Source: Rhodospirillaceae bacterium
Lineage (GTDB): Bacteria; Pseudomonadota; Alphaproteobacteria; Rhodospirillales; JABHCV01
Assembly: GCA_014382375.1 (NCBI GenBank)
Contig: JACNJU010000068.1
Span: 1 to 58,280, forward strand
Reading direction: 5' to 3'
Length of the DNA stretch: 58,280 nucleotides
Shown: piece by piece, positions 1 through 58,280 of the stretch
How the letters are laid out: the number at the start of each line of letters is the position of its first letter
How positions within the stretch are numbered: the stretch's first letter is position 1
Made by a program: the position numbers and the translations under genes
Notes under the pieces: model-generated
Databases searched by the model: none
Seen by the model: only the letters and a program-made list of their open reading frames with translations
Told to the model about the DNA's origin: nothing

Positions 1-582
1 CGATAAGGCGAATTCGCTACCTGACAACATCGACAACATTTGCACGATAAACGGCGCGGTCAGCAATGCCGATGCGCCGAACACCAAAAGGTCATGACGG
101 GCGCGGGCCTTGGCGCGGCGCTCGTCCTCAAGGAACTGGGTCTCGTCGCCACTGACCATGGCCGCCCCGAAGCCGCTTTTCTCAACGGCCTGAATAAGTT
201 CTGCAGCCCCGGCCAGGCCGCTGACACGGGCCTTTTCGGTGGCCAGATTGACCTCTGCCGTTACCACCCCGTCTACCTTCAAAAGCGCCTTTTCAACCCG
301 CCCCACACACGACGCGCAAGTCATGCCGTCGATGGACAACTCGAAAGTCTGGGCTGGCACCTGAAATCCTGCCCGCACAATTGCAGCGGCGATGTCGGAG
401 CGGCTGACAGCCGCCGGATCAAATGAAACATCGGCATGCTCAGTGGCCAGATTGACGCTGGCCGCACCGATACCATTCAATTTGCCGATCACCCGTTCAA
501 TGCGCGACGCGCAAGACGCACAGGTCATGCCCTCAACCGGCAACGACACATGACCTGTCAAATGATTAAGTCCTTGCTCCAT
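1..582 (-). CDS. copA: Copper-translocating P-type ATPase, N-terminal part (cut by window edge)
   Basis: The reverse strand reads open from an ATG at 582 to the window edge, giving about 194 residues. Two heavy-metal-associated (HMA) domains are visible, each with the metal-binding motif GMTCASC (near residues 18-24 and 86-92), the second after the typical ~70-residue spacing. The last ~40 residues begin the first membrane helices (charged EDERRAKARARHDLL, then a hydrophobic run). Two HMA domains with CxxC followed by helices is the architecture of Cu(I)-exporting PIB-type ATPases, which export copper across the inner membrane. The phosphorylation (DKTGT) and CPC motifs would lie beyond the edge, so metal specificity is inferred from the HMA type. 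The gene precedes a LysE-type exporter on the same strand, with 71 bp between them. Confidence 0.9.
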   Translation of the reverse strand, partial: MEQGLNHLTGHVSLPVEGMTCASCASRIERVIGKLNGIGAASVNLATEHADVSFDPAAVSRSDIAAAIVRAGFQVPAQTFELSIDGMTCASCVGRVEKALLKVDGVVTAEVNLATEKARVSGLAGAAELIQAVEKSGFGAAMVSGDETQFLEDERRAKARARHDLLVFGASALLTAPFIVQMLSMLSGSEFALS

Positions 583-653
583 GATTTAAACATTCCAGCT
601 TAATGTAAGGTAACAAGATGGGGCTTCCAGCAACCGGAAGGTCAAGGGGTCTT

Positions 654-1247
654 TTACCAGATTCTGTAGGCCAGCCCGGCAGCAAGCAGCAATAGTAAAC
701 AACCCATCGCTTTTTCGATCAGTGTCGCATAGCGAGTCAAGGCCGAACCGGAAAGGAAAAGCGCCACCAGTACGTACCACAGGGTATCAACGCTACCGGC
801 CGTCAGCGCCAGAATTGTTTTCTCCAGCAGGCCCGCTTCTGCCCGCAAAAAAGGGCTGAAAACGGCCAGAAAGAAGACCGCTATCTTGGGATTCAGAAAG
901 GCTATCAAAAAGCCGCTGACAAAGCCGTTATGGCCGGAAACGCTGACTTCCTTGGAATTTTTGCTGTTGCTGGCCAGAAACGAATAGCCAAGCCAGACCA
1001 GCAGCGCGATACCAGCGACATTGAGCACCATCTCCACCTGAGGTGCAGCAGCCAGGGCGACGCCAAGCCCGGCAACGACAAGCCCGGCATAAAAATAGAT
1101 GCCAAGACCGTGGCCAATGCCGGTCATGACACCTTGCTTTTTGCCGCCGCTGACGGTGTTTCTCAAAACCACCGCAAGACTGGGCCCCGGCGACATGGCG
1201 CCAAGGGCGCAAACGGTCAAAACCTGAAGCCAGGACAGGAAATCCAT
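654..1247 (-). CDS. LysE/RhtB-family amino-acid exporter
   Basis: A 197-residue, very hydrophobic protein with about six predicted membrane segments. It carries the family signature SPGPS at residues 19-23 and LNPK in the middle, both typical of LysE/RhtB/LeuE translocators that export amino acids or related metabolites across the inner membrane. The ATG at 1247 gives the usual family length (about 200) and places the first helix immediately at the N-terminus. It sits between copA and the divergent trpG; the substrate cannot be told from sequence. Nothing links it functionally to copper or tryptophan beyond adjacency. Confidence 0.88.
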   Translation of the reverse strand: MDFLSWLQVLTVCALGAMSPGPSLAVVLRNTVSGGKKQGVMTGIGHGLGIYFYAGLVVAGLGVALAAAPQVEMVLNVAGIALLVWLGYSFLASNSKNSKEVSVSGHNGFVSGFLIAFLNPKIAVFFLAVFSPFLRAEAGLLEKTILALTAGSVDTLWYVLVALFLSGSALTRYATLIEKAMGCLLLLLAAGLAYRIW

Positions 1248-1374
1248 AGAACACTCACACGTATAACGCTTCGATAGAATCTAACATAGCGCAGCCACCA
1301 CACTTGACGATAGCGGAGGCTGGCGGCATTGTGGGCTTTCACGTGACTGGGCCTCAGATTTTCGATAATGTATT

Positions 1375-1387
1375 GGTTTAAGAAACC
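1375..1387. promoter_or_regulatory. Small inverted repeat in the trpG upstream region
   Basis: The sequence GGTTT-AAG-AAACC forms a perfect 5-bp stem 17 bp before the trpG start codon. The 157-bp gap between the LysE-family gene and trpG also contains TTGACG at 1304-1309 and GATAAT near 1358-1363, but these are not correctly spaced from each other. I see no trp leader peptide with tandem Trp codons and no clear Shine-Dalgarno sequence before trpG. The role of the hairpin is unknown. Confidence 0.25.
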
Positions 1388-1404
1388 CCTGATAGTGCAT
1401 TGTA

Positions 1405-1989
1405 ATGTTTTTATTAATCGATAACTACGACAGCTTCACCTACAATCTGCTCCATTATCTGGGCGAGCTTGGGGCAGAGGTCGTTGTCCATCGCAATGAC
1501 ACCATCACTGCCGAACAGGCACTGGCTTTAAAGCCGCAAGGAATCGTCATTTCACCCGGTCCTTGCGATCCGGACAAAGCCGGTATCTGTCTTGATCTTC
1601 TAGCCAAAGCGCCAGAAAATTTACCTGTTTTCGGGGTTTGTCTGGGCCATCAGGCGATTGCCCAGCATTTCGGCGCAACCATCGTCCGCGCGCCAAAGCC
1701 CATGCATGGTAAGACCGACACGATCAGTCACAACGCTGATGGCATTTTTATAGGTATTGCCAGCCCGCTGACGGCAACCCGTTACCATTCACTTACTGTC
1801 GACCCCGAAACAGTGCCCGAATGCCTTGAAATCACCGCCACCAGCCCTGACGGAGTCATTCAGGGCCTGTCCCACAAGACCCGGCCCGTTCACGGTGTCC
1901 AGTTCCATCCCGAAAGCATTGCCTCCGAACACGGTCATGCCCTGCTCGGCAACTTTATCGACCTGACAAAAGGGAAACTTGCGGCATGA
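1405..1989 (+). CDS. trpG: Anthranilate synthase component II (glutamine amidotransferase)
   Basis: A 194-residue class I glutamine amidotransferase that supplies ammonia to anthranilate synthase, the first step of tryptophan biosynthesis; the same subunit may also serve p-aminobenzoate synthase (PabA). The N-terminus [13 protein letters not shown] is diagnostic. The catalytic nucleophile is Cys79 in GVCLGHQ, with His168 and Glu170 in FHPES completing the triad. The stop overlaps the trpD start by 4 bp (ATGA), so it heads the trpG-trpD-trpC-moaC-moeA run. The partner gene trpE, often directly upstream in alphaproteobacteria, is not in this window. No clear Shine-Dalgarno precedes the ATG. Confidence 0.96.
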
Positions 1990-3002
1990 GCGATAACCTG
2001 AAGTCCCTGATCGGCAAAGTCGCAGACGGCAACACCCTTGATCAGGATGAAGCAACGCAAGCCTTCGACATCATCATGTCGGGCAACGCCACCCCGGCCC
2101 AGATTGGCGGTTTCCTGATGGCGCTCAGGGTTCGCGGTGAAACGGTTGACGAAATCACCGGCGCGGCAAAGACCATGCGGGCGAAGGCTATGAAGGTGTC
2201 TGCTCCCGCCGACACCATCGATATTGTCGGCACTGGTGGTGACGGTTCGGGCTCCTATAACATTTCCACCGCCGCGGCCATTGTCACTGCGGCTTGTGGC
2301 GTTCCCATTGCCAAGCACGGCAACCGGGCGCTGTCGTCGAAATCCGGCGCTTCTGATGTGCTGGCATCGCTTGGCGTAAACCTGGACGCCGACCTGGCCC
2401 ACGTTGAACGAGCCATAGCCGAGGCCGGTATCGGTTTCCTGATGGCGCCGCTCTATCACGGGGCGATGAAGCATGTCGGAGGCCCGCGCGTCGAACTTGG
2501 CACCCGCACCATCTTCAACCTGCTGGGGCCGTTGACCAATCCTGCCGGTGTCACACGACAGTTCAGCGGCGCGTTTTCCCGCGACTGGATTGTGCCGATG
2601 GCGACGGTGCTTGGTAATCTGGGCTGCGAGCGCGCCTGGGTTGTGCATGGATCGGACGGCCTTGATGAATTGACCACAACCGGCCCCAGCTTTGTTGCTG
2701 ACCTGAAAGACGGCAAGGTGACAACCTTTGAAGTGTCACCCGCCGAAGCCGGTATCGATCTGGCCAGTCCCGATGATCTGAAAGGTGGCGATCCGGATCA
2801 CAACGCCGCTGCCTTGAACGCTGTCCTTGCAGGAGACCCCGGCCCGTACCGGGATGTCGTGCTTTACAATACCGCTGCAGCCCTGTTGATAGCGGACAAA
2901 GCCGGCGATCTTAAGGATGGCGTCGACCAGGCTGCGGCGGCAATTGACGACGGCCGGGCTCGCCAGACCCTCGACAAACTGGTCGCCATTACCAATGGCT
3001 GA
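1986..3002 (+). CDS. trpD: Anthranilate phosphoribosyltransferase
   Basis: A 338-residue enzyme transferring phosphoribose from PRPP to anthranilate, the second tryptophan-specific step. The PRPP-binding loop GTGGDGSGS is at residues 82-90 and the KHGNR motif at 110-114, followed by the SGASDVL segment, all characteristic of TrpD. Length matches the family (about 335-345). The start overlaps trpG by 4 bp and the end overlaps trpC by 8 bp, indicating translational coupling in one operon. Confidence 0.97.
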
Positions 3003-3798
3003 TGATGTTCTAGCTAAAATCTGTGCCGATAAACTTCTGCACATCGCCACCTGTAAAGCGCGAGCACCACTATCTGAAATTGAACAGAAAGCCAGCAAGG
3101 CCTCTGCTCCTCGTGGTTTTGCAAGGGCATTGTCTGCAAAGGTCGATCAAGGCGCTTACGGGCTGATCGCCGAAATCAAGAAGGCCTCGCCGTCCAAAGG
3201 CCTGATCCGTGAAGACTTCGACCCGCCTGCCCTGGCTCGTGCCTACCAGGCCGGGGGCGCGGCCTGCCTGTCTGTATTGACGGACACACCTTATTTTCAG
3301 GGGGCCGACAGTTTTCTCATTGAAGCGCGCGCCGCCGTTGACCTGCCGGTGCTGCGCAAGGATTTCATGCTCGACCCCTACCAGATCGTCGAAGCCCGGG
3401 CCTTGGGCGCTGATTGTATCCTGCTGATTATGGCCGCCCTTGAGGACGCCCAGGCCAGCGAATTGGAGACACAGGCCTATGAACTGGGCATGGATGTCCT
3501 GATTGAAGTCCACAACAAATCAGAGCTGGACCGTGCCCTGGCCTTGAAATCGCCACTCATTGGCATCAATAATCGCAACTTGAAAACCCTGGCCGTCGAT
3601 ATTGCCATGACAGAAGAACTTGCAGATCATATCCCGGCGGAGCGTCAACTGGTTTGCGAAAGCGGGCTATACTCCCCCGAAGACCTTAGCCGCATGGCCA
3701 AAGTCGGGGCTAAACGGTTTCTGATCGGCGAGGCACTGATGACCCAGGATGATGTTGAAACCGCCACCAAATCTATTTTAAGGATCCATCATGTCTGA
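2995..3798 (+). CDS. trpC: Indole-3-glycerol-phosphate synthase
   Basis: This enzyme closes the indole ring from CdRP in tryptophan synthesis. A longer open frame starts at 2917 inside trpD, but the ATG at 2995 (MADDVLAKI) gives 267 residues, the usual monofunctional TrpC length. The (beta/alpha)8-barrel motifs [25 protein letters not shown] and ESG are all visible. It overlaps trpD by 8 bp upstream and moaC by 8 bp downstream. There is no fused TrpF domain. Confidence 0.96.
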
Positions 3799-4267
3799 CC
3801 TGACCCATATCGATGAAAACGGCAACGCCGTCATGGTCGATGTTTCCGACAAAGGCGTGACAGAGCGCATCGCCACCGCCAAAGGCAGCATTGAAATGCA
3901 ACCTGAGACGATGGCCCTGATCGAAAGTGGTGGCGTCAAAAAGGGCGATGTTCTGTCGATCGCGCAACTGGCCGGGATCATGGGAGCCAAACGCACCCCC
4001 GACCTTATCCCCCTGTGTCATCCGCTCAATCTGTCGTCGGTGAATGTCACTTTAAGCTGTGACGGCACCCGTAATGCCGTCGATATCGAGGCGACCTGTA
4101 AGCTGACCGGCAAGACCGGTGTCGAGATGGAAGCCCTGACCGCCGTTTCCGTTGCCGCCCTTACCGTCTACGACATGTGCAAGGCCGTCGATAAAGCTAT
4201 GCGCATCGGCAATATCCGGCTAACCCACAAGGCCGGTGGCAAATCAGGCAGCTTCGAGGCCGACTGA
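3791..4267 (+). CDS. moaC: Cyclic pyranopterin monophosphate synthase (molybdenum cofactor)
   Basis: A 158-residue enzyme converting the MoaA product into cyclic pyranopterin monophosphate, an early step in molybdenum-cofactor synthesis. The conserved stretch with [12 protein letters not shown] and the later [19 protein letters not shown] are the classic MoaC motifs. The start overlaps the trpC end by 8 bp, and its last base is the first base of the moeA ATG, so it is translated as part of the trp-moa run. This trpC-moaC-moeA linkage is common in alphaproteobacteria. Confidence 0.97.
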
Positions 4268-5481
4268 TGATCCCTGTCAGCGAAGCCTTACAACATGTCG
4301 CAGGAAACGTTGCCCTCACCGGGGTCGAGGAGGTTCCATTACTCGAATGCCTGGGCCGTGTTGTTGCCCGGGATCTTGCGTCCCGCCTGTCACATCCGCC
4401 GGTCGCGGTTTCCTCCATGGATGGATATGCGCTGCGCGCCGCCGATACGGAAAATTCGCCGGTTGTCCTCAAACAGATTGGAGAATCCCAAGCCGGTGGT
4501 GGTTTCGATGGTGTGCTCGGGGCTGGTGAGACTGTCCGCATTTTTACCGGCGCACCACTGCCAAAAGGTGCCGACGCTGTGCAAATGCAGGAAAACACAA
4601 ACGCCGATGGAGATGCCATCACCATCGAACAAAGTGTCATCGCCAATCACTTCGTGCGCGCTGCCGGAATGGATTTTGCTGACGGCGATGTGCTGATTAA
4701 AGCCGGGACGGTTCTTGGCGCCCGACATATCGGTCTGGCTGCGGCCATGAATCTGGCCTCCCTGCCCGTTCGCCGCAAACCCCGTGTCGCGATCCTTGCG
4801 ACCGGAAATGAAGTCGCCATGCCCGGTGATGAACTGGGCCCCTCTCAAATTATTTCATCAAACAGCTTCGCGCTGCATTCCTATGTCATCGCCATGGGTG
4901 GTGAGCCGGTCGTTCTGGGTATTGCCGGGGATCGGGAGGAGCAATTGCACGCCGCCCTTGAGGGAGCCATGGATTGTGATGTGCTGGTCACCATCGGCGG
5001 CGTTTCGGTCGGGGATTATGATCTGGTTGGCAAGGTGCTTAAGGAAAAGGGTTTAAAACAGATCTTTCACAAAATCGCCATGCGGCCTGGCAAACCGCTG
5101 CTGTTTGGCAAGATCGATGACTTGGTCGTCTTCGGAATGCCGGGGAATCCGGTCTCTACCGGTGTCTGCTCCATGCTGTTTCTTAAAACGGCCCTGACCA
5201 TCATGCTTGGCATGACGAAAAGCGAAGAACCCCTGCAAAGTGTTGTCCTGGGTCAGGATCTGGAGGCTAACGACCTGCGCCAGGATTACCTTCGTGCCAG
5301 ATTGGAAAACGGTCCAGAGGGTGAACTTGTCGCCATGCCCTTTAGCAAGCAGGACAGCGCCATGCAGGCCCGTTTCGCCGAAGCCGATTGCCTGATCGTC
5401 AGAAAACCCCATGCGGAACCGGTCAAAGCCGGAGAGCGTGTTGGCATCATGTTGCTGCGCGGTTCCGTGCTGTCGCTTTAA
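4267..5481 (+). CDS. moeA: Molybdopterin molybdenumtransferase
   Basis: A 404-residue MoeA, which inserts molybdate into adenylylated molybdopterin. The N-terminal SMDGYAL segment, the middle domain with ILATGNE, and the MoCF-biosynthesis core with GGVSVGDYD and GMPGNPVS are present in the expected order. The ATG shares one base with the moaC stop (TGATG). It is the last gene of the tight trp-moa run; the next gene, lexA, has its own promoter and operators in the 153 bp that follow. Confidence 0.96.
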   Translation: MIPVSEALQHVAGNVALTGVEEVPLLECLGRVVARDLASRLSHPPVAVSSMDGYALRAADTENSPVVLKQIGESQAGGGFDGVLGAGETVRIFTGAPLPKGADAVQMQENTNADGDAITIEQSVIANHFVRAAGMDFADGDVLIKAGTVLGARHIGLAAAMNLASLPVRRKPRVAILATGNEVAMPGDELGPSQIISSNSFALHSYVIAMGGEPVVLGIAGDREEQLHAALEGAMDCDVLVTIGGVSVGDYDLVGKVLKEKGLKQIFHKIAMRPGKPLLFGKIDDLVVFGMPGNPVSTGVCSMLFLKTALTIMLGMTKSEEPLQSVVLGQDLEANDLRQDYLRARLENGPEGELVAMPFSKQDSAMQARFAEADCLIVRKPHAEPVKAGERVGIMLLRGSVLSL

Positions 5482-5511
5482 AAAAACATCCCATAAGTGC
5501 AATTTTGGGCC

Positions 5512-5540
5512 TTGACGGCCAATGAGAACAAAAGTACAAC
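5512..5540 (+). promoter_or_regulatory. Putative lexA promoter
   Basis: TTGACG at 5512-5517 is followed, after exactly 17 bp, by TACAAC at 5535-5540, a plausible housekeeping -35/-10 pair. An alternative -10, TATAAC, lies at 5545-5550. Both -10 candidates fall in or between two LexA-box-like sites (5526-5540 and 5551-5565), the arrangement expected for an autorepressed lexA gene. The promoter is read from sequence only. Confidence 0.5.
5526..5540 (+). promoter_or_regulatory. LexA-box-like operator 1
   Basis: GAAC-N7-CAAC, one base away from the alphaproteobacterial SOS box GAAC-N7-GAAC (the reverse reading of GTTC-N7-GTTC). It forms an inverted pair with operator 2: GAACAAAAG at 5526-5534 mirrors CTTTTGTTC at 5557-5565. 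It overlaps the putative -10 of lexA. Family knowledge: LexA normally represses its own gene. Confidence 0.55.
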
Positions 5541-5550
5541 ATCATATAAC

Positions 5551-5565
5551 GTTTTGCTTTTGTTC
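5551..5565 (+). promoter_or_regulatory. LexA-box-like operator 2
   Basis: GTTT-N7-GTTC, one mismatch from the GTTC-N7-GTTC consensus of alphaproteobacterial LexA. It lies 10 bp beyond operator 1 in mirrored orientation and 69 bp before the chosen lexA start. Confidence 0.55.
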
Positions 5566-5634
5566 TATATCTTGATGATGACCTCAAACGGCATACAGGA
5601 TGTGGAAAAACTCTTCAGCGGAGAGCCGTCCATC

Positions 5635-6345
5635 ATGCTAACGAAAAAACAGTGCGAACTTCTTCTTTTCATTGATCAACGTCTTAAGGAAAGCGGTGTA
5701 TCCCCCTCCTTCGATGAAATGAAAGACGCACTGGGACTGGCCTCGAAATCCGGCATTCATCGCCTGATCACCGGGCTTGAAGAACGCGGCTTTATTCGCC
5801 GCCTACCGCACCGGGCCCGGGCCCTTGAAATTCTACGCCGCCCCGAAAACATTGAAAATTCCGGAAAAGGTGTGGAGAATGAGGGCTTTAAGCCCAATGT
5901 CATTCAGGGCGATTTCAAAATATCCGGTGCCGAACCCGTCTCAAGTTCTATCGACGAGAATGCTACCGTGCACATTCCGCGCTACGAGAAAATTGCCGCC
6001 GGACTACCCATCGAGGCGGTTGACCATCCATCAAACTCAATTGCCATCCCTGCCGACATGATCGGCAAGGGCAGGCATTACGCTCTTGAAATCGATGGTG
6101 AGTCGATGATTGACGAGGGCATTCACGATGGCGATACGGTGATTATCCGCCACACCGATAATGCCGAAAACGGGGCGATCGTCGTCGCCATCATCGACAA
6201 TGAGGAAGTGACCCTGAAACGCCTGCGGCGCAAGGGAAATTCAATCGCCCTGGAGCCCGCCAACAAGGATTTTGAAACCCGTATTTTTGGCCCCGACAGG
6301 GTCAAGGTGCAGGGTCAGCTTGTCGGCTTGCTGCGCAAGTATTAG
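5635..6345 (+). CDS. lexA: LexA repressor (SOS response)
   Basis: The SOS repressor. The frame is open from a GTG at 5497, but the LexA N-terminus [13 protein letters not shown] begins at the ATG at 5635, giving 236 residues, the alphaproteobacterial size; the longer start would read through the operators. The winged-helix DNA-binding domain covers residues 1-70. The autocleavage site is Ala122-Gly123 (KIAAGLP), and the serine-lysine dyad is Ser157 (DGESMID) and Lys195 (EVTLKRL), so self-cleavage should work. Upstream in-frame ATGs at 5575 and 5578 are possible but would add an N-terminal tail not usual in LexA. Confidence 0.95.
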
Positions 6346-6355
6346 AAAAAAACTC

Positions 6356-6449
6356 CGTCACCCCCTGCGAAGGCTGGGTTCCAGAAATGCCTGATCAATT
6401 AGCTGACATAACCAGATAATGCTGGATTCCCGCCTGCGCGGGAATGACG
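6356..6449. repeat. dRS3-like inverted-repeat element between lexA and comEC
   Basis: Two ~28-bp arms face each other: 6356-6384 (CGTCACCCCCTGCGAAGGCT...) and 6422-6449, whose reverse complement starts CGTCATTCCCGCGCAGGCGG. They pair imperfectly around a 37-bp centre. The right arm alone holds a perfect 8-bp stem (ATTCCCGC/GCGGGAAT, 4-nt loop) that fits the pattern ATTCCC-N8-GGGAAT of Neisseria dRS3 repeats, a type of small dispersed repeat also seen in other proteobacteria. It lies between two convergent genes and could act as a bidirectional terminator. I found no second copy in this window. Confidence 0.7.
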
Positions 6450-6471
6450 AAATTTATATTGAGAGGCATTT

Positions 6472-8640
6472 TTAAGTTCCTGGTTCACTTTCACCTACCG
6501 TGCGCCTGGTCGGCCTGTGCACCCACGGCCTTTTCCCCCTGCTGGTATTGACCGTTTCAACACGGACCGTGCCGTTCTCATCAAACCAGAATGCATGGGT
6601 GCCGTTGCGCCATAAATCGAAGCGATCAATAACCACGCGCGGGTGAGAGCAAGCAATGCGAACCGGGACGCTTGCGATCATCACATCGGCGCTTCGGCAG
6701 TCTTCTTCGACGGCCCCGACGCGGCGCACCAAGGCGACGTTTTGACCCCTGATGTGAAAAATGCAGCCGAGGCGATCACACGTCAGTTTTTCCGGTTTTT
6801 GATTTTCCATTTCAGACCACAGATCGGCCTTGTCCTGGGCCGCCCTTCTTAGCCAGACATCGCGGGTAAATTTCGCTGTTTTCAGGGATGACACATTTAC
6901 CCTTCCGTCTTCTCCACTTAGGGCCAACAAGCGACCCTTGCCGTCAATGAGAATATCCGGACTTTGTACCCATAGAAGCGAGGCCAGTCCTGCAGCAACA
7001 CCTGATACTCCAAACCATCGCCATGCTCTTCGCCACAAACACAGCCAAAGGCCGCCCAGGGTAATGGCCGCAAGGGCCCATGTTTCCATGGCCGGCAGAA
7101 GTGTTACAGCACCGGGCCAGGATGCAACCTCGTGGGCTAAATCCAGCACGACCCCGATCCCGATCCCCATGGGCATCAGGGCCAGGCCTTCGAGACCAAA
7201 GGGCATCAATACGAATGCGACCACGGCCCAGGGCATAATCCAGAGAGCCGTCATCGGCACCGCCAGCAAATTGGCGGCTAGGCTGAAGTCGGCAAAACGG
7301 TTGAAGTGAAAAGCGGCGTACGGTGCCGTTGCCGACCCGGCAATCAGGGTCGTTAAGGCGACACCGCCTACATACAACAACACCTGTGAGGCGATCCCCC
7401 TGCCCTTGCCCCTTCTTGCCTTGATCCAAGGACTTTCTAATAAGGCCTCGTACACCGCGACAAGCGCCGTCACGGCGGCGAATGATAACTGGAAACTGGC
7501 GCCGAACAGGCTTTCTGGTTTGATCAACAGAATGACGCAGGCAGCAAAGGCGATCAGCCTGAGAGACAGACCGCGGCGTTCAAAGACAACAGCGAGCAGA
7601 ACCACCCCGATCATCAGGAACGCCCGCATTGTTGGCACTGTCGCCCCGGCAATCAGGGCGTAGAAAAATGCACACACAAGGGCCATCAGCGCGGCCCATT
7701 TTTTGATTGGATAGGCCAGCGCCAGTGATTGGAACAAAGCCAAAAAGCCCCTGACCCCTACGAAGACGATCCCCGCGACAAGGCCTATATGAAGGCCGGA
7801 TATAGCCAAAAGGTGGGCAATTCCAGAATCGCGAAAGTCGTCCAACACCTGTTCTGGAATGGCCCCGCGCTCACCGGTCATCAGCGCCTGGATAACCGCA
7901 CCCTTGACCTTCTGCTCAGGTTCAGGAAACCCGTCAAGAACCCGCTTACCGATCAAAATGCGCAATTGGGACAGGCTCGACATGATCGTCTGCAGGGGAT
8001 TTACAGAATTTGAAAGACTGGCCTTCGATGTAAGCTTGGCCGCACCGTAAGAAAAGCCGACACCGCCGATGCCTGAAAAATACAGGCGGCGCTGGAAATC
8101 AAAAGCACCGGGGGCGGCTGGGCCCGGGGGTGGCGTCAATTTGGCGCGTACCCTGATCCAGTCCCCGGTTTGCATAGCCGGTTGTGATCCAGTCAACACG
8201 ATACGGATTTTTTCAGGCGTCTGCCCGGGACCGATCCCGCCGATTCTCGGTTTTTCGAGGGTCACCCTGTCCCCCTTTACCCTGAATTCCAATCTGGCAA
8301 TGCGCCCCTCAACGCTGGTCGGTCCCATGGCCCGCTCCAGGACCGGAGCGGCGACAAAGGCAGTCCGCCATTGGGCCGCGCTAAAACCGACACAGGTCAG
8401 TGAAACGCTTATGCACAACAAAGCTATAAGCGGCACATTGCGCCCCCGTGTCATGTACAGGGCAAGCAGCGTACCGAGCAGGCCTACAATCCCCGACCAC
8501 AGCGGCGGTTCGACGTTCAGATAAAAGTAAAAGGCAATTCCAGCGCCCAACGCGACCGGCGTCCAAAGCACAAGACGATTTTGTTCCAACTCAAAGAAAA
8601 TTCTATATTTATTGCTTGTTTTCAGCAGCTTACCCACCAT
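6472..8640 (-). CDS. comEC: ComEC/Rec2-family DNA-uptake membrane channel
   Basis: A 722-residue protein from the ATG at 8640 (a TTG at 8661 would add seven residues). It has the N-terminal soluble OB-like region (about 75-230), then the competence domain with many membrane helices; LLAISGLHIGLVAG is the diagnostic ComEC motif. Family members move single-stranded DNA across the inner membrane in natural transformation. The C-terminal region after the last helix (from about residue 580) is where a metallo-beta-lactamase-like nuclease domain would be; I see no HxHxDH metal motif, so that part looks degenerate. Convergent with lexA and divergent from gltX, the usual alphaproteobacterial arrangement. 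Confidence 0.9.
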   Translation of the reverse strand: MVGKLLKTSNKYRIFFELEQNRLVLWTPVALGAGIAFYFYLNVEPPLWSGIVGLLGTLLALYMTRGRNVPLIALLCISVSLTCVGFSAAQWRTAFVAAPVLERAMGPTSVEGRIARLEFRVKGDRVTLEKPRIGGIGPGQTPEKIRIVLTGSQPAMQTGDWIRVRAKLTPPPGPAAPGAFDFQRRLYFSGIGGVGFSYGAAKLTSKASLSNSVNPLQTIMSSLSQLRILIGKRVLDGFPEPEQKVKGAVIQALMTGERGAIPEQVLDDFRDSGIAHLLAISGLHIGLVAGIVFVGVRGFLALFQSLALAYPIKKWAALMALVCAFFYALIAGATVPTMRAFLMIGVVLLAVVFERRGLSLRLIAFAACVILLIKPESLFGASFQLSFAAVTALVAVYEALLESPWIKARRGKGRGIASQVLLYVGGVALTTLIAGSATAPYAAFHFNRFADFSLAANLLAVPMTALWIMPWAVVAFVLMPFGLEGLALMPMGIGIGVVLDLAHEVASWPGAVTLLPAMETWALAAITLGGLWLCLWRRAWRWFGVSGVAAGLASLLWVQSPDILIDGKGRLLALSGEDGRVNVSSLKTAKFTRDVWLRRAAQDKADLWSEMENQKPEKLTCDRLGCIFHIRGQNVALVRRVGAVEEDCRSADVMIASVPVRIACSHPRVVIDRFDLWRNGTHAFWFDENGTVRVETVNTSRGKRPWVHRPTRRTVGESEPGT

Positions 8641-8759
8641 TTTTAAAATAATTTGCTGCAACTGCTAACAAAATGTGATAATTAAAGATTCCCGGAGGTT
8701 CCAAGGGCCTCCTTCACTATCAAAACACAATAGTCCCCATTTTTGAAACTGATACCTTT

Positions 8760-10157
8760 ATGACGGTTATTACACGCTTTGCGCCTTCCCCGACAGGTTT
8801 CCTCCACATTGGCGGTGCCCGCACTGCCTTGTTCAACTGGCTCTTCGCCCGCCATCACGGTGGCAAATTCCTGCTTCGGGTCGAAGACACTGATCGTAAC
8901 CGCTCAACTGAGGAAGCCGTCCAAGCCATCTACGCCGGCATTAAGTGGATGGAACTGGATTGGGACGGCGAGGCGATCTCGCAATATTCCCGCATTGATG
9001 AACATCGCAAGGCAATTGATCAGTTGCTCGAAAGTGGCAAGGCATACAAATGCTATTGCTCGCCTGATGAACTTACTGAAATGCGCGAACTGGCCCGCAG
9101 CGAGGGGCGCCCCATGCGTTATGATGGGCGCTGGCGTGACAAATCGCCCGAAGATGCGCCTGAAGGTGTTGATCCGGTTATTCGCCTAAAAGCCCCCAGG
9201 GAAGGTGAAAGCATCATCAATGATCTGGTTCAGGGTCAGGTCAAGGTCGCCAACGACCAGCTTGATGACATGGTCCTGTTGCGCGCCGATGGCACCCCGA
9301 CCTACATGCTGGCCGTCGTTGTCGATGATCACGATATGGGTGTTACCCACGTCATCCGCGGTGATGACCACTTGACCAACGCCTTTCGCCAGTACCAGCT
9401 TTATCTTGCGCTGGGCTGGGATGTTCCGGAATTTGCCCACATTCCGCTTATTCACGGGGCCGACGGCGCCAAACTGTCAAAACGTCATGGCGCGCTTGGT
9501 GTCGAGACCTATCGCGACGATGGTTTCCTGCCCGAAGCCATGCGCAATTACCTGCTACGTCTTGGTTGGGCTCACGGCGATGAAGAGTTCATCCCCACCG
9601 ACAAAGCCATTGAATGGTTCGACCTAAAAGGGGTCGGCAAATCACCATCGCGCTTTGATGTCGCTAAACTGACCAGCCTCAACGCCCAATACATGCGCGA
9701 AGCTGCGCCATCCCGGTTGGTTAACCTGATTGCACCCGCCTTAGCTGAGCGCCTTGGCCGGGACGTGTCGGAGAGTGAAAAAGAACTGCTGACAAAAGCC
9801 ATGAACGGCCTGAAGGAACGCGCCAAAACTCTTGTCGAACTAAGCGAGAGCGCCTTTTTTTACATCGCCCCCAGACCCTTGCAAATGAACGATAAAGCCC
9901 AAAAACTGCTTGCCGATGATGGACTTGAAAAGATCGCTTCCCTGCGCACATCCCTTGCCGCCCTTGACGGTTGGAACCAACAGGCGATGGAAGACACGGT
10001 CAAGCAACTGGCCGAAGCGCAAGACATAAAACTTGGCAAACTGGCCCAACCCCTGCGCGCCGCATTGAGTGGCTCAAATGTCTCACCTGGGATTTTTGAA
10101 GTAATGGATGTTCTGGGGCGCGAAGAAACCCTCGGACGTCTTGATGACGTTCTTTAA
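8760..10157 (+). CDS. gltX: Glutamyl-tRNA synthetase
   Basis: A class I aminoacyl-tRNA synthetase of 465 residues that charges tRNA-Glu (and tRNA-Gln in organisms lacking GlnRS). The N-terminus reads [20 protein letters not shown], in which HIGG is this family's form of the HIGH signature; KLSKRHG is the KMSKS-type ATP-binding loop. The C-terminal anticodon-binding helical domain is complete. No convincing Shine-Dalgarno precedes the ATG. The 119-bp gap from comEC contains only a short GGAGG/CCTCC hairpin near 8694-8712. Confidence 0.97.
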
Positions 10158-10173
10158 GTATCTAAAAATAGTG

Positions 10174-10179
10174 TATAAT
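10174..10179 (+). promoter_or_regulatory. Consensus -10 element upstream of gltA
   Basis: A perfect TATAAT lies 39 bp before the gltA start, just after the end of gltX. No good -35 is found 16-18 bp upstream (the bases there read TCTTTA), so this is either an extended or activator-dependent promoter, or a chance match. Confidence 0.4.
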
Positions 10180-10218
10180 CAAGTCGGCTGATAAAACCGC
10201 TAATTGGAGAATCATATA

Positions 10219-11538
10219 ATGTCTGACGCACCAACGCCCGTGGAAAAAAATGCCTTTACCCTTAAAGATAACCGCAATGGTGACACCTATGATCTGGACA
10301 TTCTTAAAGGCACGACCGGGCCTGATGTCATTGATGTGCGCAAACTGTACTCAGAAACCGGATGTTTCACCTACGATCCTGGTTTCACCTCGACGGGTAG
10401 TTGTGAATCTGCCATTACCTTCATCGACGGCGAAAAAGGTATTCTTCGATACCGCGGCTACCCCATTGATCAGCTAGCGGAAAAATCTGATTTTCTCGAA
10501 GTATGCTTCTTGCTGATTTATGGCGACCTGCCAACCGAGGAAAAAATAGAACGATTCAAAACACGGATCATGTACCACACCATGCTGCATGAGCAGATCA
10601 ACTACTTCTTCCGTGGTTTCCGTCGTGACTCCCATCCCATGGCAATTATGAACGGTGTCGTTGGTGCCCTGTCGTCGTTCTACCACGACAGCACCGACAT
10701 CCATGACCCCAAGCACCGGTTCATCGCCTCCACAAGAATGATCGCCAAGATGCCGACCATCGCAGCGTCGGCCTATCGGTATTCCATCGGCATGCCGTTT
10801 ACCTATCCAAGAAACGATCTCAGTTTTTCCGAAAATTTCCTTTACATGATGTTCTCAAACCCGTGCGAGGAATATATCGTAAACCCGATCCTGTCGCGCG
10901 CCATGGACCGTATTTTGATTCTACACGCCGATCACGAACAAAATGCCTCGACCTCGACTGTCAGGATTTCAGGATCATCAGGAGCCAATCCATTCGCCTG
11001 TATCGCGGCCGGAATTGCTTCCCTTTGGGGCCCGGCACACGGCGGCGCTAACGAAGCGGTGCTTAACATGCTTGATGAAATCGGCTCCAAGGACCGGGTC
11101 CCTGAATACATCAAGAAAGCCAAGGACAAGGACGATCCGTTCCGTCTGATGGGCTTCGGCCACCGGGTTTATAAGAACTTTGATCCCCGTGCCCAGATTA
11201 TGCGCCAGACAGCCCATGAAGTGCTTGGCGATCTTGGCATCAAGAATGATCCGTTGCTTGATCTGGCCATGGAACTTGAACGCATTGCCCTTGAAGATGA
11301 ATACTTCGTTGAAAAGAAACTGTATCCGAACGTTGATTTCTATTCAGGCATCATTTATCGCGCCATGGGCATACCGACGTCCATGTTCACCGTCCTGTTC
11401 GCGGTTGCAAGGACAGTCGGCTGGGTTGCCCAGTGGAATGAAATGATTGAGGACCCGACCCAGAAAATCGGTCGTCCGCGTCAGCTTTACACCGGTGAGG
11501 TCGAGCGTGATTTTGTGGATATGAAAGACCGCACTTAG
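10219..11538 (+). CDS. gltA: Citrate synthase
   Basis: A 439-residue type II (Gram-negative, hexameric style) citrate synthase condensing oxaloacetate and acetyl-CoA at the entry to the TCA cycle. The frame allows an ATG at 10204, but the start at 10219 ([11 protein letters not shown]) is preceded by GGAG at a suitable distance; the upstream ATG overlaps that ribosome site. Catalytic-region motifs [14 protein letters not shown] and NVDFYSGI are present, with the RYRGYPID N-terminal domain motif. It converges on gloA with only one base between the stop codons. Confidence 0.97.
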
Positions 11539-11539
11539 G

Positions 11540-11947
11540 TCAGGATTTTTCAACCAGTTCGATCTTATAGCCGTCTGGGTCTTCGATAAAGGCGATAACG
11601 CTGGTCCCGTGTTGCATGGGCCCCGGTTCGCGGCTGATCGTTACCCCTTCGTCGCGCATACCGTCACAGGCACCGTAAATGTCGGGAACAGCGATCGCCA
11701 GGTGGCCGAAGCCATCACCAATTTCATAGGGCTCGCTCTGACCCCAGTTATGGGTCAGTTCGACGACGGCGTGGGTTGTTTCATCGCCATAGCCGACAAA
11801 GGCAAGGGTAAACTCACCGCCGGGGAAATCAGTACGGCGCATTAATTTCATACCCAGATGGCGGCAGTAAAAGTCGATTGATTTATCGAGATCGAGAACC
11901 CTGATCATGGTGTGTAACAAGCGGAATTTTTCGGTATCGGGGGTCAT
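11540..11947 (-). CDS. gloA: Lactoylglutathione lyase (glyoxalase I)
   Basis: A 135-residue vicinal-oxygen-chelate protein of the same length as E. coli GloA. It isomerises the methylglyoxal-glutathione adduct to lactoylglutathione for detoxification. The paired beta-alpha-beta-beta-beta modules are visible: HTMIRVLDLDKSIDFY with the first metal His, and GHLAIAVPDI in the second half, plus the C-terminal DPDGYKIELVE carrying the last metal Glu. Its start overlaps the end of the lpxI-lpxB gene by 4 bp. Confidence 0.93.
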   Translation of the reverse strand: MTPDTEKFRLLHTMIRVLDLDKSIDFYCRHLGMKLMRRTDFPGGEFTLAFVGYGDETTHAVVELTHNWGQSEPYEIGDGFGHLAIAVPDIYGACDGMRDEGVTISREPGPMQHGTSVIAFIEDPDGYKIELVEKS

Positions 11948-13902
11948 GCTGCTGTTTCCTTTTCAAGTATCGACAATAATGTTTCGGCGGCCCGACCAGA
12001 TGGCGATGGGCCACCCCGTCCCAATTGTTTAAGGGCCTTGTTGGCGTCCTCGATCTGTTTGCTTGCGGCAGTTTCGTCAACAAGTAACCCGCTTAAGGCT
12101 TCCGCCAGTAAGTCGGGACGGCATTTTTCCTGCAATAATTCCGGCACGGCTTCGTACCCAAGAACGATATTGATCAAATTAGCGTAAGGAGTTTTGATCA
12201 TCTTCCTGACAAACCATGCTGTCAGGGAATGAACCTTGTAGCCAATAACCGCCGGGGTCCCCGCCATTGCAAGCTCAAGGGCGACGGTGCCCGAAGCCGC
12301 AAGGGCGATGTCGGCGGCGGCGAAAGCGTCGAATTTATCCCTGTCCCCTTCGACGATTTGCACATCAATCTGCCAACCCTCAACGATCTTGGCGATACTG
12401 TCTGACAGGGACGGCAATGTCGGAATGATGATTTTTATACCTTCATGACTGGCCGATAACATCTGGGCTGTTTGACAAAACACCGGCAACAGTTTTTCGA
12501 TCTCGCCGCGACGCGAACCCGGCAGCAGCACCATGACGGGTGTCTGGTTATCAATATTCAAACGCTTGCGAAAAGCCTCGCCGTCACCATTATCGGCGCC
12601 ACTTTCAACCACCGAATGGCCGACGAACGTTGTCGCCAGATCAAAGCGCTCGAAATAAGGCGGCTCAAATGGCAGCAGGACCAACAAATGATCAAGAAAA
12701 GTCGCCACTTTTTTCGCTCGCCCCGGCTTCCACGCCCAGACTGAAGGTGCAACGTAATGAACCAGCTTGATGTTGCTTGCCTTTAGTTTTTTGGCGACCC
12801 GAAAACAAAATCCCGGCGCGTCGATGGTCAGCAATATTTGCGGCTGCTTGCTCATAACATCCGCTACGGTTTGATTGATGCGTTTGATCAACTTTGGCAA
12901 ATGTGGAAGGATTTCGGCCAACCCCATGAGTGACAGTTCTTCCATGGGGAAAAGGCTTTGCAACCCCTGCTCAGTCATTTTAGGGCCGCCGATACCGACG
13001 AATTGGATGGCATCATTTTTGTCCTTTAACTGCACCATCAGGCGAGCCCCAAGGATATCGCCGGAGGCCTCGCCCGCAATTACATAAACCAGTGGGTTGT
13101 CGGCCTCTATACCAGTGATGAAAAGGCCTTCCCGATTAGCAGACTCGATAACACCCGCCATATCGACGACAAGCGCCTTTCCGGCCTCAACAGCAATCCC
13201 TTTTAATCCGGCCCGTGCGGCGGCCTCAACGGTGGTGACGCCAATTGTCGGCAAGTCGGCGCGCGTTTCCTGTCCGGGTTTACTCACTTTGACAAGCACC
13301 CCACCCTTCCCGGATCGTCCGATCATGGCATCTGTACCTGCCTCGTCTTCGATGGCAACAACTTTGCCTTCACAAGCGATGGCGCCTTGCCCCTTGTCCT
13401 CAACCCCAATGGACAAGGCGGCCTGTCTCGCGACATTTATGTCCGCAAGGTCGTCCCGAGAAGGTGAAACGGACCCGTATACGCCTTTGGGGGCGATGAT
13501 ATCAGGCAACAACTGATCAACACCAACAACGCCAAAGCCTTCACCTTCCAGCGCTTTGATCAGGGCCTTCAGAAGTCCGTCATCACCAAGGGTGGCCGCC
13601 CCACTGGTGGCAAAAAACTTTGTCGCCCACATATCCGGGCGCAGGTCTTTCAGGCTGGGCCTTTTGATTGCGCCAACCATGACTACTTCTTCAACGGCGG
13701 CGTCACGAAGAAGTTGAAGCGTTTTTCCAGCCGCTCCCAGACGAACCCAGGCATGAGGAACGTCATCGCTTGAAAAAATAGCGGGAGCCGTCTGCCCTTC
13801 AAAGGCGATGACAAAGAATTCTCGCCCTGTTTCCTTGCAGGACTGGATAAGACGTGCAGGCAGCTCACCGCCACCAGCAATGACGCCTAATTTAGGCTGC
13901 AT
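11944..13902 (-). CDS. lpxB: LpxI-LpxB fusion: UDP-2,3-diacylglucosamine pyrophosphatase + lipid-A-disaccharide synthase
   Basis: One uninterrupted frame of 652 residues encodes two consecutive lipid A enzymes. Residues 1-266 match LpxI (MQPKLGVIAGGGELP start; KPGQETRADLPTIG near the C-end), which hydrolyses UDP-2,3-diacyl-GlcN to lipid X. Residues ~269-652 are LpxB (YVIAGEASGD, LLPGSRRGEIEKLLP, ASGTVALELAMAGTPAV), which joins lipid X to the UDP substrate. The junction (LFITGIEADNPLVYVIAG) is at about 13098 and has no in-frame ATG, GTG or TTG, so LpxB cannot start separately by a normal codon. The ATG at 13902 overlaps lpxA by 11 bp; the frame is open to 13956 but the LpxI start fits best. 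In many alphaproteobacteria lpxI and lpxB are neighbouring separate genes. Confidence 0.93.
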   Translation of the reverse strand: MQPKLGVIAGGGELPARLIQSCKETGREFFVIAFEGQTAPAIFSSDDVPHAWVRLGAAGKTLQLLRDAAVEEVVMVGAIKRPSLKDLRPDMWATKFFATSGAATLGDDGLLKALIKALEGEGFGVVGVDQLLPDIIAPKGVYGSVSPSRDDLADINVARQAALSIGVEDKGQGAIACEGKVVAIEDEAGTDAMIGRSGKGGVLVKVSKPGQETRADLPTIGVTTVEAAARAGLKGIAVEAGKALVVDMAGVIESANREGLFITGIEADNPLVYVIAGEASGDILGARLMVQLKDKNDAIQFVGIGGPKMTEQGLQSLFPMEELSLMGLAEILPHLPKLIKRINQTVADVMSKQPQILLTIDAPGFCFRVAKKLKASNIKLVHYVAPSVWAWKPGRAKKVATFLDHLLVLLPFEPPYFERFDLATTFVGHSVVESGADNGDGEAFRKRLNIDNQTPVMVLLPGSRRGEIEKLLPVFCQTAQMLSASHEGIKIIIPTLPSLSDSIAKIVEGWQIDVQIVEGDRDKFDAFAAADIALAASGTVALELAMAGTPAVIGYKVHSLTAWFVRKMIKTPYANLINIVLGYEAVPELLQEKCRPDLLAEALSGLLVDETAASKQIEDANKALKQLGRGGPSPSGRAAETLLSILEKETAA

Positions 13903-14692
13903 CTTCCAAACTGGGTTGGCAAATTGAGCGCGAGGAATCTGCACGAATGAAATCAACGATTTCCATAACGGGCTCGATGCTGCTCATCATTTCGGCGACA
14001 TCTTCCAGCCGTTCCGCCATCGTGCCTTCCGGGGCGAATAACAGTCGGTATGCACTACGCAGTTCGTGAATGGTTTCCCGGTCAAAGTTTCGGCGCTTAA
14101 GTCCGACCACATTTAATCCCTGCAAGCGGGCACGGTTACCAATAACCGAACCATAGGGAATGATGTCATTTTCGATGCCTGACATACCGCCAACCATGGC
14201 ATGGCGGCCGATACGGACAAATTGGTGAACGGCCGACAAGCCGCCAATAATTGCCCACTCATCAATCATCACATGGCCACCCAGTGTGGCATTATTGACA
14301 AGGATAACATGATCCTTGATTTGACAATCGTGAGCGACATGCGCACCAACCATAAACAGACAATTATTGCCAACACTGGTCAACATGCCGCCACCTTCGG
14401 TGCCGGGGTTCATGGTCACATGTTCGCGAATAACATTGTTGCAACCAATCTCGAGTCTGGAAGGTTCACCGCCATATTTCAAATCCTGCGGCTGATGTCC
14501 GATGGAGGCAAAAGGGAAAATGCGGGTGTTGGAACCGACACTGGTGATTCCCTCTACGATGGCGTGGGAGATCAACTCAACACCATCGCCCAGCTTAACA
14601 TCAGAACCAACGATGCAATAAGGGCCAACGATAACATCTGTGCCGATTTCTGCGCCCTCTGCGACAATCGCTGTTTGATGAATTTCAGTCAT
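13892..14692 (-). CDS. lpxA: UDP-N-acetylglucosamine O-acyltransferase
   Basis: First enzyme of lipid A synthesis, adding the 3-hydroxyacyl chain to UDP-GlcNAc. The ATG at 14692 (MTEIHQTAIV) gives 266 residues, the family size; it lies one base after the fabZ stop. The N-terminal two-thirds shows hexapeptide-repeat left-handed beta-helix sequence, including VGAHVAHDCQIKDHVI with the catalytic-His region, and the C-terminal helical bundle begins near GLNVVGLKRR. An earlier in-frame codon at 14710 would overlap fabZ and add six residues. Confidence 0.96.
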   Translation of the reverse strand: MTEIHQTAIVAEGAEIGTDVIVGPYCIVGSDVKLGDGVELISHAIVEGITSVGSNTRIFPFASIGHQPQDLKYGGEPSRLEIGCNNVIREHVTMNPGTEGGGMLTSVGNNCLFMVGAHVAHDCQIKDHVILVNNATLGGHVMIDEWAIIGGLSAVHQFVRIGRHAMVGGMSGIENDIIPYGSVIGNRARLQGLNVVGLKRRNFDRETIHELRSAYRLLFAPEGTMAERLEDVAEMMSSIEPVMEIVDFIRADSSRSICQPSLEDAA

Positions 14693-14693
14693 T

Positions 14694-15149
14694 TTATTCG
14701 TTATCCACAATCATTGCGGCAAACGTCGCTTCCGCCATCAGGGTTTCGCCGACACGTGCTTCGCCTTTGAACTTCCATACATTGCCCCGGTTCCTCAATT
14801 TGGTAACCGTAATTGACAGACAATCACCCGGGGTCACCGGTTTACGAAAACGGGCCTGATCAACGGACATAAAATAAACCAGCTTGCCTTCTGACTCGAC
14901 GCCCATGGTTTGAATAACCAGAACGGCGGATGTTTGTGCCATGGCCTCAATAAGCAGGACTCCGGGCATGACAGGGTGGCCAGGAAAATGGCCCTGAAAA
15001 AAGGGTTCATTTATGGTCACGTTTTTGATGCCGATAGCACTGACATCTGTAATCACGTCTGTGACCTTATCAATCATCAAAAAGGGATATCGATGGGGTA
15101 TCATTTCCATGATACGCACGATGTCGATATTTTTTACTTCCTCAGACAC
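14694..15149 (-). CDS. fabZ: 3-hydroxyacyl-ACP dehydratase FabZ
   Basis: A 151-residue hot-dog-fold dehydratase of fatty acid elongation. The catalytic His is in [12 protein letters not shown] and the second signature [20 protein letters not shown]-type segment holds the acidic catalytic residue. Its location between lpxD and lpxA is standard: FabZ and LpxA/LpxD compete for 3-hydroxyacyl-ACP, so co-expression balances membrane and lipid A synthesis. Two bases separate it from lpxD and one base from lpxA. Confidence 0.97.
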
Positions 15150-15151
15150 GT

Positions 15152-16174
15152 CTAGCTACCTTTCTTTTTGGACAATTTTTCTATCGCCGCTATGCCCCGC
15201 ATCCATTCCCGGAATGGCTGCGATGGCGATCCTCCGATTTTTTGCCCCGGCTCAATATTGCGCATGACACCACTTTGAGCTGCGATTTGAGCGCCAGCAC
15301 CTATTTCCAAATGGCCGGCGATCCCCACCTGACCACCCATTGCGGCGAAGTCACCAACACTGGTAGAGCCCGAAATACCAACCTGGGCAACAACAATACA
15401 ACCCCTGCCAAGACGAACGTTATGGCCGATCTGAACCAGATTATCAATTTTTGTTCCGGCGCCAATAAAGGTATCAGGCCCGGTACCGCGATCAATCGTC
15501 GAATTTGCACCAATTTCCACGTCGTCCTCAATAATCACCCGACCCAGCTGCGGAACTTTCAAATGCCCCTGCGGTCCCATGGCAAAACCGAAGCCATCCT
15601 GGCCGATACGGACCCCGGTATGGATGATAACGCGTGAGCCAATATGTGTGAAATCGAGCGTCACACTGGGGCCAATGCGGCAATCATTGCCAATGGTAAC
15701 ACCCGCGCCAATGACTGTATTGGCACCAATCCAGCAGCCTTCCCCAATACGGACGCCGGCCCCTATAACAACGCCCGGATCAATCCTGCAACCACCGCCA
15801 ATGTCGGCGGTTTCATTGATGCTGGATTTATCCGATACATTCACTTCGAGGGGAGCCAGTGGATAGAAAGCACGAGCAACTTTTGCGTAGCCCCGATAAG
15901 GATCATCCATCAGCACCAAATGCATTCCTGCGGGTGCTTTTGACGCCAGCGCCGAAATAACGATGCAAGCCCCGGCGGCGCTTGTGCAATAACTTTCAAT
16001 ATAGCGTTTGTTATCAAGAAAGCTGATGTCGGTGCCTGACGCCTCAGCAAGCGGTGCAACGTTACTGAACAAGGCGTCACCATCGGCCCCTTCAGACAGT
16101 TCGCCACCGGCAATCCTTGCCAGTTCCTTTAAGGAATATGGCCCGCTGACATTAAAAAAAACTGGATCGGCCAT
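15152..16174 (-). CDS. lpxD: UDP-3-O-(3-hydroxyacyl)glucosamine N-acyltransferase
   Basis: Third-step acyltransferase of lipid A synthesis, 340 residues. The N-terminal uridine-binding domain is followed by a long hexapeptide-repeat beta-helix (for example [20 protein letters not shown]) and a short C-terminal helical segment. His-rich catalytic stretch [20 protein letters not shown] is present. It starts 17 bp after ompH ends and continues into fabZ. Confidence 0.96.
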
Positions 16175-16191
16175 AACCGGGTTTTGCCCTT

Positions 16192-16749
16192 TTATTTAGC
16201 CGGGTCGGAAACCGCAATGGTCGGCATTTTTGCATCAAGGCGCTCGAGCACCTGTTTGGTGATCTGCAATTCCGTGCCAGCCAGGATGGTTTGATCCTTG
16301 CGCAGGATCAGGGTGATTTTCTGCTCTTCAGACAATTCGGTGACAATAACGTTCAGCACATCCTGGATTTGTCCCATCGCCTGAGCCTGGGATTTGTCGA
16401 GGTTCTGCTTGCGCTGCTGAACCAGACGTTGGACAGCAACAACCTTTGCCTCAAACTCCTGACGCTTTTCAGCAAATGCTTCGGCTGACAGTAAAGTCCT
16501 TTGCCGGGCCAATTCCTGGTTTCCCTTTCTCAGGGTTTCTTCTTCTTTTTGAATTTCACTTTGGAAGGTGTCACGGTAAGCACCAATTTGCTGGCGAATG
16601 GATTTAAAAGCCGCCGCATCCCGCAGGATCATGTTGATATCGATAACAGCAATCTTGATTCCGGTAGTCGCATCCTGTGCAAAAGTTTCATTTACTGGAG
16701 TAAAAGATATCAACCCTATAAGGGCCAGAAGGGAAAAAATTTTCTTCAC
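16192..16749 (-). CDS. OmpH/Skp-family periplasmic chaperone
   Basis: A 185-residue secreted protein with a clear signal peptide (MKKIFSLLALIGLISF, cleaved around NETFAQ). After it, KIAVIDINMILRDAAAFK is the typical OmpH/Skp start, followed by a long charged helical region (EEETLRKGNQELARQRTLL) that would form the tentacle coiled coil. Skp holds unfolded outer-membrane proteins on their way to BamA, encoded just upstream. The start is GTG at 16749, supported by AGGAG seven bases before it. Confidence 0.92.
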   Translation of the reverse strand: MKKIFSLLALIGLISFTPVNETFAQDATTGIKIAVIDINMILRDAAAFKSIRQQIGAYRDTFQSEIQKEEETLRKGNQELARQRTLLSAEAFAEKRQEFEAKVVAVQRLVQQRKQNLDKSQAQAMGQIQDVLNVIVTELSEEQKITLILRKDQTILAGTELQITKQVLERLDAKMPTIAVSDPAK

Positions 16750-16758
16750 GAGAAACTC

Positions 16759-19041
16759 CTAAAATCTGGTGCCGAAATTAACGCGAACATTTTCGTCTTC
16801 ATCGAAATCTTCCTTTATCACCGGCACACCAAAATCAACGGCAATTGGGCCGAACGGAGATACCCATGTTACACCGGTGCCGACCGATAAGCGCAAACTT
16901 CCCGTATCGTAAACATCCGAACCGCTGGGGTTTAATTTTCCAACGCTGCCAATGTCTGAAAACAGCTTTCCAGAAAGCCCTAACTCTTCTGGTAATCCAA
17001 GCGGAAAGCCAAGTTCGACGCCTCCTCTGTACATCCATTCACCGCCAAGGGCATCCTTCGTCGACTTGTCCCTTGGGCCAACGCCAGAAGTCGCGAACCC
17101 TCTTAGATTATCACCACCAATGAAGAACCGGTCGAGCAAATTAACATCTTCACCAATGCCGACAATATGCCCGACACTGCCCCTAACCGAAAGAACCCAT
17201 TGGTCATATAACGAGTAATATTGTGCAGCATCAAAAGTGTTGCGCAAGTAGCGTTTTGTCCCACCAATACCGGCAAGGGCATTATTCATACGCAGGATAT
17301 AACCATCGGTCGGAAATGTTGAACTGTTGCGTTTGTCGTATGCGATACCATGGGTCAGTTCTGAAAGAAAATCCTTCCCGGCAGCATCCTGGACGTACTG
17401 TGAGGCATTGGATGGAACATCTTCAACTTCTATTTGTTTAAGGGAATGCTGCCAGCTTTGGCGCAAATTTTCTGATATGGAATAACCCGCCCGCAGGTTT
17501 CCACCTGTCTGTTTGGTGTTATAGGAACTGGCATCCTGATTATCCGTACTGGTGTGGAAAAGATCAAAACCAGCGGCAACGTCGCGATCAAGGAAATAAG
17601 GTTCGGTAAAGCTCAAATCGATACGGGACTGGCGCGCCGCAATCTGCGCGCTAACGCTTGCGTATTGCCCTTTGCCCATCAAATTGCGTTCCGTAACGCC
17701 AATGTCAAACAAGGCACCGCTGGTCGTTGAAAAGCCGAAGCCGACGGAAAGAGAGCCCGTTGATTTCTCTTCTACATTAACTTTGACCGCCGTCTTGTCT
17801 GGTTCGGAACCCGGAATTTGTTCCATTTCAACTTTTTCAAAGAAATCCAGGTTTTGCAGGCGTTGCTTGGAACGGCGGAGCTTGGAAGGATTGAATGCAT
17901 CACCCTCAACTAGGCGAAATTCACGACGAATGACCTCATCGGCGGTTCTGACATTTCCTTCAATATCGATACGGTCAACAAACACTCGTGGGCCTTCGTT
18001 GATTTCGAAGGTCACATCGACGGTACGCTCCTCCCTGTTTCTATTGATGCGGGGGCGAATAGCGACAAAGGCGAAACCCAGGGTGCCAATATCGTTTGTC
18101 ATCGTGTCGATTGTCTTTTCGACCAATTCGGCGTCGTACCAGTCGCCGCTTTCAACGCCGATGCTTGGTTGGACGTCTTCGCTCTTTAGATCAAGCAACC
18201 TGATATCCGTGTCCACTTTACCAAAGGTGTAGCGGTTACCTTCTTCAATCGTGAAGGTAATGAAAAAATCTTTTCGATCTGAGGTTAATTCTGCGACAGA
18301 AGATAAAACCCGGAAGTCTGCATATCCGTCGCTTAAGTAAAAGCGCCGCAGCAACTCACGATCAAGCCCCAGTCTGTCGGGGTCGTAGTTATCATCGGAG
18401 GAAAAGAACCTGTACCAGCGGGTCTCGCGTGTCCTGATCACTTCACGTAAGCGATCATCACTGAATTCCCGATTGCCGACAAAACGGATATTGCGAACTT
18501 CGGTCCACTTTCCTTCATTGATCTCAAACACCAAATCAACGCGGTTTTGCTCCAACTGAATGACCTTCGGTTCGACCGTCGCCGCAAACCGTCCCTTGCG
18601 GCGATAAAGAGTCAAAATCCGCTTCACATCATTTTGTACTTTCGAGCGGGTATAGATAACGCGGGGCCTGAGCGATAATTCGGCGGAAAGATCATCATCT
18701 TTAAGCTTGCTGTTACCTTCAAAGGCAATACGGTTGATAACCGGATTTTCAATAATGTTGACGATCAACGCCTCACCCTGACGACGCATTGTCACATCAG
18801 CGAAAAGCCCTGTGGCGAAAAGGCTTTTCAGGGACCTGTCTATGCGCCGGTTGTCAAAGGCATCGCCTTCCTTCAGAAGCATGTAGGACAAGACTGTGCC
18901 TGCCTCGATACGCTGGTTACCCTCAACGACGATTTCACGGACAACCCCACCCTGCTCCGACTGCGCTATGGAAAAAGAAGGCGCAAACCCGGAAACAAGC
19001 GTAAAGCAGACAAAAATTATGACGCGAAGCAGGCGTCTCAA
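16759..19041 (-). CDS. bamA: Outer-membrane protein assembly factor BamA
   Basis: A 760-residue BamA: signal peptide (residues ~1-26), five POTRA domains (about 30-430; each with the G-N-x-R/K pattern such as VEGNQRIEAG, FEGNSKLKDD, FVGNREFSDD, IEGNVRTADE), then the 16-strand barrel ending in the aromatic C-terminus NFGTRF. The conserved barrel motif FFIGGDNLRGF (the VRGF-type loop) is present. It inserts beta-barrel proteins into the outer membrane. The start is TTG at 19041, strongly supported by AGGGGG five bases upstream. Confidence 0.97.
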   Translation of the reverse strand: MRRLLRVIIFVCFTLVSGFAPSFSIAQSEQGGVVREIVVEGNQRIEAGTVLSYMLLKEGDAFDNRRIDRSLKSLFATGLFADVTMRRQGEALIVNIIENPVINRIAFEGNSKLKDDDLSAELSLRPRVIYTRSKVQNDVKRILTLYRRKGRFAATVEPKVIQLEQNRVDLVFEINEGKWTEVRNIRFVGNREFSDDRLREVIRTRETRWYRFFSSDDNYDPDRLGLDRELLRRFYLSDGYADFRVLSSVAELTSDRKDFFITFTIEEGNRYTFGKVDTDIRLLDLKSEDVQPSIGVESGDWYDAELVEKTIDTMTNDIGTLGFAFVAIRPRINRNREERTVDVTFEINEGPRVFVDRIDIEGNVRTADEVIRREFRLVEGDAFNPSKLRRSKQRLQNLDFFEKVEMEQIPGSEPDKTAVKVNVEEKSTGSLSVGFGFSTTSGALFDIGVTERNLMGKGQYASVSAQIAARQSRIDLSFTEPYFLDRDVAAGFDLFHTSTDNQDASSYNTKQTGGNLRAGYSISENLRQSWQHSLKQIEVEDVPSNASQYVQDAAGKDFLSELTHGIAYDKRNSSTFPTDGYILRMNNALAGIGGTKRYLRNTFDAAQYYSLYDQWVLSVRGSVGHIVGIGEDVNLLDRFFIGGDNLRGFATSGVGPRDKSTKDALGGEWMYRGGVELGFPLGLPEELGLSGKLFSDIGSVGKLNPSGSDVYDTGSLRLSVGTGVTWVSPFGPIAVDFGVPVIKEDFDEDENVRVNFGTRF

Positions 19042-19068
19042 ATAAACCCCCTAGGATTCAATTAGTTA

Positions 19069-20187
19069 TCAGCTAACCAGGTTTTTCAAGTATTCGAAAA
19101 CCTTAAGCTGGATTATATCGTTCCAAGTTACAAAAACCATTAGGAGCAATACCAGAATCAACCCGAAACGAAAACTGTATTCTTGAGCTTTTTCATTGAT
19201 TGGGCGTCCGATAATAGCCTCAAAGAAGTAAAAAAGCAGATGCCCGCCATCCAGCATTGGAATCGGGAACAGGTTTATCAGGCCAAGATTGATCGACAAA
19301 GCGGCTAAAAAGAAGACTAAATTAGCCATGCCGCCTTGCGCCATTTGCCCCGAAATCTGGGCAATTCTAAGGGGTCCGCCAAGATCTTCTCTGGAAACAG
19401 CTCCCGTAATCATCATTCCAACAGATGACAGGATATTCACCGTCAACGCATAGGTTTTTTCGCTACCCATAACGACGGAACCGAAAAAGTCCGATTTTTC
19501 AAATTCAATCATTTCCGGATTAGGGGTAACGCCAAGCAGACCAATTTCCTTTTCCAGGCCATTTTCCTGGATAACATGGGCATTTGGCGTCGCCACCAGG
19601 GTCATCTGCGTATCACCGCGAAGAATTTCCATAGACAAGGGCACACCCGGATTGGCCATCACAATTTGACGAAGGTCCTCGAACCATTTGACTTCCTGGC
19701 CAGCAATCATGATGACTCTGTCACCGGCATTGATTCCGGCCTTTTCGGCGGCACTGCTTGCCTGAACCGTTCCAATTGCGGCCAGCGGGTTAGGCGCTCC
19801 CGATACATAGTAAAGTCCTGAAAGAACAACCACCGCGAACACAAAGTTGGCCAACGGCCCGGCAAAAACGATGGCCGCTCTTTGTCCCAGCCGCTTGTGA
19901 TGGAAGGAAACGGCCTTTTCCTCATCCGTCAGTTGGCGCTCTTCCTCCCCATCATCAACGCTTTCGCCTTCACCAAACATCTTGACGTATCCGCCAAGGG
20001 GAATGGCACCAAACTTCCAACGGGTCCCATGGGTATCATTAAAACCGAACAATTCCTTGCCGAAGCCGATGGAGAACACCTCGACCCGGACGTTGTTATA
20101 ACGGGCGACGAGGAAGTGTCCCATCTCGTGAACAAAAACCAGAATGGTCAGAACGACCAAAAAAGGAATAACGTAATCGATTATCAT
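19069..20187 (-). CDS. rseP: RseP-type site-2 intramembrane metalloprotease
   Basis: A membrane zinc protease of about 372 residues. The HEMGH zinc motif is in the first helix region (VFVHEMGHFLVARY), a PDZ domain lies near residues 115-190 (AAEKAGINAGDRVI), and the C-terminal NLFPIPMLDGGHLLFY supplies the third metal ligand. Family members release membrane-bound anti-sigma factors. The frame is open from GTG 20247; ATGs at 20208 and 20187 are the realistic starts and 20187 (MIIDYVIPFLVV) fits family length best, though no start has a good ribosome site. It follows dxr closely. Confidence 0.92.
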   Translation of the reverse strand: MIIDYVIPFLVVLTILVFVHEMGHFLVARYNNVRVEVFSIGFGKELFGFNDTHGTRWKFGAIPLGGYVKMFGEGESVDDGEEERQLTDEEKAVSFHHKRLGQRAAIVFAGPLANFVFAVVVLSGLYYVSGAPNPLAAIGTVQASSAAEKAGINAGDRVIMIAGQEVKWFEDLRQIVMANPGVPLSMEILRGDTQMTLVATPNAHVIQENGLEKEIGLLGVTPNPEMIEFEKSDFFGSVVMGSEKTYALTVNILSSVGMMITGAVSREDLGGPLRIAQISGQMAQGGMANLVFFLAALSINLGLINLFPIPMLDGGHLLFYFFEAIIGRPINEKAQEYSFRFGLILVLLLMVFVTWNDIIQLKVFEYLKNLVS

Positions 20188-20258
20188 TTCCAAAGTAACA
20201 CAGTCCATTTTAGGGGTATCAGGCTTTTTGCGGCCTGCACCCCACACTTCATACAGGG

Positions 20259-21458
20259 TTATCTATTGATATAGCTATTGGCGATTTCACGGGCACCGCC
20301 ATCTGCGTCAAGAACATCGCCAAGGGTTCCTAACTCAAAATGCGGTGCGGTTTCCAGAGTCTTTTCGACAATTGCGGCAATTTCAAGGAAATCAATCCGT
20401 CCGCCAAGGAAACCTTCTACAGCAATTTCGTTAGCTGCGTTCAATATTGTTGGTGCATTCCCACCTTTTTTCAGAGCCTGGCGTGCCAAACTGAGGGCCG
20501 GGAAGCGTTCCTCGTCAGGAAGCTCAAATGTCAGGCTGGCTATCTGTTCCAGTTGCAGCCGTGGTGCGGGTGTTTCCATGCGCTGGGGCCAGCCAAGTGC
20601 ATAAGCAATAGGGGTACGCATGTCCGGGGTGCCCATCTGAGCCAGCACCGAACCGTCAACGTAATCGACCATGCTGTGGACAACCGATTGCGGATGAACC
20701 AGAATTTCAATTTGATCTTCACGGATCGGAAACAGATGGTACGCTTCGATAAGTTCCAATCCCTTATTCATCATCGTCGCTGAATCAACTGAAATTTTTG
20801 CCCCCATATCCCAGTTTGGATGGGCTTTTGCCTGGTTTGGCGTCATAGCCGCCATTTCCGTCAGGCTTTTTCCCCTGAATGGACCGCCCGACGCTGTCAG
20901 GATAATACGGCTTACCTTGTCAGGATCATCAAAATCAAAAACCTGATAAATAGCGCTGTGTTCTGAATCAACCGGAATCAACGTCGCACCATGACGCTTG
21001 ATTTCACCAATCATCACATCACCGGCCGAAACAAGGCATTCCTTATTGGCAAGACCGATTATGGCACCCCGTTCCACCGCCTTGAAGGTGGGCTCCAGCC
21101 CTGCTGTGCCGACGATGGAGGCCATCAGCCATTCCGACGGTCGCATGGCGGCCTCAATCAGGGCTTGCGGACCAGCCGCGACTTCAATACCGGAACCCGA
21201 AAGAGCTTCCTTTAGCGCGCCGTAACAATCAGGGTCTGCAACCACGGCGATTTGGGGGGTAAGAGACAATGCCTGTTCGGCCAACAACTGGACGTTGCGG
21301 TTGGCACTAAGCGCGATGACGTTGAAACGTTCCGGTGTGCGCATAACAAGGTCGATGGTATTGGCCCCGACAGACCCTGTTGATCCCAATATGGAAATCG
21401 ATCTGACATGGCTTTGGGCGATGACCGCCGCCTGCGATTGAAAACCAGATGTTGTCAT
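20259..21458 (-). CDS. dxr: 1-deoxy-D-xylulose-5-phosphate reductoisomerase
   Basis: A 399-residue enzyme of the MEP isoprenoid pathway, converting DXP to MEP with NADPH. The nucleotide-binding GSTGSVGANTIDLV, the metal/substrate motifs PVDSEHSAIYQ and LTASGGPFRG, and the MNKGLELIEAYHLF segment are visible. The N-terminus has about 20 extra residues before the Rossmann motif. Its ATG overlaps the cdsA stop by 4 bp. Confidence 0.97.
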   Translation of the reverse strand: MTTSGFQSQAAVIAQSHVRSISILGSTGSVGANTIDLVMRTPERFNVIALSANRNVQLLAEQALSLTPQIAVVADPDCYGALKEALSGSGIEVAAGPQALIEAAMRPSEWLMASIVGTAGLEPTFKAVERGAIIGLANKECLVSAGDVMIGEIKRHGATLIPVDSEHSAIYQVFDFDDPDKVSRIILTASGGPFRGKSLTEMAAMTPNQAKAHPNWDMGAKISVDSATMMNKGLELIEAYHLFPIREDQIEILVHPQSVVHSMVDYVDGSVLAQMGTPDMRTPIAYALGWPQRMETPAPRLQLEQIASLTFELPDEERFPALSLARQALKKGGNAPTILNAANEIAVEGFLGGRIDFLEIAAIVEKTLETAPHFELGTLGDVLDADGGAREIANSYINR

Positions 21459-22354
21459 GACAGCAACGCGAACCTGTTGGAAAAACCGATCAAGGCGGCG
21501 GCGGCGATGGCCGCCAGTAGTGCATCGACCCGGTCCAGAACGCCACCATGACCAGGGATCAGGTGACTTGAATCCTTAACATTGAAGTGGCGCTTGGCAG
21601 CCGATTCTACAAGATCACCACCCTGAGAAATCAGCCCCACCAAGGCACTGACAAGAAGGGCTTCGGCAATCATGAAATTCTCAAGATCAGCCACATGGGC
21701 AATTACGCCGCCCGCTAGTGCGGCGGCGATAACGCAACCACCAAGGCCGGCCCAGGTTTTGTTGGGGCTGATTTTAGGAGCCATTTTAGGGCCACCAATC
21801 AAACGACCGGCAGCATAAGCACCACTGTCGGCGGCCCAAACAAGAACCAGCAACCAAAACACCGCCAGTAATCCATTTTCCCAGTCACTCCTAATCCAGA
21901 TCAGCGCCAGCGAGGGAAAACCGATATAGATGCCACCGACAACCATCCACAGAGTACGCTTGGGTTTGACCACCTGATCCATTTGTTGTGAATGAATTGG
22001 TAAATTGACGGTCAGCCTTCTGGCCTCACTGATACCAAAAAGCAGAGCCCCGACAAGTCCCAAAGCAAAAAAAGAATGTATATAGGCACCCATTGAAGCG
22101 ACGATAACAGACCCGACCAGTCCACACGCCAGCAACCATCCTTCAAAATTAAAACGCCCATCATTTATGATGCAGCACCATTCCCATGCCATTGCGGCGA
22201 CAGCGGCGGCGATCAAGATATTAAAATAGGGCGCGCCCATGTAAGTGGCTGCAAGCACAGGCGGTATCATTGCCAATGCTGACAGAATCCTAATGAGCAA
22301 ATTGTTATTACGGGATTCACTCACTTGTCGCGCCGTAACGTCGGTCACGACCAT
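21455..22354 (-). CDS. cdsA: Phosphatidate cytidylyltransferase
   Basis: A ~299-residue polytopic membrane enzyme making CDP-diacylglycerol for phospholipid synthesis. The C-terminal signature KDSSHLIPGHGGVLDRVDAL is the CdsA family motif, and ADSGAYAAGRLIGGPK with SPNKTWAG forms the conserved cytoplasmic loop. The frame is open to 22477, but that start lies deep inside uppS; the ATG at 22354 (MVVTDVTAR) leaves a 38-bp overlap with uppS and gives a normal N-terminus just before the first helix. No clear ribosome site marks it. Confidence 0.92.
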   Translation of the reverse strand: MVVTDVTARQVSESRNNNLLIRILSALAMIPPVLAATYMGAPYFNILIAAAVAAMAWEWCCIINDGRFNFEGWLLACGLVGSVIVASMGAYIHSFFALGLVGALLFGISEARRLTVNLPIHSQQMDQVVKPKRTLWMVVGGIYIGFPSLALIWIRSDWENGLLAVFWLLVLVWAADSGAYAAGRLIGGPKMAPKISPNKTWAGLGGCVIAAALAGGVIAHVADLENFMIAEALLVSALVGLISQGGDLVESAAKRHFNVKDSSHLIPGHGGVLDRVDALLAAIAAAALIGFSNRFALLS

Positions 22355-23072
22355 GGAAAGACAAGATCGCCTGATCAAAATCACGTTTGGAGAAATCCGG
22401 CCATAAAACATCCAGGAAAACAAATTCGGCATAGGCAAGCTGCCACAACAGGAAGTTACTGATGCGTTGTTCGCCACTGGTTCTGATCAGGATGTCCGGG
22501 TCAGGAATGTCGCGGGTGTAAAGACTGCTTTGGAAAAGATCCTCATCAATGTCTTGCACGTTAATTTCGCCAGCTTTGACCTTGCCCGCCAGCTTTTGCG
22601 CTGCTTCGGTAATTTCCGCCCGGCCGCCATAACTGAGGGCAATAGAGAGAAACAGTCGTGTATTGGCAGCCGTCAGTTCTTCAGCATCTTCAATCAATTT
22701 GACGATATCGTCATCAAGACGTTTGCGGTCACCAATGACACAGAAGCGGACCCCCTCTTTGTGCAGGACGGAAATTTCACTTTTCAGATAAAATCGCAAC
22801 AATCCCATAAGGTCTTTGACCTCGTTTGAGGGACGTTTCCAGTTTTCTGATGAAAACCCGTAAAGGGTGAGGTATTGAACCCCGGCCTCGATGGCGCTCT
22901 TAATCGCCGTCTTGACGGCGGCTGCGCCGCGCTTGTGGCCTGCAGCCTTGGGCAAATTTCGACTTTTCGCCCAGCGCCCATTACCGTCCATGATAATAGC
23001 AACATGGGCCGGAGGGCTGGCCTGGTTTCCTGTATCAACAGAAATGGCCTTCATGGGGTCGGATGGGTTCAC
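22317..23072 (-). CDS. uppS: Undecaprenyl pyrophosphate synthase
   Basis: A cis-prenyltransferase of 251 residues making the lipid carrier for peptidoglycan and O-antigen. The motifs AIIMDGNGRWAK (catalytic Asp), GFSSENWKRP, and ILIRTSGEQRISNFLLWQ are all present. The frame begins with GTG at 23072, three bases after frr; an ATG at 23054 (MKAISVDTGN) is an alternative that would shorten it by six residues. It links upstream frr to downstream cdsA in the usual order. Confidence 0.95.
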   Translation of the reverse strand: MNPSDPMKAISVDTGNQASPPAHVAIIMDGNGRWAKSRNLPKAAGHKRGAAAVKTAIKSAIEAGVQYLTLYGFSSENWKRPSNEVKDLMGLLRFYLKSEISVLHKEGVRFCVIGDRKRLDDDIVKLIEDAEELTAANTRLFLSIALSYGGRAEITEAAQKLAGKVKAGEINVQDIDEDLFQSSLYTRDIPDPDILIRTSGEQRISNFLLWQLAYAEFVFLDVLWPDFSKRDFDQAILSFHGRDRRYGATSE

Positions 23073-23075
23073 CGG

Positions 23076-23645
23076 TTAAACCTGCATAATTTCCTGTTCT
23101 TTGTGGGCCAACGTATCGTCAATTTTTTTGATAAAATCATCGGTAATATCCTGAATTTCCTTGGCATAATCATGATGCGCATCCTCGGATATCTCGCCGT
23201 CCTTCTCACTACGCTTTAAATCATCCATAGCATGGCGGCGGACATTGCGGACAGCGATACGGGCATCTTCAGAATACTTGCCTGCGATTTTTGATAATTC
23301 GATACGGCGCTCTTCGGTCAAGGCCGGTATCGGCACCCGAACAAGTTGACCGTCCGAACCGGGGTTCAGGCCGAGACCTGATTCCATAATGGATTTTTCC
23401 ACCGCCTTGACCATGCTTTTGTCCCAGACCTGCAAAGTCAACATGCGGGGTTCTGGAACACTGATCGTGGCCACCTGATTCATCGGTAATTCTGACCCAT
23501 AGGCAGAAACCATCAAGGGTTCCAGAAGGCTGGCCGATGCCCTGCCTGTGCGCAGACCACTAAACTCCTGATGCAGAACAGTAATGGCACCTTCCATACG
23601 GCGGCTGATGTCTTGCTTTATACTGCTGATATCGGTTGCACTCAT
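23076..23645 (-). CDS. frr: Ribosome recycling factor
   Basis: An 189-residue RRF that splits post-termination ribosomes with EF-G. The conserved [14 protein letters not shown] stretch and the three-helix bundle ends ([17 protein letters not shown], then [15 protein letters not shown]) are clear. The ATG at 23645 is 33 bp past the pyrH stop. Standard tsf-pyrH-frr order. Confidence 0.97.
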
Positions 23646-23678
23646 TTGCTTTATCCTTTTCCCCCTGCAGCGAACCGG

Positions 23679-24404
23679 TCATTCATCTTGCGAAATGATG
23701 GTGAACGTACCCTCGCCATTGACCACTTCTGCAAAAGCTCCCGGATTGTGAATTGAAAAAACAAGAATTGGAACCGTATTTTCACGCGCCAGGGCGATGG
23801 CGGACGTATCCATAACCTTTAAATTACGACTCAAAACATCCTGATAGCTTAACCGCTCATAACGTTCGGCATCGGCAACCTTTTTGGGATCATCACTGTA
23901 AACGCCATCAACCTGGGTGCCTTTCAACAAGGCATCGCAATCCATTTCGACCGACCTTAGGGCGGCAGCCGTGTCGGTGGTGAAAAAAGGATTGCCCGTT
24001 CCGGCAGCAAAAATCACAAGCCGTCCCCTTTCCAGATGGCGAACGGCGCGACGGCGAATATAGGGCTCACAAACCGTGGCCATTGGAATAGCAGACAGGA
24101 CGCGGGTTTGAATGTCATGGCCCTCGAGAATGCTTTGCATGGCAAGGGCGTTGATGACGGTCGCAAGCATGCCCATGTAATCAGCGCTGGTACGCTCAAT
24201 GCCCGCAGCAGTGCCCGCGACACCGCGAAAAATATTACCCGCGCCAATGACCAGGCACACCTGAATACCCATTTTATGAACAGCGGCAATTTCACTGGCA
24301 ATGCGTTCGACAGTTTCGGAATCGAGGCCAAATTCCTTAGGCCCCATAAGCGCCTCACCCGACAATTTTAACAGGACACGTCGGTATTTCGGCTGAGACG
24401 GCAT
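23679..24404 (-). CDS. pyrH: UMP kinase
   Basis: A bacterial-type hexameric uridylate kinase of 241 residues. [15 protein letters not shown] is the phosphate-binding N-terminus, followed by GAGNIFRG and the [13 protein letters not shown] loop. A GTG at 24419 is in frame, but ATG 24404 is favoured because GGAAG lies eight bases upstream and the protein then starts like other PyrH proteins. Confidence 0.97.
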
Positions 24405-24498
24405 GATCTGCACTTCCACATCTGCTTTATATTGTTGCCAGTATTATACCAAGCTCAGGGGCAAGGTCTTTGTTTTTTTGGCTTCACACCCTTTAACG

Positions 24499-24532
24499 GC
24501 CCCGTCACGCCGTTTTCGGCTTATGACGGGGC
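24499..24532. other. Nested hairpin between tsf and pyrH
   Basis: A 9-bp stem (GCCCCGTCA / TGACGGGGC) encloses a second perfect stem-loop (GCCG-TTTT-CGGC). In the direction of transcription (leftward) it lies 15 bp after the tsf stop but is not followed by a run of U; the T run comes before the stem instead. It may be an attenuator or RNA-processing site that sets the tsf/pyrH ratio rather than a standard terminator. Confidence 0.5.
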
Positions 24533-24547
24533 GAAAAAAGTGTGAGA

Positions 24548-25471
24548 TCAGGCACCGGCGAGGGCAGCAACCTCACCAGCGTAGTCTTCTTCTTCCTTTT
24601 CGATGCCTTCACCCAGTGCATAACGGGTGAAACCGGTAATTGTGACGGGGGAACCCAGTTCCTTGCCAGCATCTTCGAGAACCTTTGAAACCCTGGTTTC
24701 GCCATCAACCACGTAGATCTGGTCAAGTAGGCAGACGTCTTCAAAAAACTTGCGAATACGTCCTTCAACCATCTTTTCAATAATTTCTTCCGGTTTTCCG
24801 GACTCGCGGGCTTGATCACTCAACACCTGGCGCTCACGCTCAACAGCGCTCGGGTCCAGATCGTCTTGAGAGACTGAAAGCGGTGCAGCAGCGGCAATGT
24901 GCATGGCCAGTTGTTTACCCAGGGTGGACAACTTGTCCACGTCAGCGTCCGATTGCAGGGCTACCAGAACACCAATCTTGCCGAGACCGGCAGAAATAGC
25001 GTTATGGACATATGAGGCGACAACGCCATTATCGACGCTTTGCACAGAGACCCGGCGAAGCCCCATGTTTTCGCCAATCGTAGCGATCATATGGGTCAGT
25101 TTCTCCTCAACGGTAAGGTCCTCGCCGGGATAGGTGGCCGCTTTCAGGGCATCAAGATCGCCAGCTTCACTGGCAAGCCCGGCAACGTTGGAGACAAAAG
25201 CCTGAAAATCATCATTACGAGCAACGAAATCAGTCTCGGAATTGATTTCAACAACGGCGCCGGTGGTGCCTTCGGCAACAACACCGACAAGCCCTTCCGA
25301 TGCGACGCGACCGGCCTTCTTGGCGGCGGCAGCAAGGCCCTTGGTGCGAAGCCAGTCGACGGCTTGTTCCAGGTTACCATCGGTTTCACTGAGCGCCTTT
25401 TTACAATCCATCATGCCGGCACCGGAAATCTCACGCAGTTCCTTGACGAGACTGGCAGTAATCTCAGCCAT
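24548..25471 (-). CDS. tsf: Elongation factor Ts
   Basis: A 307-residue EF-Ts, the nucleotide exchange factor of EF-Tu. The N-terminal UBA-like part [20 protein letters not shown] and the TDFVARND motif are diagnostic. The frame reaches 25483, but the ATG at 25471 has GAGG seven bases upstream. It follows rpsB by 71 bp, the near-universal rpsB-tsf arrangement. Confidence 0.97.
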
Positions 25472-25542
25472 GTTATTCCTCACTTATTAAATAAAGTTGA
25501 TAAGGGTGGGGTCGGAATACCGACCCCACCAACAATTTCAAA

Positions 25543-26433
25543 TCAGGCGTCAGCCTTAACGTCCTCTGCGGGCGCTTCCTCTGCAACAACAGGGGTTGCT
25601 TCCTCAGCCGGCGCTTCAGCAACGACCGGGGCTTCTTCAACGGGAGCTTCAGCGACGACGGGTGCTTCTTCAGCCGGGGTGGCTTTGGACAGATCCTCAA
25701 CAGGGGTGACTTCTTTCTCGCCAAGATCACCACCCGATGCGACGACTTCCTGCTGGATACCGTCAAGGACGGAACCGGCTATCAGTTCGCAGTAGATGTT
25801 AATGGCGCGAAGGGCGTCATCGTTACCCGGGACAGGATAGTCGATGCCGTCAGGCGAGCTGTTTGAGTCAATAACCGCAACCACCGGGATATTCAGGCGG
25901 TTGGCTTCGGCGACAGCGATGCCTTCTTTATTGGTGTCGATAACAACCATGACATCAGGCTTGCCGCCCATTTCCTTAATACCACCCAGGGCCCGGTCGA
26001 GCTTGTCGCGCTCGCGAGTCAGATGCAGTAATTCTTTCTTGGTCAGGCCAACCGTATCGCCAGCAAACATTTCGTCGAGTTCGCGCAAACGGCGAATGGA
26101 CTTCGAAATAGTCTGCCAGTTGGTCAGCATACCGCCGAGCCAACGGTGATTGACATAGTACTGACCGCAACGCTTTGCGGCTTCGGCAACACGTTCGGAT
26201 GCCTGGCGCTTGGTGCCGACAAACAAAACGCGACCACCACCGGCGACCGTGTCACGAACAAGTGTCATGGCGCGATAAAGCAGCGGTGCTGTCTGTTGCA
26301 AATCGATAATGTGAATGCCATTGCGAACGCCAAAGATGTACGGAGCCATCTTGGGATTCCAGCGACGTGTATTGTGTCCAAAGTGAACGCCTGCTTCCAG
26401 AAGCTGGCGCATCGTAAATGTAGGTAGAGCCAT
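25543..26433 (-). CDS. rpsB: Ribosomal protein S2 with long acidic C-terminal tail
   Basis: Ribosomal protein uS2 ([20 protein letters not shown]; later [19 protein letters not shown]). The core ends near residue 225; about 65 residues follow, dominated by repeats of the type [11 protein letters not shown], rich in Ala, Glu, Val and Pro. Typical S2 is about 240-260 residues, this one is 296. Similar Ala/Glu/Pro tails occur on S2 of other alphaproteobacteria, so it is an elaboration rather than an error. AAGGAG lies eight bases before the ATG. The transcript has a ~140-base leader. Confidence 0.97.
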
Positions 26434-26579
26434 TTTGGCTACTCCTTCTTTTCCGGTTGATCCTCCACGGGCGTCGTTCGACTAAATCGAACACCGGAGC
26501 GACAATTCCAGCGAATTTGCGCTGGGGCCGCTTAAGCCCGTGTGTGAATTTGCACTTGGTAACGTGCATGCGAGGCGGT

Positions 26580-26608
26580 TAAATACGCTTCAAAGCAAGC
26601 AAATGCAA
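26580..26608 (-). promoter_or_regulatory. Putative rpsB-tsf promoter
   Basis: On the leftward strand TTGCAT (26603-26608) is followed after exactly 17 bp by TATTTA (26580-26585). The predicted transcript start is about 140 bases before rpsB. The leader then contains two hairpins: CCAGCG-N6-CGCTGG (near 26509-26526) and TTCGA-N5-TCGAA (near 26477-26491), compatible with autogenous control by S2, which is known in other bacteria but is only inferred here. Confidence 0.45.
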
Positions 26609-26701
26609 GGGGAAATAACCCTTTAAATCCGTCACTGGTCACTTAAATGTTATTCTGCGATAACCAACACTGAAGAATAAGAAAAACAACGCCGGAACGC
26701 C

Positions 26702-28483
26702 ATGAATATCAAACCACCCACAAGCCCCATCAAGGCGACTCAGGAACTGCTGGCTGAGGCTGCACTCGATGGCTTTATCATTCCCCAGGCCGATGAATTT
26801 CAGGGCGAGTATATCTCAGAAAACAACATGCGGCTCAGATGGTTGACCGGTTTTACCGGTTCGGCCGGTACGGCCATCCTCTACGCGGGCAAGGTTCACC
26901 TGTTTGTCGACGGTCGTTATACCCTGCAAGCACCCGAGCAAGTTGACCCGGCACTGGTCGAGGTTCACGGCCATCGCGACCCAACCCCGGTTGAGTGGCT
27001 GGCAGATCATGTGGGCGAGCAAGCGCGCATCGGATACGATCCCAGACTGCACAGCATCGACAACATTCAAACCCTGAAAAAGGCCTTGAAGAAGAAACAG
27101 GCAGAGGCCGTTGCTGTCGGGTTCAACCCCATTGATCGTTTGTGGAGCGACCGCCCTGCCCCGCCTGACGCCCCGGTCAGACACCACGACATCGCCTACA
27201 CGGGGCGCAGCAGTGATGACAAGATCAGCGCCATCGCCGAGGCCATAAAGGAAGCAGGAGCCGAGGCCCTTGTCCTCAACGAGATGGACGCTATTGCCTG
27301 GGCCTTCAATATTCGCGGCGGCGATACGGCTTATACCCCTTTGACCCAAGCCTACGCCCTTGTTCACGGTGATGGTCATGCAGACCTTTTTGCCGACACA
27401 GACAAGTTTTCAGCGCAGACAAAGGCAACACTTGGAAACCGTGCAACACTGCACCCAACGGAAATGTTTGCCGAAAAACTGGATGAAGCTGGCGCCGCCG
27501 GTTTGAAAGTCGGTCTCGACAAATCTTCGGCAACGGATTGGACCCACCACCGTTTAAGCGAAGCAGGGGCTGAAATTGTTTACCTGAGCAACCCGACCAC
27601 ACTGCAACGGGCGCTTAAGAACGACACCGAAATTGAGGGCGCCCGTGCCGCTCACAGGCGTGACGCACTGGCCATGATCCGGTTCCTTAATTGGTTCGAC
27701 GAGGCCAGCACCTCGACACCCTTATCGGAACTGGATATTGCGGCGAAAATTCTTGAATTGCGGCAACAAATCGATTTGTTCCAGGGTTTAAGCTTTGCCA
27801 CCATCGCAGGGGCTGGCCCCAATGGCGCCATTGTTCATTACACGGCAAAGGCCGAAAGCACCCGGCAACTGGAACAAGGCTCCTTACTGCTGCTCGATAG
27901 CGGTGGCCAGTACCTGGACGGCACAACCGACATCACCCGCACCCTGGCCATCGGCGACCCGTCTGAGGAAATGCGCAAGCACTTCACCCTCGTGCTCAAG
28001 GGTCATATCGCCATCGCCTCGGCCCGTTTCCCCGTCGGCACCAATGGTGGACAACTGGACGCGCTGGCCCGTCAACACCTGTGGCGAGACGGCTTGAATT
28101 ACCTCCATGGCACCGGTCACGGAGTCGGTTCCTATCTGGGCGTCCACGAAGGACCACACCGGCTGGCTGCCGGCAGCACCGTTCCTTTTGAGGCGGGCAT
28201 GTTTATATCCAATGAACCAGGGCTTTATCTTCCCGGCCAGTACGGCATCCGCATTGAAAGCCTACTCGTCGTCATAAACAGCGCCATCGAAAAATTTCTT
28301 GAATTCACGCCCCTGACGCTGGTCCCCATGGATCGCAAGCTCATTGACGTAAATTTGATGAACAAACAGGAATTGGCCTGGCTCGATGATTATCACAGGC
28401 AATGTTACGAAAGTGCCGCCGACCATCTTGACGAAGATGATCGTCTGTGGCTTGCGGCAGTGTGTGCGCCTCTAAGGGCTTGA
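26702..28483 (+). CDS. Xaa-Pro aminopeptidase (long, M24B family)
   Basis: A 593-residue metallopeptidase cleaving the N-terminal residue before proline. The length shows the three-domain form (two creatinase-like N-terminal domains, about 1-300, then the pita-bread catalytic domain), as in eukaryotic XPNPEP1 and many alphaproteobacteria, rather than the ~440-residue E. coli PepP. Metal ligands are visible: Asp pair in LLDSGGQYLDGTTDITR, His in HGTGHGVGSYLGVHE, and Glu in FISNEPGLY and IRIESLL. It diverges from rpsB and its end overlaps the convergent MFS gene by 12 bp. Confidence 0.93.
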   Translation: MNIKPPTSPIKATQELLAEAALDGFIIPQADEFQGEYISENNMRLRWLTGFTGSAGTAILYAGKVHLFVDGRYTLQAPEQVDPALVEVHGHRDPTPVEWLADHVGEQARIGYDPRLHSIDNIQTLKKALKKKQAEAVAVGFNPIDRLWSDRPAPPDAPVRHHDIAYTGRSSDDKISAIAEAIKEAGAEALVLNEMDAIAWAFNIRGGDTAYTPLTQAYALVHGDGHADLFADTDKFSAQTKATLGNRATLHPTEMFAEKLDEAGAAGLKVGLDKSSATDWTHHRLSEAGAEIVYLSNPTTLQRALKNDTEIEGARAAHRRDALAMIRFLNWFDEASTSTPLSELDIAAKILELRQQIDLFQGLSFATIAGAGPNGAIVHYTAKAESTRQLEQGSLLLLDSGGQYLDGTTDITRTLAIGDPSEEMRKHFTLVLKGHIAIASARFPVGTNGGQLDALARQHLWRDGLNYLHGTGHGVGSYLGVHEGPHRLAAGSTVPFEAGMFISNEPGLYLPGQYGIRIESLLVVINSAIEKFLEFTPLTLVPMDRKLIDVNLMNKQELAWLDDYHRQCYESAADHLDEDDRLWLAAVCAPLRA

Positions 28484-29635
28484 TTGTTTCGCTTTTTTGA
28501 CGGCCAGCCCTGCGAACACGACGGCGCAGAACAACAGAAATCCGACAAATCCATTATCGGGCCACAGATCCATCGCCGATCCTGACAGGGCTGGTCCGAA
28601 AACCGCACCGGCTTCATAGGTAATAATAAAGACGGCATTGGCCGCGATCAGGTTTTTCATATTAAAACCATCACCTAACAGGATAAGCCCAAGGGTATAG
28701 AGCCCAAAAATGCTGCCCCCGAGCAAAAACAGGACGAAAAACAAGATAACAGGCATGTTGATGACAAAGGGAAGGACGACAACCCCGATCAGGATGCTGA
28801 GGGCCGTCAGTATCAGCAGGGCGTTTCTACCCACAGCGTCTGCCAGTTTTCCCATTGGATATTGAAAAGCGATGCCACCAGCGGAAAAAGCGCTTAGCGC
28901 ATACATGGAGCCATTCTCACCAAGGCCCTCGCCCAGGGTGTAGACAGGCAACAAGGCGTAAGCCGTCGTTTCAAACAATCCGGCAGCAAAGGCAACGATA
29001 AAGACAAACGGATGCAAACGAAAAATTTTAAACTGGCCAACATGCTCATCCCCCTTTCCTTCCCGGAAACCACCCAGTAACAGCATAGGCATGGAAGAGG
29101 CTGCCAAAATCCCGCCGGCAAGGGCAAACGGAAACCATCCCTGGGACCCGGTAAGAGTAATCACCAAAGGGCCAAGGGCGAAACCGCCTGAGAAAGCAGC
29201 GCCATACAAACCCATGATTTGACCGCGATTACTGGGGATGGCAACGGCGTTCAGCCATGTTTCGCAAATCAGCCATAAAAAACCAAGGCCGAGGGTCATC
29301 ATGAAACGCAGGATGAACCACCCAGCGACAGTCCCGACAATGGGCAGCAGAACCAACGAAGCAACGGACAGGATACAAGACGCTATAATCACCAAAGAGG
29401 TACTGAAACGAGCCAGCAAGCGGGCACTGATAAGCCCCACAACCAATATACCAAGAGAAGCTGTGGCGCTATTGAGGCCAATTAGCGTTGCCCCCAAATC
29501 CATACGTTCCAGCGATAACGTAACAAGCGGGAAGGTCATGCCAATAACAACACCAACACCAAGAACGGCAATCAAAAAGATGCTGATTGTCGTCTTGCCG
29601 GATAATGTTCTGGCAGGCCTTACAGTTTCGCTCAT
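28472..29635 (-). CDS. MFS transporter next to the polyamine genes
   Basis: A 387-residue major facilitator with about 12 membrane helices. The frame is open to 29872, but the first 79 residues of that reading are soluble, lie over puuD and do not resemble a transporter; ATG 29635 (MSETVRPARTL) starts just before the first helix. The pattern resembles the YcaD/UMF-type MFS group (RFMMTLGLGFLWLICETWLNAV). It diverges from puuD across 69 bp that hold a PuuR-type site, so uptake or efflux of polyamines or their derivatives is a reasonable inference, not shown by the protein itself. Confidence 0.85.
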   Translation of the reverse strand: MSETVRPARTLSGKTTISIFLIAVLGVGVVIGMTFPLVTLSLERMDLGATLIGLNSATASLGILVVGLISARLLARFSTSLVIIASCILSVASLVLLPIVGTVAGWFILRFMMTLGLGFLWLICETWLNAVAIPSNRGQIMGLYGAAFSGGFALGPLVITLTGSQGWFPFALAGGILAASSMPMLLLGGFREGKGDEHVGQFKIFRLHPFVFIVAFAAGLFETTAYALLPVYTLGEGLGENGSMYALSAFSAGGIAFQYPMGKLADAVGRNALLILTALSILIGVVVLPFVINMPVILFFVLFLLGGSIFGLYTLGLILLGDGFNMKNLIAANAVFIITYEAGAVFGPALSGSAMDLWPDNGFVGFLLFCAVVFAGLAVKKAKQSSP

Positions 29636-29693
29636 AGGAAATCCAATATAGTTGTTTATTATGGCATTGAAGCCACAATTCAATTGATGATAT

Positions 29694-29712
29694 TGTAAAA
29701 TATAATGAGCAA
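29694..29712 (+). promoter_or_regulatory. PuuR-type operator overlapping the puuD start
   Basis: The bases at 29697-29711 read AAAATATAATGAGCA and include the puuD start codon. This agrees at 14 of 15 positions with the asymmetric E. coli PuuR recognition sequence as I remember it (AAAATATAATGAACA). It matches the sites before spuC and puuB at 15 of 19 positions. The same 69-bp gap serves the divergent MFS gene, where CAATATA (29644-29650) may be a half site. Confidence 0.65.
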
Positions 29713-30466
29713 CAAGCCCCAACCCCCGCTGATCGGTGTTTCGGGATGCCGCAAGGATATTCACGGCATCGACTACGATTGCGCCGGTCGTAAATACACC
29801 ATGGCGATTGAACAGGGTTGTCAGGCCGTGCCCTTGATTATCCCGACCGCCGGCGACGCCCTGGACAGGCAAACGCTTCTAGGAAGGGTTGACGGGCTGC
29901 TCTTTACCGGCAGTCATTCAAATGTTGAACCCCATCATTATGACGGCGATGACAGCGCCGAAGGAACCCTGCATGATCCGCACCGCGACGCAACCACCCT
30001 GCCGTTGATCCGCGAGGCCGTTGCCGCCGGTGTTCCTACCTTATGTATTTGCAGGGGCTTTCAGGAAATCAACGTCGCCTACGGCGGCACACTGCATCAA
30101 ATGGTTCAGGATCAACCCGGAATGCTCGATCATCGTGAAAATCCCGACCTGGAGCTTGCTCTTCGCTACGACCCCGTGCACGCCATCGAAATCAACCCTG
30201 ATGGCGTTTTCAGGGATATCGTTGGCTGTGACACGGCCCAGGTCAACTCCCTGCATGGTCAAGGCATTGACCGCCTTGCAGATGCGCTGCTTTGGGAAGC
30301 CAAGGCGCCGGATGGCCTGATTGAAGCGGTGTCGGTCAAACAGGCAAAGGCTTTTGCCATCGCCGTGCAGTGGCATCCCGAATGGAAGGTCACGGAAAAC
30401 CCTTTTTACCTGTCCCTGTTCGAAAAATTTTCTGCCGCTTGCCGACAATACATGGACAGTCGCTAA
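29705..30466 (+). CDS. puuD: Gamma-glutamyl-GABA hydrolase (class C26 glutamine-amidotransferase-like)
   Basis: A 253-residue hydrolase, close in length to E. coli PuuD (254). It would cleave gamma-glutamyl-GABA to glutamate and GABA, the last step of the glutamylated putrescine pathway. The nucleophile is in CICRGFQE (Cys116 by family pattern), and VQWHPEW near the C-end gives the His/Glu pair. The ATG is embedded in a PuuR-type operator with no ribosome site, so the transcript may be nearly leaderless. spuC follows after 50 bp with its own operator. Confidence 0.9.
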   Translation: MSNKPQPPLIGVSGCRKDIHGIDYDCAGRKYTMAIEQGCQAVPLIIPTAGDALDRQTLLGRVDGLLFTGSHSNVEPHHYDGDDSAEGTLHDPHRDATTLPLIREAVAAGVPTLCICRGFQEINVAYGGTLHQMVQDQPGMLDHRENPDLELALRYDPVHAIEINPDGVFRDIVGCDTAQVNSLHGQGIDRLADALLWEAKAPDGLIEAVSVKQAKAFAIAVQWHPEWKVTENPFYLSLFEKFSAACRQYMDSR

Positions 30467-30481
30467 GGAAGAGTGTAAATT
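30453..30481 (+). promoter_or_regulatory. Putative spuC promoter inside the end of puuD
   Basis: TGGACA (30453-30458) and TAAATT (30476-30481) are separated by exactly 17 bp. The -10 lies inside the PuuR-type operator at 30474-30492, so a bound repressor would block polymerase. Confidence 0.45.
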
Positions 30482-30492
30482 ATATTGAACAC
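30474..30492 (+). promoter_or_regulatory. PuuR-type operator before spuC
   Basis: TGTAAATTATATTGAACAC, identical over all 19 bases to the reverse strand of the site at 38519-38537 in front of puuB. The core 30477-30491 (AAATTATATTGAACA) differs at two of 15 positions from the E. coli PuuR recognition sequence as I remember it. An exact 19-base repeat 8 kb apart, each time before a polyamine gene, is unlikely by chance. Confidence 0.75.
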
Positions 30493-30516
30493 TTTTGATC
30501 AGTAGCAGGTCCCGTC

Positions 30517-31890
30517 ATGAACCCCATATCAAACACCACCGAACAATGGCAACAACAGGACGCGGAACACCATCTGCATCCCTTTACCGACAGTAAATCC
30601 CTGAACGCCAAAGGGGTCCATATCATCACCAGGGGTGAGGGTGTTTATCTATGGGATTCCGAAGGCAATAAATTGCTCGACGCCATGGCCGGGCTGTGGT
30701 GCGTAAATCTCGGATACGGTCGAAGTGAGCTGGTCGAAGCGGCGCGCCTGCAAATGCAGGAACTGCCCTACTACAACACTTTTTTCCAGTCCACGACCAT
30801 GCCGGCGACGGAACTTTCTGCGGCCCTTAGCGAGATCACGCCCGCTGGTTTTAATCATGCTTTCTTCGCCAATTCAGGTTCAGAAGCCAACGATACGGTG
30901 GTTCGTATGGTGCGACGCTACTGGGACCTGAAGGGCTGCAAGAACAAGAAAAATATCATCAGCCGAAACAACGCCTACCATGGTTCGACCATGGCCGGGG
31001 CCAGCCTTGGTGGCATGAAATATATGCACGAACAAGGGGAACTACCAATCCCCGGTATCGTCCACATCGAACAACCCTACTGGTATCACCTGGGCGGTGA
31101 CTTAAGCCCCGATGAATTCGGCGTTAAGATTGCGGGCGAACTGGAAGTCAAAATCAAAGAACTGGGACCTGACAACGTCGCCGCCTTTATCGGCGAGCCG
31201 ATCCAGGGTGCCGGTGGCGTGATTGTCCCGCCTGACACCTACTGGCCGGAAATCCAGCGCATTTGCGAGGCTTATGATATTTTGCTGATCGTCGACGAGG
31301 TCATTTGTGGCTTTGGCCGTACCGGCAACTGGTTTGGTAGCCATACCTATGACATCAAACCCGATCTGATGCCGATGGCCAAGGGCATGTCTTCGGGCTA
31401 CTTGCCAATTTCCGCTGTCATGGTCCATGACCGTGTCGCCAGGGTGTTAATCGATGAAGGCGGTGAATTCAATCACGGCTTTACATATTCAGGCCATCCC
31501 GTCGCCGCAGCTGTTGCCCTTGCCAACATCGAAATTCTGAAGCGCGAAAAGATCGTCGAAACTGTTGGTTCAGATACCGGTCCGTATTTGCAAAAAAGGC
31601 TACGCGAACTTGAAAACCACCCGCTGGTTGGCGAGGTGCGCGGCATTGGCCTGGTTGCTGCAATCGAGTTGGTAAAAGACAAAAAATCCCGCACCCTGTT
31701 TGATCCAACAGGTGAAGTCGGCACCATTTGTCGCGATCACTGCACCCAGAACGGCCTGATTATGCGCGCCACGGGTGACAGCATGATCCTGTCGCCGCCC
31801 CTGATCATAAGCAGAGAACAAATCGATGAACTGATGGTAATTGTCGAAAAATGCCTCGATAAAACGGCCCATGATTTGGCAGTTTCATAA
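30517..31890 (+). CDS. spuC: Class III aminotransferase, putrescine/polyamine-pyruvate type
   Basis: A 457-residue PLP-dependent omega-aminotransferase. The PLP lysine is Lys289 in PMAKGMSSGY; LLIVDEVICGFGRTG supplies the cofactor-binding Asp; NSGSEANDT binds the phosphate. The sequence style (HLHPFTDSKSLNAKG start) matches SpuC-like putrescine/spermidine:pyruvate aminotransferases, which make 4-aminobutanal and alanine; GABA or beta-alanine transamination is the alternative. CAGGT lies seven bases before the ATG. Its position in the PuuR regulon supports a polyamine substrate. Confidence 0.85.
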   Translation: MNPISNTTEQWQQQDAEHHLHPFTDSKSLNAKGVHIITRGEGVYLWDSEGNKLLDAMAGLWCVNLGYGRSELVEAARLQMQELPYYNTFFQSTTMPATELSAALSEITPAGFNHAFFANSGSEANDTVVRMVRRYWDLKGCKNKKNIISRNNAYHGSTMAGASLGGMKYMHEQGELPIPGIVHIEQPYWYHLGGDLSPDEFGVKIAGELEVKIKELGPDNVAAFIGEPIQGAGGVIVPPDTYWPEIQRICEAYDILLIVDEVICGFGRTGNWFGSHTYDIKPDLMPMAKGMSSGYLPISAVMVHDRVARVLIDEGGEFNHGFTYSGHPVAAAVALANIEILKREKIVETVGSDTGPYLQKRLRELENHPLVGEVRGIGLVAAIELVKDKKSRTLFDPTGEVGTICRDHCTQNGLIMRATGDSMILSPPLIISREQIDELMVIVEKCLDKTAHDLAVS

Positions 31891-31893
31891 AAT

Positions 31894-31910
31894 TGACCTA
31901 AAATAGGTCA
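31894..31910. promoter_or_regulatory. Perfect palindrome TGACCTA-AAA-TAGGTCA
   Basis: A 7-bp perfect inverted repeat with a 3-base centre lies between the spuC stop and the small gene at 31929. It is too short and lacks a U tract to be a good terminator, and resembles a dimeric regulator site. It is unrelated to the PuuR-type sites, so another regulator might control the small gene. Confidence 0.4.
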
Positions 31911-31928
31911 TCAAGGAGAACTTTCGTC

Positions 31929-32288
31929 ATGGCTGACATCAGTACAAAAATCGTACAGGAAATCCCGCTCAAACAGCGTGGGCATGACGTTCAAAATCCG
32001 CTTCTTGACACCCCGCTACCTGAGAATGCCGAAAAGAAGATTGAAGCCTCAGACCAATCGAACCCTCCGGGCTCCCAGTCCGGTCAAGGCAGCACGGACC
32101 AGAAACACACGTTCACCGTAATGATCAGTAAAAAATCAGGTGAAAGTCACGCCACCTCGATCACCGCTGGCAGCGCCGATGAAGCGCGGGCCGCTGCACA
32201 ATCTGGGCTGGGGCAAGGCGAGACCATTACGTCCGTGAGTGAGAGCACTGTGCCGATCCCTGACCCTGAGCGTGGACTTTTAGCCTAA
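31929..32288 (+). CDS. Small conserved-looking protein of unknown function in the polyamine island
   Basis: A 119-residue hydrophilic protein with no signal peptide or membrane helix. The middle (residues ~40-60) is Ser/Gln/Gly-rich and probably disordered; residues ~60-105 look folded (KHTFTVMISKKSGESHATSI followed by a short Ala-rich helix, SADEARAAAQ), perhaps a small alpha/beta domain. A strong AAGGAG lies ten bases before the ATG and codon use matches its neighbours, so it appears real. Its stop overlaps the convergent puuR stop by 4 bp. I do not recognise the family. Confidence 0.7.
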   Translation: MADISTKIVQEIPLKQRGHDVQNPLLDTPLPENAEKKIEASDQSNPPGSQSGQGSTDQKHTFTVMISKKSGESHATSITAGSADEARAAAQSGLGQGETITSVSESTVPIPDPERGLLA

Positions 32289-32833
32289 AAGTTCGGTGGT
32301 GTGGCAGCGCTGACGATCTGACATTCCTCGTCGCTGACATTTCGGAAACTGTGGGGCATCAGGCTATCGATATAATAAGCCTCGCCCTCTTTCAGATCCC
32401 TGACTTCGGTGCCCAGTGTAATCTGGATCGTACCCTTGATGACGACGCCTGATTCTTCACCTTCGTGGCTGATCATGTTCTCACCCGAACCGCTGCCCGG
32501 GGCGTAGATTTCATGCAGGACACGGAGTTTTCTGTTCCTGCGGGTCGCTCCTACCAACAACAGGGATGAGCCGCCATCGGACAATTCGACCAGATCTTCA
32601 CGACTGAAGAATGAATCCTGTTTGGGTTTCATATCCATTGTGAAGAAATCAATCAGGCTCATGGGCAGGGCCGCCAGGACTTTCTTCAATGAGTCAATGG
32701 AAGGACTGACGCGATTTTGTTCAATCAGTGAAATGGTCGAATTGGTGACACCGGCGCGCCGCGATAACTCGCGTTGCGACAAATTGTGCATCTTGCGAAT
32801 GGTTTTAAGGCGCTCACCAATATCGATAGCCAT
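32285..32833 (-). CDS. puuR: PuuR-type transcriptional repressor (HTH + cupin)
   Basis: A 182-residue regulator, matching E. coli PuuR (185) in size and architecture. Residues ~8-62 are an XRE-type helix-turn-helix (LKTIRKMHNLSQRELSRRAG) and residues ~105-178 a cupin (SHEGEESGVVIKGTI, then YYIDSLMPHSFRN) that would sense putrescine. AAGGT lies five bases before the ATG. It is the last gene of the leftward puuB-puuA-flavoprotein-speB-puuR operon, and three matching operator sites occur at the island's promoters, one of them its own operon's. Confidence 0.9.
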   Translation of the reverse strand: MAIDIGERLKTIRKMHNLSQRELSRRAGVTNSTISLIEQNRVSPSIDSLKKVLAALPMSLIDFFTMDMKPKQDSFFSREDLVELSDGGSSLLLVGATRRNRKLRVLHEIYAPGSGSGENMISHEGEESGVVIKGTIQITLGTEVRDLKEGEAYYIDSLMPHSFRNVSDEECQIVSAATPPNF

Positions 32834-32842
32834 TTTACCTTC

Positions 32843-33763
32843 CTACTTGTTCTTTTTGACTGCCAACAGACACAGATAAGTCCAGACAAACGTCGCGGCT
32901 GCCAGCGAGGTGATTTGCGCCTGATCGTAGGCGGGCGCGACCTCGACCATATCCATGCTAACTAGATTCAGATCACCCAGTTTTTTCATAATCGCCAGCG
33001 CCTGCCAGGTGAACAACCCGCCGACTTCCGGCGTTCCGGTGCCGGGGGCCTGGGAAGGATCAATACCGTCGATATCGAAAGTCAGGTAGACAGCATTGTC
33101 GCCGACCGTCTTTTTGACCGCCGCGACGACCGCCTCGACCCCACCGGTATGAACCTGTTCGGCGCTGACAACGTGAAATCCCAACTCATCTGTTGTGTAA
33201 TCCATGACATCATTATCAACGGGCGAACGGATCCCAATCTGAATGCTGCGCTTGGGATCAATCAGCCCTTCCTGGGCGGCGTAATGAAACGGCGTTCCAT
33301 GGCCGACAGGACCGCCGAAGTTTTCCTTCCAGGTATCCACATGCGCATCAAAGTGAAGCAGCGAGACGCCCTTGCCATGGCGCTCTGCCTGGGCCCGCAA
33401 AATCGGCAAGGTCACCGTATGATCACCGCCAAGGGCGACAAGATGGCCGTCGATGCCGCGCACCTGCCCCTCGATCATATCCACCGACTTTTCCAGATAG
33501 CCATTGGCGATATCAAGATCACCGGCATCGATGCAGCGCAGGTCTTCGCCGGGATTGACCCTTAATTCAGGGTGATCACCATCCAACAACATCAGACTGG
33601 CTTCGCGAATGCCTGCCGGGCCGAAGCGGCAACCGGGACGGTTGGTGGTTCCCAAATCAAAGGGAATACCGACGACCGTTACGTCAGGTCGCTGGCCATC
33701 ACTTAGCTGATCGGGAAATTGCAGAAAAGTCCTGCGGCCTGAAAATGTTGGTTGATCGTTCAT
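32843..33763 (-). CDS. speB: Agmatinase / ureohydrolase
   Basis: A 306-residue member of the arginase/agmatinase family. The manganese ligands are seen in LGGDHTVTLP, HFDAHVDTW and TFDIDGIDPS. Agmatinase turns agmatine into putrescine and urea, which feeds the neighbouring PuuA/SpuC routes; guanidinobutyrase or another guanidino substrate is the alternative. GGAG lies nine bases before the ATG. The next gene, puuR, follows after 9 bp. Confidence 0.9.
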   Translation of the reverse strand: MNDQPTFSGRRTFLQFPDQLSDGQRPDVTVVGIPFDLGTTNRPGCRFGPAGIREASLMLLDGDHPELRVNPGEDLRCIDAGDLDIANGYLEKSVDMIEGQVRGIDGHLVALGGDHTVTLPILRAQAERHGKGVSLLHFDAHVDTWKENFGGPVGHGTPFHYAAQEGLIDPKRSIQIGIRSPVDNDVMDYTTDELGFHVVSAEQVHTGGVEAVVAAVKKTVGDNAVYLTFDIDGIDPSQAPGTGTPEVGGLFTWQALAIMKKLGDLNLVSMDMVEVAPAYDQAQITSLAAATFVWTYLCLLAVKKNK

Positions 33764-33782
33764 TAGGGATCACTCCGGTTTA

Positions 33783-35822
33783 TTAAAATTCACCAAGTCG
33801 GGAAAGCTCACGCTTGAACGAAACACCGTCATTTGCAGGCTCGTCCAGTTCACGAGCATAGCGGTGGCCTGCGTAGACAGCGTGGGCGATGGTCGCGGGG
33901 GCAAGGGCGTCGCCAATTCTGGTAACGTTGCCAGCACCCGAAAGCGCCTGGTAAAGAGTGTCATCAGGCAACCGCATGGTCACCATGACAATACTGGCAG
34001 CAGGCAAGCTGGTTCGTTGCTCCGTATAAACACAGGCCAACTCAACATGATCGGAATGAATCCCGGTCAGGTTTTGACAGGTGACGATTTTGATTCCCAT
34101 GTTGAGTAAACGTGTCTGAATGCGTTCCTGCTCAAGGGTGTTATGGGTCCAGCTTGATGCTTCGCTTGCCGGGGTCAGCAGCGTCACCTCAAGGCCACGA
34201 CCGCGTAGCTCTTCGGCGATGACGCCGCCCATGTAGTAATGATCATCATCGAACACGACAACCGGCCCGGTTGGGCTGGCACCTGCGATAATGTCATCGG
34301 GCGTAAACACCTGTGCCCCGTCGCTGCCGGGGATAGGCCTGGTATTGGCCCGACCGATACCATTCTGGACCCAGTGCGCGCCGGTCGCCAACACCACATG
34401 ATCGGCCGCCATTTCTTCCACATGCCCGGGCTCGAGTTTACTATCCAGATAGATTTCCACATTGGTCATGGTCTGGATTTGAGAGGTACGGTAATCGCGG
34501 ACCCGACCCCAGGCGCCAAGACCCGGCAACCTGCATTCATTTGCCACACGCCCGCCCAGCTCTGTTTTCGCTTCGGCCAGCGTCACATCATAACCACGCA
34601 GGCCAAGAGCGCGCGTACATTCAAGCCCGGCAGGGCCAGAACCGATAACCAGAACTTGGCTATCTGATTTTTTTCCGGGAATTTTTTCGGGGTGCCAGCC
34701 GCGCCGCCATTCTTCACCCATGGTCGGGTTTTGTGTGCAGCGCATCGGGGTCATCAGGTTATCACCGCTGACGCAGATATTACAGCCGATGCACTCACGA
34801 ATACTGTCAAGGTCACCGCTCTCGATTTTGTTGGGCAGGAATGGGTCGGCGATTGACGGTCGGGCCGCACCGATCATGTCAAGGACACCGCGTTTGATTT
34901 GACTGACCATGGTGTCAGGCGAGGTAAAGCGACCGACACCGACGACCGGTTTCGTGGTCAGGCCCTTGACGAAGGAAATGTATTTTTCCTGGGCTCCCTC
35001 TTCACCAAAGCGCGAAGTTTCAGAATCATTTGCCCAGTTGCTGATGTTGACGTCCCAAAGATCAGGTAATTCAGCCAGCATCTCGACGATCTCGCGGCCT
35101 TCTTCGGCGGCCGTAATGCCATCAGGCCCCAACAGTTCATCGACGGCCAAACGCACGGCGACGGCACAAGTATCGCCAACGGCCTCTTTTGTTTCTTCGA
35201 TCATCTGGCGGAAAAAACGAACCCGGTTTTCCAGACTGCCGCCATATTCATCAGTGCGATTGTTATATCGACGGGACATAAAGTGCATGGGCAGCGACAG
35301 GTTATGTCCGGCGTAACAGTAAACAATATCGAAACCGGCCTGCTTGGCGCGCACTGCCGCCTCGCGATGCCAGCGCAGGACATCCCGGATATCAGACTTA
35401 TCCATGGCGTAGGCCTGCACCGGGTCCAGGTTTGAACCGATAAGGCTGGACACAGCCATGGGAACTTCCCGGCTGTAACGATTAGCCGTTTCGTGGCCCT
35501 GATAAACCAGTTCTATACCGGCCAGCGAGCCATACTCATGAACGGCGTCGGTCATCCGCGCCAGATGGGAAATATCACTGTCATCCCACAAGCGTTCCTC
35601 GGCATGGGGCGAAACATCAGTCTTGGGGTGAATTTCACATTCTTCGGTACAAATAACAGCCCAGCCACCTTCGGCCTTGGTGCGCCGCATGGCCGCAGTG
35701 CTCGACGGATAACGATGGCCCATGCCGTTGCAGTGGGGAACCTGATAGAAACGATTTTTCGCCGTCACCGGACCAATCTTCACCGGTTCAAATAAAATAT
35801 CGTACCTGGGGTCGCGGCTCAT
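33783..35822 (-). CDS. Trimethylamine-dehydrogenase-family iron-sulfur flavoprotein, unknown amine substrate
   Basis: A 679-residue protein with an FMN barrel (about 1-340), a [4Fe-4S] site (Cys344, 347, 350, 362) and FAD/NAD-fold domains (from ~385, VLVIGSGPAGLE). It resembles trimethylamine/dimethylamine dehydrogenase throughout: Cys31 in FYQVPHC matches the 6-S-cysteinyl-FMN cysteine, and Tyr170, His173 and Asp266 match catalytic residues. In the substrate bowl, TMADH Tyr60 is replaced by Glu61 and the segment carrying Trp355 is rebuilt (CVSGDNLM), while Trp263 is kept. The substrate is therefore probably not trimethylamine; an N-methylated or polyamine-derived amine fits the operon. It overlaps puuA by 4 bp. 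Confidence 0.85.
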   Translation of the reverse strand: MSRDPRYDILFEPVKIGPVTAKNRFYQVPHCNGMGHRYPSSTAAMRRTKAEGGWAVICTEECEIHPKTDVSPHAEERLWDDSDISHLARMTDAVHEYGSLAGIELVYQGHETANRYSREVPMAVSSLIGSNLDPVQAYAMDKSDIRDVLRWHREAAVRAKQAGFDIVYCYAGHNLSLPMHFMSRRYNNRTDEYGGSLENRVRFFRQMIEETKEAVGDTCAVAVRLAVDELLGPDGITAAEEGREIVEMLAELPDLWDVNISNWANDSETSRFGEEGAQEKYISFVKGLTTKPVVGVGRFTSPDTMVSQIKRGVLDMIGAARPSIADPFLPNKIESGDLDSIRECIGCNICVSGDNLMTPMRCTQNPTMGEEWRRGWHPEKIPGKKSDSQVLVIGSGPAGLECTRALGLRGYDVTLAEAKTELGGRVANECRLPGLGAWGRVRDYRTSQIQTMTNVEIYLDSKLEPGHVEEMAADHVVLATGAHWVQNGIGRANTRPIPGSDGAQVFTPDDIIAGASPTGPVVVFDDDHYYMGGVIAEELRGRGLEVTLLTPASEASSWTHNTLEQERIQTRLLNMGIKIVTCQNLTGIHSDHVELACVYTEQRTSLPAASIVMVTMRLPDDTLYQALSGAGNVTRIGDALAPATIAHAVYAGHRYARELDEPANDGVSFKRELSRLGEF

Positions 35823-37174
35823 CCTTCAGGCCTCAAATACCATTCGTATTCACGCGGGCTGGCTTCGGCCATGAAATTTTCCATCTCGTCACGTTTGCAG
35901 GTGACGTAGAGGTCGCAATATTCCTTGCCCAGATATTCCGCCATGACCTCGGATTTTTCCAACACATTGAGTGCCCGGTGCCATTTTTTTGGTAAACCGT
36001 GATCATCCACAGGCGGGGTATCAATCCCCGCCGGCGGCGGTGGCGATATTTTTTTGCTGATGCCGTGATGCATTCCGGCAAGAACAGCCGCCAGGGCCAG
36101 GTATGGGTTGGCGTCGGCACCGGCAATCCTGTGCTCAAGCCTGCGGTTGGCGTCGTCACCGGCTGGAATCCTGATCGCAACTGAGCGATTGTTGGCACCC
36201 CACGATCGGGAAATTGGAACGTAAGTGCCTGGCATAAAACGCCTGAAGGAGTTGATGTTGGGGGCAAAAATGGCCATCGCATCAGCCATCGTATCGAGCA
36301 ATCCAGCGACGGCGTTATGGAGGATTTCGTTGCCCGTTTCATCACCACCGGAAAAGACATTATTGCCCTTCTCGTCAAGCAGGCTGACATGCATATGCAT
36401 CCCGCTGCCCGATTGATCCGGGTAAGGCTTGGCCATAAACGTCGCATTGACGCCGTGGACACGCGCGACCCCCTTGACCACACGTGGCAGCAACAATGCA
36501 TGATCACAGGCGACCAGCGGATCATCCGTGTGCATCAGGTTTATTTCGTACTGCCCTGTGGCCAGTTCAGACGTTACAGGTCCGACCGGGATTTTTTGAA
36601 TTTTGCAACATTCGGCCACCTGATCCAGATACAACGCAAACCCTTCAAGGTCACTGATGCTAAGAACCTGGGTGCCCGAAGCGCGGCGTCCTGTGGAGGG
36701 CAGGATTGGCGGTTTCGGATTTCCTTCCATGCCCCCTTCCGGATCAATCAAATAGAATTCCTGCTCCAGCGCGACAACCGGCCTCAGGCCAATGTCGCTA
36801 AATCGATTCAGCACCCTTTGCAAAACATGGCGAGGGTCAAAAATGTAGGGGGTTCCATCCTCTTCAAAAAATGAAACCAGCAACTGCGCCATCGGCTTTT
36901 CAAACCACGGCACCATGACCAAAGAACCGGCCACCGGATGAGCTGTCACATCCGGGTCACCATCGCTGACCCCCATACCACTCGGATCATCCGTATCCCC
37001 GCGCACGTCAAGAAACACCGATGAGCCGGGAAGCTGGAAACCCTTTTTATAAATTGATTCAATACCACCGCGAGCAATGCGTTTGCCACGAATGACACCA
37101 CACAGGTCGGGTATTATGGTGTCGAAGGTTTCAACGTCCGGGTGCTTGTCCAAAAAATCAGAAACTTCACTCAT
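35819..37174 (-). CDS. puuA: Gamma-glutamylputrescine synthetase (glutamine-synthetase family)
   Basis: A 451-residue GS-like ligase. It would join glutamate to putrescine using ATP, the entry step of the Puu pathway. GS motifs are present: VALEQEFYLIDPEGG, the HMHVSL ATP/metal segment, and NSFRRFMPGTYVP-type loop with the RIPAGDDANRRLEHR active-site stretch. The start at ATG 37174 is supported by AGGTG six bases before it; GTG 37183 is in frame but lacks one. Nine bases separate it from puuB. Genuine glutamine synthetase is less likely because of length and context. Confidence 0.88.
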   Translation of the reverse strand: MSEVSDFLDKHPDVETFDTIIPDLCGVIRGKRIARGGIESIYKKGFQLPGSSVFLDVRGDTDDPSGMGVSDGDPDVTAHPVAGSLVMVPWFEKPMAQLLVSFFEEDGTPYIFDPRHVLQRVLNRFSDIGLRPVVALEQEFYLIDPEGGMEGNPKPPILPSTGRRASGTQVLSISDLEGFALYLDQVAECCKIQKIPVGPVTSELATGQYEINLMHTDDPLVACDHALLLPRVVKGVARVHGVNATFMAKPYPDQSGSGMHMHVSLLDEKGNNVFSGGDETGNEILHNAVAGLLDTMADAMAIFAPNINSFRRFMPGTYVPISRSWGANNRSVAIRIPAGDDANRRLEHRIAGADANPYLALAAVLAGMHHGISKKISPPPPAGIDTPPVDDHGLPKKWHRALNVLEKSEVMAEYLGKEYCDLYVTCKRDEMENFMAEASPREYEWYLRPEG

Positions 37175-37183
37175 CAAAATCAC

Positions 37184-38455
37184 CTAACTCAAAAAATCGC
37201 GCATTTTGTAATACATCATCCCCAAAGCCAGCATTGGCATACGGATCGGCCCACCGGGGAACGGCTGGTGGCGGATTTTCGCCATGACGTCAAACTGTTC
37301 GGCAGTGCCGGCAATGGCCTGGGCGATCAACTTTCCACAAATGCCCGTGTGGGCGACACCATGACCGGAATAACCGTGGGCAAAAAAGATATTTCCCTCC
37401 AGCGATCCGACATGGGGCAAGCGATCCAGAGTGATCGCCAGATTGCCCCCCCAGGCGTAATCAAGCCGTGCGTCGGCAAGCTGCGGGAAGACGTTCAACA
37501 TGCGGGGTCTGACGGCGGCAAACAAGTCAGCTGGCTCATAGCCACTGTAATTGGCGCGTCCGCCAAACAACATGCGGCCGTCTACGGACAGCCGGTAATA
37601 ATCGACAATGTTGTTGGTGCAGCTAACGGCGTCATTGTTGGGAATCAGGGCTGACGCCCGCTCCGCCCCCAATGGTTCGGTGGCGATAATAAAACTGCCG
37701 ACAGGCATCACCCTGCGGTGCAGCTTTGGTATCATGTTGCCAAGATAGGCATTTCCCGCCGCAACCAGAAATTTTGCCCGAACGCTTCCCTTGTCGGTCT
37801 TTACAGAAACGGTTGATCCTTTTTCAAGGGACAGTGCCCGCGTGTCCTCAAATATCCGCACTCCCGCTTCTTTTGCCGCACGCGCCAGTCCCAGGGCGTA
37901 ATTCAAGGGATGCAGGTGACCGGCGTTTTTTTCCCACAGCGCGCCATGATAAATTTTTGACTGCAAATGCTCTTCTAGCTGTTGTTTGTCGTAAACTGCC
38001 GTATCCGTATAGCCGTAACGTTGCCACTCATCGTGGGTATCATTGACCCAGGTCATGTGGCTGGGTTTAGCCGCCGCATGTAAATATCCCCAGCGCAGAT
38101 CACAGTCGATGTTGTGTCGTTCGACCCGTTCGCGGATCATCTCTTTGGAATCCAGTTCGACTTGCCACATGGCTTGGGCACCATCCTTGCCAACCAGTTT
38201 TTCAATGGTAGCCATGGATTTATTGTAGGCCGTACAAATCTGCCCGCCGTTTCGGCCCGACGCACCCCAGCCGACGCGCTCGCCTTCCAGCAACACCACA
38301 TCGTAACCTCGTTCAGCAAGGTGCAGGGCCGAAGAGATGCCGGTAAAACCGCCGCCAATGACACACACATCGACATTAAGATCCTCGCTCAATTGAGGAT
38401 GACGGGTATCGTCATTGGCGGTTGCTGCGTAGTAGGAAGCCGTATGCACACTCAT
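37184..38455 (-). CDS. puuB: Gamma-glutamylputrescine oxidase-type FAD enzyme
   Basis: A 423-residue DAO-family flavoprotein, the size of E. coli PuuB (426). The Rossmann motif VCVIGGGFTGISSALHLAE is at about residues 31-49, followed by the ERVGWGASGRNGGQ segment typical of PuuB. It would oxidise gamma-glutamylputrescine to the aldehyde with release of ammonia and hydrogen peroxide. The frame extends to 38509, but ATG 38455 (MSVHTASYYAAT) has GAG at ribosome-site distance. First gene of the operon, behind a PuuR-type operator. Confidence 0.9.
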   Translation of the reverse strand: MSVHTASYYAATANDDTRHPQLSEDLNVDVCVIGGGFTGISSALHLAERGYDVVLLEGERVGWGASGRNGGQICTAYNKSMATIEKLVGKDGAQAMWQVELDSKEMIRERVERHNIDCDLRWGYLHAAAKPSHMTWVNDTHDEWQRYGYTDTAVYDKQQLEEHLQSKIYHGALWEKNAGHLHPLNYALGLARAAKEAGVRIFEDTRALSLEKGSTVSVKTDKGSVRAKFLVAAGNAYLGNMIPKLHRRVMPVGSFIIATEPLGAERASALIPNNDAVSCTNNIVDYYRLSVDGRMLFGGRANYSGYEPADLFAAVRPRMLNVFPQLADARLDYAWGGNLAITLDRLPHVGSLEGNIFFAHGYSGHGVAHTGICGKLIAQAIAGTAEQFDVMAKIRHQPFPGGPIRMPMLALGMMYYKMRDFLS

Positions 38456-38518
38456 TGTTGTCACTCTTTGCAAAAAATGGATATTAGCAACACACAGACT
38501 GTCTATCAAACCAGCCTG

Positions 38519-38537
38519 GTGTTCAATATAATTTACA
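38519..38537 (-). promoter_or_regulatory. PuuR-type operator before puuB
   Basis: The reverse strand reads TGTAAATTATATTGAACAC, an exact copy of the spuC site (30474-30492). It lies 64 bp before the puuB start and covers the putative -10. Confidence 0.75.
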
Positions 38538-38559
38538 AATAAAACGATAAAAACGCCAA
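38530..38559 (-). promoter_or_regulatory. Putative puuB operon promoter
   Basis: On the leftward strand TTGGCG (38554-38559) and TAAATT (38530-38535) are 18 bp apart. The -10 is inside the PuuR-type site, in the same geometry as at spuC. Together these drive the five-gene puuB-puuA-flavoprotein-speB-puuR operon. Confidence 0.45.
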
Positions 38560-38608
38560 AATAGGGTGAATTATGAGAAACTGTTGAAAGTATCAGTGCA
38601 AATGAAAG

Positions 38609-39681
38609 CTAGTCGTTGGCGCTACGAAGGGCCTCGATCACCGCGTCCGTGACCTGTCTTGTCGTCGCCTCACCGCCCAGATCTTTTGGCAACACGTCGG
38701 CGGCTGCGGTTACCCGTTCGATCGCCGCCATCAGACGCGCCGCCGCCGGCTTTTCACCTAGATCCTCAAGCATCATGGATGCTGACCAGAAGGCACCAAT
38801 CGGATTGGCAATGCCCTGCCCCATGATATCGAAGGCGGAACCGTGAATGGGCTCGAACATTGACGGGAAATCTTTCTCAGGCCTGAGGTTGGCCGTCGGC
38901 GCAATCCCCATGCTGCCCGACAGGGCCGCCGCCAGATCCGAAAGGATATCCGCATGTAGATTGGTGGCGACGATAGTGTCCAGGCTTTTCGGGTCGAGCA
39001 CCATGCGGGTGGTCATGGCGTCCACCAGCATTTTATCGGTTTGGACGTCCGGGTAATCGGCTTTCACGTTGTCAAATATTTCATCCCACATCACCATGCC
39101 GTGACGCTGGGCATTGGATTTGGTGACCATGGTCAGAAGTTTGCGCGGGCGGGTCCTTGCCAGCTCAAAGGCAAAGCGGTGAATGCGCTCGACACCGCTG
39201 CGGGTGAAAACGCTGACATCCATACCCACTTCCTGTGGGAAATTCTGATGGGCGCGGCCACCGATACCGGCGTATTCACCTTCAGAATTCTCGCGCACGA
39301 TGACCCAGTCAAAATCACCGGGGCCGATGCCTGCAAGCGGACTTTTGACACCGGGCAACACCCGCGTCGGGCGGACGTTGGCGTACTGGCCAAAGCCCTG
39401 GCAAATATTCAGGCGCAACTGCCACAGGGTAATGTGATCAGGAATTCTTGGGTCACCGGCCGAGCCGAAATAAATGGCGTCAAAACCCTTCAAGGTATCA
39501 AGGCCGCCCGCAGGCATCATCTGGCCGTGTTCAAGGTAATAGTCTGCCCCCCAGGGAAAGGACTGAACATCAAGATTAAAGCCGCCGTCTTTTTCGGCCA
39601 GTGCGGCCAGCACCTCGACCCCGGCGGTAATGACTTCACCACCGATACCATCACCGGGAATGGCTGCAATGCGATACGTCG

Positions 39682-39685
<4 letters not shown>
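38609..39685 (-). CDS. Tartrate/D-malate dehydrogenase-type beta-decarboxylating dehydrogenase
   Basis: A 358-residue member of the isocitrate/isopropylmalate dehydrogenase family. The substrate loop VIVRENSEGEYAGIGGR and the cofactor region GSAFDIMGQGIANPIG match the tartrate dehydrogenase (TtuC) / D-malate dehydrogenase (DmlA) group rather than LeuB or Icd. It is NAD-dependent by family pattern. It overlaps phaZ by 4 bp (ATGA), so the two are co-translated. Its end lies 153 bp before the puuB start, with the Puu promoter in between, so it is probably not part of the polyamine operon. Confidence 0.85.
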
Positions 39686-40908
<1,223 letters not shown>

Positions 40909-40941
40909 TCAGGAGGCCTTGTTCGACGAAATTGTTGCACA

Positions 40942-40953
40942 TGCAATATTGCA
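40942..40953. promoter_or_regulatory. TGC-rich palindrome upstream of phaZ, possible PhaR site
   Basis: TGCAATATTGCA is a perfect 12-bp palindrome 34 bp before the phaZ start, and it is embedded in a run of TTGCA/GCAA repeats (40935-40957). Alphaproteobacterial PhaR regulators bind TGC/GCA palindromes near PHA genes; assignment here is inferred. The rest of the 261-bp gap (40909-41169) shows AT-rich stretches and a small TACC/GGTA repeat near 41050, but no promoter I can call with confidence. Confidence 0.4.
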
Positions 40954-41169
40954 CCTGCGAACAGTAGCGCGCCCGGTGATGAAACAACAGCAAAAGAGTA
41001 CGTGCCAGTATAACTTGTTGTTTTTACAGGATAAAATATCAGTCCCGCAGAGCATAAATTACCATAACGGTAGTACTTTCTAATAAATTGAATTTAACGC
41101 CCTGATTCTCCATAATGATCATGTCAACGGTGCGCAGGGGCGCGCTTCGCTTCCAACTCATATCATCGG

Positions 41170-42528
41170 ATGTGCCAAACCGTGAGCCGACTAGCCAATG
41201 TTCTGATTGCAGGCAGTAGCGGTTCGCGTCTTGACGACCTGGCTGCGCGCCTGTCCGATAATGACTTTCAGGCGACCCGCTGCACCAGTGCAACAGGCTT
41301 GCTCGAAGAGGCCCGCATCGGCCAACCCGATCTGGCCCTGATTGACCTGACGTCAGACGATCTTGGGGGTATGGACCTGGCGGCCAAGGTGGTCGCCAAT
41401 CCTGATTTCGGCGGTATGCCAGTGATTGTTTTCGGGGCCGATGGTTCAGATGAACAATTTAGCCAGGCTGTCGAGGCAGGTGTCGATGATATTTTCACTG
41501 AACCCGCCACTTTCGAGGACATGCGCCCGCGCCTGATACCGCTGCTGCGTCTCGCCACCATGCGCCGCGAGTTGACAGAGCGGACGGCACTGACAAAGCG
41601 TTTCGGTTCCAGCATCGAACCACTGGCCTCTTTATCGGACCAGCCAAAACTCGAACTATTGCAAATCGGCCGTGATCTTGGCGAGGTCGAGGCATTGAAA
41701 AAAACCATAGGCGACCAATGCGCCATCACGACGACTCCTAACGCCTTCACCGCCAATCTTTTGTTGAGTTCCAAACCATTCTTCGATGCCTGTTTTCTGG
41801 CTGTCGACGAGATCGGCTCAACCATGAGCCCCGAACAGGCCCTGGACCTGTGTAACCAAATCCGTTTGAGCCCAAGGCTGTACAATATGCCGGTGGTGCT
41901 GATTAACCCTCACGAAGGCGGCATCGACACAAACACCGCCATGCAAGGCGGCGCGACAAGAGTGCTCTCAAGAAGGGCCGAGGACGGTGAGCTTTCTTCG
42001 GCTTTATGCATCCTTGGGCGTCGTCAACAAAGCCGTTGGCAGATTCGTCAGGCGATGCTTGACACCAAAACGCCTGAAACAACTGATCCCCGCACCGGTG
42101 CCTATACATTTGAATACATGCGCGGCCATCTGGAATCCCTGGTCGCGGCGGCACGCATCAGGGACAAGCATTTAACATTGGTCTTCTTCTCGTTCCCCGA
42201 TGCGCCGGGCGTCAAGGATCAGTTCGGCGAAGCTGCCAGTGAGCATCTTCTAAAACAGCTTCCCCAGTGGATCAACGCCATGGTCCGTGTCGAGGACATG
42301 GTCGCCCACTACACCGGCCACGATTTCTGCATAGCCCTGCCCGATACCCCTGTTGAAGAAGCCCGCTTCGTCATGAACCGTATCGCCGGGGTCCTGGCCT
42401 ATACGGATTTTGCCCTGTGCGAGGTTTATCAGCCGGTCAGTATTTCCGTTGAATACGGTATCGCTGGAATCGAAAAAGGCGATACCATTGACGCCCTGAT
42501 CGACAGAGCCCGCGCCAACCTGGAATAA
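41170..42528 (+). CDS. Double pseudo-receiver protein with degenerate GGDEF domain (PleD-like)
   Basis: A 452-residue protein laid out like PleD: receiver (about 8-125), second receiver-like domain (about 165-285) and GGDEF domain (about 305-450). The first receiver keeps Asp59 (LALIDL) but lacks the acidic Mg pair (AGSS instead) and has Glu111 where Lys is needed, so phosphorylation is doubtful. The GGDEF active site reads TGHDF (382-386), while the inhibitory-site pattern RxxD is intact as RVED (373-376), five residues before it. This suggests a c-di-GMP receptor rather than a cyclase. GTG 41182 is an alternative start. It runs into the DsbA-family gene with 4 bp between. Confidence 0.8.
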   Translation: MCQTVSRLANVLIAGSSGSRLDDLAARLSDNDFQATRCTSATGLLEEARIGQPDLALIDLTSDDLGGMDLAAKVVANPDFGGMPVIVFGADGSDEQFSQAVEAGVDDIFTEPATFEDMRPRLIPLLRLATMRRELTERTALTKRFGSSIEPLASLSDQPKLELLQIGRDLGEVEALKKTIGDQCAITTTPNAFTANLLLSSKPFFDACFLAVDEIGSTMSPEQALDLCNQIRLSPRLYNMPVVLINPHEGGIDTNTAMQGGATRVLSRRAEDGELSSALCILGRRQQSRWQIRQAMLDTKTPETTDPRTGAYTFEYMRGHLESLVAAARIRDKHLTLVFFSFPDAPGVKDQFGEAASEHLLKQLPQWINAMVRVEDMVAHYTGHDFCIALPDTPVEEARFVMNRIAGVLAYTDFALCEVYQPVSISVEYGIAGIEKGDTIDALIDRARANLE

Positions 42529-42532
42529 TCCC

Positions 42533-43168
42533 ATGCAGATTGATTTCCTTTTCGACGTTATCTGTCCCTGGTGTTACATTGGCAAGCGCCGACTTGAACA
42601 AATGCTGGCCGAACGCGGCGGCACGATGCCGTTGATCAATTGGCAACCCTTCCTGCTCAACCCGGAACTGCCATCAGGTGGCATCGAGCGAAACGTCTAT
42701 CTGGCCGGAAAATTTGGCTCGGAAAGCCGCGTCCGGCGTGTTTACGGGGCCATTGCCGATGTCGGCCTGTCCGTCGAGATCGGCTTTAATTTCGACACCA
42801 TCCGTCACACCCCCAACAGCATTGACGCTCACAGGCTGGTCCGTTTCGCGGGTCTTGAAAACAAGGCCGAAACCGCTGTCGAAGCCCTGTTCAAGGCTTA
42901 TTTCGTCGAGGGCCTGAATATCGGCGAGCCTGATGTCCTGACCACCATCGTCAACAATATAGGGTTGGACGCTGACGCCTTTGGCGTCCATTTGGAAAGC
43001 GACGACGGCATCGCCGACATCTACGACGCCAACGCCAACGCCCACCGCCTGGGGATTAACGGCGTCCCCTCCTACGTCTTCAATAAGAACATGATCATCT
43101 CAGGGGCCCAGGACCACAACGTCCTGTCCAGAATGCTCGACGCCGCAATGGCGGCGGATGAGGATTAA
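42533..43168 (+). CDS. DsbA-family oxidoreductase (FrnE-like)
   Basis: A 211-residue thioredoxin-fold protein with a CPWC active site at residues 11-14 (FDVICPWCYIG) and the DSBA helical insertion, then the cis-Pro motif INGVPSYVFN. The absence of a signal peptide makes it a cytoplasmic FrnE/2-hydroxychromene-isomerase-like disulfide oxidoreductase rather than periplasmic DsbA. Substrate unknown. It converges with the methyltransferase gene, sharing the 4-bp stop TTAA. Confidence 0.88.
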   Translation: MQIDFLFDVICPWCYIGKRRLEQMLAERGGTMPLINWQPFLLNPELPSGGIERNVYLAGKFGSESRVRRVYGAIADVGLSVEIGFNFDTIRHTPNSIDAHRLVRFAGLENKAETAVEALFKAYFVEGLNIGEPDVLTTIVNNIGLDADAFGVHLESDDGIADIYDANANAHRLGINGVPSYVFNKNMIISGAQDHNVLSRMLDAAMAADED

Positions 43169-43773
43169 GCAGGCCGCACCGTCAGCAACTTGATGATGTC
43201 CTTGTAGAGAAATTGTTTTTCCACCAGTTCCAGCCCGGCGACGTCCAGGTATTGCTCTGTGTTGCGGTCAAATTCTGCGCCGTAGGCGTAACGCACCCAG
43301 GGGGCCCACAGCTTCATGATAAAAGCCCGCCACGGATTTTTTGATATAGCGTACTCCAAAATATGGATGGTGCCATCCGGGCGGCAGACCCTGCGCAATT
43401 GTTCAAGCGCCGCCTGCTGGTGTTGGTTATCGAGTACACAAAAAAGAAAGGTCGAGACAATGGAATCGAAGCTGTCGTCCGGGAAATCCATCTCCAGGAC
43501 ATTCATCTCGAAAAGCTCGACTGCGGTCCCGAGCCTTGCCTTGCGACTGCGGGCGCGGCCCAGCATCGACGGGCTTAAGTCAATGCCAGTGACTGTGCAG
43601 TCTTTTGGGTAGTAGGCGAAATTGCGGCCAGTGCCGACCCCAGCGTCAAGCAAGTCGCCTGTCAGCCCATCAAACATTTCCATGCGAACCGGCCTGTAGC
43701 GAAAATGCTCGAAAGGCAGGTCGAGGATGTCATAGAGCCTGGCGATCCGGTCATAGATTATCTGCTTGCTCAT
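43165..43773 (-). CDS. Class I SAM-dependent methyltransferase
   Basis: A 202-residue Rossmann-fold methyltransferase. Motif I is DAGVGTGRNFAYYP, motif II TGIDLSPSML, and a post-I segment SIVSTFLFCVLDN is clear. The overall look is UbiE / phosphatidylethanolamine N-methyltransferase (PmtA) like, with a C-terminal amphipathic part (FIMKLWAPWVRYAYG) that may touch the membrane, but the substrate cannot be fixed. Its ATG overlaps the mfd stop by 4 bp, so it is probably the tail of the sdhE-mfd operon. Confidence 0.85.
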   Translation of the reverse strand: MSKQIIYDRIARLYDILDLPFEHFRYRPVRMEMFDGLTGDLLDAGVGTGRNFAYYPKDCTVTGIDLSPSMLGRARSRKARLGTAVELFEMNVLEMDFPDDSFDSIVSTFLFCVLDNQHQQAALEQLRRVCRPDGTIHILEYAISKNPWRAFIMKLWAPWVRYAYGAEFDRNTEQYLDVAGLELVEKQFLYKDIIKLLTVRPA

Positions 43774-46700
43774 ATCCCTTCGGCCTCAGCCACTTTGGCA
43801 ATGTCACGCATTAACAGGCGGACACCGGCGAGGCGGTCTTTCGGGCTTTCCCAGGCGCGCATGAAAACCAGCTTGTGATCGGGGCGCAGTTTTGCGGTGC
43901 CGACCTGATCACTGATGAAGGCAACCAGCCCGCCCGGATTGGCGAATTCGTTGTTGCGGAACGATATGACCGCGCCCTTGGGCCCGGCGTCGACCTTATC
44001 GACCCCTGCCCGCTTGCTCAGTTGCTTGACCGCGACGATGTCGAGCAGATTTTCGACCTCGCCCGGAAGCGAACCAAAACGGTCGATCAGTTCGGCGGCG
44101 AAGGCTTCTATTTCGTCCGCCTCGAGCAGCCTTGAGAGACGCCGGTAAAGCTCCATGCGGACGTTCAGGTCGGCGACATACGCTTCGGGTATCAACACCG
44201 GCGAACCAATGCCGATCTGCGGGCTCCATTCGGCGTCAGCGCCAGCGCCAGCGTCAAGGCCGCGGGCGGCGGCAACGGCTTCCTCAAGCATTTGCTGGTA
44301 AAGCTCGATACCGACTTCACGAATATGCCCGGACTGTTCATCGCCAAGCAGATTTCCGGCCCCGCGAATATCCAGATCGTGACTGGCCAGCGAGAACCCG
44401 GCCCCCAGATTATCCAGGGTCTGCATGACTTCCAGGCGTTTTTCCGCCGCCACCGTCAGTTTTTTGCGCTCCGGCAATGTCAGGTAAGCATAGGCGCGGA
44501 TTTTCGAGCGCCCGACCCGGCCACGCAACTGGTATAGCTGTGCCAGACCGAACATATCGGCACGGTGAATGATCATGGTGTTGACATGCGGCATGTCGAT
44601 GCCGGATTCGATGATATTGGTCGACAGCAGAACATCATACTTGCCGTCATAAAAGGCGCTGATCGAGTCTTCCAGATCATTCGCCGTCATCTGACCGTGG
44701 GCCTGGATCATTTTTACTTCGGGTACCAGTTCCTTAAGGCGCTTGGCGAGCGGCCCCATGTCGGCAACCCGCGGGCACACATAGAAAGTCTGACCCCCGC
44801 GGAAGCGTTCACGCAGGATCGCCTCGCGTACAACCACCGGGTCAAAGGGCAGCACGAAAGTGCGGACAGCCAGCCGGTCAACCGGCGGTGTGGCGATGAT
44901 GCTCATTTCCTTAACCCCGGTCAGGGCCAGTTGCAGGGTTCGCGGGATCGGCGTCGCCGTCAGGGTCAGGACGTGAACGTCGGCTTTCAGTTTTTTCAGT
45001 TGTTCCTTATGGTTAACGCCGAAATGCTGCTCCTCATCGACGATCAGCAATCCCAAATCCCTGAAACCAACATCCTGGGCCAGCAGCGCATGAGTGCCGA
45101 TGACGATATCGACGCGGCCCGCCTTCATGCCATCCTTGACGTCCTTGACCTTGCTCTGGCTGACCATACGGGAGATCTGTTCGACATGGACGGGGAAATC
45201 CTTGAAGCGTTCCTGGAAGGTCTGGAAATGCTGGCGACACAACAAGGTTGTCGGCACAACCACCGCGACCTGCTTGCCACTCATGGCGGTAACGAAGGCG
45301 GCGCGCAGGGCGACTTCTGTCTTGCCGAAACCGACATCGCCGCAGATTAGCCTGTCGGCAGAACGCCCACCCGATAAATCCTCAAGAACATCCTCGATAG
45401 CGCCGCTCTGGTCGTCGGTTTCATCGTAGGGGAAACGGGCCGCGAATTCATCGTAAGAACCTTCCTCTGCATTGATACGGGCTCCCGGTTGCAGGGTGCG
45501 GGCGGCGGCGACTTTTATCAGTTCTTCGGCCATCCCCTTGATGCGCTCTTTCATGCGCGCCTTGCGGGCCTGCCAACCGGCGCCGCCGAGCCTGTCAAGC
45601 TGGCCACCGGCCTGCTCGGAGCCATAGCGCGAGATCAACTCGATATTTTCGACAGGCAGGAACAGCTTGTCGCCGCCGTCATAGAGCAGACGCAGGCAAT
45701 CATGGGGGGCACCGGAAACATCGATGGCCTCAAGCCCGTCATACTGGGCGATGCCGTGCTCAACATGGACGACAAGATCACCGGCATGCAGGCTGGAGGC
45801 TTCGGCGATAAAGTTTTCCGGCCTGATTTTACGTTTGGCGGCGTGGCTTAAACGATCACCAAGAATATCCTGCTCACCGATAAGACACAGATCATCGGTA
45901 ACGAAACCACGTTCGATGCCAAGCACCCCAAGGGCCACGGCCTTTGTACTCAAGGCCTGGACCTGATCCCAGTCATCAACCCGGGCAAGGCCGCTGATAC
46001 CGTGTTCTCGCATCACCGTTTCAAGCCGTTCCAGCGAGCCGCGCGTATAACCGGCCAGCAAAACCCGGCGTCCCAGCTTTTGCTGTTCGGCCAGGTGACC
46101 CGCCAAAACGTCAAAAACGTTAAGTTCCTGGCTTAAACGGGCATCGGCGAAGTCGCGGCCTTGCTTGCAGTTCATATGGACCCGCTGGCCCCCCTGTTCG
46201 CCCTCGCCTTCAGGAGCGGCAAAGGGCGACAAATGACCGACAGGATGGTCCGCCAGCTGCTGGTCCCAGCTGCCGGCATCAAGAAACAGTGTGTCGGGGG
46301 GTATTGGCAGGTAAGGAACACCGTCGCCGGACTTGCCATCGGCGATGGTTTTGCGGGCAATGAAGTATTCGGCGATCAGGTCAAGGCGGGCGTCAAGCGC
46401 CTGCTGCCATTGATAATCAAGCAACACCGGTGCCCCGGGCGCGTAATCCAGCAGGGTTTCCATCTTCTCGTGGAATAGCGGCAGCCAGTGTTCCATACCG
46501 ATATGACGATGCCCGGCGGAAACCGCCTCATACAAGGGATCATCACTGCCGGCACTGCCGAAAAGCGCCCGGTATCCCGAACGAAAGCGCGATTGTGCCG
46601 CCTCGCTTAAAGGAACCTCGCTGATCGGCCTTATGACAAACTGCTCTTGCTTGCCGATTGTGCGCTGGTCGATGGGGTCAAAGGTGCGAATGCTGTCGAG

Positions 46701-47264
46701 TTCATCACCAAAGAAATCAAGGCGCAAGCCCTGTTCAGCACCGGACGGATAAACATCAACAATGCCGCCGCGAATGGCGAATTCACCCGCCTCCATGACC
46801 GTTTCAGCGCGTCCATAACCGTTGGCGACAAGGAAAGCGACCAGGGCGTCAGGTTCAAGACGCTCACCAGCGCTGGCGCTCAATGTCGCCCCGGCAAAGG
46901 CCTGGCGCGGCACAACCCGCTGCAAAAGGGCTGAAACCGTGGTCAACAAGGCGCGCGGACCGGTTGCCGGTTGCAAAAGCCGGGTCAGGGTATCAATGCG
47001 CTGACCAACGAGGGCGCTGTTGGGCGAGGCCCTGTCGTAGGGCAGACAATCCCAGGCCGGAAATTCCAGCCGTTCGACTTGCGGGGCGAAGAAGGCCAGA
47101 GCCTCTGTCATACGGACCAAATTGATATCATCACGGGCGACGAAAACACCGGTATTCACACCCTTGCCAATAACCTTGGCAAGAATCAGGGCGTCATAGC
47201 CACCGGGTGCGCCAGAAACATTAACGACGCCGGGCGCGGAGAGAATTTTTTGAATCTTTTGCAA
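43770..47264 (-). CDS. mfd: Transcription-repair coupling factor
   Basis: An 1164-residue Mfd that removes RNA polymerase stalled at DNA damage and recruits UvrA. The UvrB-like N-terminal module, the RNA-polymerase-interaction domain (DLVVHVEHGIAQYDGLE) and the RecG-like translocase are present: Walker A GDVGFGKTEVALRA, DEEQ box LLIVDEEQHFGV, and TRG-motif region with QLRGRVGRS. The start is TTG at 47264, four bases after the sdhE stop; there is no better codon nearby. Confidence 0.96.
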   Translation of the reverse strand: MQKIQKILSAPGVVNVSGAPGGYDALILAKVIGKGVNTGVFVARDDINLVRMTEALAFFAPQVERLEFPAWDCLPYDRASPNSALVGQRIDTLTRLLQPATGPRALLTTVSALLQRVVPRQAFAGATLSASAGERLEPDALVAFLVANGYGRAETVMEAGEFAIRGGIVDVYPSGAEQGLRLDFFGDELDSIRTFDPIDQRTIGKQEQFVIRPISEVPLSEAAQSRFRSGYRALFGSAGSDDPLYEAVSAGHRHIGMEHWLPLFHEKMETLLDYAPGAPVLLDYQWQQALDARLDLIAEYFIARKTIADGKSGDGVPYLPIPPDTLFLDAGSWDQQLADHPVGHLSPFAAPEGEGEQGGQRVHMNCKQGRDFADARLSQELNVFDVLAGHLAEQQKLGRRVLLAGYTRGSLERLETVMREHGISGLARVDDWDQVQALSTKAVALGVLGIERGFVTDDLCLIGEQDILGDRLSHAAKRKIRPENFIAEASSLHAGDLVVHVEHGIAQYDGLEAIDVSGAPHDCLRLLYDGGDKLFLPVENIELISRYGSEQAGGQLDRLGGAGWQARKARMKERIKGMAEELIKVAAARTLQPGARINAEEGSYDEFAARFPYDETDDQSGAIEDVLEDLSGGRSADRLICGDVGFGKTEVALRAAFVTAMSGKQVAVVVPTTLLCRQHFQTFQERFKDFPVHVEQISRMVSQSKVKDVKDGMKAGRVDIVIGTHALLAQDVGFRDLGLLIVDEEQHFGVNHKEQLKKLKADVHVLTLTATPIPRTLQLALTGVKEMSIIATPPVDRLAVRTFVLPFDPVVVREAILRERFRGGQTFYVCPRVADMGPLAKRLKELVPEVKMIQAHGQMTANDLEDSISAFYDGKYDVLLSTNIIESGIDMPHVNTMIIHRADMFGLAQLYQLRGRVGRSKIRAYAYLTLPERKKLTVAAEKRLEVMQTLDNLGAGFSLASHDLDIRGAGNLLGDEQSGHIREVGIELYQQMLEEAVAAARGLDAGAGADAEWSPQIGIGSPVLIPEAYVADLNVRMELYRRLSRLLEADEIEAFAAELIDRFGSLPGEVENLLDIVAVKQLSKRAGVDKVDAGPKGAVISFRNNEFANPGGLVAFISDQVGTAKLRPDHKLVFMRAWESPKDRLAGVRLLMRDIAKVAEAEGI

Positions 47265-47268
47265 CCAC

Positions 47269-47520
47269 TTACGCCGTTTTGTTGAATCTTTGAATCAAGG
47301 ACATCAGGTCAGTATCGAAAGCCTCAGGCAGCGGCGCTTTGCCGATAATCCAGTTCATCACATCAATGTCACTCTGCTGCATCAGATTGTCCAGATCATC
47401 GAGTTGCTGATCGCTCAGTTCAGTAATATAGCGGTCGCTAAAACGACCCAGCAGGATGTCATTTTCCTTCATGCCACAGTGATGACTGCGGAACAGTAAC
47501 TGTTTGCGCCTGGGGTCCAC
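47269..47520 (-). CDS. sdhE: SdhE (succinate dehydrogenase flavinylation factor)
   Basis: An 83-residue SdhE/SDHAF2 protein assisting covalent FAD attachment to SdhA. The GTG at 47520 is chosen because GGAGG lies seven bases before it; a TTG at 47538 is in frame upstream. The family motif RGxxE appears here as CGMKE (residues 15-19), so the conserved arginine is replaced by cysteine while Gly16 and Glu19 remain. The rest (LLFRSHHCGMKENDILLGRF and the Asp-rich helices) fits. Located beside mfd, as in other alphaproteobacteria. Confidence 0.88.
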   Translation of the reverse strand: MDPRRKQLLFRSHHCGMKENDILLGRFSDRYITELSDQQLDDLDNLMQQSDIDVMNWIIGKAPLPEAFDTDLMSLIQRFNKTA

Positions 47521-47577
47521 TTTTTGGCCTCCGTTCAATTCCGGGTAGGGTATAGTCGTTTAAAACCCGGATGTCAC

Positions 47578-47844
47578 TAATACCAAATTGTACTAATAAT
47601 GACCCATAGAGATCGCTTATGCAGCCCGTCGGGCAGGAGGAAAGCCGCAGTCGATGAGGTACATCGTCAAGGTTTTCCGACGCTCTCCGACGGGCTGCAT
47701 AAGGGACCGAAACGGCGGTTTTGCAAGATTTTTGGACGGCCTCGCGCACGTTTTGAAATACACCGCATCACCGCGCCGCACGCTCCTAGCCAAAAGTCTT
47801 GTGAAACCGTCTCTATGAGTCATTATTAGTATAACTTGGTATTA
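47578..47844. mobile_element. 267-bp MITE-like structured element ending at the recG start codon
   Basis: Terminal inverted repeats of 36 bp (47578-47613 and 47809-47844, four mismatches; each begins TAATACCAA and contains TACTAATAATGAC) enclose two further inverted repeats. Arm A pairs 47616-47632 with 47687-47703 (CTTATGCAGCCCGTCGG, perfect 17 bp) with extra pairing inside (CGATG/CATCG). Arm B pairs 47717-47735 with 47790-47808 (15 of 19). The whole element can fold into a two-armed cruciform. Short open frames inside (47459-47749, 47599-47829, 47617-47823) are by-products. No transposase and no clear target duplication are seen. The last base of the right repeat is the A of the recG ATG. 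Confidence 0.8.
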
Positions 47845-49925
47845 TGCGCCCTGAAATTCTTTATCCTCCATTTGAACCGGTGACCAGCCTGAAGGGAATT
47901 GGTCCGCGCATCGCAACGTCGCTGGAAACCCTAAGCGGGCCGCGCATTGTCGATCTTTACTGGCATTTGCCAACGGGCCTTATTGATCGTCGTTACGCGC
48001 CCACCGTTGCTGACGCCATCACAGGAAGGGTCGCTACCCTCACCGTCACCATCGATAAACACATAAAACCCGCCAACAAACGCCTTCCCTACAAGATTAT
48101 CACGTCGGATGACACGGGAACTCTGGTGCTGGTTTTCTTCCATGCCCACGACGATTACCTGAGCAAAACCCTGCCGGAAGGCGAAACCCGCGTGGTCAGT
48201 GGGACGCTGGAGCGCTTTGGCAAGGAATTGCAGATGACCCATCCAGACCGGATCGGCACGGTGGCTGAAATTGACAAGCTGAAATCCGTTGAACCGGTTT
48301 ATCCCTTGACCGCCGGGGTTTCCCTGAAAGTTTTCGGCAAGGCCATGGCCGGGGCGCTGGAACGGGTGCCGGAACTGGCGGAATGGCAGGATCAGGCATT
48401 CTTAAACAAAAACGACTGGAAATCATGGAACCAGTGCCTGATCGAAGCGCACAACCCGCAAAGCGAGTACGATCTCGACCCCACCTGCCCGGCCCGCAAG
48501 CGCCTCGCCTATGATGAGTTGCTGGCTAACCAGTTGGCCTTGTCGTTGATGCGTCTTCACATGCACAAAACTGCTGGGCGTGGCATCCGCGGCGATAACA
48601 GCCTGCAGGATAAAGTGCTGGCTGCCCTACCCTTCAGCCTGACCCCGTCACAAAAAACCTCGCTGGTTGAAATCAGCGACGATATGGCCTCAGACACCCG
48701 CATGTTACGGCTGCTGCAAGGCGATGTCGGCAGTGGCAAGACGATTGTCGCCCTGCTTGCCATGCTGGCCGCTGTCGAGGCCGGAACACAGGCCGTTTTG
48801 ATGGCGCCAACGGAAATTCTGGCGCGCCAGCATCTGGCGACCATCGAAGCGCTGGCCGAAGCCGCCGGAATTGAGGTCAAACTTTTAACCGGACGCGAAA
48901 AAGGCAAAAACCGAAAAGCCATTCTGGAAGGACTGGAAAGTGGGCAAACCCATATCGCCATTGGTACCCACGCGCTGTTTCAGGACGATGTCGCCTTTGC
49001 TGATTTGAGCCTGGCGGTGATTGATGAACAACACCGGTTTGGCGTCCATCAACGCCTGACACTGGCCGCCAAGGGTCAGGCCGTCAACGTGCTGGTGATG
49101 ACGGCGACACCGATCCCCAGGACCTTGATGTTGACCGCTTACGGCGATATGGATGTCTCGCAGTTGCACGAAAAACCGGTCGGTCGGCAGCCCATAAAAA
49201 CAACCACTGTCTCTCTAAGCCGACTGGACGACGTCGTCGGTGCGGTTAAGCGACGTGTGGATGAAGGTGGACGCGCCTATTGGGTCTGCCCGCTTGTCGA
49301 GGAATCTGACGTTCTCGACGTCGCCGCCGCCGAAGACCGCCACCGGGCCCTGGCGCAGGTCTTCGGGGAAAAGGTTGGCCTTGTCCACGGGCGCATGAAA
49401 GGGCCTGAAAAGGACAAGGCCATGGCCGCCTTCGCGGCAGGCGAGATTAGCGTTCTCGTCGCCACAACAGTCATTGAAGTGGGCGTCGATGTTGCCGAAG
49501 CAACGGTGATGGTCATCGAACATGCCGAACGCTTTGGGCTGGCCCAGTTGCACCAGCTGCGGGGGCGTATCGGTCGGGGGGCTGAAAGCTCGAATTGTCT
49601 GCTGGTCTTTCAGGAACCCCTGACACAAACCGCCCATGATCGTCTGCAAACCATGAACGAGACCGATGATGGCTTTGTTATCGCCGAAAAAGACCTTGAA
49701 CTGCGCGGCGCCGGGGAACTGCTGGGAACCCGCCAAAGCGGCTTGCCCGACTTCCGCCTTGCCGACCTCGCCGACCATGCGGATTTGCTGGCAACGGCAA
49801 GAGATGACGCCAAGCTGATCCTCAACAAGGACCCGGACCTGGAAACCCCGCGCGGCAAGGCGCTCCGTACCCTGCTCTACCTGTTCGAGCGCGACGCCGC
49901 CGTGCGTTATTTGCGTTCGGGTTAA
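47844..49925 (+). CDS. recG: ATP-dependent DNA helicase RecG
   Basis: A 693-residue fork-reversal and branch-migration helicase. N-terminal wedge/OB domain ([16 protein letters not shown]), Walker [19 protein letters not shown] box [14 protein letters not shown], and LRGRIGRG in motif VI are visible. The start [18 protein letters not shown] is the normal alphaproteobacterial RecG N-terminus. The region immediately upstream is the right repeat of the MITE-like element and contains no ribosome site, so translation initiation was probably reshaped by the insertion. It converges with putR, sharing stop TTAA. Confidence 0.96.
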
Positions 49926-50377
49926 GGTACCGGCACGGCCATGCTGTCGATGACTGTTTCCATAACAACAAAGGTGCTGGTTTGCTGGACGTGCGGCAGC
50001 TTGGCGATGCCTTCGCCAAGGACATGGCGGTACGATCCAATGTTGTCGGTGCGCACCTTAAGCAGATAATCAAAGCCACCGGCGATCATGTGACAGGCCT
50101 GGACGGCTGGAAGTTTGCCAACGGCGGCGTTGAACTCGTCCAGTGCCTGGCTGGTGGTGTCGTCCAGCGTCACCTGAACAAACGACACATGACCGGCGTC
50201 CAGTTTTTCAGGATCAAGCCGGGCGTGGTAGCCGCAAATGACGCCGCTGGATTCCAAACGACGCACCCGCTCAAGACAGGGTGTTTTGCTTAAGCCCACA
50301 ATTTGCGAGAGTTTTGTCATGGTGATGCGCGCATCATCCTGTAAATTTTGCAGGATTTTCCTGTCGATCTTATCCAT
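49922..50377 (-). CDS. putR: Lrp/AsnC-family regulator of proline catabolism
   Basis: A 151-residue Lrp-type regulator: winged helix-turn-helix in residues ~1-55 ([19 protein letters not shown]), then the RAM/AsnC ligand domain ([19 protein letters not shown]). Divergent placement from putA and the sequence type match PutR, which activates putA in response to proline. The frame is open to ATG 50416, which has AAAGG upstream, but MDKIDRKIL at 50377 is the family's normal start and has GGA seven bases before it. Confidence 0.9.
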
Positions 50378-50430
50378 TATACTATCCAGTCCCCACTTAA
50401 GCAGTCCATACGTCATTATTTTTGCCTTTA

Positions 50431-50460
50431 TATAGACGATTCACGCACACACATAGTCAA
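50431..50460 (-). promoter_or_regulatory. Putative putR promoter in the putR-putA gap
   Basis: Leftward TTGACT (50455-50460) and TCTATA (50431-50436) are 18 bp apart. The 158-bp divergent gap also has CA-rich repeats (CACACACA near 50445 and ACACACAC near 50503) that may be PutR contacts. I could not assign a putA promoter with confidence. Confidence 0.35.
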
Positions 50461-50535
50461 AAAAAGTCACATAATCTTCACGTTTTGAGGCACTGTGAGG
50501 ACACACACGCCAGGATTATTGACGGATGATGCCCG

Positions 50536-53500
50536 ATGTCGGATGACCACCTGAAACTGCGCGCCGCGACCCGTGCCGCCTATATTTGTGACGAGACCGA
50601 AGCCGTTGAACACCTGACCCAGGCGATGAAACTCGACCCGGCGGCGCGCCAGCGCATTGAGCAGGCGGCGACCGTTCTTGTCGACAAATTACGCCATGAC
50701 AAACAACCCGGCATGATGGAGACGTTTCTGGCCGAATACGGGTTGAGCACCGATGAGGGCGTCGCCCTGATGTGTCTCGCCGAAGCGCTGCTCAGGGTTC
50801 CCGACAACCTGACCATGGACGCCTTGATTCAGGATAAGATCGCCCCCGCAAATTGGGGCAAACACCTGGGCCAATCCGGATCACCCCTGGTCAATGCTTC
50901 AACCTGGGCATTGATGCTGACGGGTAAAGTGATCGCACCCGAAGATGCCGAGCAACTTGATATTGCCGGTACCGTGAGGGCCATGATCAAGCGCATTGGC
51001 GACCCTGTGGTCCGCAACGCTGTTGGTCAGTCCATGCGGGTGCTGGGGCATCAGTTTGTATTGGGACGCGATATTGGTGAAGCGGTTAAACGCTCTGGCG
51101 GCAACGAGGCCAAGGGCTACACCCATTCCTACGACATGCTGGGCGAAGCCGCCCACTGTGCAATTGACGCACGGCGTTATTTCCTGAGTTATTCCAGCGC
51201 CATCACGGCACTGGCCAAACACTGCACTGACGCAGACCCTCACCTCAATCCCGGAATTTCGGTCAAGCTATCGGCCCTTCATCCGCGCTATGAATTCAGC
51301 CAACGGGAGCGGGCGGTCGAAGAACTGACATCCCGCACCACCAGTCTCGCCTTGCTTGCCAAAAACGCCAACATGGGTTTCAACATTGATGCCGAAGAAG
51401 CCGACCGACTGGATTTGTCACTCGACATTTTCGAAGGCGTGCTCGGCAATCCTGATTTGAAGGGATGGGACGGCTTTGGTGTCGTCGTCCAGTCCTATAT
51501 GCCGCGCGCCCTTGCCGTCATCGACTGGCTCGCCGATTTGGCGACCCGTCTCGACAGGCGGATCATGGTGCGACTGGTCAAGGGCGCTTATTGGGACAGT
51601 GAAATCAAGATTGCGCAGGAACAGGGACTGGCCGGATATCCTGTCTTTACCCGCAAGGTCTCGACAGATATTTCCTACATGGGCTGCGCCCGTCGCCTGT
51701 TTGAACATGCGGACCGAATCTATCCGCAATTCGCCACCCACAACGCTCATACGGTTGCGACTGTTCTGGAAATGGCCGGTGATTTCCAGGATTTCGAATT
51801 TCAGCGCCTCCACGGCATGGGCGAAAGCCTGTTTGAAATACTCAGACAGGACCACGGACGGCGCTGCCGGATTTATGCACCCGTTGGCGTGCACGAAGAC
51901 TTGCTTGCCTATCTGGTTCGCCGGCTTTTGGAAAACGGCGCCAATTCGTCGTTTGTCAATCAGGTCCTCGATGAAAGCGTCGCCTCAAACGATCTGGTCA
52001 GCGATCCGGTCGGGCAAGCCGAAAAACTGGACAGCATTGCCAACCCGCACATCCCCTTACCGGCCGACCTGTTCGGATCAAGCCGGAAAAATTCGCACGG
52101 CTGGAATTTGGCCGACCCGCTTGAACTGGCCGCATTGCAAGAGGGTCGTGACACTTTCAAGGAACAAACCTGGAGCGCCGCCCCGCTGATCGGTGGGGTG
52201 ATGCAGTCGGGTGACAGTCAACCGGTCCTGAACCCTGCCAATCCCGATGATCTGGTTGGTCAGGTCACGCAAGCATCGGCGGTCCATATAGAGGATGCTT
52301 TGACAAGGGCCACGGGCGCTGTCGAAAGCTGGCGCTCTTTACCTGTGAAAGAGCGCGCCGGTTGTCTTTTGCGCCTTGCCGATCTTTACGAGGAAAATGC
52401 TGTTGAACTGATGGCCATGACCGCCCGCGAAGCCGGCAAGACACTTGGCGATTGTGTCGGCGAGCTGCGTGAAGCCGTTGACTTTTGCCGTTACTACGCC
52501 GCCGAAGCCGGATTGAGCGACCAGCAACGCCAGGGCCGCGGGGTCTTCTTGTGCATTTCACCATGGAATTTCCCGCTGGCTATTTTTACCGGCCAGATCG
52601 TCGCCGCCCTGGTCAGTGGCAATGCGGTGATCGCCAAACCGGCTGAACAAACCCCCCTGATCGCCACCCGCGCCATTCAGCTTATGCATCAGGCCGGTAT
52701 TCCCGGTGATGTCCTGCACCTTTTGCCCGGTGACGGGCCCAGCGTCGGCGGGGTGCTGGCCGCCGACCCGCGCGTCAGTGGCGTCTGCTTTACCGGATCC
52801 ACCGATACCGCACGCCTTATCAACGCGACCATGGCCAGCAAAGGCAATCCACGAGCGCCGCTGATTGCTGAAACCGGCGGCCTGAACGCGATGATCGTCG
52901 ATTCAAGCGCCCTGCCCGAACAAGCGGTACGCGACATCGTCACCGCCGCCTTCCAAAGCGCCGGACAACGGTGCTCTGCCCTTCGCGTGTTGTTTGTTCA
53001 GTCAGACATTGCCGAAGGTCTTTTGACTTTGCTGGAAGGTGCCATGGATGAACTTTGCATTGGCGATCCGTGGAACCTGAAAACCGATGTCGGACCCGTC
53101 ATCGACAGCGAAGCCCAGGGTATTATCGACGCCCATTGCCAGAAAATGGAATTGCAGGGTCGCCTGATCCGAAAAATTAAGCATTCGGAAAGTACCGGGT
53201 ATTATGTCAATCCCGCTGCTTACCGCTTAGACAGTATCGCGGAATTAGAGCATGAGATTTTTGGTCCGGTGCTTCACGTCGTCACCTTCGAGGCCGAAGA
53301 CATCGACGAACTGGTCGAGGCCATCAATGCCCGGGGGTACGGGCTGACCATGGGCATTCATACCAGGGTCGATAATCGGGTACAGGACATTTGCGACAAG
53401 GCCAGGGTTGGTAACATCTACGTCAATCGCAACCAGATCGGAGCCTCCGTTGGTGTTCAACCTTTCGGCGGTGAAGGCCTGTCGGGAACCGGACCGAAGG

Positions 53501-54192
53501 CTGGCGGTCCGAATTATCTGGCCCGCTTCACGAAAAAGGATGGGCGTCATGCAGATGGCAGCGCAAACAGCCTTTCGTCTTCAGGCGAAAGCGGTGAGCT
53601 CTCCCGGCTCACCCCGGCAGCGCTTGCGGCACACCGAGCGTGGGATCAATTATCTGATCGAACGGCCATTATCAAAACTGCCGCAGAAGCCTGTTCCGTA
53701 CCGGTTCGCGACTCCATCCTGAATATCATATCGAGCGTTCCAGATTTTTCTGCCAAGGCCATCGATCTTCCGGGACCGACCGGGGAAAGCAACCGCCTGA
53801 CCATGCATGGCCGTGGGGTCTTCGTTTGCTTAGGGGGAATCACGCAAGCCGCACTGGCCTTGCTGCTTGGTAACGCGGTTATCGTTCCTAAAGATGATGA
53901 GGCGGAACGGTTTTGTGCGAAATTGCCGACGGGCCTACTTGGAATCGTTGACAAACTAACGCTTGAGGACATCGAAACCACACCAGACCTGGCCGGTGTT
54001 GTCTTTGAGGGAGACGCTGAAACCCACCGCGCCATCAGAGGATTCCTGGCAGCACGACCGGGAGCCATTTTGCCGCTGATTGATGATCTGTCGGACTGGC
54101 GTCAGATGCTGATCGAGCGCGCCCTTTGTATCGACACCACAGCCTCTGGCGGTAACGCCGCCCTGTTGGCATCGGCGGGGCTTGCTGACTAG
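50536..54192 (+). CDS. putA: Bifunctional proline dehydrogenase / P5C dehydrogenase
   Basis: A 1218-residue PutA oxidising proline to glutamate in two steps with channelling. The PRODH barrel (about 150-470) shows KGAYWDSEIK, FATHNAHTV and EFQRLHGMGE; the P5CDH part (about 540-1010) shows SPWNFPLAIFTGQI, the general-base Glu in AETGGLNAM and the nucleophile Cys in GQRCSALRV. A C-terminal extension (~1060-1218) is the aldehyde-dehydrogenase-like tail of long type PutAs. There is no N-terminal ribbon-helix-helix, so it does not regulate itself; PutR next door takes that role. Upstream ATGs at 50526 and 50529 are out of frame. Confidence 0.97.
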   Translation: MSDDHLKLRAATRAAYICDETEAVEHLTQAMKLDPAARQRIEQAATVLVDKLRHDKQPGMMETFLAEYGLSTDEGVALMCLAEALLRVPDNLTMDALIQDKIAPANWGKHLGQSGSPLVNASTWALMLTGKVIAPEDAEQLDIAGTVRAMIKRIGDPVVRNAVGQSMRVLGHQFVLGRDIGEAVKRSGGNEAKGYTHSYDMLGEAAHCAIDARRYFLSYSSAITALAKHCTDADPHLNPGISVKLSALHPRYEFSQRERAVEELTSRTTSLALLAKNANMGFNIDAEEADRLDLSLDIFEGVLGNPDLKGWDGFGVVVQSYMPRALAVIDWLADLATRLDRRIMVRLVKGAYWDSEIKIAQEQGLAGYPVFTRKVSTDISYMGCARRLFEHADRIYPQFATHNAHTVATVLEMAGDFQDFEFQRLHGMGESLFEILRQDHGRRCRIYAPVGVHEDLLAYLVRRLLENGANSSFVNQVLDESVASNDLVSDPVGQAEKLDSIANPHIPLPADLFGSSRKNSHGWNLADPLELAALQEGRDTFKEQTWSAAPLIGGVMQSGDSQPVLNPANPDDLVGQVTQASAVHIEDALTRATGAVESWRSLPVKERAGCLLRLADLYEENAVELMAMTAREAGKTLGDCVGELREAVDFCRYYAAEAGLSDQQRQGRGVFLCISPWNFPLAIFTGQIVAALVSGNAVIAKPAEQTPLIATRAIQLMHQAGIPGDVLHLLPGDGPSVGGVLAADPRVSGVCFTGSTDTARLINATMASKGNPRAPLIAETGGLNAMIVDSSALPEQAVRDIVTAAFQSAGQRCSALRVLFVQSDIAEGLLTLLEGAMDELCIGDPWNLKTDVGPVIDSEAQGIIDAHCQKMELQGRLIRKIKHSESTGYYVNPAAYRLDSIAELEHEIFGPVLHVVTFEAEDIDELVEAINARGYGLTMGIHTRVDNRVQDICDKARVGNIYVNRNQIGASVGVQPFGGEGLSGTGPKAGGPNYLARFTKKDGRHADGSANSLSSSGESGELSRLTPAALAAHRAWDQLSDRTAIIKTAAEACSVPVRDSILNIISSVPDFSAKAIDLPGPTGESNRLTMHGRGVFVCLGGITQAALALLLGNAVIVPKDDEAERFCAKLPTGLLGIVDKLTLEDIETTPDLAGVVFEGDAETHRAIRGFLAARPGAILPLIDDLSDWRQMLIERALCIDTTASGGNAALLASAGLAD

Positions 54193-54980
54193 GATTTGTC
54201 TTTTGTTACCAGTATGGGGGTGCGCTGGGCCTCGCGCAGCACGTCCATCTCTTCATACGTTGCGGCAGATACTTGTGGTACGGCCTGTTCCGCTGCCGGA
54301 CGGTGGTCCGGCGGGGTGACGATGCCGCCGGAAATAACCATTTTGAGCGCTTCTTCAACGCTCATGGACAGGGGCACCAATTCCTTCTTTGGCACGAACA
54401 ATAAAAACCCGGAGGTCGGGTTGGGCGTCGTCGGCAGGAAAATGTTGATACATTCTTCCTTGGTAAGGTTTTGCACTTCACCTTTGGTGCGCCCGGTAAT
54501 GAAAGCAATGGCCCACATGCCACGCCTTGGGTATTCAACCAGAACCGCCTCGCGAAAGGCATTCGACTGTTGGGCCAGCACCGTTTCCAAAATCTGTTTA
54601 ATGGCACTGTAAAAACCGCGGATCACCGGCATTCGATTGAGCAACCGCTCGCTTGTGCGCAGATACAGGCGACCGACAAAGCCGGCCGTTAATGCGCCAA
54701 TCAGGGTTAAAACAACGAAAACAACGACAAGTCCCAGCCCCGGGGTACCAAACGGCAGATACGTTTCCGGGCTGTATTTCAGCGGAATCAGCGGCGTCAC
54801 TTTGCTATCGACAAAGTTGATAAACAGCCAGGCCAGATAAAATGTGATCGAGATTGGCGCCGTAATCAGGACACCGGCCAGAAAATAGGCCCGCAGCCGC
54901 CCCGTAAAACTTATTTTAACGGGCTTTCCCGGTGTTTCATCACCTGTTGGATCATCCATGTTGTCGCTTGTTTCATTCAT
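54189..54980 (-). CDS. DUF502 inner-membrane protein
   Basis: A 263-residue protein with two strong membrane helices (about 33-55 and 78-102) and a soluble C-terminal domain. The stretch RLLNRMPVIRGFYSAIKQI followed by FLPTTPNPTSGFLLFVP is the DUF502 signature. Function is not established for this family. ATG 54980 is preferred over an in-frame TTG at 54998. The stop overlaps the putA stop: CTAG at 54189-54192 gives TAG on both strands. About 36 bp separate it from the upstream hydrolase gene, so they may be co-transcribed. Confidence 0.88.
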   Translation of the reverse strand: MNETSDNMDDPTGDETPGKPVKISFTGRLRAYFLAGVLITAPISITFYLAWLFINFVDSKVTPLIPLKYSPETYLPFGTPGLGLVVVFVVLTLIGALTAGFVGRLYLRTSERLLNRMPVIRGFYSAIKQILETVLAQQSNAFREAVLVEYPRRGMWAIAFITGRTKGEVQNLTKEECINIFLPTTPNPTSGFLLFVPKKELVPLSMSVEEALKMVISGGIVTPPDHRPAAEQAVPQVSAATYEEMDVLREAQRTPILVTKDKS

Positions 54981-55016
54981 CGCGACACCATCCACCAAAG
55001 GACAGGGGAAAGCAAC

Positions 55017-55889
55017 TCACTGTTTAAAAAAATCAAACAGGGCGCGGAAGGTCTCATCGGGATTTTCTTCAGCAAGAAAGTGGCCGCAGTTGATCGCTTG
55101 ACCATGGGCATCCCGGGCCCGTTCATGCCAGGTTTCCAGAACATCGTAACTGCTGTCCATAAGCCCGTTCTTGCCCCACAGAACCAATAACGGGCATTCC
55201 ACCAACTTGTCCATATCGGCCTCGTCGTGGACCATATCTATGCTCGCCGCCGCCCGGTAATCCTCACACGAAGCATGAATGGTTTCAGGCATGGAGTAAC
55301 AGCGAATGTATTCGGCCATGGCTTCATCTGTAAAGCCGCTCGTGGAAGCGCTCCAGTGACCAAGTTTCTGACGTAAATAGAATTCCGGGTCATTGCCGAT
55401 TAACCGTTCGGGCAATCCACCTGGCTGGATCAGAAAGAACCAGTGATAGTAACCACTGGCGACCTTCTGATTGACGGTGGTGAAAATTTTATGAGTTGGG
55501 ACGATATCAAGGACCGATGCCTTTAAGATTTTTTCTGGATGATCCAGGGCCATGCGGTGGGTTACCCGACCGCCGCGATCATGACCGGCAACAAAAAATT
55601 TCTCATACCCCAAACTTTCCATGACCTGAACCTGATCGCCCGCCATTGCCCGTTTTGAATACCCCTCATGGGCGTCACCGCCGGGGGGTTTGGAACTGTC
55701 GCCATATCCGCGCAGGTCGGGTATGACGACGCTGAAATCTTCTGCCAGCCTGTGGGCAATCTTGTGCCACATGACATGGGTCTGAGGGTAACCGTGCAGA
55801 AGCAATAAAGGCGGCCCGTTACCGCCTTTTTGCAAATTGATCTCGGCACCATCGGTCTTGATGCGCGCGCGCTCAAACCCTTCGAACAT
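55017..55889 (-). CDS. Alpha/beta hydrolase of the haloacetate (fluoroacetate) dehalogenase type
   Basis: A 290-residue hydrolase with an Asp nucleophile: Asp104 in GHDRGGR, acid Asp128, and His270 in NCGHFLAEE. Residues that define fluoroacetate dehalogenases are present: Arg105 and Arg108 (carboxylate binding), His149-Trp150 (YHWFF) and Tyr211 (CEDYRAA), which form the halide pocket. Haloacetate cleavage is thus plausible; epoxide hydrolysis is the alternative. AGGATG lies seven bases before the ATG. No haloacid genes are nearby. Confidence 0.85.
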   Translation of the reverse strand: MFEGFERARIKTDGAEINLQKGGNGPPLLLLHGYPQTHVMWHKIAHRLAEDFSVVIPDLRGYGDSSKPPGGDAHEGYSKRAMAGDQVQVMESLGYEKFFVAGHDRGGRVTHRMALDHPEKILKASVLDIVPTHKIFTTVNQKVASGYYHWFFLIQPGGLPERLIGNDPEFYLRQKLGHWSASTSGFTDEAMAEYIRCYSMPETIHASCEDYRAAASIDMVHDEADMDKLVECPLLVLWGKNGLMDSSYDVLETWHERARDAHGQAINCGHFLAEENPDETFRALFDFFKQ

Positions 55890-55924
55890 CGGGTTTCATC
55901 CTTCCTGAACCAGAAAAGCTGGCG

Positions 55925-56323
55925 TTACCCGTCGCCCTCTGCAGGGGCTGCCGGTTTTATACTCTCTGCCTTGGCTTTGGACATCCGCCTGACATGATCG
56001 GCGAGAATATTAAGCAGTCCACGCAGGAAAGGATCTGCTTTCTTCATTTTTGCCTCAAACATCTGGCGGCTGATAACAATGGCGGCACCGCCTTGAGAAG
56101 CCCGGGCCGTGGCCATGCGATTGCTGTTGTCGAGCAGGGCCATTTCGCCAATGATGCCGCCCTGACCGACCGTGGCCAGAACAAGTTCGTGTTCTTCTCC
56201 GGCATTTTTGACGATCTCGACTTCACCCGACTGCAGGACGAAGGCAAGGTTGCCATCCTCGCCTTCCTTGAAAATCTTGTCACCCGCCTGAAAGACTTTC
56301 CGCTCAAGAACTCTGTCTGACAT
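55925..56323 (-). CDS. Stand-alone cyclic-nucleotide-binding domain protein
   Basis: A 132-residue protein that is almost entirely one CAP-family cNMP-binding domain: VFQAGDKIFKEGEDGNLAFVL, then the phosphate-binding cassette GIIGEMALLDNSNRMATARA with Glu and Arg in place. There is no DNA-binding or catalytic domain; the last ~20 residues are Ala/Pro/Glu-rich. GGGGAG lies six bases before the ATG. It may act as a cAMP/cGMP sensor or a subunit of a larger complex; partners are not evident. Confidence 0.85.
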   Translation of the reverse strand: MSDRVLERKVFQAGDKIFKEGEDGNLAFVLQSGEVEIVKNAGEEHELVLATVGQGGIIGEMALLDNSNRMATARASQGGAAIVISRQMFEAKMKKADPFLRGLLNILADHVRRMSKAKAESIKPAAPAEGDG

Positions 56324-56391
56324 TCTCGCTCTCCCCGGTATTTGTTTTTATTACTTCTCCATCATATCTTTAAATAGACAAAAAAGGGACC

Positions 56392-57492
56392 CTAATTACC
56401 GGGAATAATTTGCCACGACTGAAGCATATGACCCGCAATCGCGCCGTAACGCTGATAGCGGTCTTCCGGTGCGGCGTAGGACCAGACATGAACGATGCCA
56501 TTATCCGGTCGCGCCAACACCACAGTCCATTGCTTGTATTTCTGATTATTACGCTCGTACTCAACGGTAAACTGAAGACCATTCAGGGTTAGCCCGTCTT
56601 TTGCGTATCGGTAAGCGCCTTGTCCTGGAAAGCGAACGCTGGAATCTGCGGCCTTAAGCTGGCGCTTCAAATCTGCAACAACCCGTTCAGTTGCCTGGGT
56701 TATGTTGGCAGCGCCAGCTGGTGGTTGAACATTCTGAATATGGATGGTGGCGAAATAGGCGGGCGTTCCCTTCTTGCCACTAATGACGATAAACTGACCT
56801 CTACCCTGCTCCACCCTCCATGAAAACGGATAGTCGATTGTAAATCCAAGTCCGCCATCTTTCAGATGCTGAACCTTGCCCGCCATCATTTCAACAAGGC
56901 CATCACCAGCGGCGACTGACACGTTTCCATCCTTGCCACCATGGGCAGGGCGAAAACTTTGCAAAACCCAGTTAAAATCACCTATCAACTTGTCAAATTC
57001 CTGGGGGGGCGCAATAAAAATAAAGGCGTAATCAAATTTGCTATCTCGTGTGATGATAACGCGAACCCTCGACCCGGCCCCTTCATACAATGCTTCAAAT
57101 GCCGGAAGCCCTGCCAGTTTGGATGGTTGTCCACCCAGTTTGCGAGACCATGGACGACCGTTGCCAAGGTAGCGCTGTTCAAGCCTGGACATCAAATCGG
57201 GAAGCGGCGTACCTGTCTTCGCGTCACTCGTTTGCACTGTGATCATGTAACCCTTTCGCGACTTCATGGCGATGCCGCTGACTTCGTCACGGTGCTCGAC
57301 AATGGCACCTGGTGGAATGGCAATCAGATAACCTTGTTTGGGGTGGCGAAACATCATCGCGCCACGTTGTTCACCGACGCCAGGTGTCTGAACCTGATTT
57401 TCAGGTGCTGGCCGTTGTCCTGCTTGCTGGGCAGCCCCCTGCCCGACCCAAATCAGTCCCCAGACAAAAACCAGTAAAGCAAAACGAAACAT
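56392..57492 (-). CDS. Secreted protein with two repeated PsbP-like domains, function unknown
   Basis: A 366-residue protein with a signal peptide (MFRFALLVFVWGLIWVGQG, cleaved near AAQQ). After a Pro/Gln-rich linker come two similar domains, about residues 45-175 (GYLIAIPPG... ending DFNWVLQSFRPA) and 210-366 (GLGFTIDYPFSWRVEQ... ending GHMLQSWQIIPG). This tandem arrangement resembles PsbP/Mog1-fold lipoprotein-like proteins, but that is fold-level intuition only. ATG 57492 has AAGGA seven bases upstream. Confidence 0.75.
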   Translation of the reverse strand: MFRFALLVFVWGLIWVGQGAAQQAGQRPAPENQVQTPGVGEQRGAMMFRHPKQGYLIAIPPGAIVEHRDEVSGIAMKSRKGYMITVQTSDAKTGTPLPDLMSRLEQRYLGNGRPWSRKLGGQPSKLAGLPAFEALYEGAGSRVRVIITRDSKFDYAFIFIAPPQEFDKLIGDFNWVLQSFRPAHGGKDGNVSVAAGDGLVEMMAGKVQHLKDGGLGFTIDYPFSWRVEQGRGQFIVISGKKGTPAYFATIHIQNVQPPAGAANITQATERVVADLKRQLKAADSSVRFPGQGAYRYAKDGLTLNGLQFTVEYERNNQKYKQWTVVLARPDNGIVHVWSYAAPEDRYQRYGAIAGHMLQSWQIIPGN

Positions 57493-57595
57493 CGGTTTTT
57501 CCTTGATCACACACGAAGACTGACAAACAGTCCCATCATGGCTATTATTTCATCAGCAGTATACTTCGTGACATATTAATGAAAGCAATACACGC

Positions 57596-58135
57596 ATGCC
57601 TACAATTGTCCTCGTTTCCATTATCTGTCCCGACCGTGTCGGCCTTGTTTCAGCTATTTCCGGCCTCCTTTACGATCTGGGCGTCAATCTTGGCGATACC
57701 ACCTTCGCCGTTCTGGGCGGTGGTGCCGAATTTACCGCAGTCTGCGAATTACCAGACAGTCTTGATCTTGAGGAACTGAAAAAGGAACTATCGGGTCTGG
57801 ATGAATTGCACGACGCCGACGTGACCGTTACCAATTTCAATCTTTCACCCATACACGCAGAATCGGCTCATATAACCCACCGCATTGTCTTGCAAGGTGG
57901 CGACCGACCAGGATTGATAGCCCGTCTTTGTGAAGTCTTCGGCCAGTTCAACGCCAATATCGTTCGCCTGAATTCCGATAGTATGCCCGGTGAGGGTGAC
58001 GACCAGTATGAAATTCGTATCGCTGTGTGGATCCCCCCAGATAGCGTTAAATCCTGCCTCGCCATTGTCGCCAACACAGCCGGGGAACTGCGCATGAAAT
58101 GTCGCTGGCATGAAGTCGACAGCAGCCCTTCCTAA
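57596..58135 (+). CDS. Double ACT-domain protein, GcvR-like
   Basis: A 179-residue protein made of two ACT domains (about 4-80 and 92-172): VSIICPDRVGLVSAIS in the first and LQGGDRPGLIARLCEVF in the second. This is the layout of E. coli GcvR, which restrains the glycine-cleavage activator GcvA, so amino-acid sensing is likely; in alphaproteobacteria such proteins are mostly uncharacterised. No strong ribosome site is visible before the ATG. It precedes the putative fliG by 89 bp. Confidence 0.85.
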   Translation: MPTIVLVSIICPDRVGLVSAISGLLYDLGVNLGDTTFAVLGGGAEFTAVCELPDSLDLEELKKELSGLDELHDADVTVTNFNLSPIHAESAHITHRIVLQGGDRPGLIARLCEVFGQFNANIVRLNSDSMPGEGDDQYEIRIAVWIPPDSVKSCLAIVANTAGELRMKCRWHEVDSSPS

Positions 58136-58224
58136 ACATTATTTTAAACATTTCTGATACATACTAAAATTAACAGCTCTATACTTTTGCTATTCGCGGA
58201 TTCTTTTTTCGTTTGGGCGTTAAA

Positions 58225-58280
58225 TTGGCAAAATCTAAAAGCGAACTGCGCAATCTGTCGGGTCAGCAAAAAGCGGCTGT
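58225..58280 (+). CDS. fliG: Probable start of fliG (flagellar motor switch), cut by window edge
   Basis: The last 56 bases read LAKSKSELRNLSGQQKAA from a TTG at 58225 (another TTG at 58213 is in frame). The phrase LSGQQKAAV strongly resembles the FliG N-terminus (LTGPQKAAVLML). No in-frame ATG exists before it in the 89-bp gap, so a TTG start is implied. The call rests on about ten residues, hence the limited confidence. If right, flagellar genes begin beyond the window. Confidence 0.5.
   Translation, partial: MAKSKSELRNLSGQQKAA

Follow-up and report, generated by a model that had tools for sequence, protein, structure and literature searches.

The gene studied here almost certainly encodes an amine dehydrogenase with the chemistry of the trimethylamine dehydrogenase (TMADH)/histamine dehydrogenase family, as judged from its sequence and modelled fold. 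It lies within a polyamine-type operon in the window, the whole 58,280-nucleotide stretch of DNA that was analyzed, and its pocket and gene context suggest that it is probably a flavoprotein dehydrogenase that uses ETF and has as its substrate a polyamine-class dication, such as agmatine, putrescine, or an N-methyl relative, oxidising one of its amines. The enzyme family itself is known, but there appear to be no studies of this branch or of its part in polyamine breakdown. As stated in the initial annotation, no standard Puu pathway is known to include such an enzyme, and no report of the family in polyamine catabolism was found in the open-access literature searched.

Family membership and nearest relatives

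The open reading frame was read directly as 679 codons on the minus strand, the plus-strand frame being interrupted by stops, and its start overlaps the end of the upstream glutamine synthetase (GS)-like gene by ATGA. Alignment and direct reading both identified Cys31 at the 6-S-Cys-FMN site, all four cysteine ligands of the 4Fe-4S cluster (Cys344, Cys347, Cys350, and Cys362), and the catalytic residues Tyr170, His173, and Asp266, in agreement with the initial annotation. The alignment and the predicted structure together establish the family architecture: a cysteine at the FMN linkage site, cluster cysteines, Tyr/His/Asp set, and a histamine-dehydrogenase fold.

The nearest solved enzymes were, in order, the histamine dehydrogenases 3k30 and 6de6 (55% identity), 6l6j (52%), the 6-hydroxypseudooxynicotine amine oxidase HisD of Pseudomonas geniculata, and TMADH (45%); phmmer scores were 811 bits for 3k30, 793 for 6de6, and 548 for TMADH. 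An AlphaFold2 model made with 63 sequences had a pLDDT of 95.0 and a pTM of 0.92 (with 10 sequences the pLDDT was 61.9), and Foldseek returned the same order of relatives for it, with a TM score of 0.97 to 3k30. The TMADH fold was recovered over the full length (2tmd, TM 0.97 by query and 0.90 by target), but 3k30, 6de6, and 6l6j all ranked above it. VIA-align Z values were 66.0 and 64.4 for the histamine dehydrogenases, 64.0 for TMADH, and 63.5 for 6l6j, so the modelled fold does not separate the subfamilies.

Trees were inferred with FastTree and a quick IQ-TREE run. The aligned set had 140 rows, made up of 136 distinct locus proteins (the window's included) and 4 PDB sequences. The locus proteins came from 164 BLAST matches (E ≤ 1e-100) after removal of repeats and of sequences with fewer than 560 aligned residues; the set is biased to close relatives because the best 80 of 587 were kept, and family members were missed because at most three candidates were scored per genome. 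The window protein belonged to a clade of four rows with 100% support. The histamine-dehydrogenase clade, 10 to 11 rows including 3k30 and 6de6, excluded this clade in both trees, with support of 94 and 98% in one and 95 and 99% in the other. The 6l6j sequence sat on a long branch outside the window clade.

The substrate pocket

Pocket residues were assigned by alignment to the solved enzymes. The aromatic bowl of TMADH, formed by Tyr60, Trp264, and Trp355, is not matched in the window protein, which has Glu61, Trp263, and Asp354. The stretch corresponding to the TMADH segment around Trp355 has lost one residue relative to TMADH and contains no Trp. On the alignment, this short segment with Asp354 is the arrangement of histamine dehydrogenase. 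The initial annotation was thus right to place a carboxylate at the Tyr60 position, since Glu61 was read directly, and to describe a shortened Trp355 segment, but Trp264 is kept as Trp263 and the altered bowl is not particular to this protein: in the aligned set, biased to close relatives as it is, position 61 was Glu in 92 of 140 sequences, Gln in 32, and Tyr in 11, and position 354 was Asp in 115 of 140. Its proposal of a TMADH parent whose bowl had been rebuilt was rejected, the pocket being of the histamine-dehydrogenase type and Glu61 being common. Because it is so common, Glu61 alone says nothing about polyamines, and it was discarded as a polyamine signature.

The pocket of histamine dehydrogenase includes Gln65, Ile74, Phe77, Glu79, Asn115, Trp267, and Asp358 according to PMC10180351, and these seven align to Glu61, Val70, His73, Glu75, Glu111, Trp263, and Asp354 in the window protein. 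That source describes eight pocket residues, Tyr181 being the eighth; of the six that were compared, three are kept (Glu75, Trp263, and Asp354) and three differ (Glu61, His73, and Glu111). Glu111, a fourth pocket carboxylate, is distinctive of the window protein. Positions 61, 75, 111, and 354 were all acidic in only 7 of the 140 sequences, and 4 of those 7 made up the window clade. Two Chloroflexota proteins with the same four acids (L094 and L123) had no GS-, agmatinase-, aminotransferase-, or Pot-like neighbor in the scans, and with other genes beside these two the four acids were rejected as a sufficient mark of polyamine context. The solved histamine dehydrogenases have side activities on such amines: PMC10180351 gives, relative to the histamine rate, 10% with agmatine and 13% with 1,3-diaminopropane for the Rhizobium enzyme, and 30% with putrescine for the Nocardioides enzyme.

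The operon and the rest of the genome

Table 1. Genes in and beside the operon, in order of position in the window
Gene product	Position	Strand	Basis
PuuD-like gamma-glutamyl-GABA hydrolase (peptidase C26)	29705..30466	+	195 bits vs cut-off 266
Class III aminotransferase, PRK07480 subfamily	30517..31890	+	profile and solved relatives
PuuR-like HTH-cupin regulator	32285..32833	-	156 bits vs cut-off 211
Ureohydrolase, agmatinase family	32843..33763	-	passes TIGR01230 and PRK02190
TMADH/histamine-dehydrogenase-family iron-sulphur flavoprotein, 679 aa	33783..35822	-	sequence, alignment, predicted structure
Glutamine-synthetase-family protein, PuuA-like ligase	35819..37183	-	GGputSyn 209 bits vs cut-off 650 (from a copy lacking the first four residues)
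DAO-family FAD oxidoreductase, PuuB-like in family and position	37184..38455	-	profile matches; start taken at an inner ATG, listed ORF begins at 38509
Tartrate-dehydrogenase-type decarboxylating dehydrogenase (TIGR02089)	38609..39685	-	
Polyhydroxyalkanoate depolymerase PhaZ	39682..40908	-	overlaps the tartrate-dehydrogenase-type gene

The operon had been called a Puu operon, and it does contain Puu-type homologs (Table 1), but the GS-like, PuuR-like, and PuuD-like proteins all score under the NCBIfam equivalog cut-offs, though homologous all the same, and no PuuB model was among the 25 best models listed for the DAO-family oxidase, which also had no solved relative at E ≤ 1e-20. The class III aminotransferase is close to solved polyamine:pyruvate and putrescine aminotransferases. 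Model labels hardly split agmatinase from guanidinobutyrase because the solved guanidinobutyrase 3nio passes TIGR01230 (212.3 vs 174.3) and falls short of PRK02190 by a few bits (296 vs 302), and the scores of the ureohydrolase were consequently not accepted as proof of agmatinase. The ureohydrolase also shows guanidinobutyrase-like features. It is uncertain whether the tartrate-dehydrogenase-type gene is part of the polyamine unit: it adjoins the operon in genomes G001 and G003, and no match to it was found beside the operon in G005 (L134). PhaZ probably lies outside the function of the operon.

Genes for ETF and ETF-QO were found in the genome, as was a separate TMADH-type gene on contig C68, whose product is 47% identical to the window protein and has the TMADH segment. 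No aldehyde dehydrogenase was found among the operon genes scanned; of seven aldehyde dehydrogenase matches in the genome, one falls within the window, at 52210-53535, and the remaining six are on different contigs.

Conservation of the gene neighborhood

The GS-like gene directly upstream of the flavoprotein gene and the agmatinase-family gene directly downstream were present in 4/4 orthologs, so within the close clade the flavoprotein does occur with polyamine-type genes, as the initial annotation had anticipated. The cluster in G005 adds a Pot-type ABC transporter. Its ATPase scores above the cut-off of the polyamine potA model (387.9 vs 355.6), and its binding protein and PotC-like permease fall under their equivalog cut-offs.

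Beyond the clade, the expected co-occurrence was borne out in part. Family members adjoin GS-like and aminotransferase genes at the SAR324 loci L060 and L084; the polyamine-type context does not recur at SAR324 locus L063 or at the short locus L061. The reading frame of the agmatinase gene at L063 is broken by two stops, and its subtype, judged by eye, is the short-loop one; this gene was rejected as support. Among 61 family places outside the window's family, GS homologs lay within 10 kb in at least 2 cases (0.79 expected) and agmatinase homologs in at least 4 (1.18 expected) among the matches listed, the agmatinase expectation being drawn from those same listed matches. These neighbors are at most weakly above chance, and the idea that the family is generally associated with GS or agmatinase genes across the class was rejected. 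PotD-type genes were enriched, lying within 10 kb of at least 8 of the 61 family members (2.05 expected) and within 5 kb of at least 4 (1.04 expected, P 0.02), in a test that assumes independent genomes, although a single genus (g79) contributes 2 of the at least 8 places within 10 kb and 5 of the at least 12 within 15 kb. The places were chosen beforehand, and 10 kb and three other neighborhood sizes were computed. A Pot transporter is no proof of polyamines, because Pot-type ABC genes also occur, together with a family member, in the Pno nicotine cluster of Agrobacterium S33 (PMC5500553).

Proposed function and alternatives

Taken together, the pocket and the gene context make a polyamine-class substrate likely, and we infer as candidates agmatine or putrescine, oxidised at the primary amine, followed by an N-methylated C4 amine such as N-methylputrescine. 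By analogy with the family, the amine would bind over the FMN and be oxidised to an imine, which water would split into an aldehyde and a free amine, and electrons would pass from FMN through the 4Fe-4S cluster to ETF and ETF:ubiquinone oxidoreductase; transfer to ETF is described for the related enzyme Pno in PMC7688666. The far cationic end of the dication would be held by Glu61, Glu75, Glu111, and Asp354. Agmatine or putrescine would be attacked at the primary amine as histamine dehydrogenases do in side activity; the N-methylputrescine alternative is modelled on 6-hydroxypseudooxynicotine amine oxidase, an enzyme with Glu60 that acts on an N-methylaminobutyl chain. Were agmatine the substrate, an aldehyde dehydrogenase would oxidise the resulting 4-guanidinobutanal and the adjoining ureohydrolase would then free urea and GABA; putrescine would be processed alongside by the products of the GS-like, DAO, PuuD-like, and aminotransferase genes. 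A point against this reading is that the remaining operon genes could degrade putrescine without the flavoprotein.

A clearly less probable, though real, possibility is that the protein acts on a methylated amine, either N-methylputrescine or a different methylated C4 compound, as an N-demethylase or as a dehydrogenase that releases methylamine. It would oxidise a secondary N-methyl amine at its C-N bond to give formaldehyde and a shorter amine, or methylamine and an aldehyde, and the Puu-like enzymes would process the remainder; where the substrate is a methylated polyamine, this overlaps the preferred polyamine-dication reading. MttB-like and Rieske genes are typical of methylated-amine breakdown, and both occur in the SAR324 island (L060) that holds family members with GS-like and Pot genes. 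The window's GS-like protein scores 118 bits against 9qur, a glutamate-methylamine ligase, compared with 165 against the glutamine synthetase that it matches best, and the genome may use methylated amines because it has the TMADH-type gene. The 6l6j enzyme shares the Glu and an HNLSL stretch with the window protein, and Pno frees methylamine from an N-methylaminobutyl chain (PMC7688666 and PMC5500553). However, 6l6j lacks the FMN cysteine and branches outside the window clade, and a scan of ten genes in and near the operon found none for formaldehyde handling.

A narrower form of the preferred polyamine-dication reading, which we regard as doubtful, is that the enzymes of the window clade are specialised for agmatine or polyamines as ETF-linked dehydrogenases and the ureohydrolase is a guanidinobutyrase, giving a so far undescribed respiratory route of agmatine/putrescine breakdown, from agmatine through 4-guanidinobutanal and 4-guanidinobutyrate to GABA and urea. 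In SAR324 and other bacteria, related flavoproteins encoded next to GS-like, aminotransferase, and Pot genes would have a similar role.

It is unlikely that the enzyme is a histamine dehydrogenase whose polyamine-type neighbors merely reflect general handling of biogenic amines. The identity, the fold, and the retention of Trp263, Glu75, and Asp354 fit such a function, and two members of the histamine-dehydrogenase clade (L135 and L055) also carry Glu at 61, but the window protein lies outside that clade in both trees, three ligand positions are changed (61 has Glu instead of Gln, 73 has His/Asn instead of Phe, and 111 has Glu instead of Asn), and the sole histidine-pathway match in the ten genes scanned was that of the ureohydrolase to HutG, far under the cut-off (110 vs 229 bits). 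Action on gamma-glutamyl-putrescine or gamma-glutamyl-agmatine supplied by the coupled GS-like ligase, performing or sharing the PuuB step, would suit the ATGA overlap and the gene order kept in the orthologs, but it is very improbable, as the operon already has a DAO-family oxidase and the acidic pocket should repel the free carboxylate of the gamma-glutamyl group.

To our knowledge, substrates have been established for few members of this large flavoprotein family, and a clade fixed between a GS-like ligase and a ureohydrolase offers a concrete, testable substrate class. If polyamines are indeed oxidised via ETF, polyamine catabolism would gain, in addition to oxidases, aminotransferases, and gamma-glutamylation, a point of entry coupled to the respiratory chain, and the flavoprotein could mark polyamine use in genomes.

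Comparison with known systems

The histamine dehydrogenases of Nocardioides simplex (3k30) and Rhizobium sp. 4-9 (6de6) share with the window protein, besides over half of its sequence (55%) and its fold (TM 0.97), the FMN-site cysteine, the 4Fe-4S ligands, the Tyr/His/Asp set, the short segment with Asp354, Trp263, and Glu75. The window protein differs from them in having Glu61 for Gln, His73 for Phe, and Glu111 for Asn, in forming a separate clade, and in lying inside a polyamine-type operon. The window protein is 52% identical to 6l6j and shares with it the Glu in place of Tyr60 and the HNLSL stretch, but in 6l6j Ala replaces the FMN cysteine, which is Cys31 in the window protein, and the alignment has no Asp at 354; 6-hydroxypseudooxynicotine enzymes, furthermore, belong to the nicotine pathway, not to polyamines. 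TMADH (1djn and 2tmd) has the cofactor ligands, catalytic triad, and fold in common with the window protein, and Trp264 is kept as Trp263, while Tyr60 and Trp355 of the bowl are replaced by Glu61 and Asp354. The Puu pathway of E. coli includes PuuA, PuuB, PuuD, and PuuR; homologs of PuuA, PuuD, and PuuR and a PuuB-like DAO oxidase are encoded in or beside the window operon, which adds to them the flavoprotein, the ureohydrolase, and a polyamine-type aminotransferase.

The flavoprotein gene and its family

The flavoprotein is encoded by a 679-residue ORF with an ATG start, and stop codons are present in the plus-strand frame of the same interval. Its start codon and the stop codon of the glutamine-synthetase-like (GS-like) gene upstream share the sequence ATGA. 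The cofactor and catalytic residues named in the initial annotation (Cys31, Glu61, Tyr170, His173, Asp266 and Cys344/347/350/362) were all read directly from the translation, and Trp264 of trimethylamine dehydrogenase (TMADH) is retained as Trp263.

The best-matching PDB sequences were the histamine dehydrogenases of Nocardioides simplex (3k30, 811 bits) and Rhizobium sp. 4-9 (6de6, 793 bits), followed by 6l6j (734 bits) and then TMADH (1djn, 548 bits). None of the NCBIfam models scored above its cut-off, the top one being a mycofactocin OYE-family model (363 vs 793 bits). An AlphaFold2 model built from 63 aligned sequences, the window protein and those of other loci, had a mean pLDDT of 95.0 and a pTM of 0.92. 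Foldseek ranked 3k30 first (TM 0.97, 54% identity), then 6de6, 6l6j (titled 6-hydroxypseudooxynicotine amine oxidase HisD) and TMADH. The VIA-align Z values were nearly equal (66.0 and 64.4 for the histamine dehydrogenases, 64.0 for TMADH, 63.5 for 6l6j), so fold alone cannot tell these subfamilies apart.

In a FastTree phylogeny of 140 rows, the window protein and its orthologues from three relatives' genomes (G001, G003 and G005) formed a four-row clade with 100% support, placed at an unresolved fork. A quick IQ-TREE analysis with 44 selected rows recovered this clade and joined it to the proteins of loci L047 and L048 at 95%. The clade containing both histamine dehydrogenases excluded the window clade in each analysis (94 and 98% with FastTree, 95 and 99% with IQ-TREE); 6l6j sits on a long branch.

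Substrate pocket

Eight histamine ligands were proposed for the Nocardioides enzyme in the retrieved text of PMC10180351: Gln65, Ile74, Phe77, Glu79, Asn115, Tyr181, Trp267 and Asp358. At seven of these positions, all but that of Tyr181, the flavoprotein has Glu61, Val70, His73, Glu75, Glu111, Trp263 and Asp354. The counterpart of the TMADH Trp355 segment agrees with histamine dehydrogenase in length and in carrying Asp.

Conservation was counted in 140 sequences (136 locus proteins, the window's included, and four from the PDB), a sample that leans to close relatives. At position 61, 92 sequences had Glu, 32 Gln and 11 Tyr; Glu was present at position 75 in 112 sequences, and Asp at position 354 in 115. 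The initial annotation had taken Glu61 and the replaced Trp segment as signs of a rebuilt pocket; both are present, but by these counts they are unremarkable in this sample of the family. The rarer feature is Glu111, since position 111 was acidic in 10 of the 140. Positions 61, 75, 111 and 354 were all acidic in seven: the four members of the window clade, L076, L094 and L123.

Genome context of the window clade

By NCBIfam and Pfam matches, the minus-strand genes are, in order, PhaZ, a tartrate-dehydrogenase type, a DAO oxidase, the GS-like protein, the flavoprotein, an agmatinase-family protein and a PuuR-like regulator; the plus strand encodes a PuuD-like hydrolase and an aminotransferase of the PRK07480 subfamily. 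Matches of the aminotransferase include 9j4z, a polyamine:pyruvate transaminase (668 bits), and 6gwi, a putrescine aminotransferase (625 bits). The GS-like protein matched glutamine synthetases best (165 bits), with glutamate-methylamine ligase 9qur at 118.

The agmatinase-family protein (ureohydrolase) scored 236 and 228 bits against agmatinases 4dz4 and 7lol and 223 against guanidinobutyrase 3nio. The 3nio sequence itself exceeds the TIGR01230 cut-off (212 vs 174.3), so this model is unable to separate the two activities. The window's ureohydrolase shares the APAYDQ..IT motif with the agmatinases; with 3nio it has in common the motif FDIDGIDP...GTPE and an extended segment past GIR/GLR, and 4-guanidinobutyrate is a possible substrate.

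Four of the 60 genomes searched as relatives, the window's own included, contained a family member at E<=1e-150. All four had a 75-100% orthologue with a GS-like gene upstream and an agmatinase-family gene downstream; no such member reached this threshold in G002, which belongs to the same genus, or in G004, which belongs to the same taxonomic family. Gene order from PhaZ to PuuR was unchanged in G001 and G003, where the tartrate-dehydrogenase-type and PHA depolymerase pair also precedes the operon; G005 had no match to the pair there. After its agmatinase-family gene, G005 encodes an SDR and a PRK07046 transaminase, then a PotF/D-like binding protein, an ORF resembling a permease, a PotC-like permease and an ATPase that scores 387.9 bits against a polyamine potA cut-off of 355.6, and finally PuuR; the opposite strand carries PuuD-like and aminotransferase genes.

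The window's own genome (3.3 Mb, 99.4% complete) contains three further family members at >=47% identity: two on contig C203 (64% and 59%), with a PotD-type gene between them, and one on C68 (47%), which has Tyr at position 61 and the TMADH segment SRWEIGG. Three ETF-family matches, one ETF-QO and seven aldehyde-dehydrogenase-family matches were also found.

Coordinates of the features discussed
Feature	Sequence	Position	Strand	Content
Flavoprotein gene	window	33783-35822	minus	
Gene pair ahead of operon	window	38609-40908		tartrate-dehydrogenase-type gene (above TIGR02089 cut-off) overlapping PHA depolymerase
Possible pathway partner	own genome, C125	10664-14416		aldehyde dehydrogenase and PotD-type binding protein, ~1.5 kb apart
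SAR324 island	L060	1179-17370		two members, GS-like gene, two aminotransferases, MttB-like methyltransferase, Rieske oxygenase, Pot transporter
Agmatinase-family gene downstream of flavoprotein	L063	12138-13004		two in-frame stops
Paralogue pair	L150 (G001, C45)	3949-14767		two other paralogues either side of Pot-type ABC transporter, PRK07036 aminotransferase and BetI-like regulator

Family members in other genomes

Of 385 genomes from the class, 43, among them the one that holds the window, contain a member at E<=1e-200. Neighbours were counted at 61 listed places, all outside the window's family. Within 10 kb, a GS homologue occurred at at least two places (0.79 expected) and an agmatinase-family homologue at at least four (1.18 expected), and among the matches listed neither occurred within 5 kb; this enrichment is weak at best. 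PotD-type binding proteins lay within 10 kb at at least eight places (2.05 expected; P ~0.0008, kinship ignored) and within 5 kb at at least four (1.04 expected). At least one Pot protein was encoded in 19 of 105 scanned regions (the window and 104 loci).

The SAR324 members belong to a different tree clade from the window's. L060 encodes an aminotransferase whose sequence is divided between two frames, a family member, a GS-like protein, another aminotransferase, another member and Pot proteins; L084 encodes a GS-like protein, a member and an aminotransferase of the PRK07480 subfamily; L061 spans just 4 kb. The MttB-like and Rieske genes at L060 indicate methylated amines and weaken a polyamine reading of that locus, which looks like a mixed cluster for both. 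The related L063 has an aminotransferase, no GS match and an agmatinase-family gene that its stops mark as broken or misassembled in that genome. In the gammaproteobacterial L076, a GS-like stretch (47%) adjoins the member.

The paralogue pair at L150 and on C203 is a second amine cluster. The L150 ATPase exceeds the potA cut-off (407.6 vs 355.6 bits), and its binding protein and permeases are PotF-, PotH- and PotI-like, under cut-off. Five Rhodobacteraceae/Roseobacter-type contigs (L052, L054, L057, L058 and L059) carry two or three consecutive members, from different tree clades where placed, and Pot-type genes occur on three of these contigs (L054, L057 and L058).

Relation to known enzymes and pathways

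Full-text searches of open-licence papers turned up no report of the TMADH/histamine-dehydrogenase family in polyamine catabolism. PMC5500553, a paper listed by these searches, deals with nicotine in the portion retrieved, and the word 'trimethylamine' is absent from the retrieved portion of the SAR11 polyamine paper PMC8437039. The family is already known; the window clade and its operon appear to be undescribed. The operon differs from the Puu pathway in that its PuuA-, PuuD- and PuuR-like proteins score below the equivalog cut-offs.

According to the available part of PMC7688666, Pno contains FMN, 4Fe-4S and ADP; its electrons go to EtfAB, and water supplies the oxygen of its product. By analogy, the flavoprotein would dehydrogenate a C-N bond, after which water would free an aldehyde. 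In the excerpted text of PMC10180351, the Rhizobium histamine dehydrogenase oxidizes agmatine at 10% and 1,3-diaminopropane at 13% of the histamine rate, and the Nocardioides enzyme oxidizes putrescine at 30%. Histamine dehydrogenase has two carboxylates fewer in its pocket than the flavoprotein, a difference that may give the latter a preference for longer or doubly charged amines.
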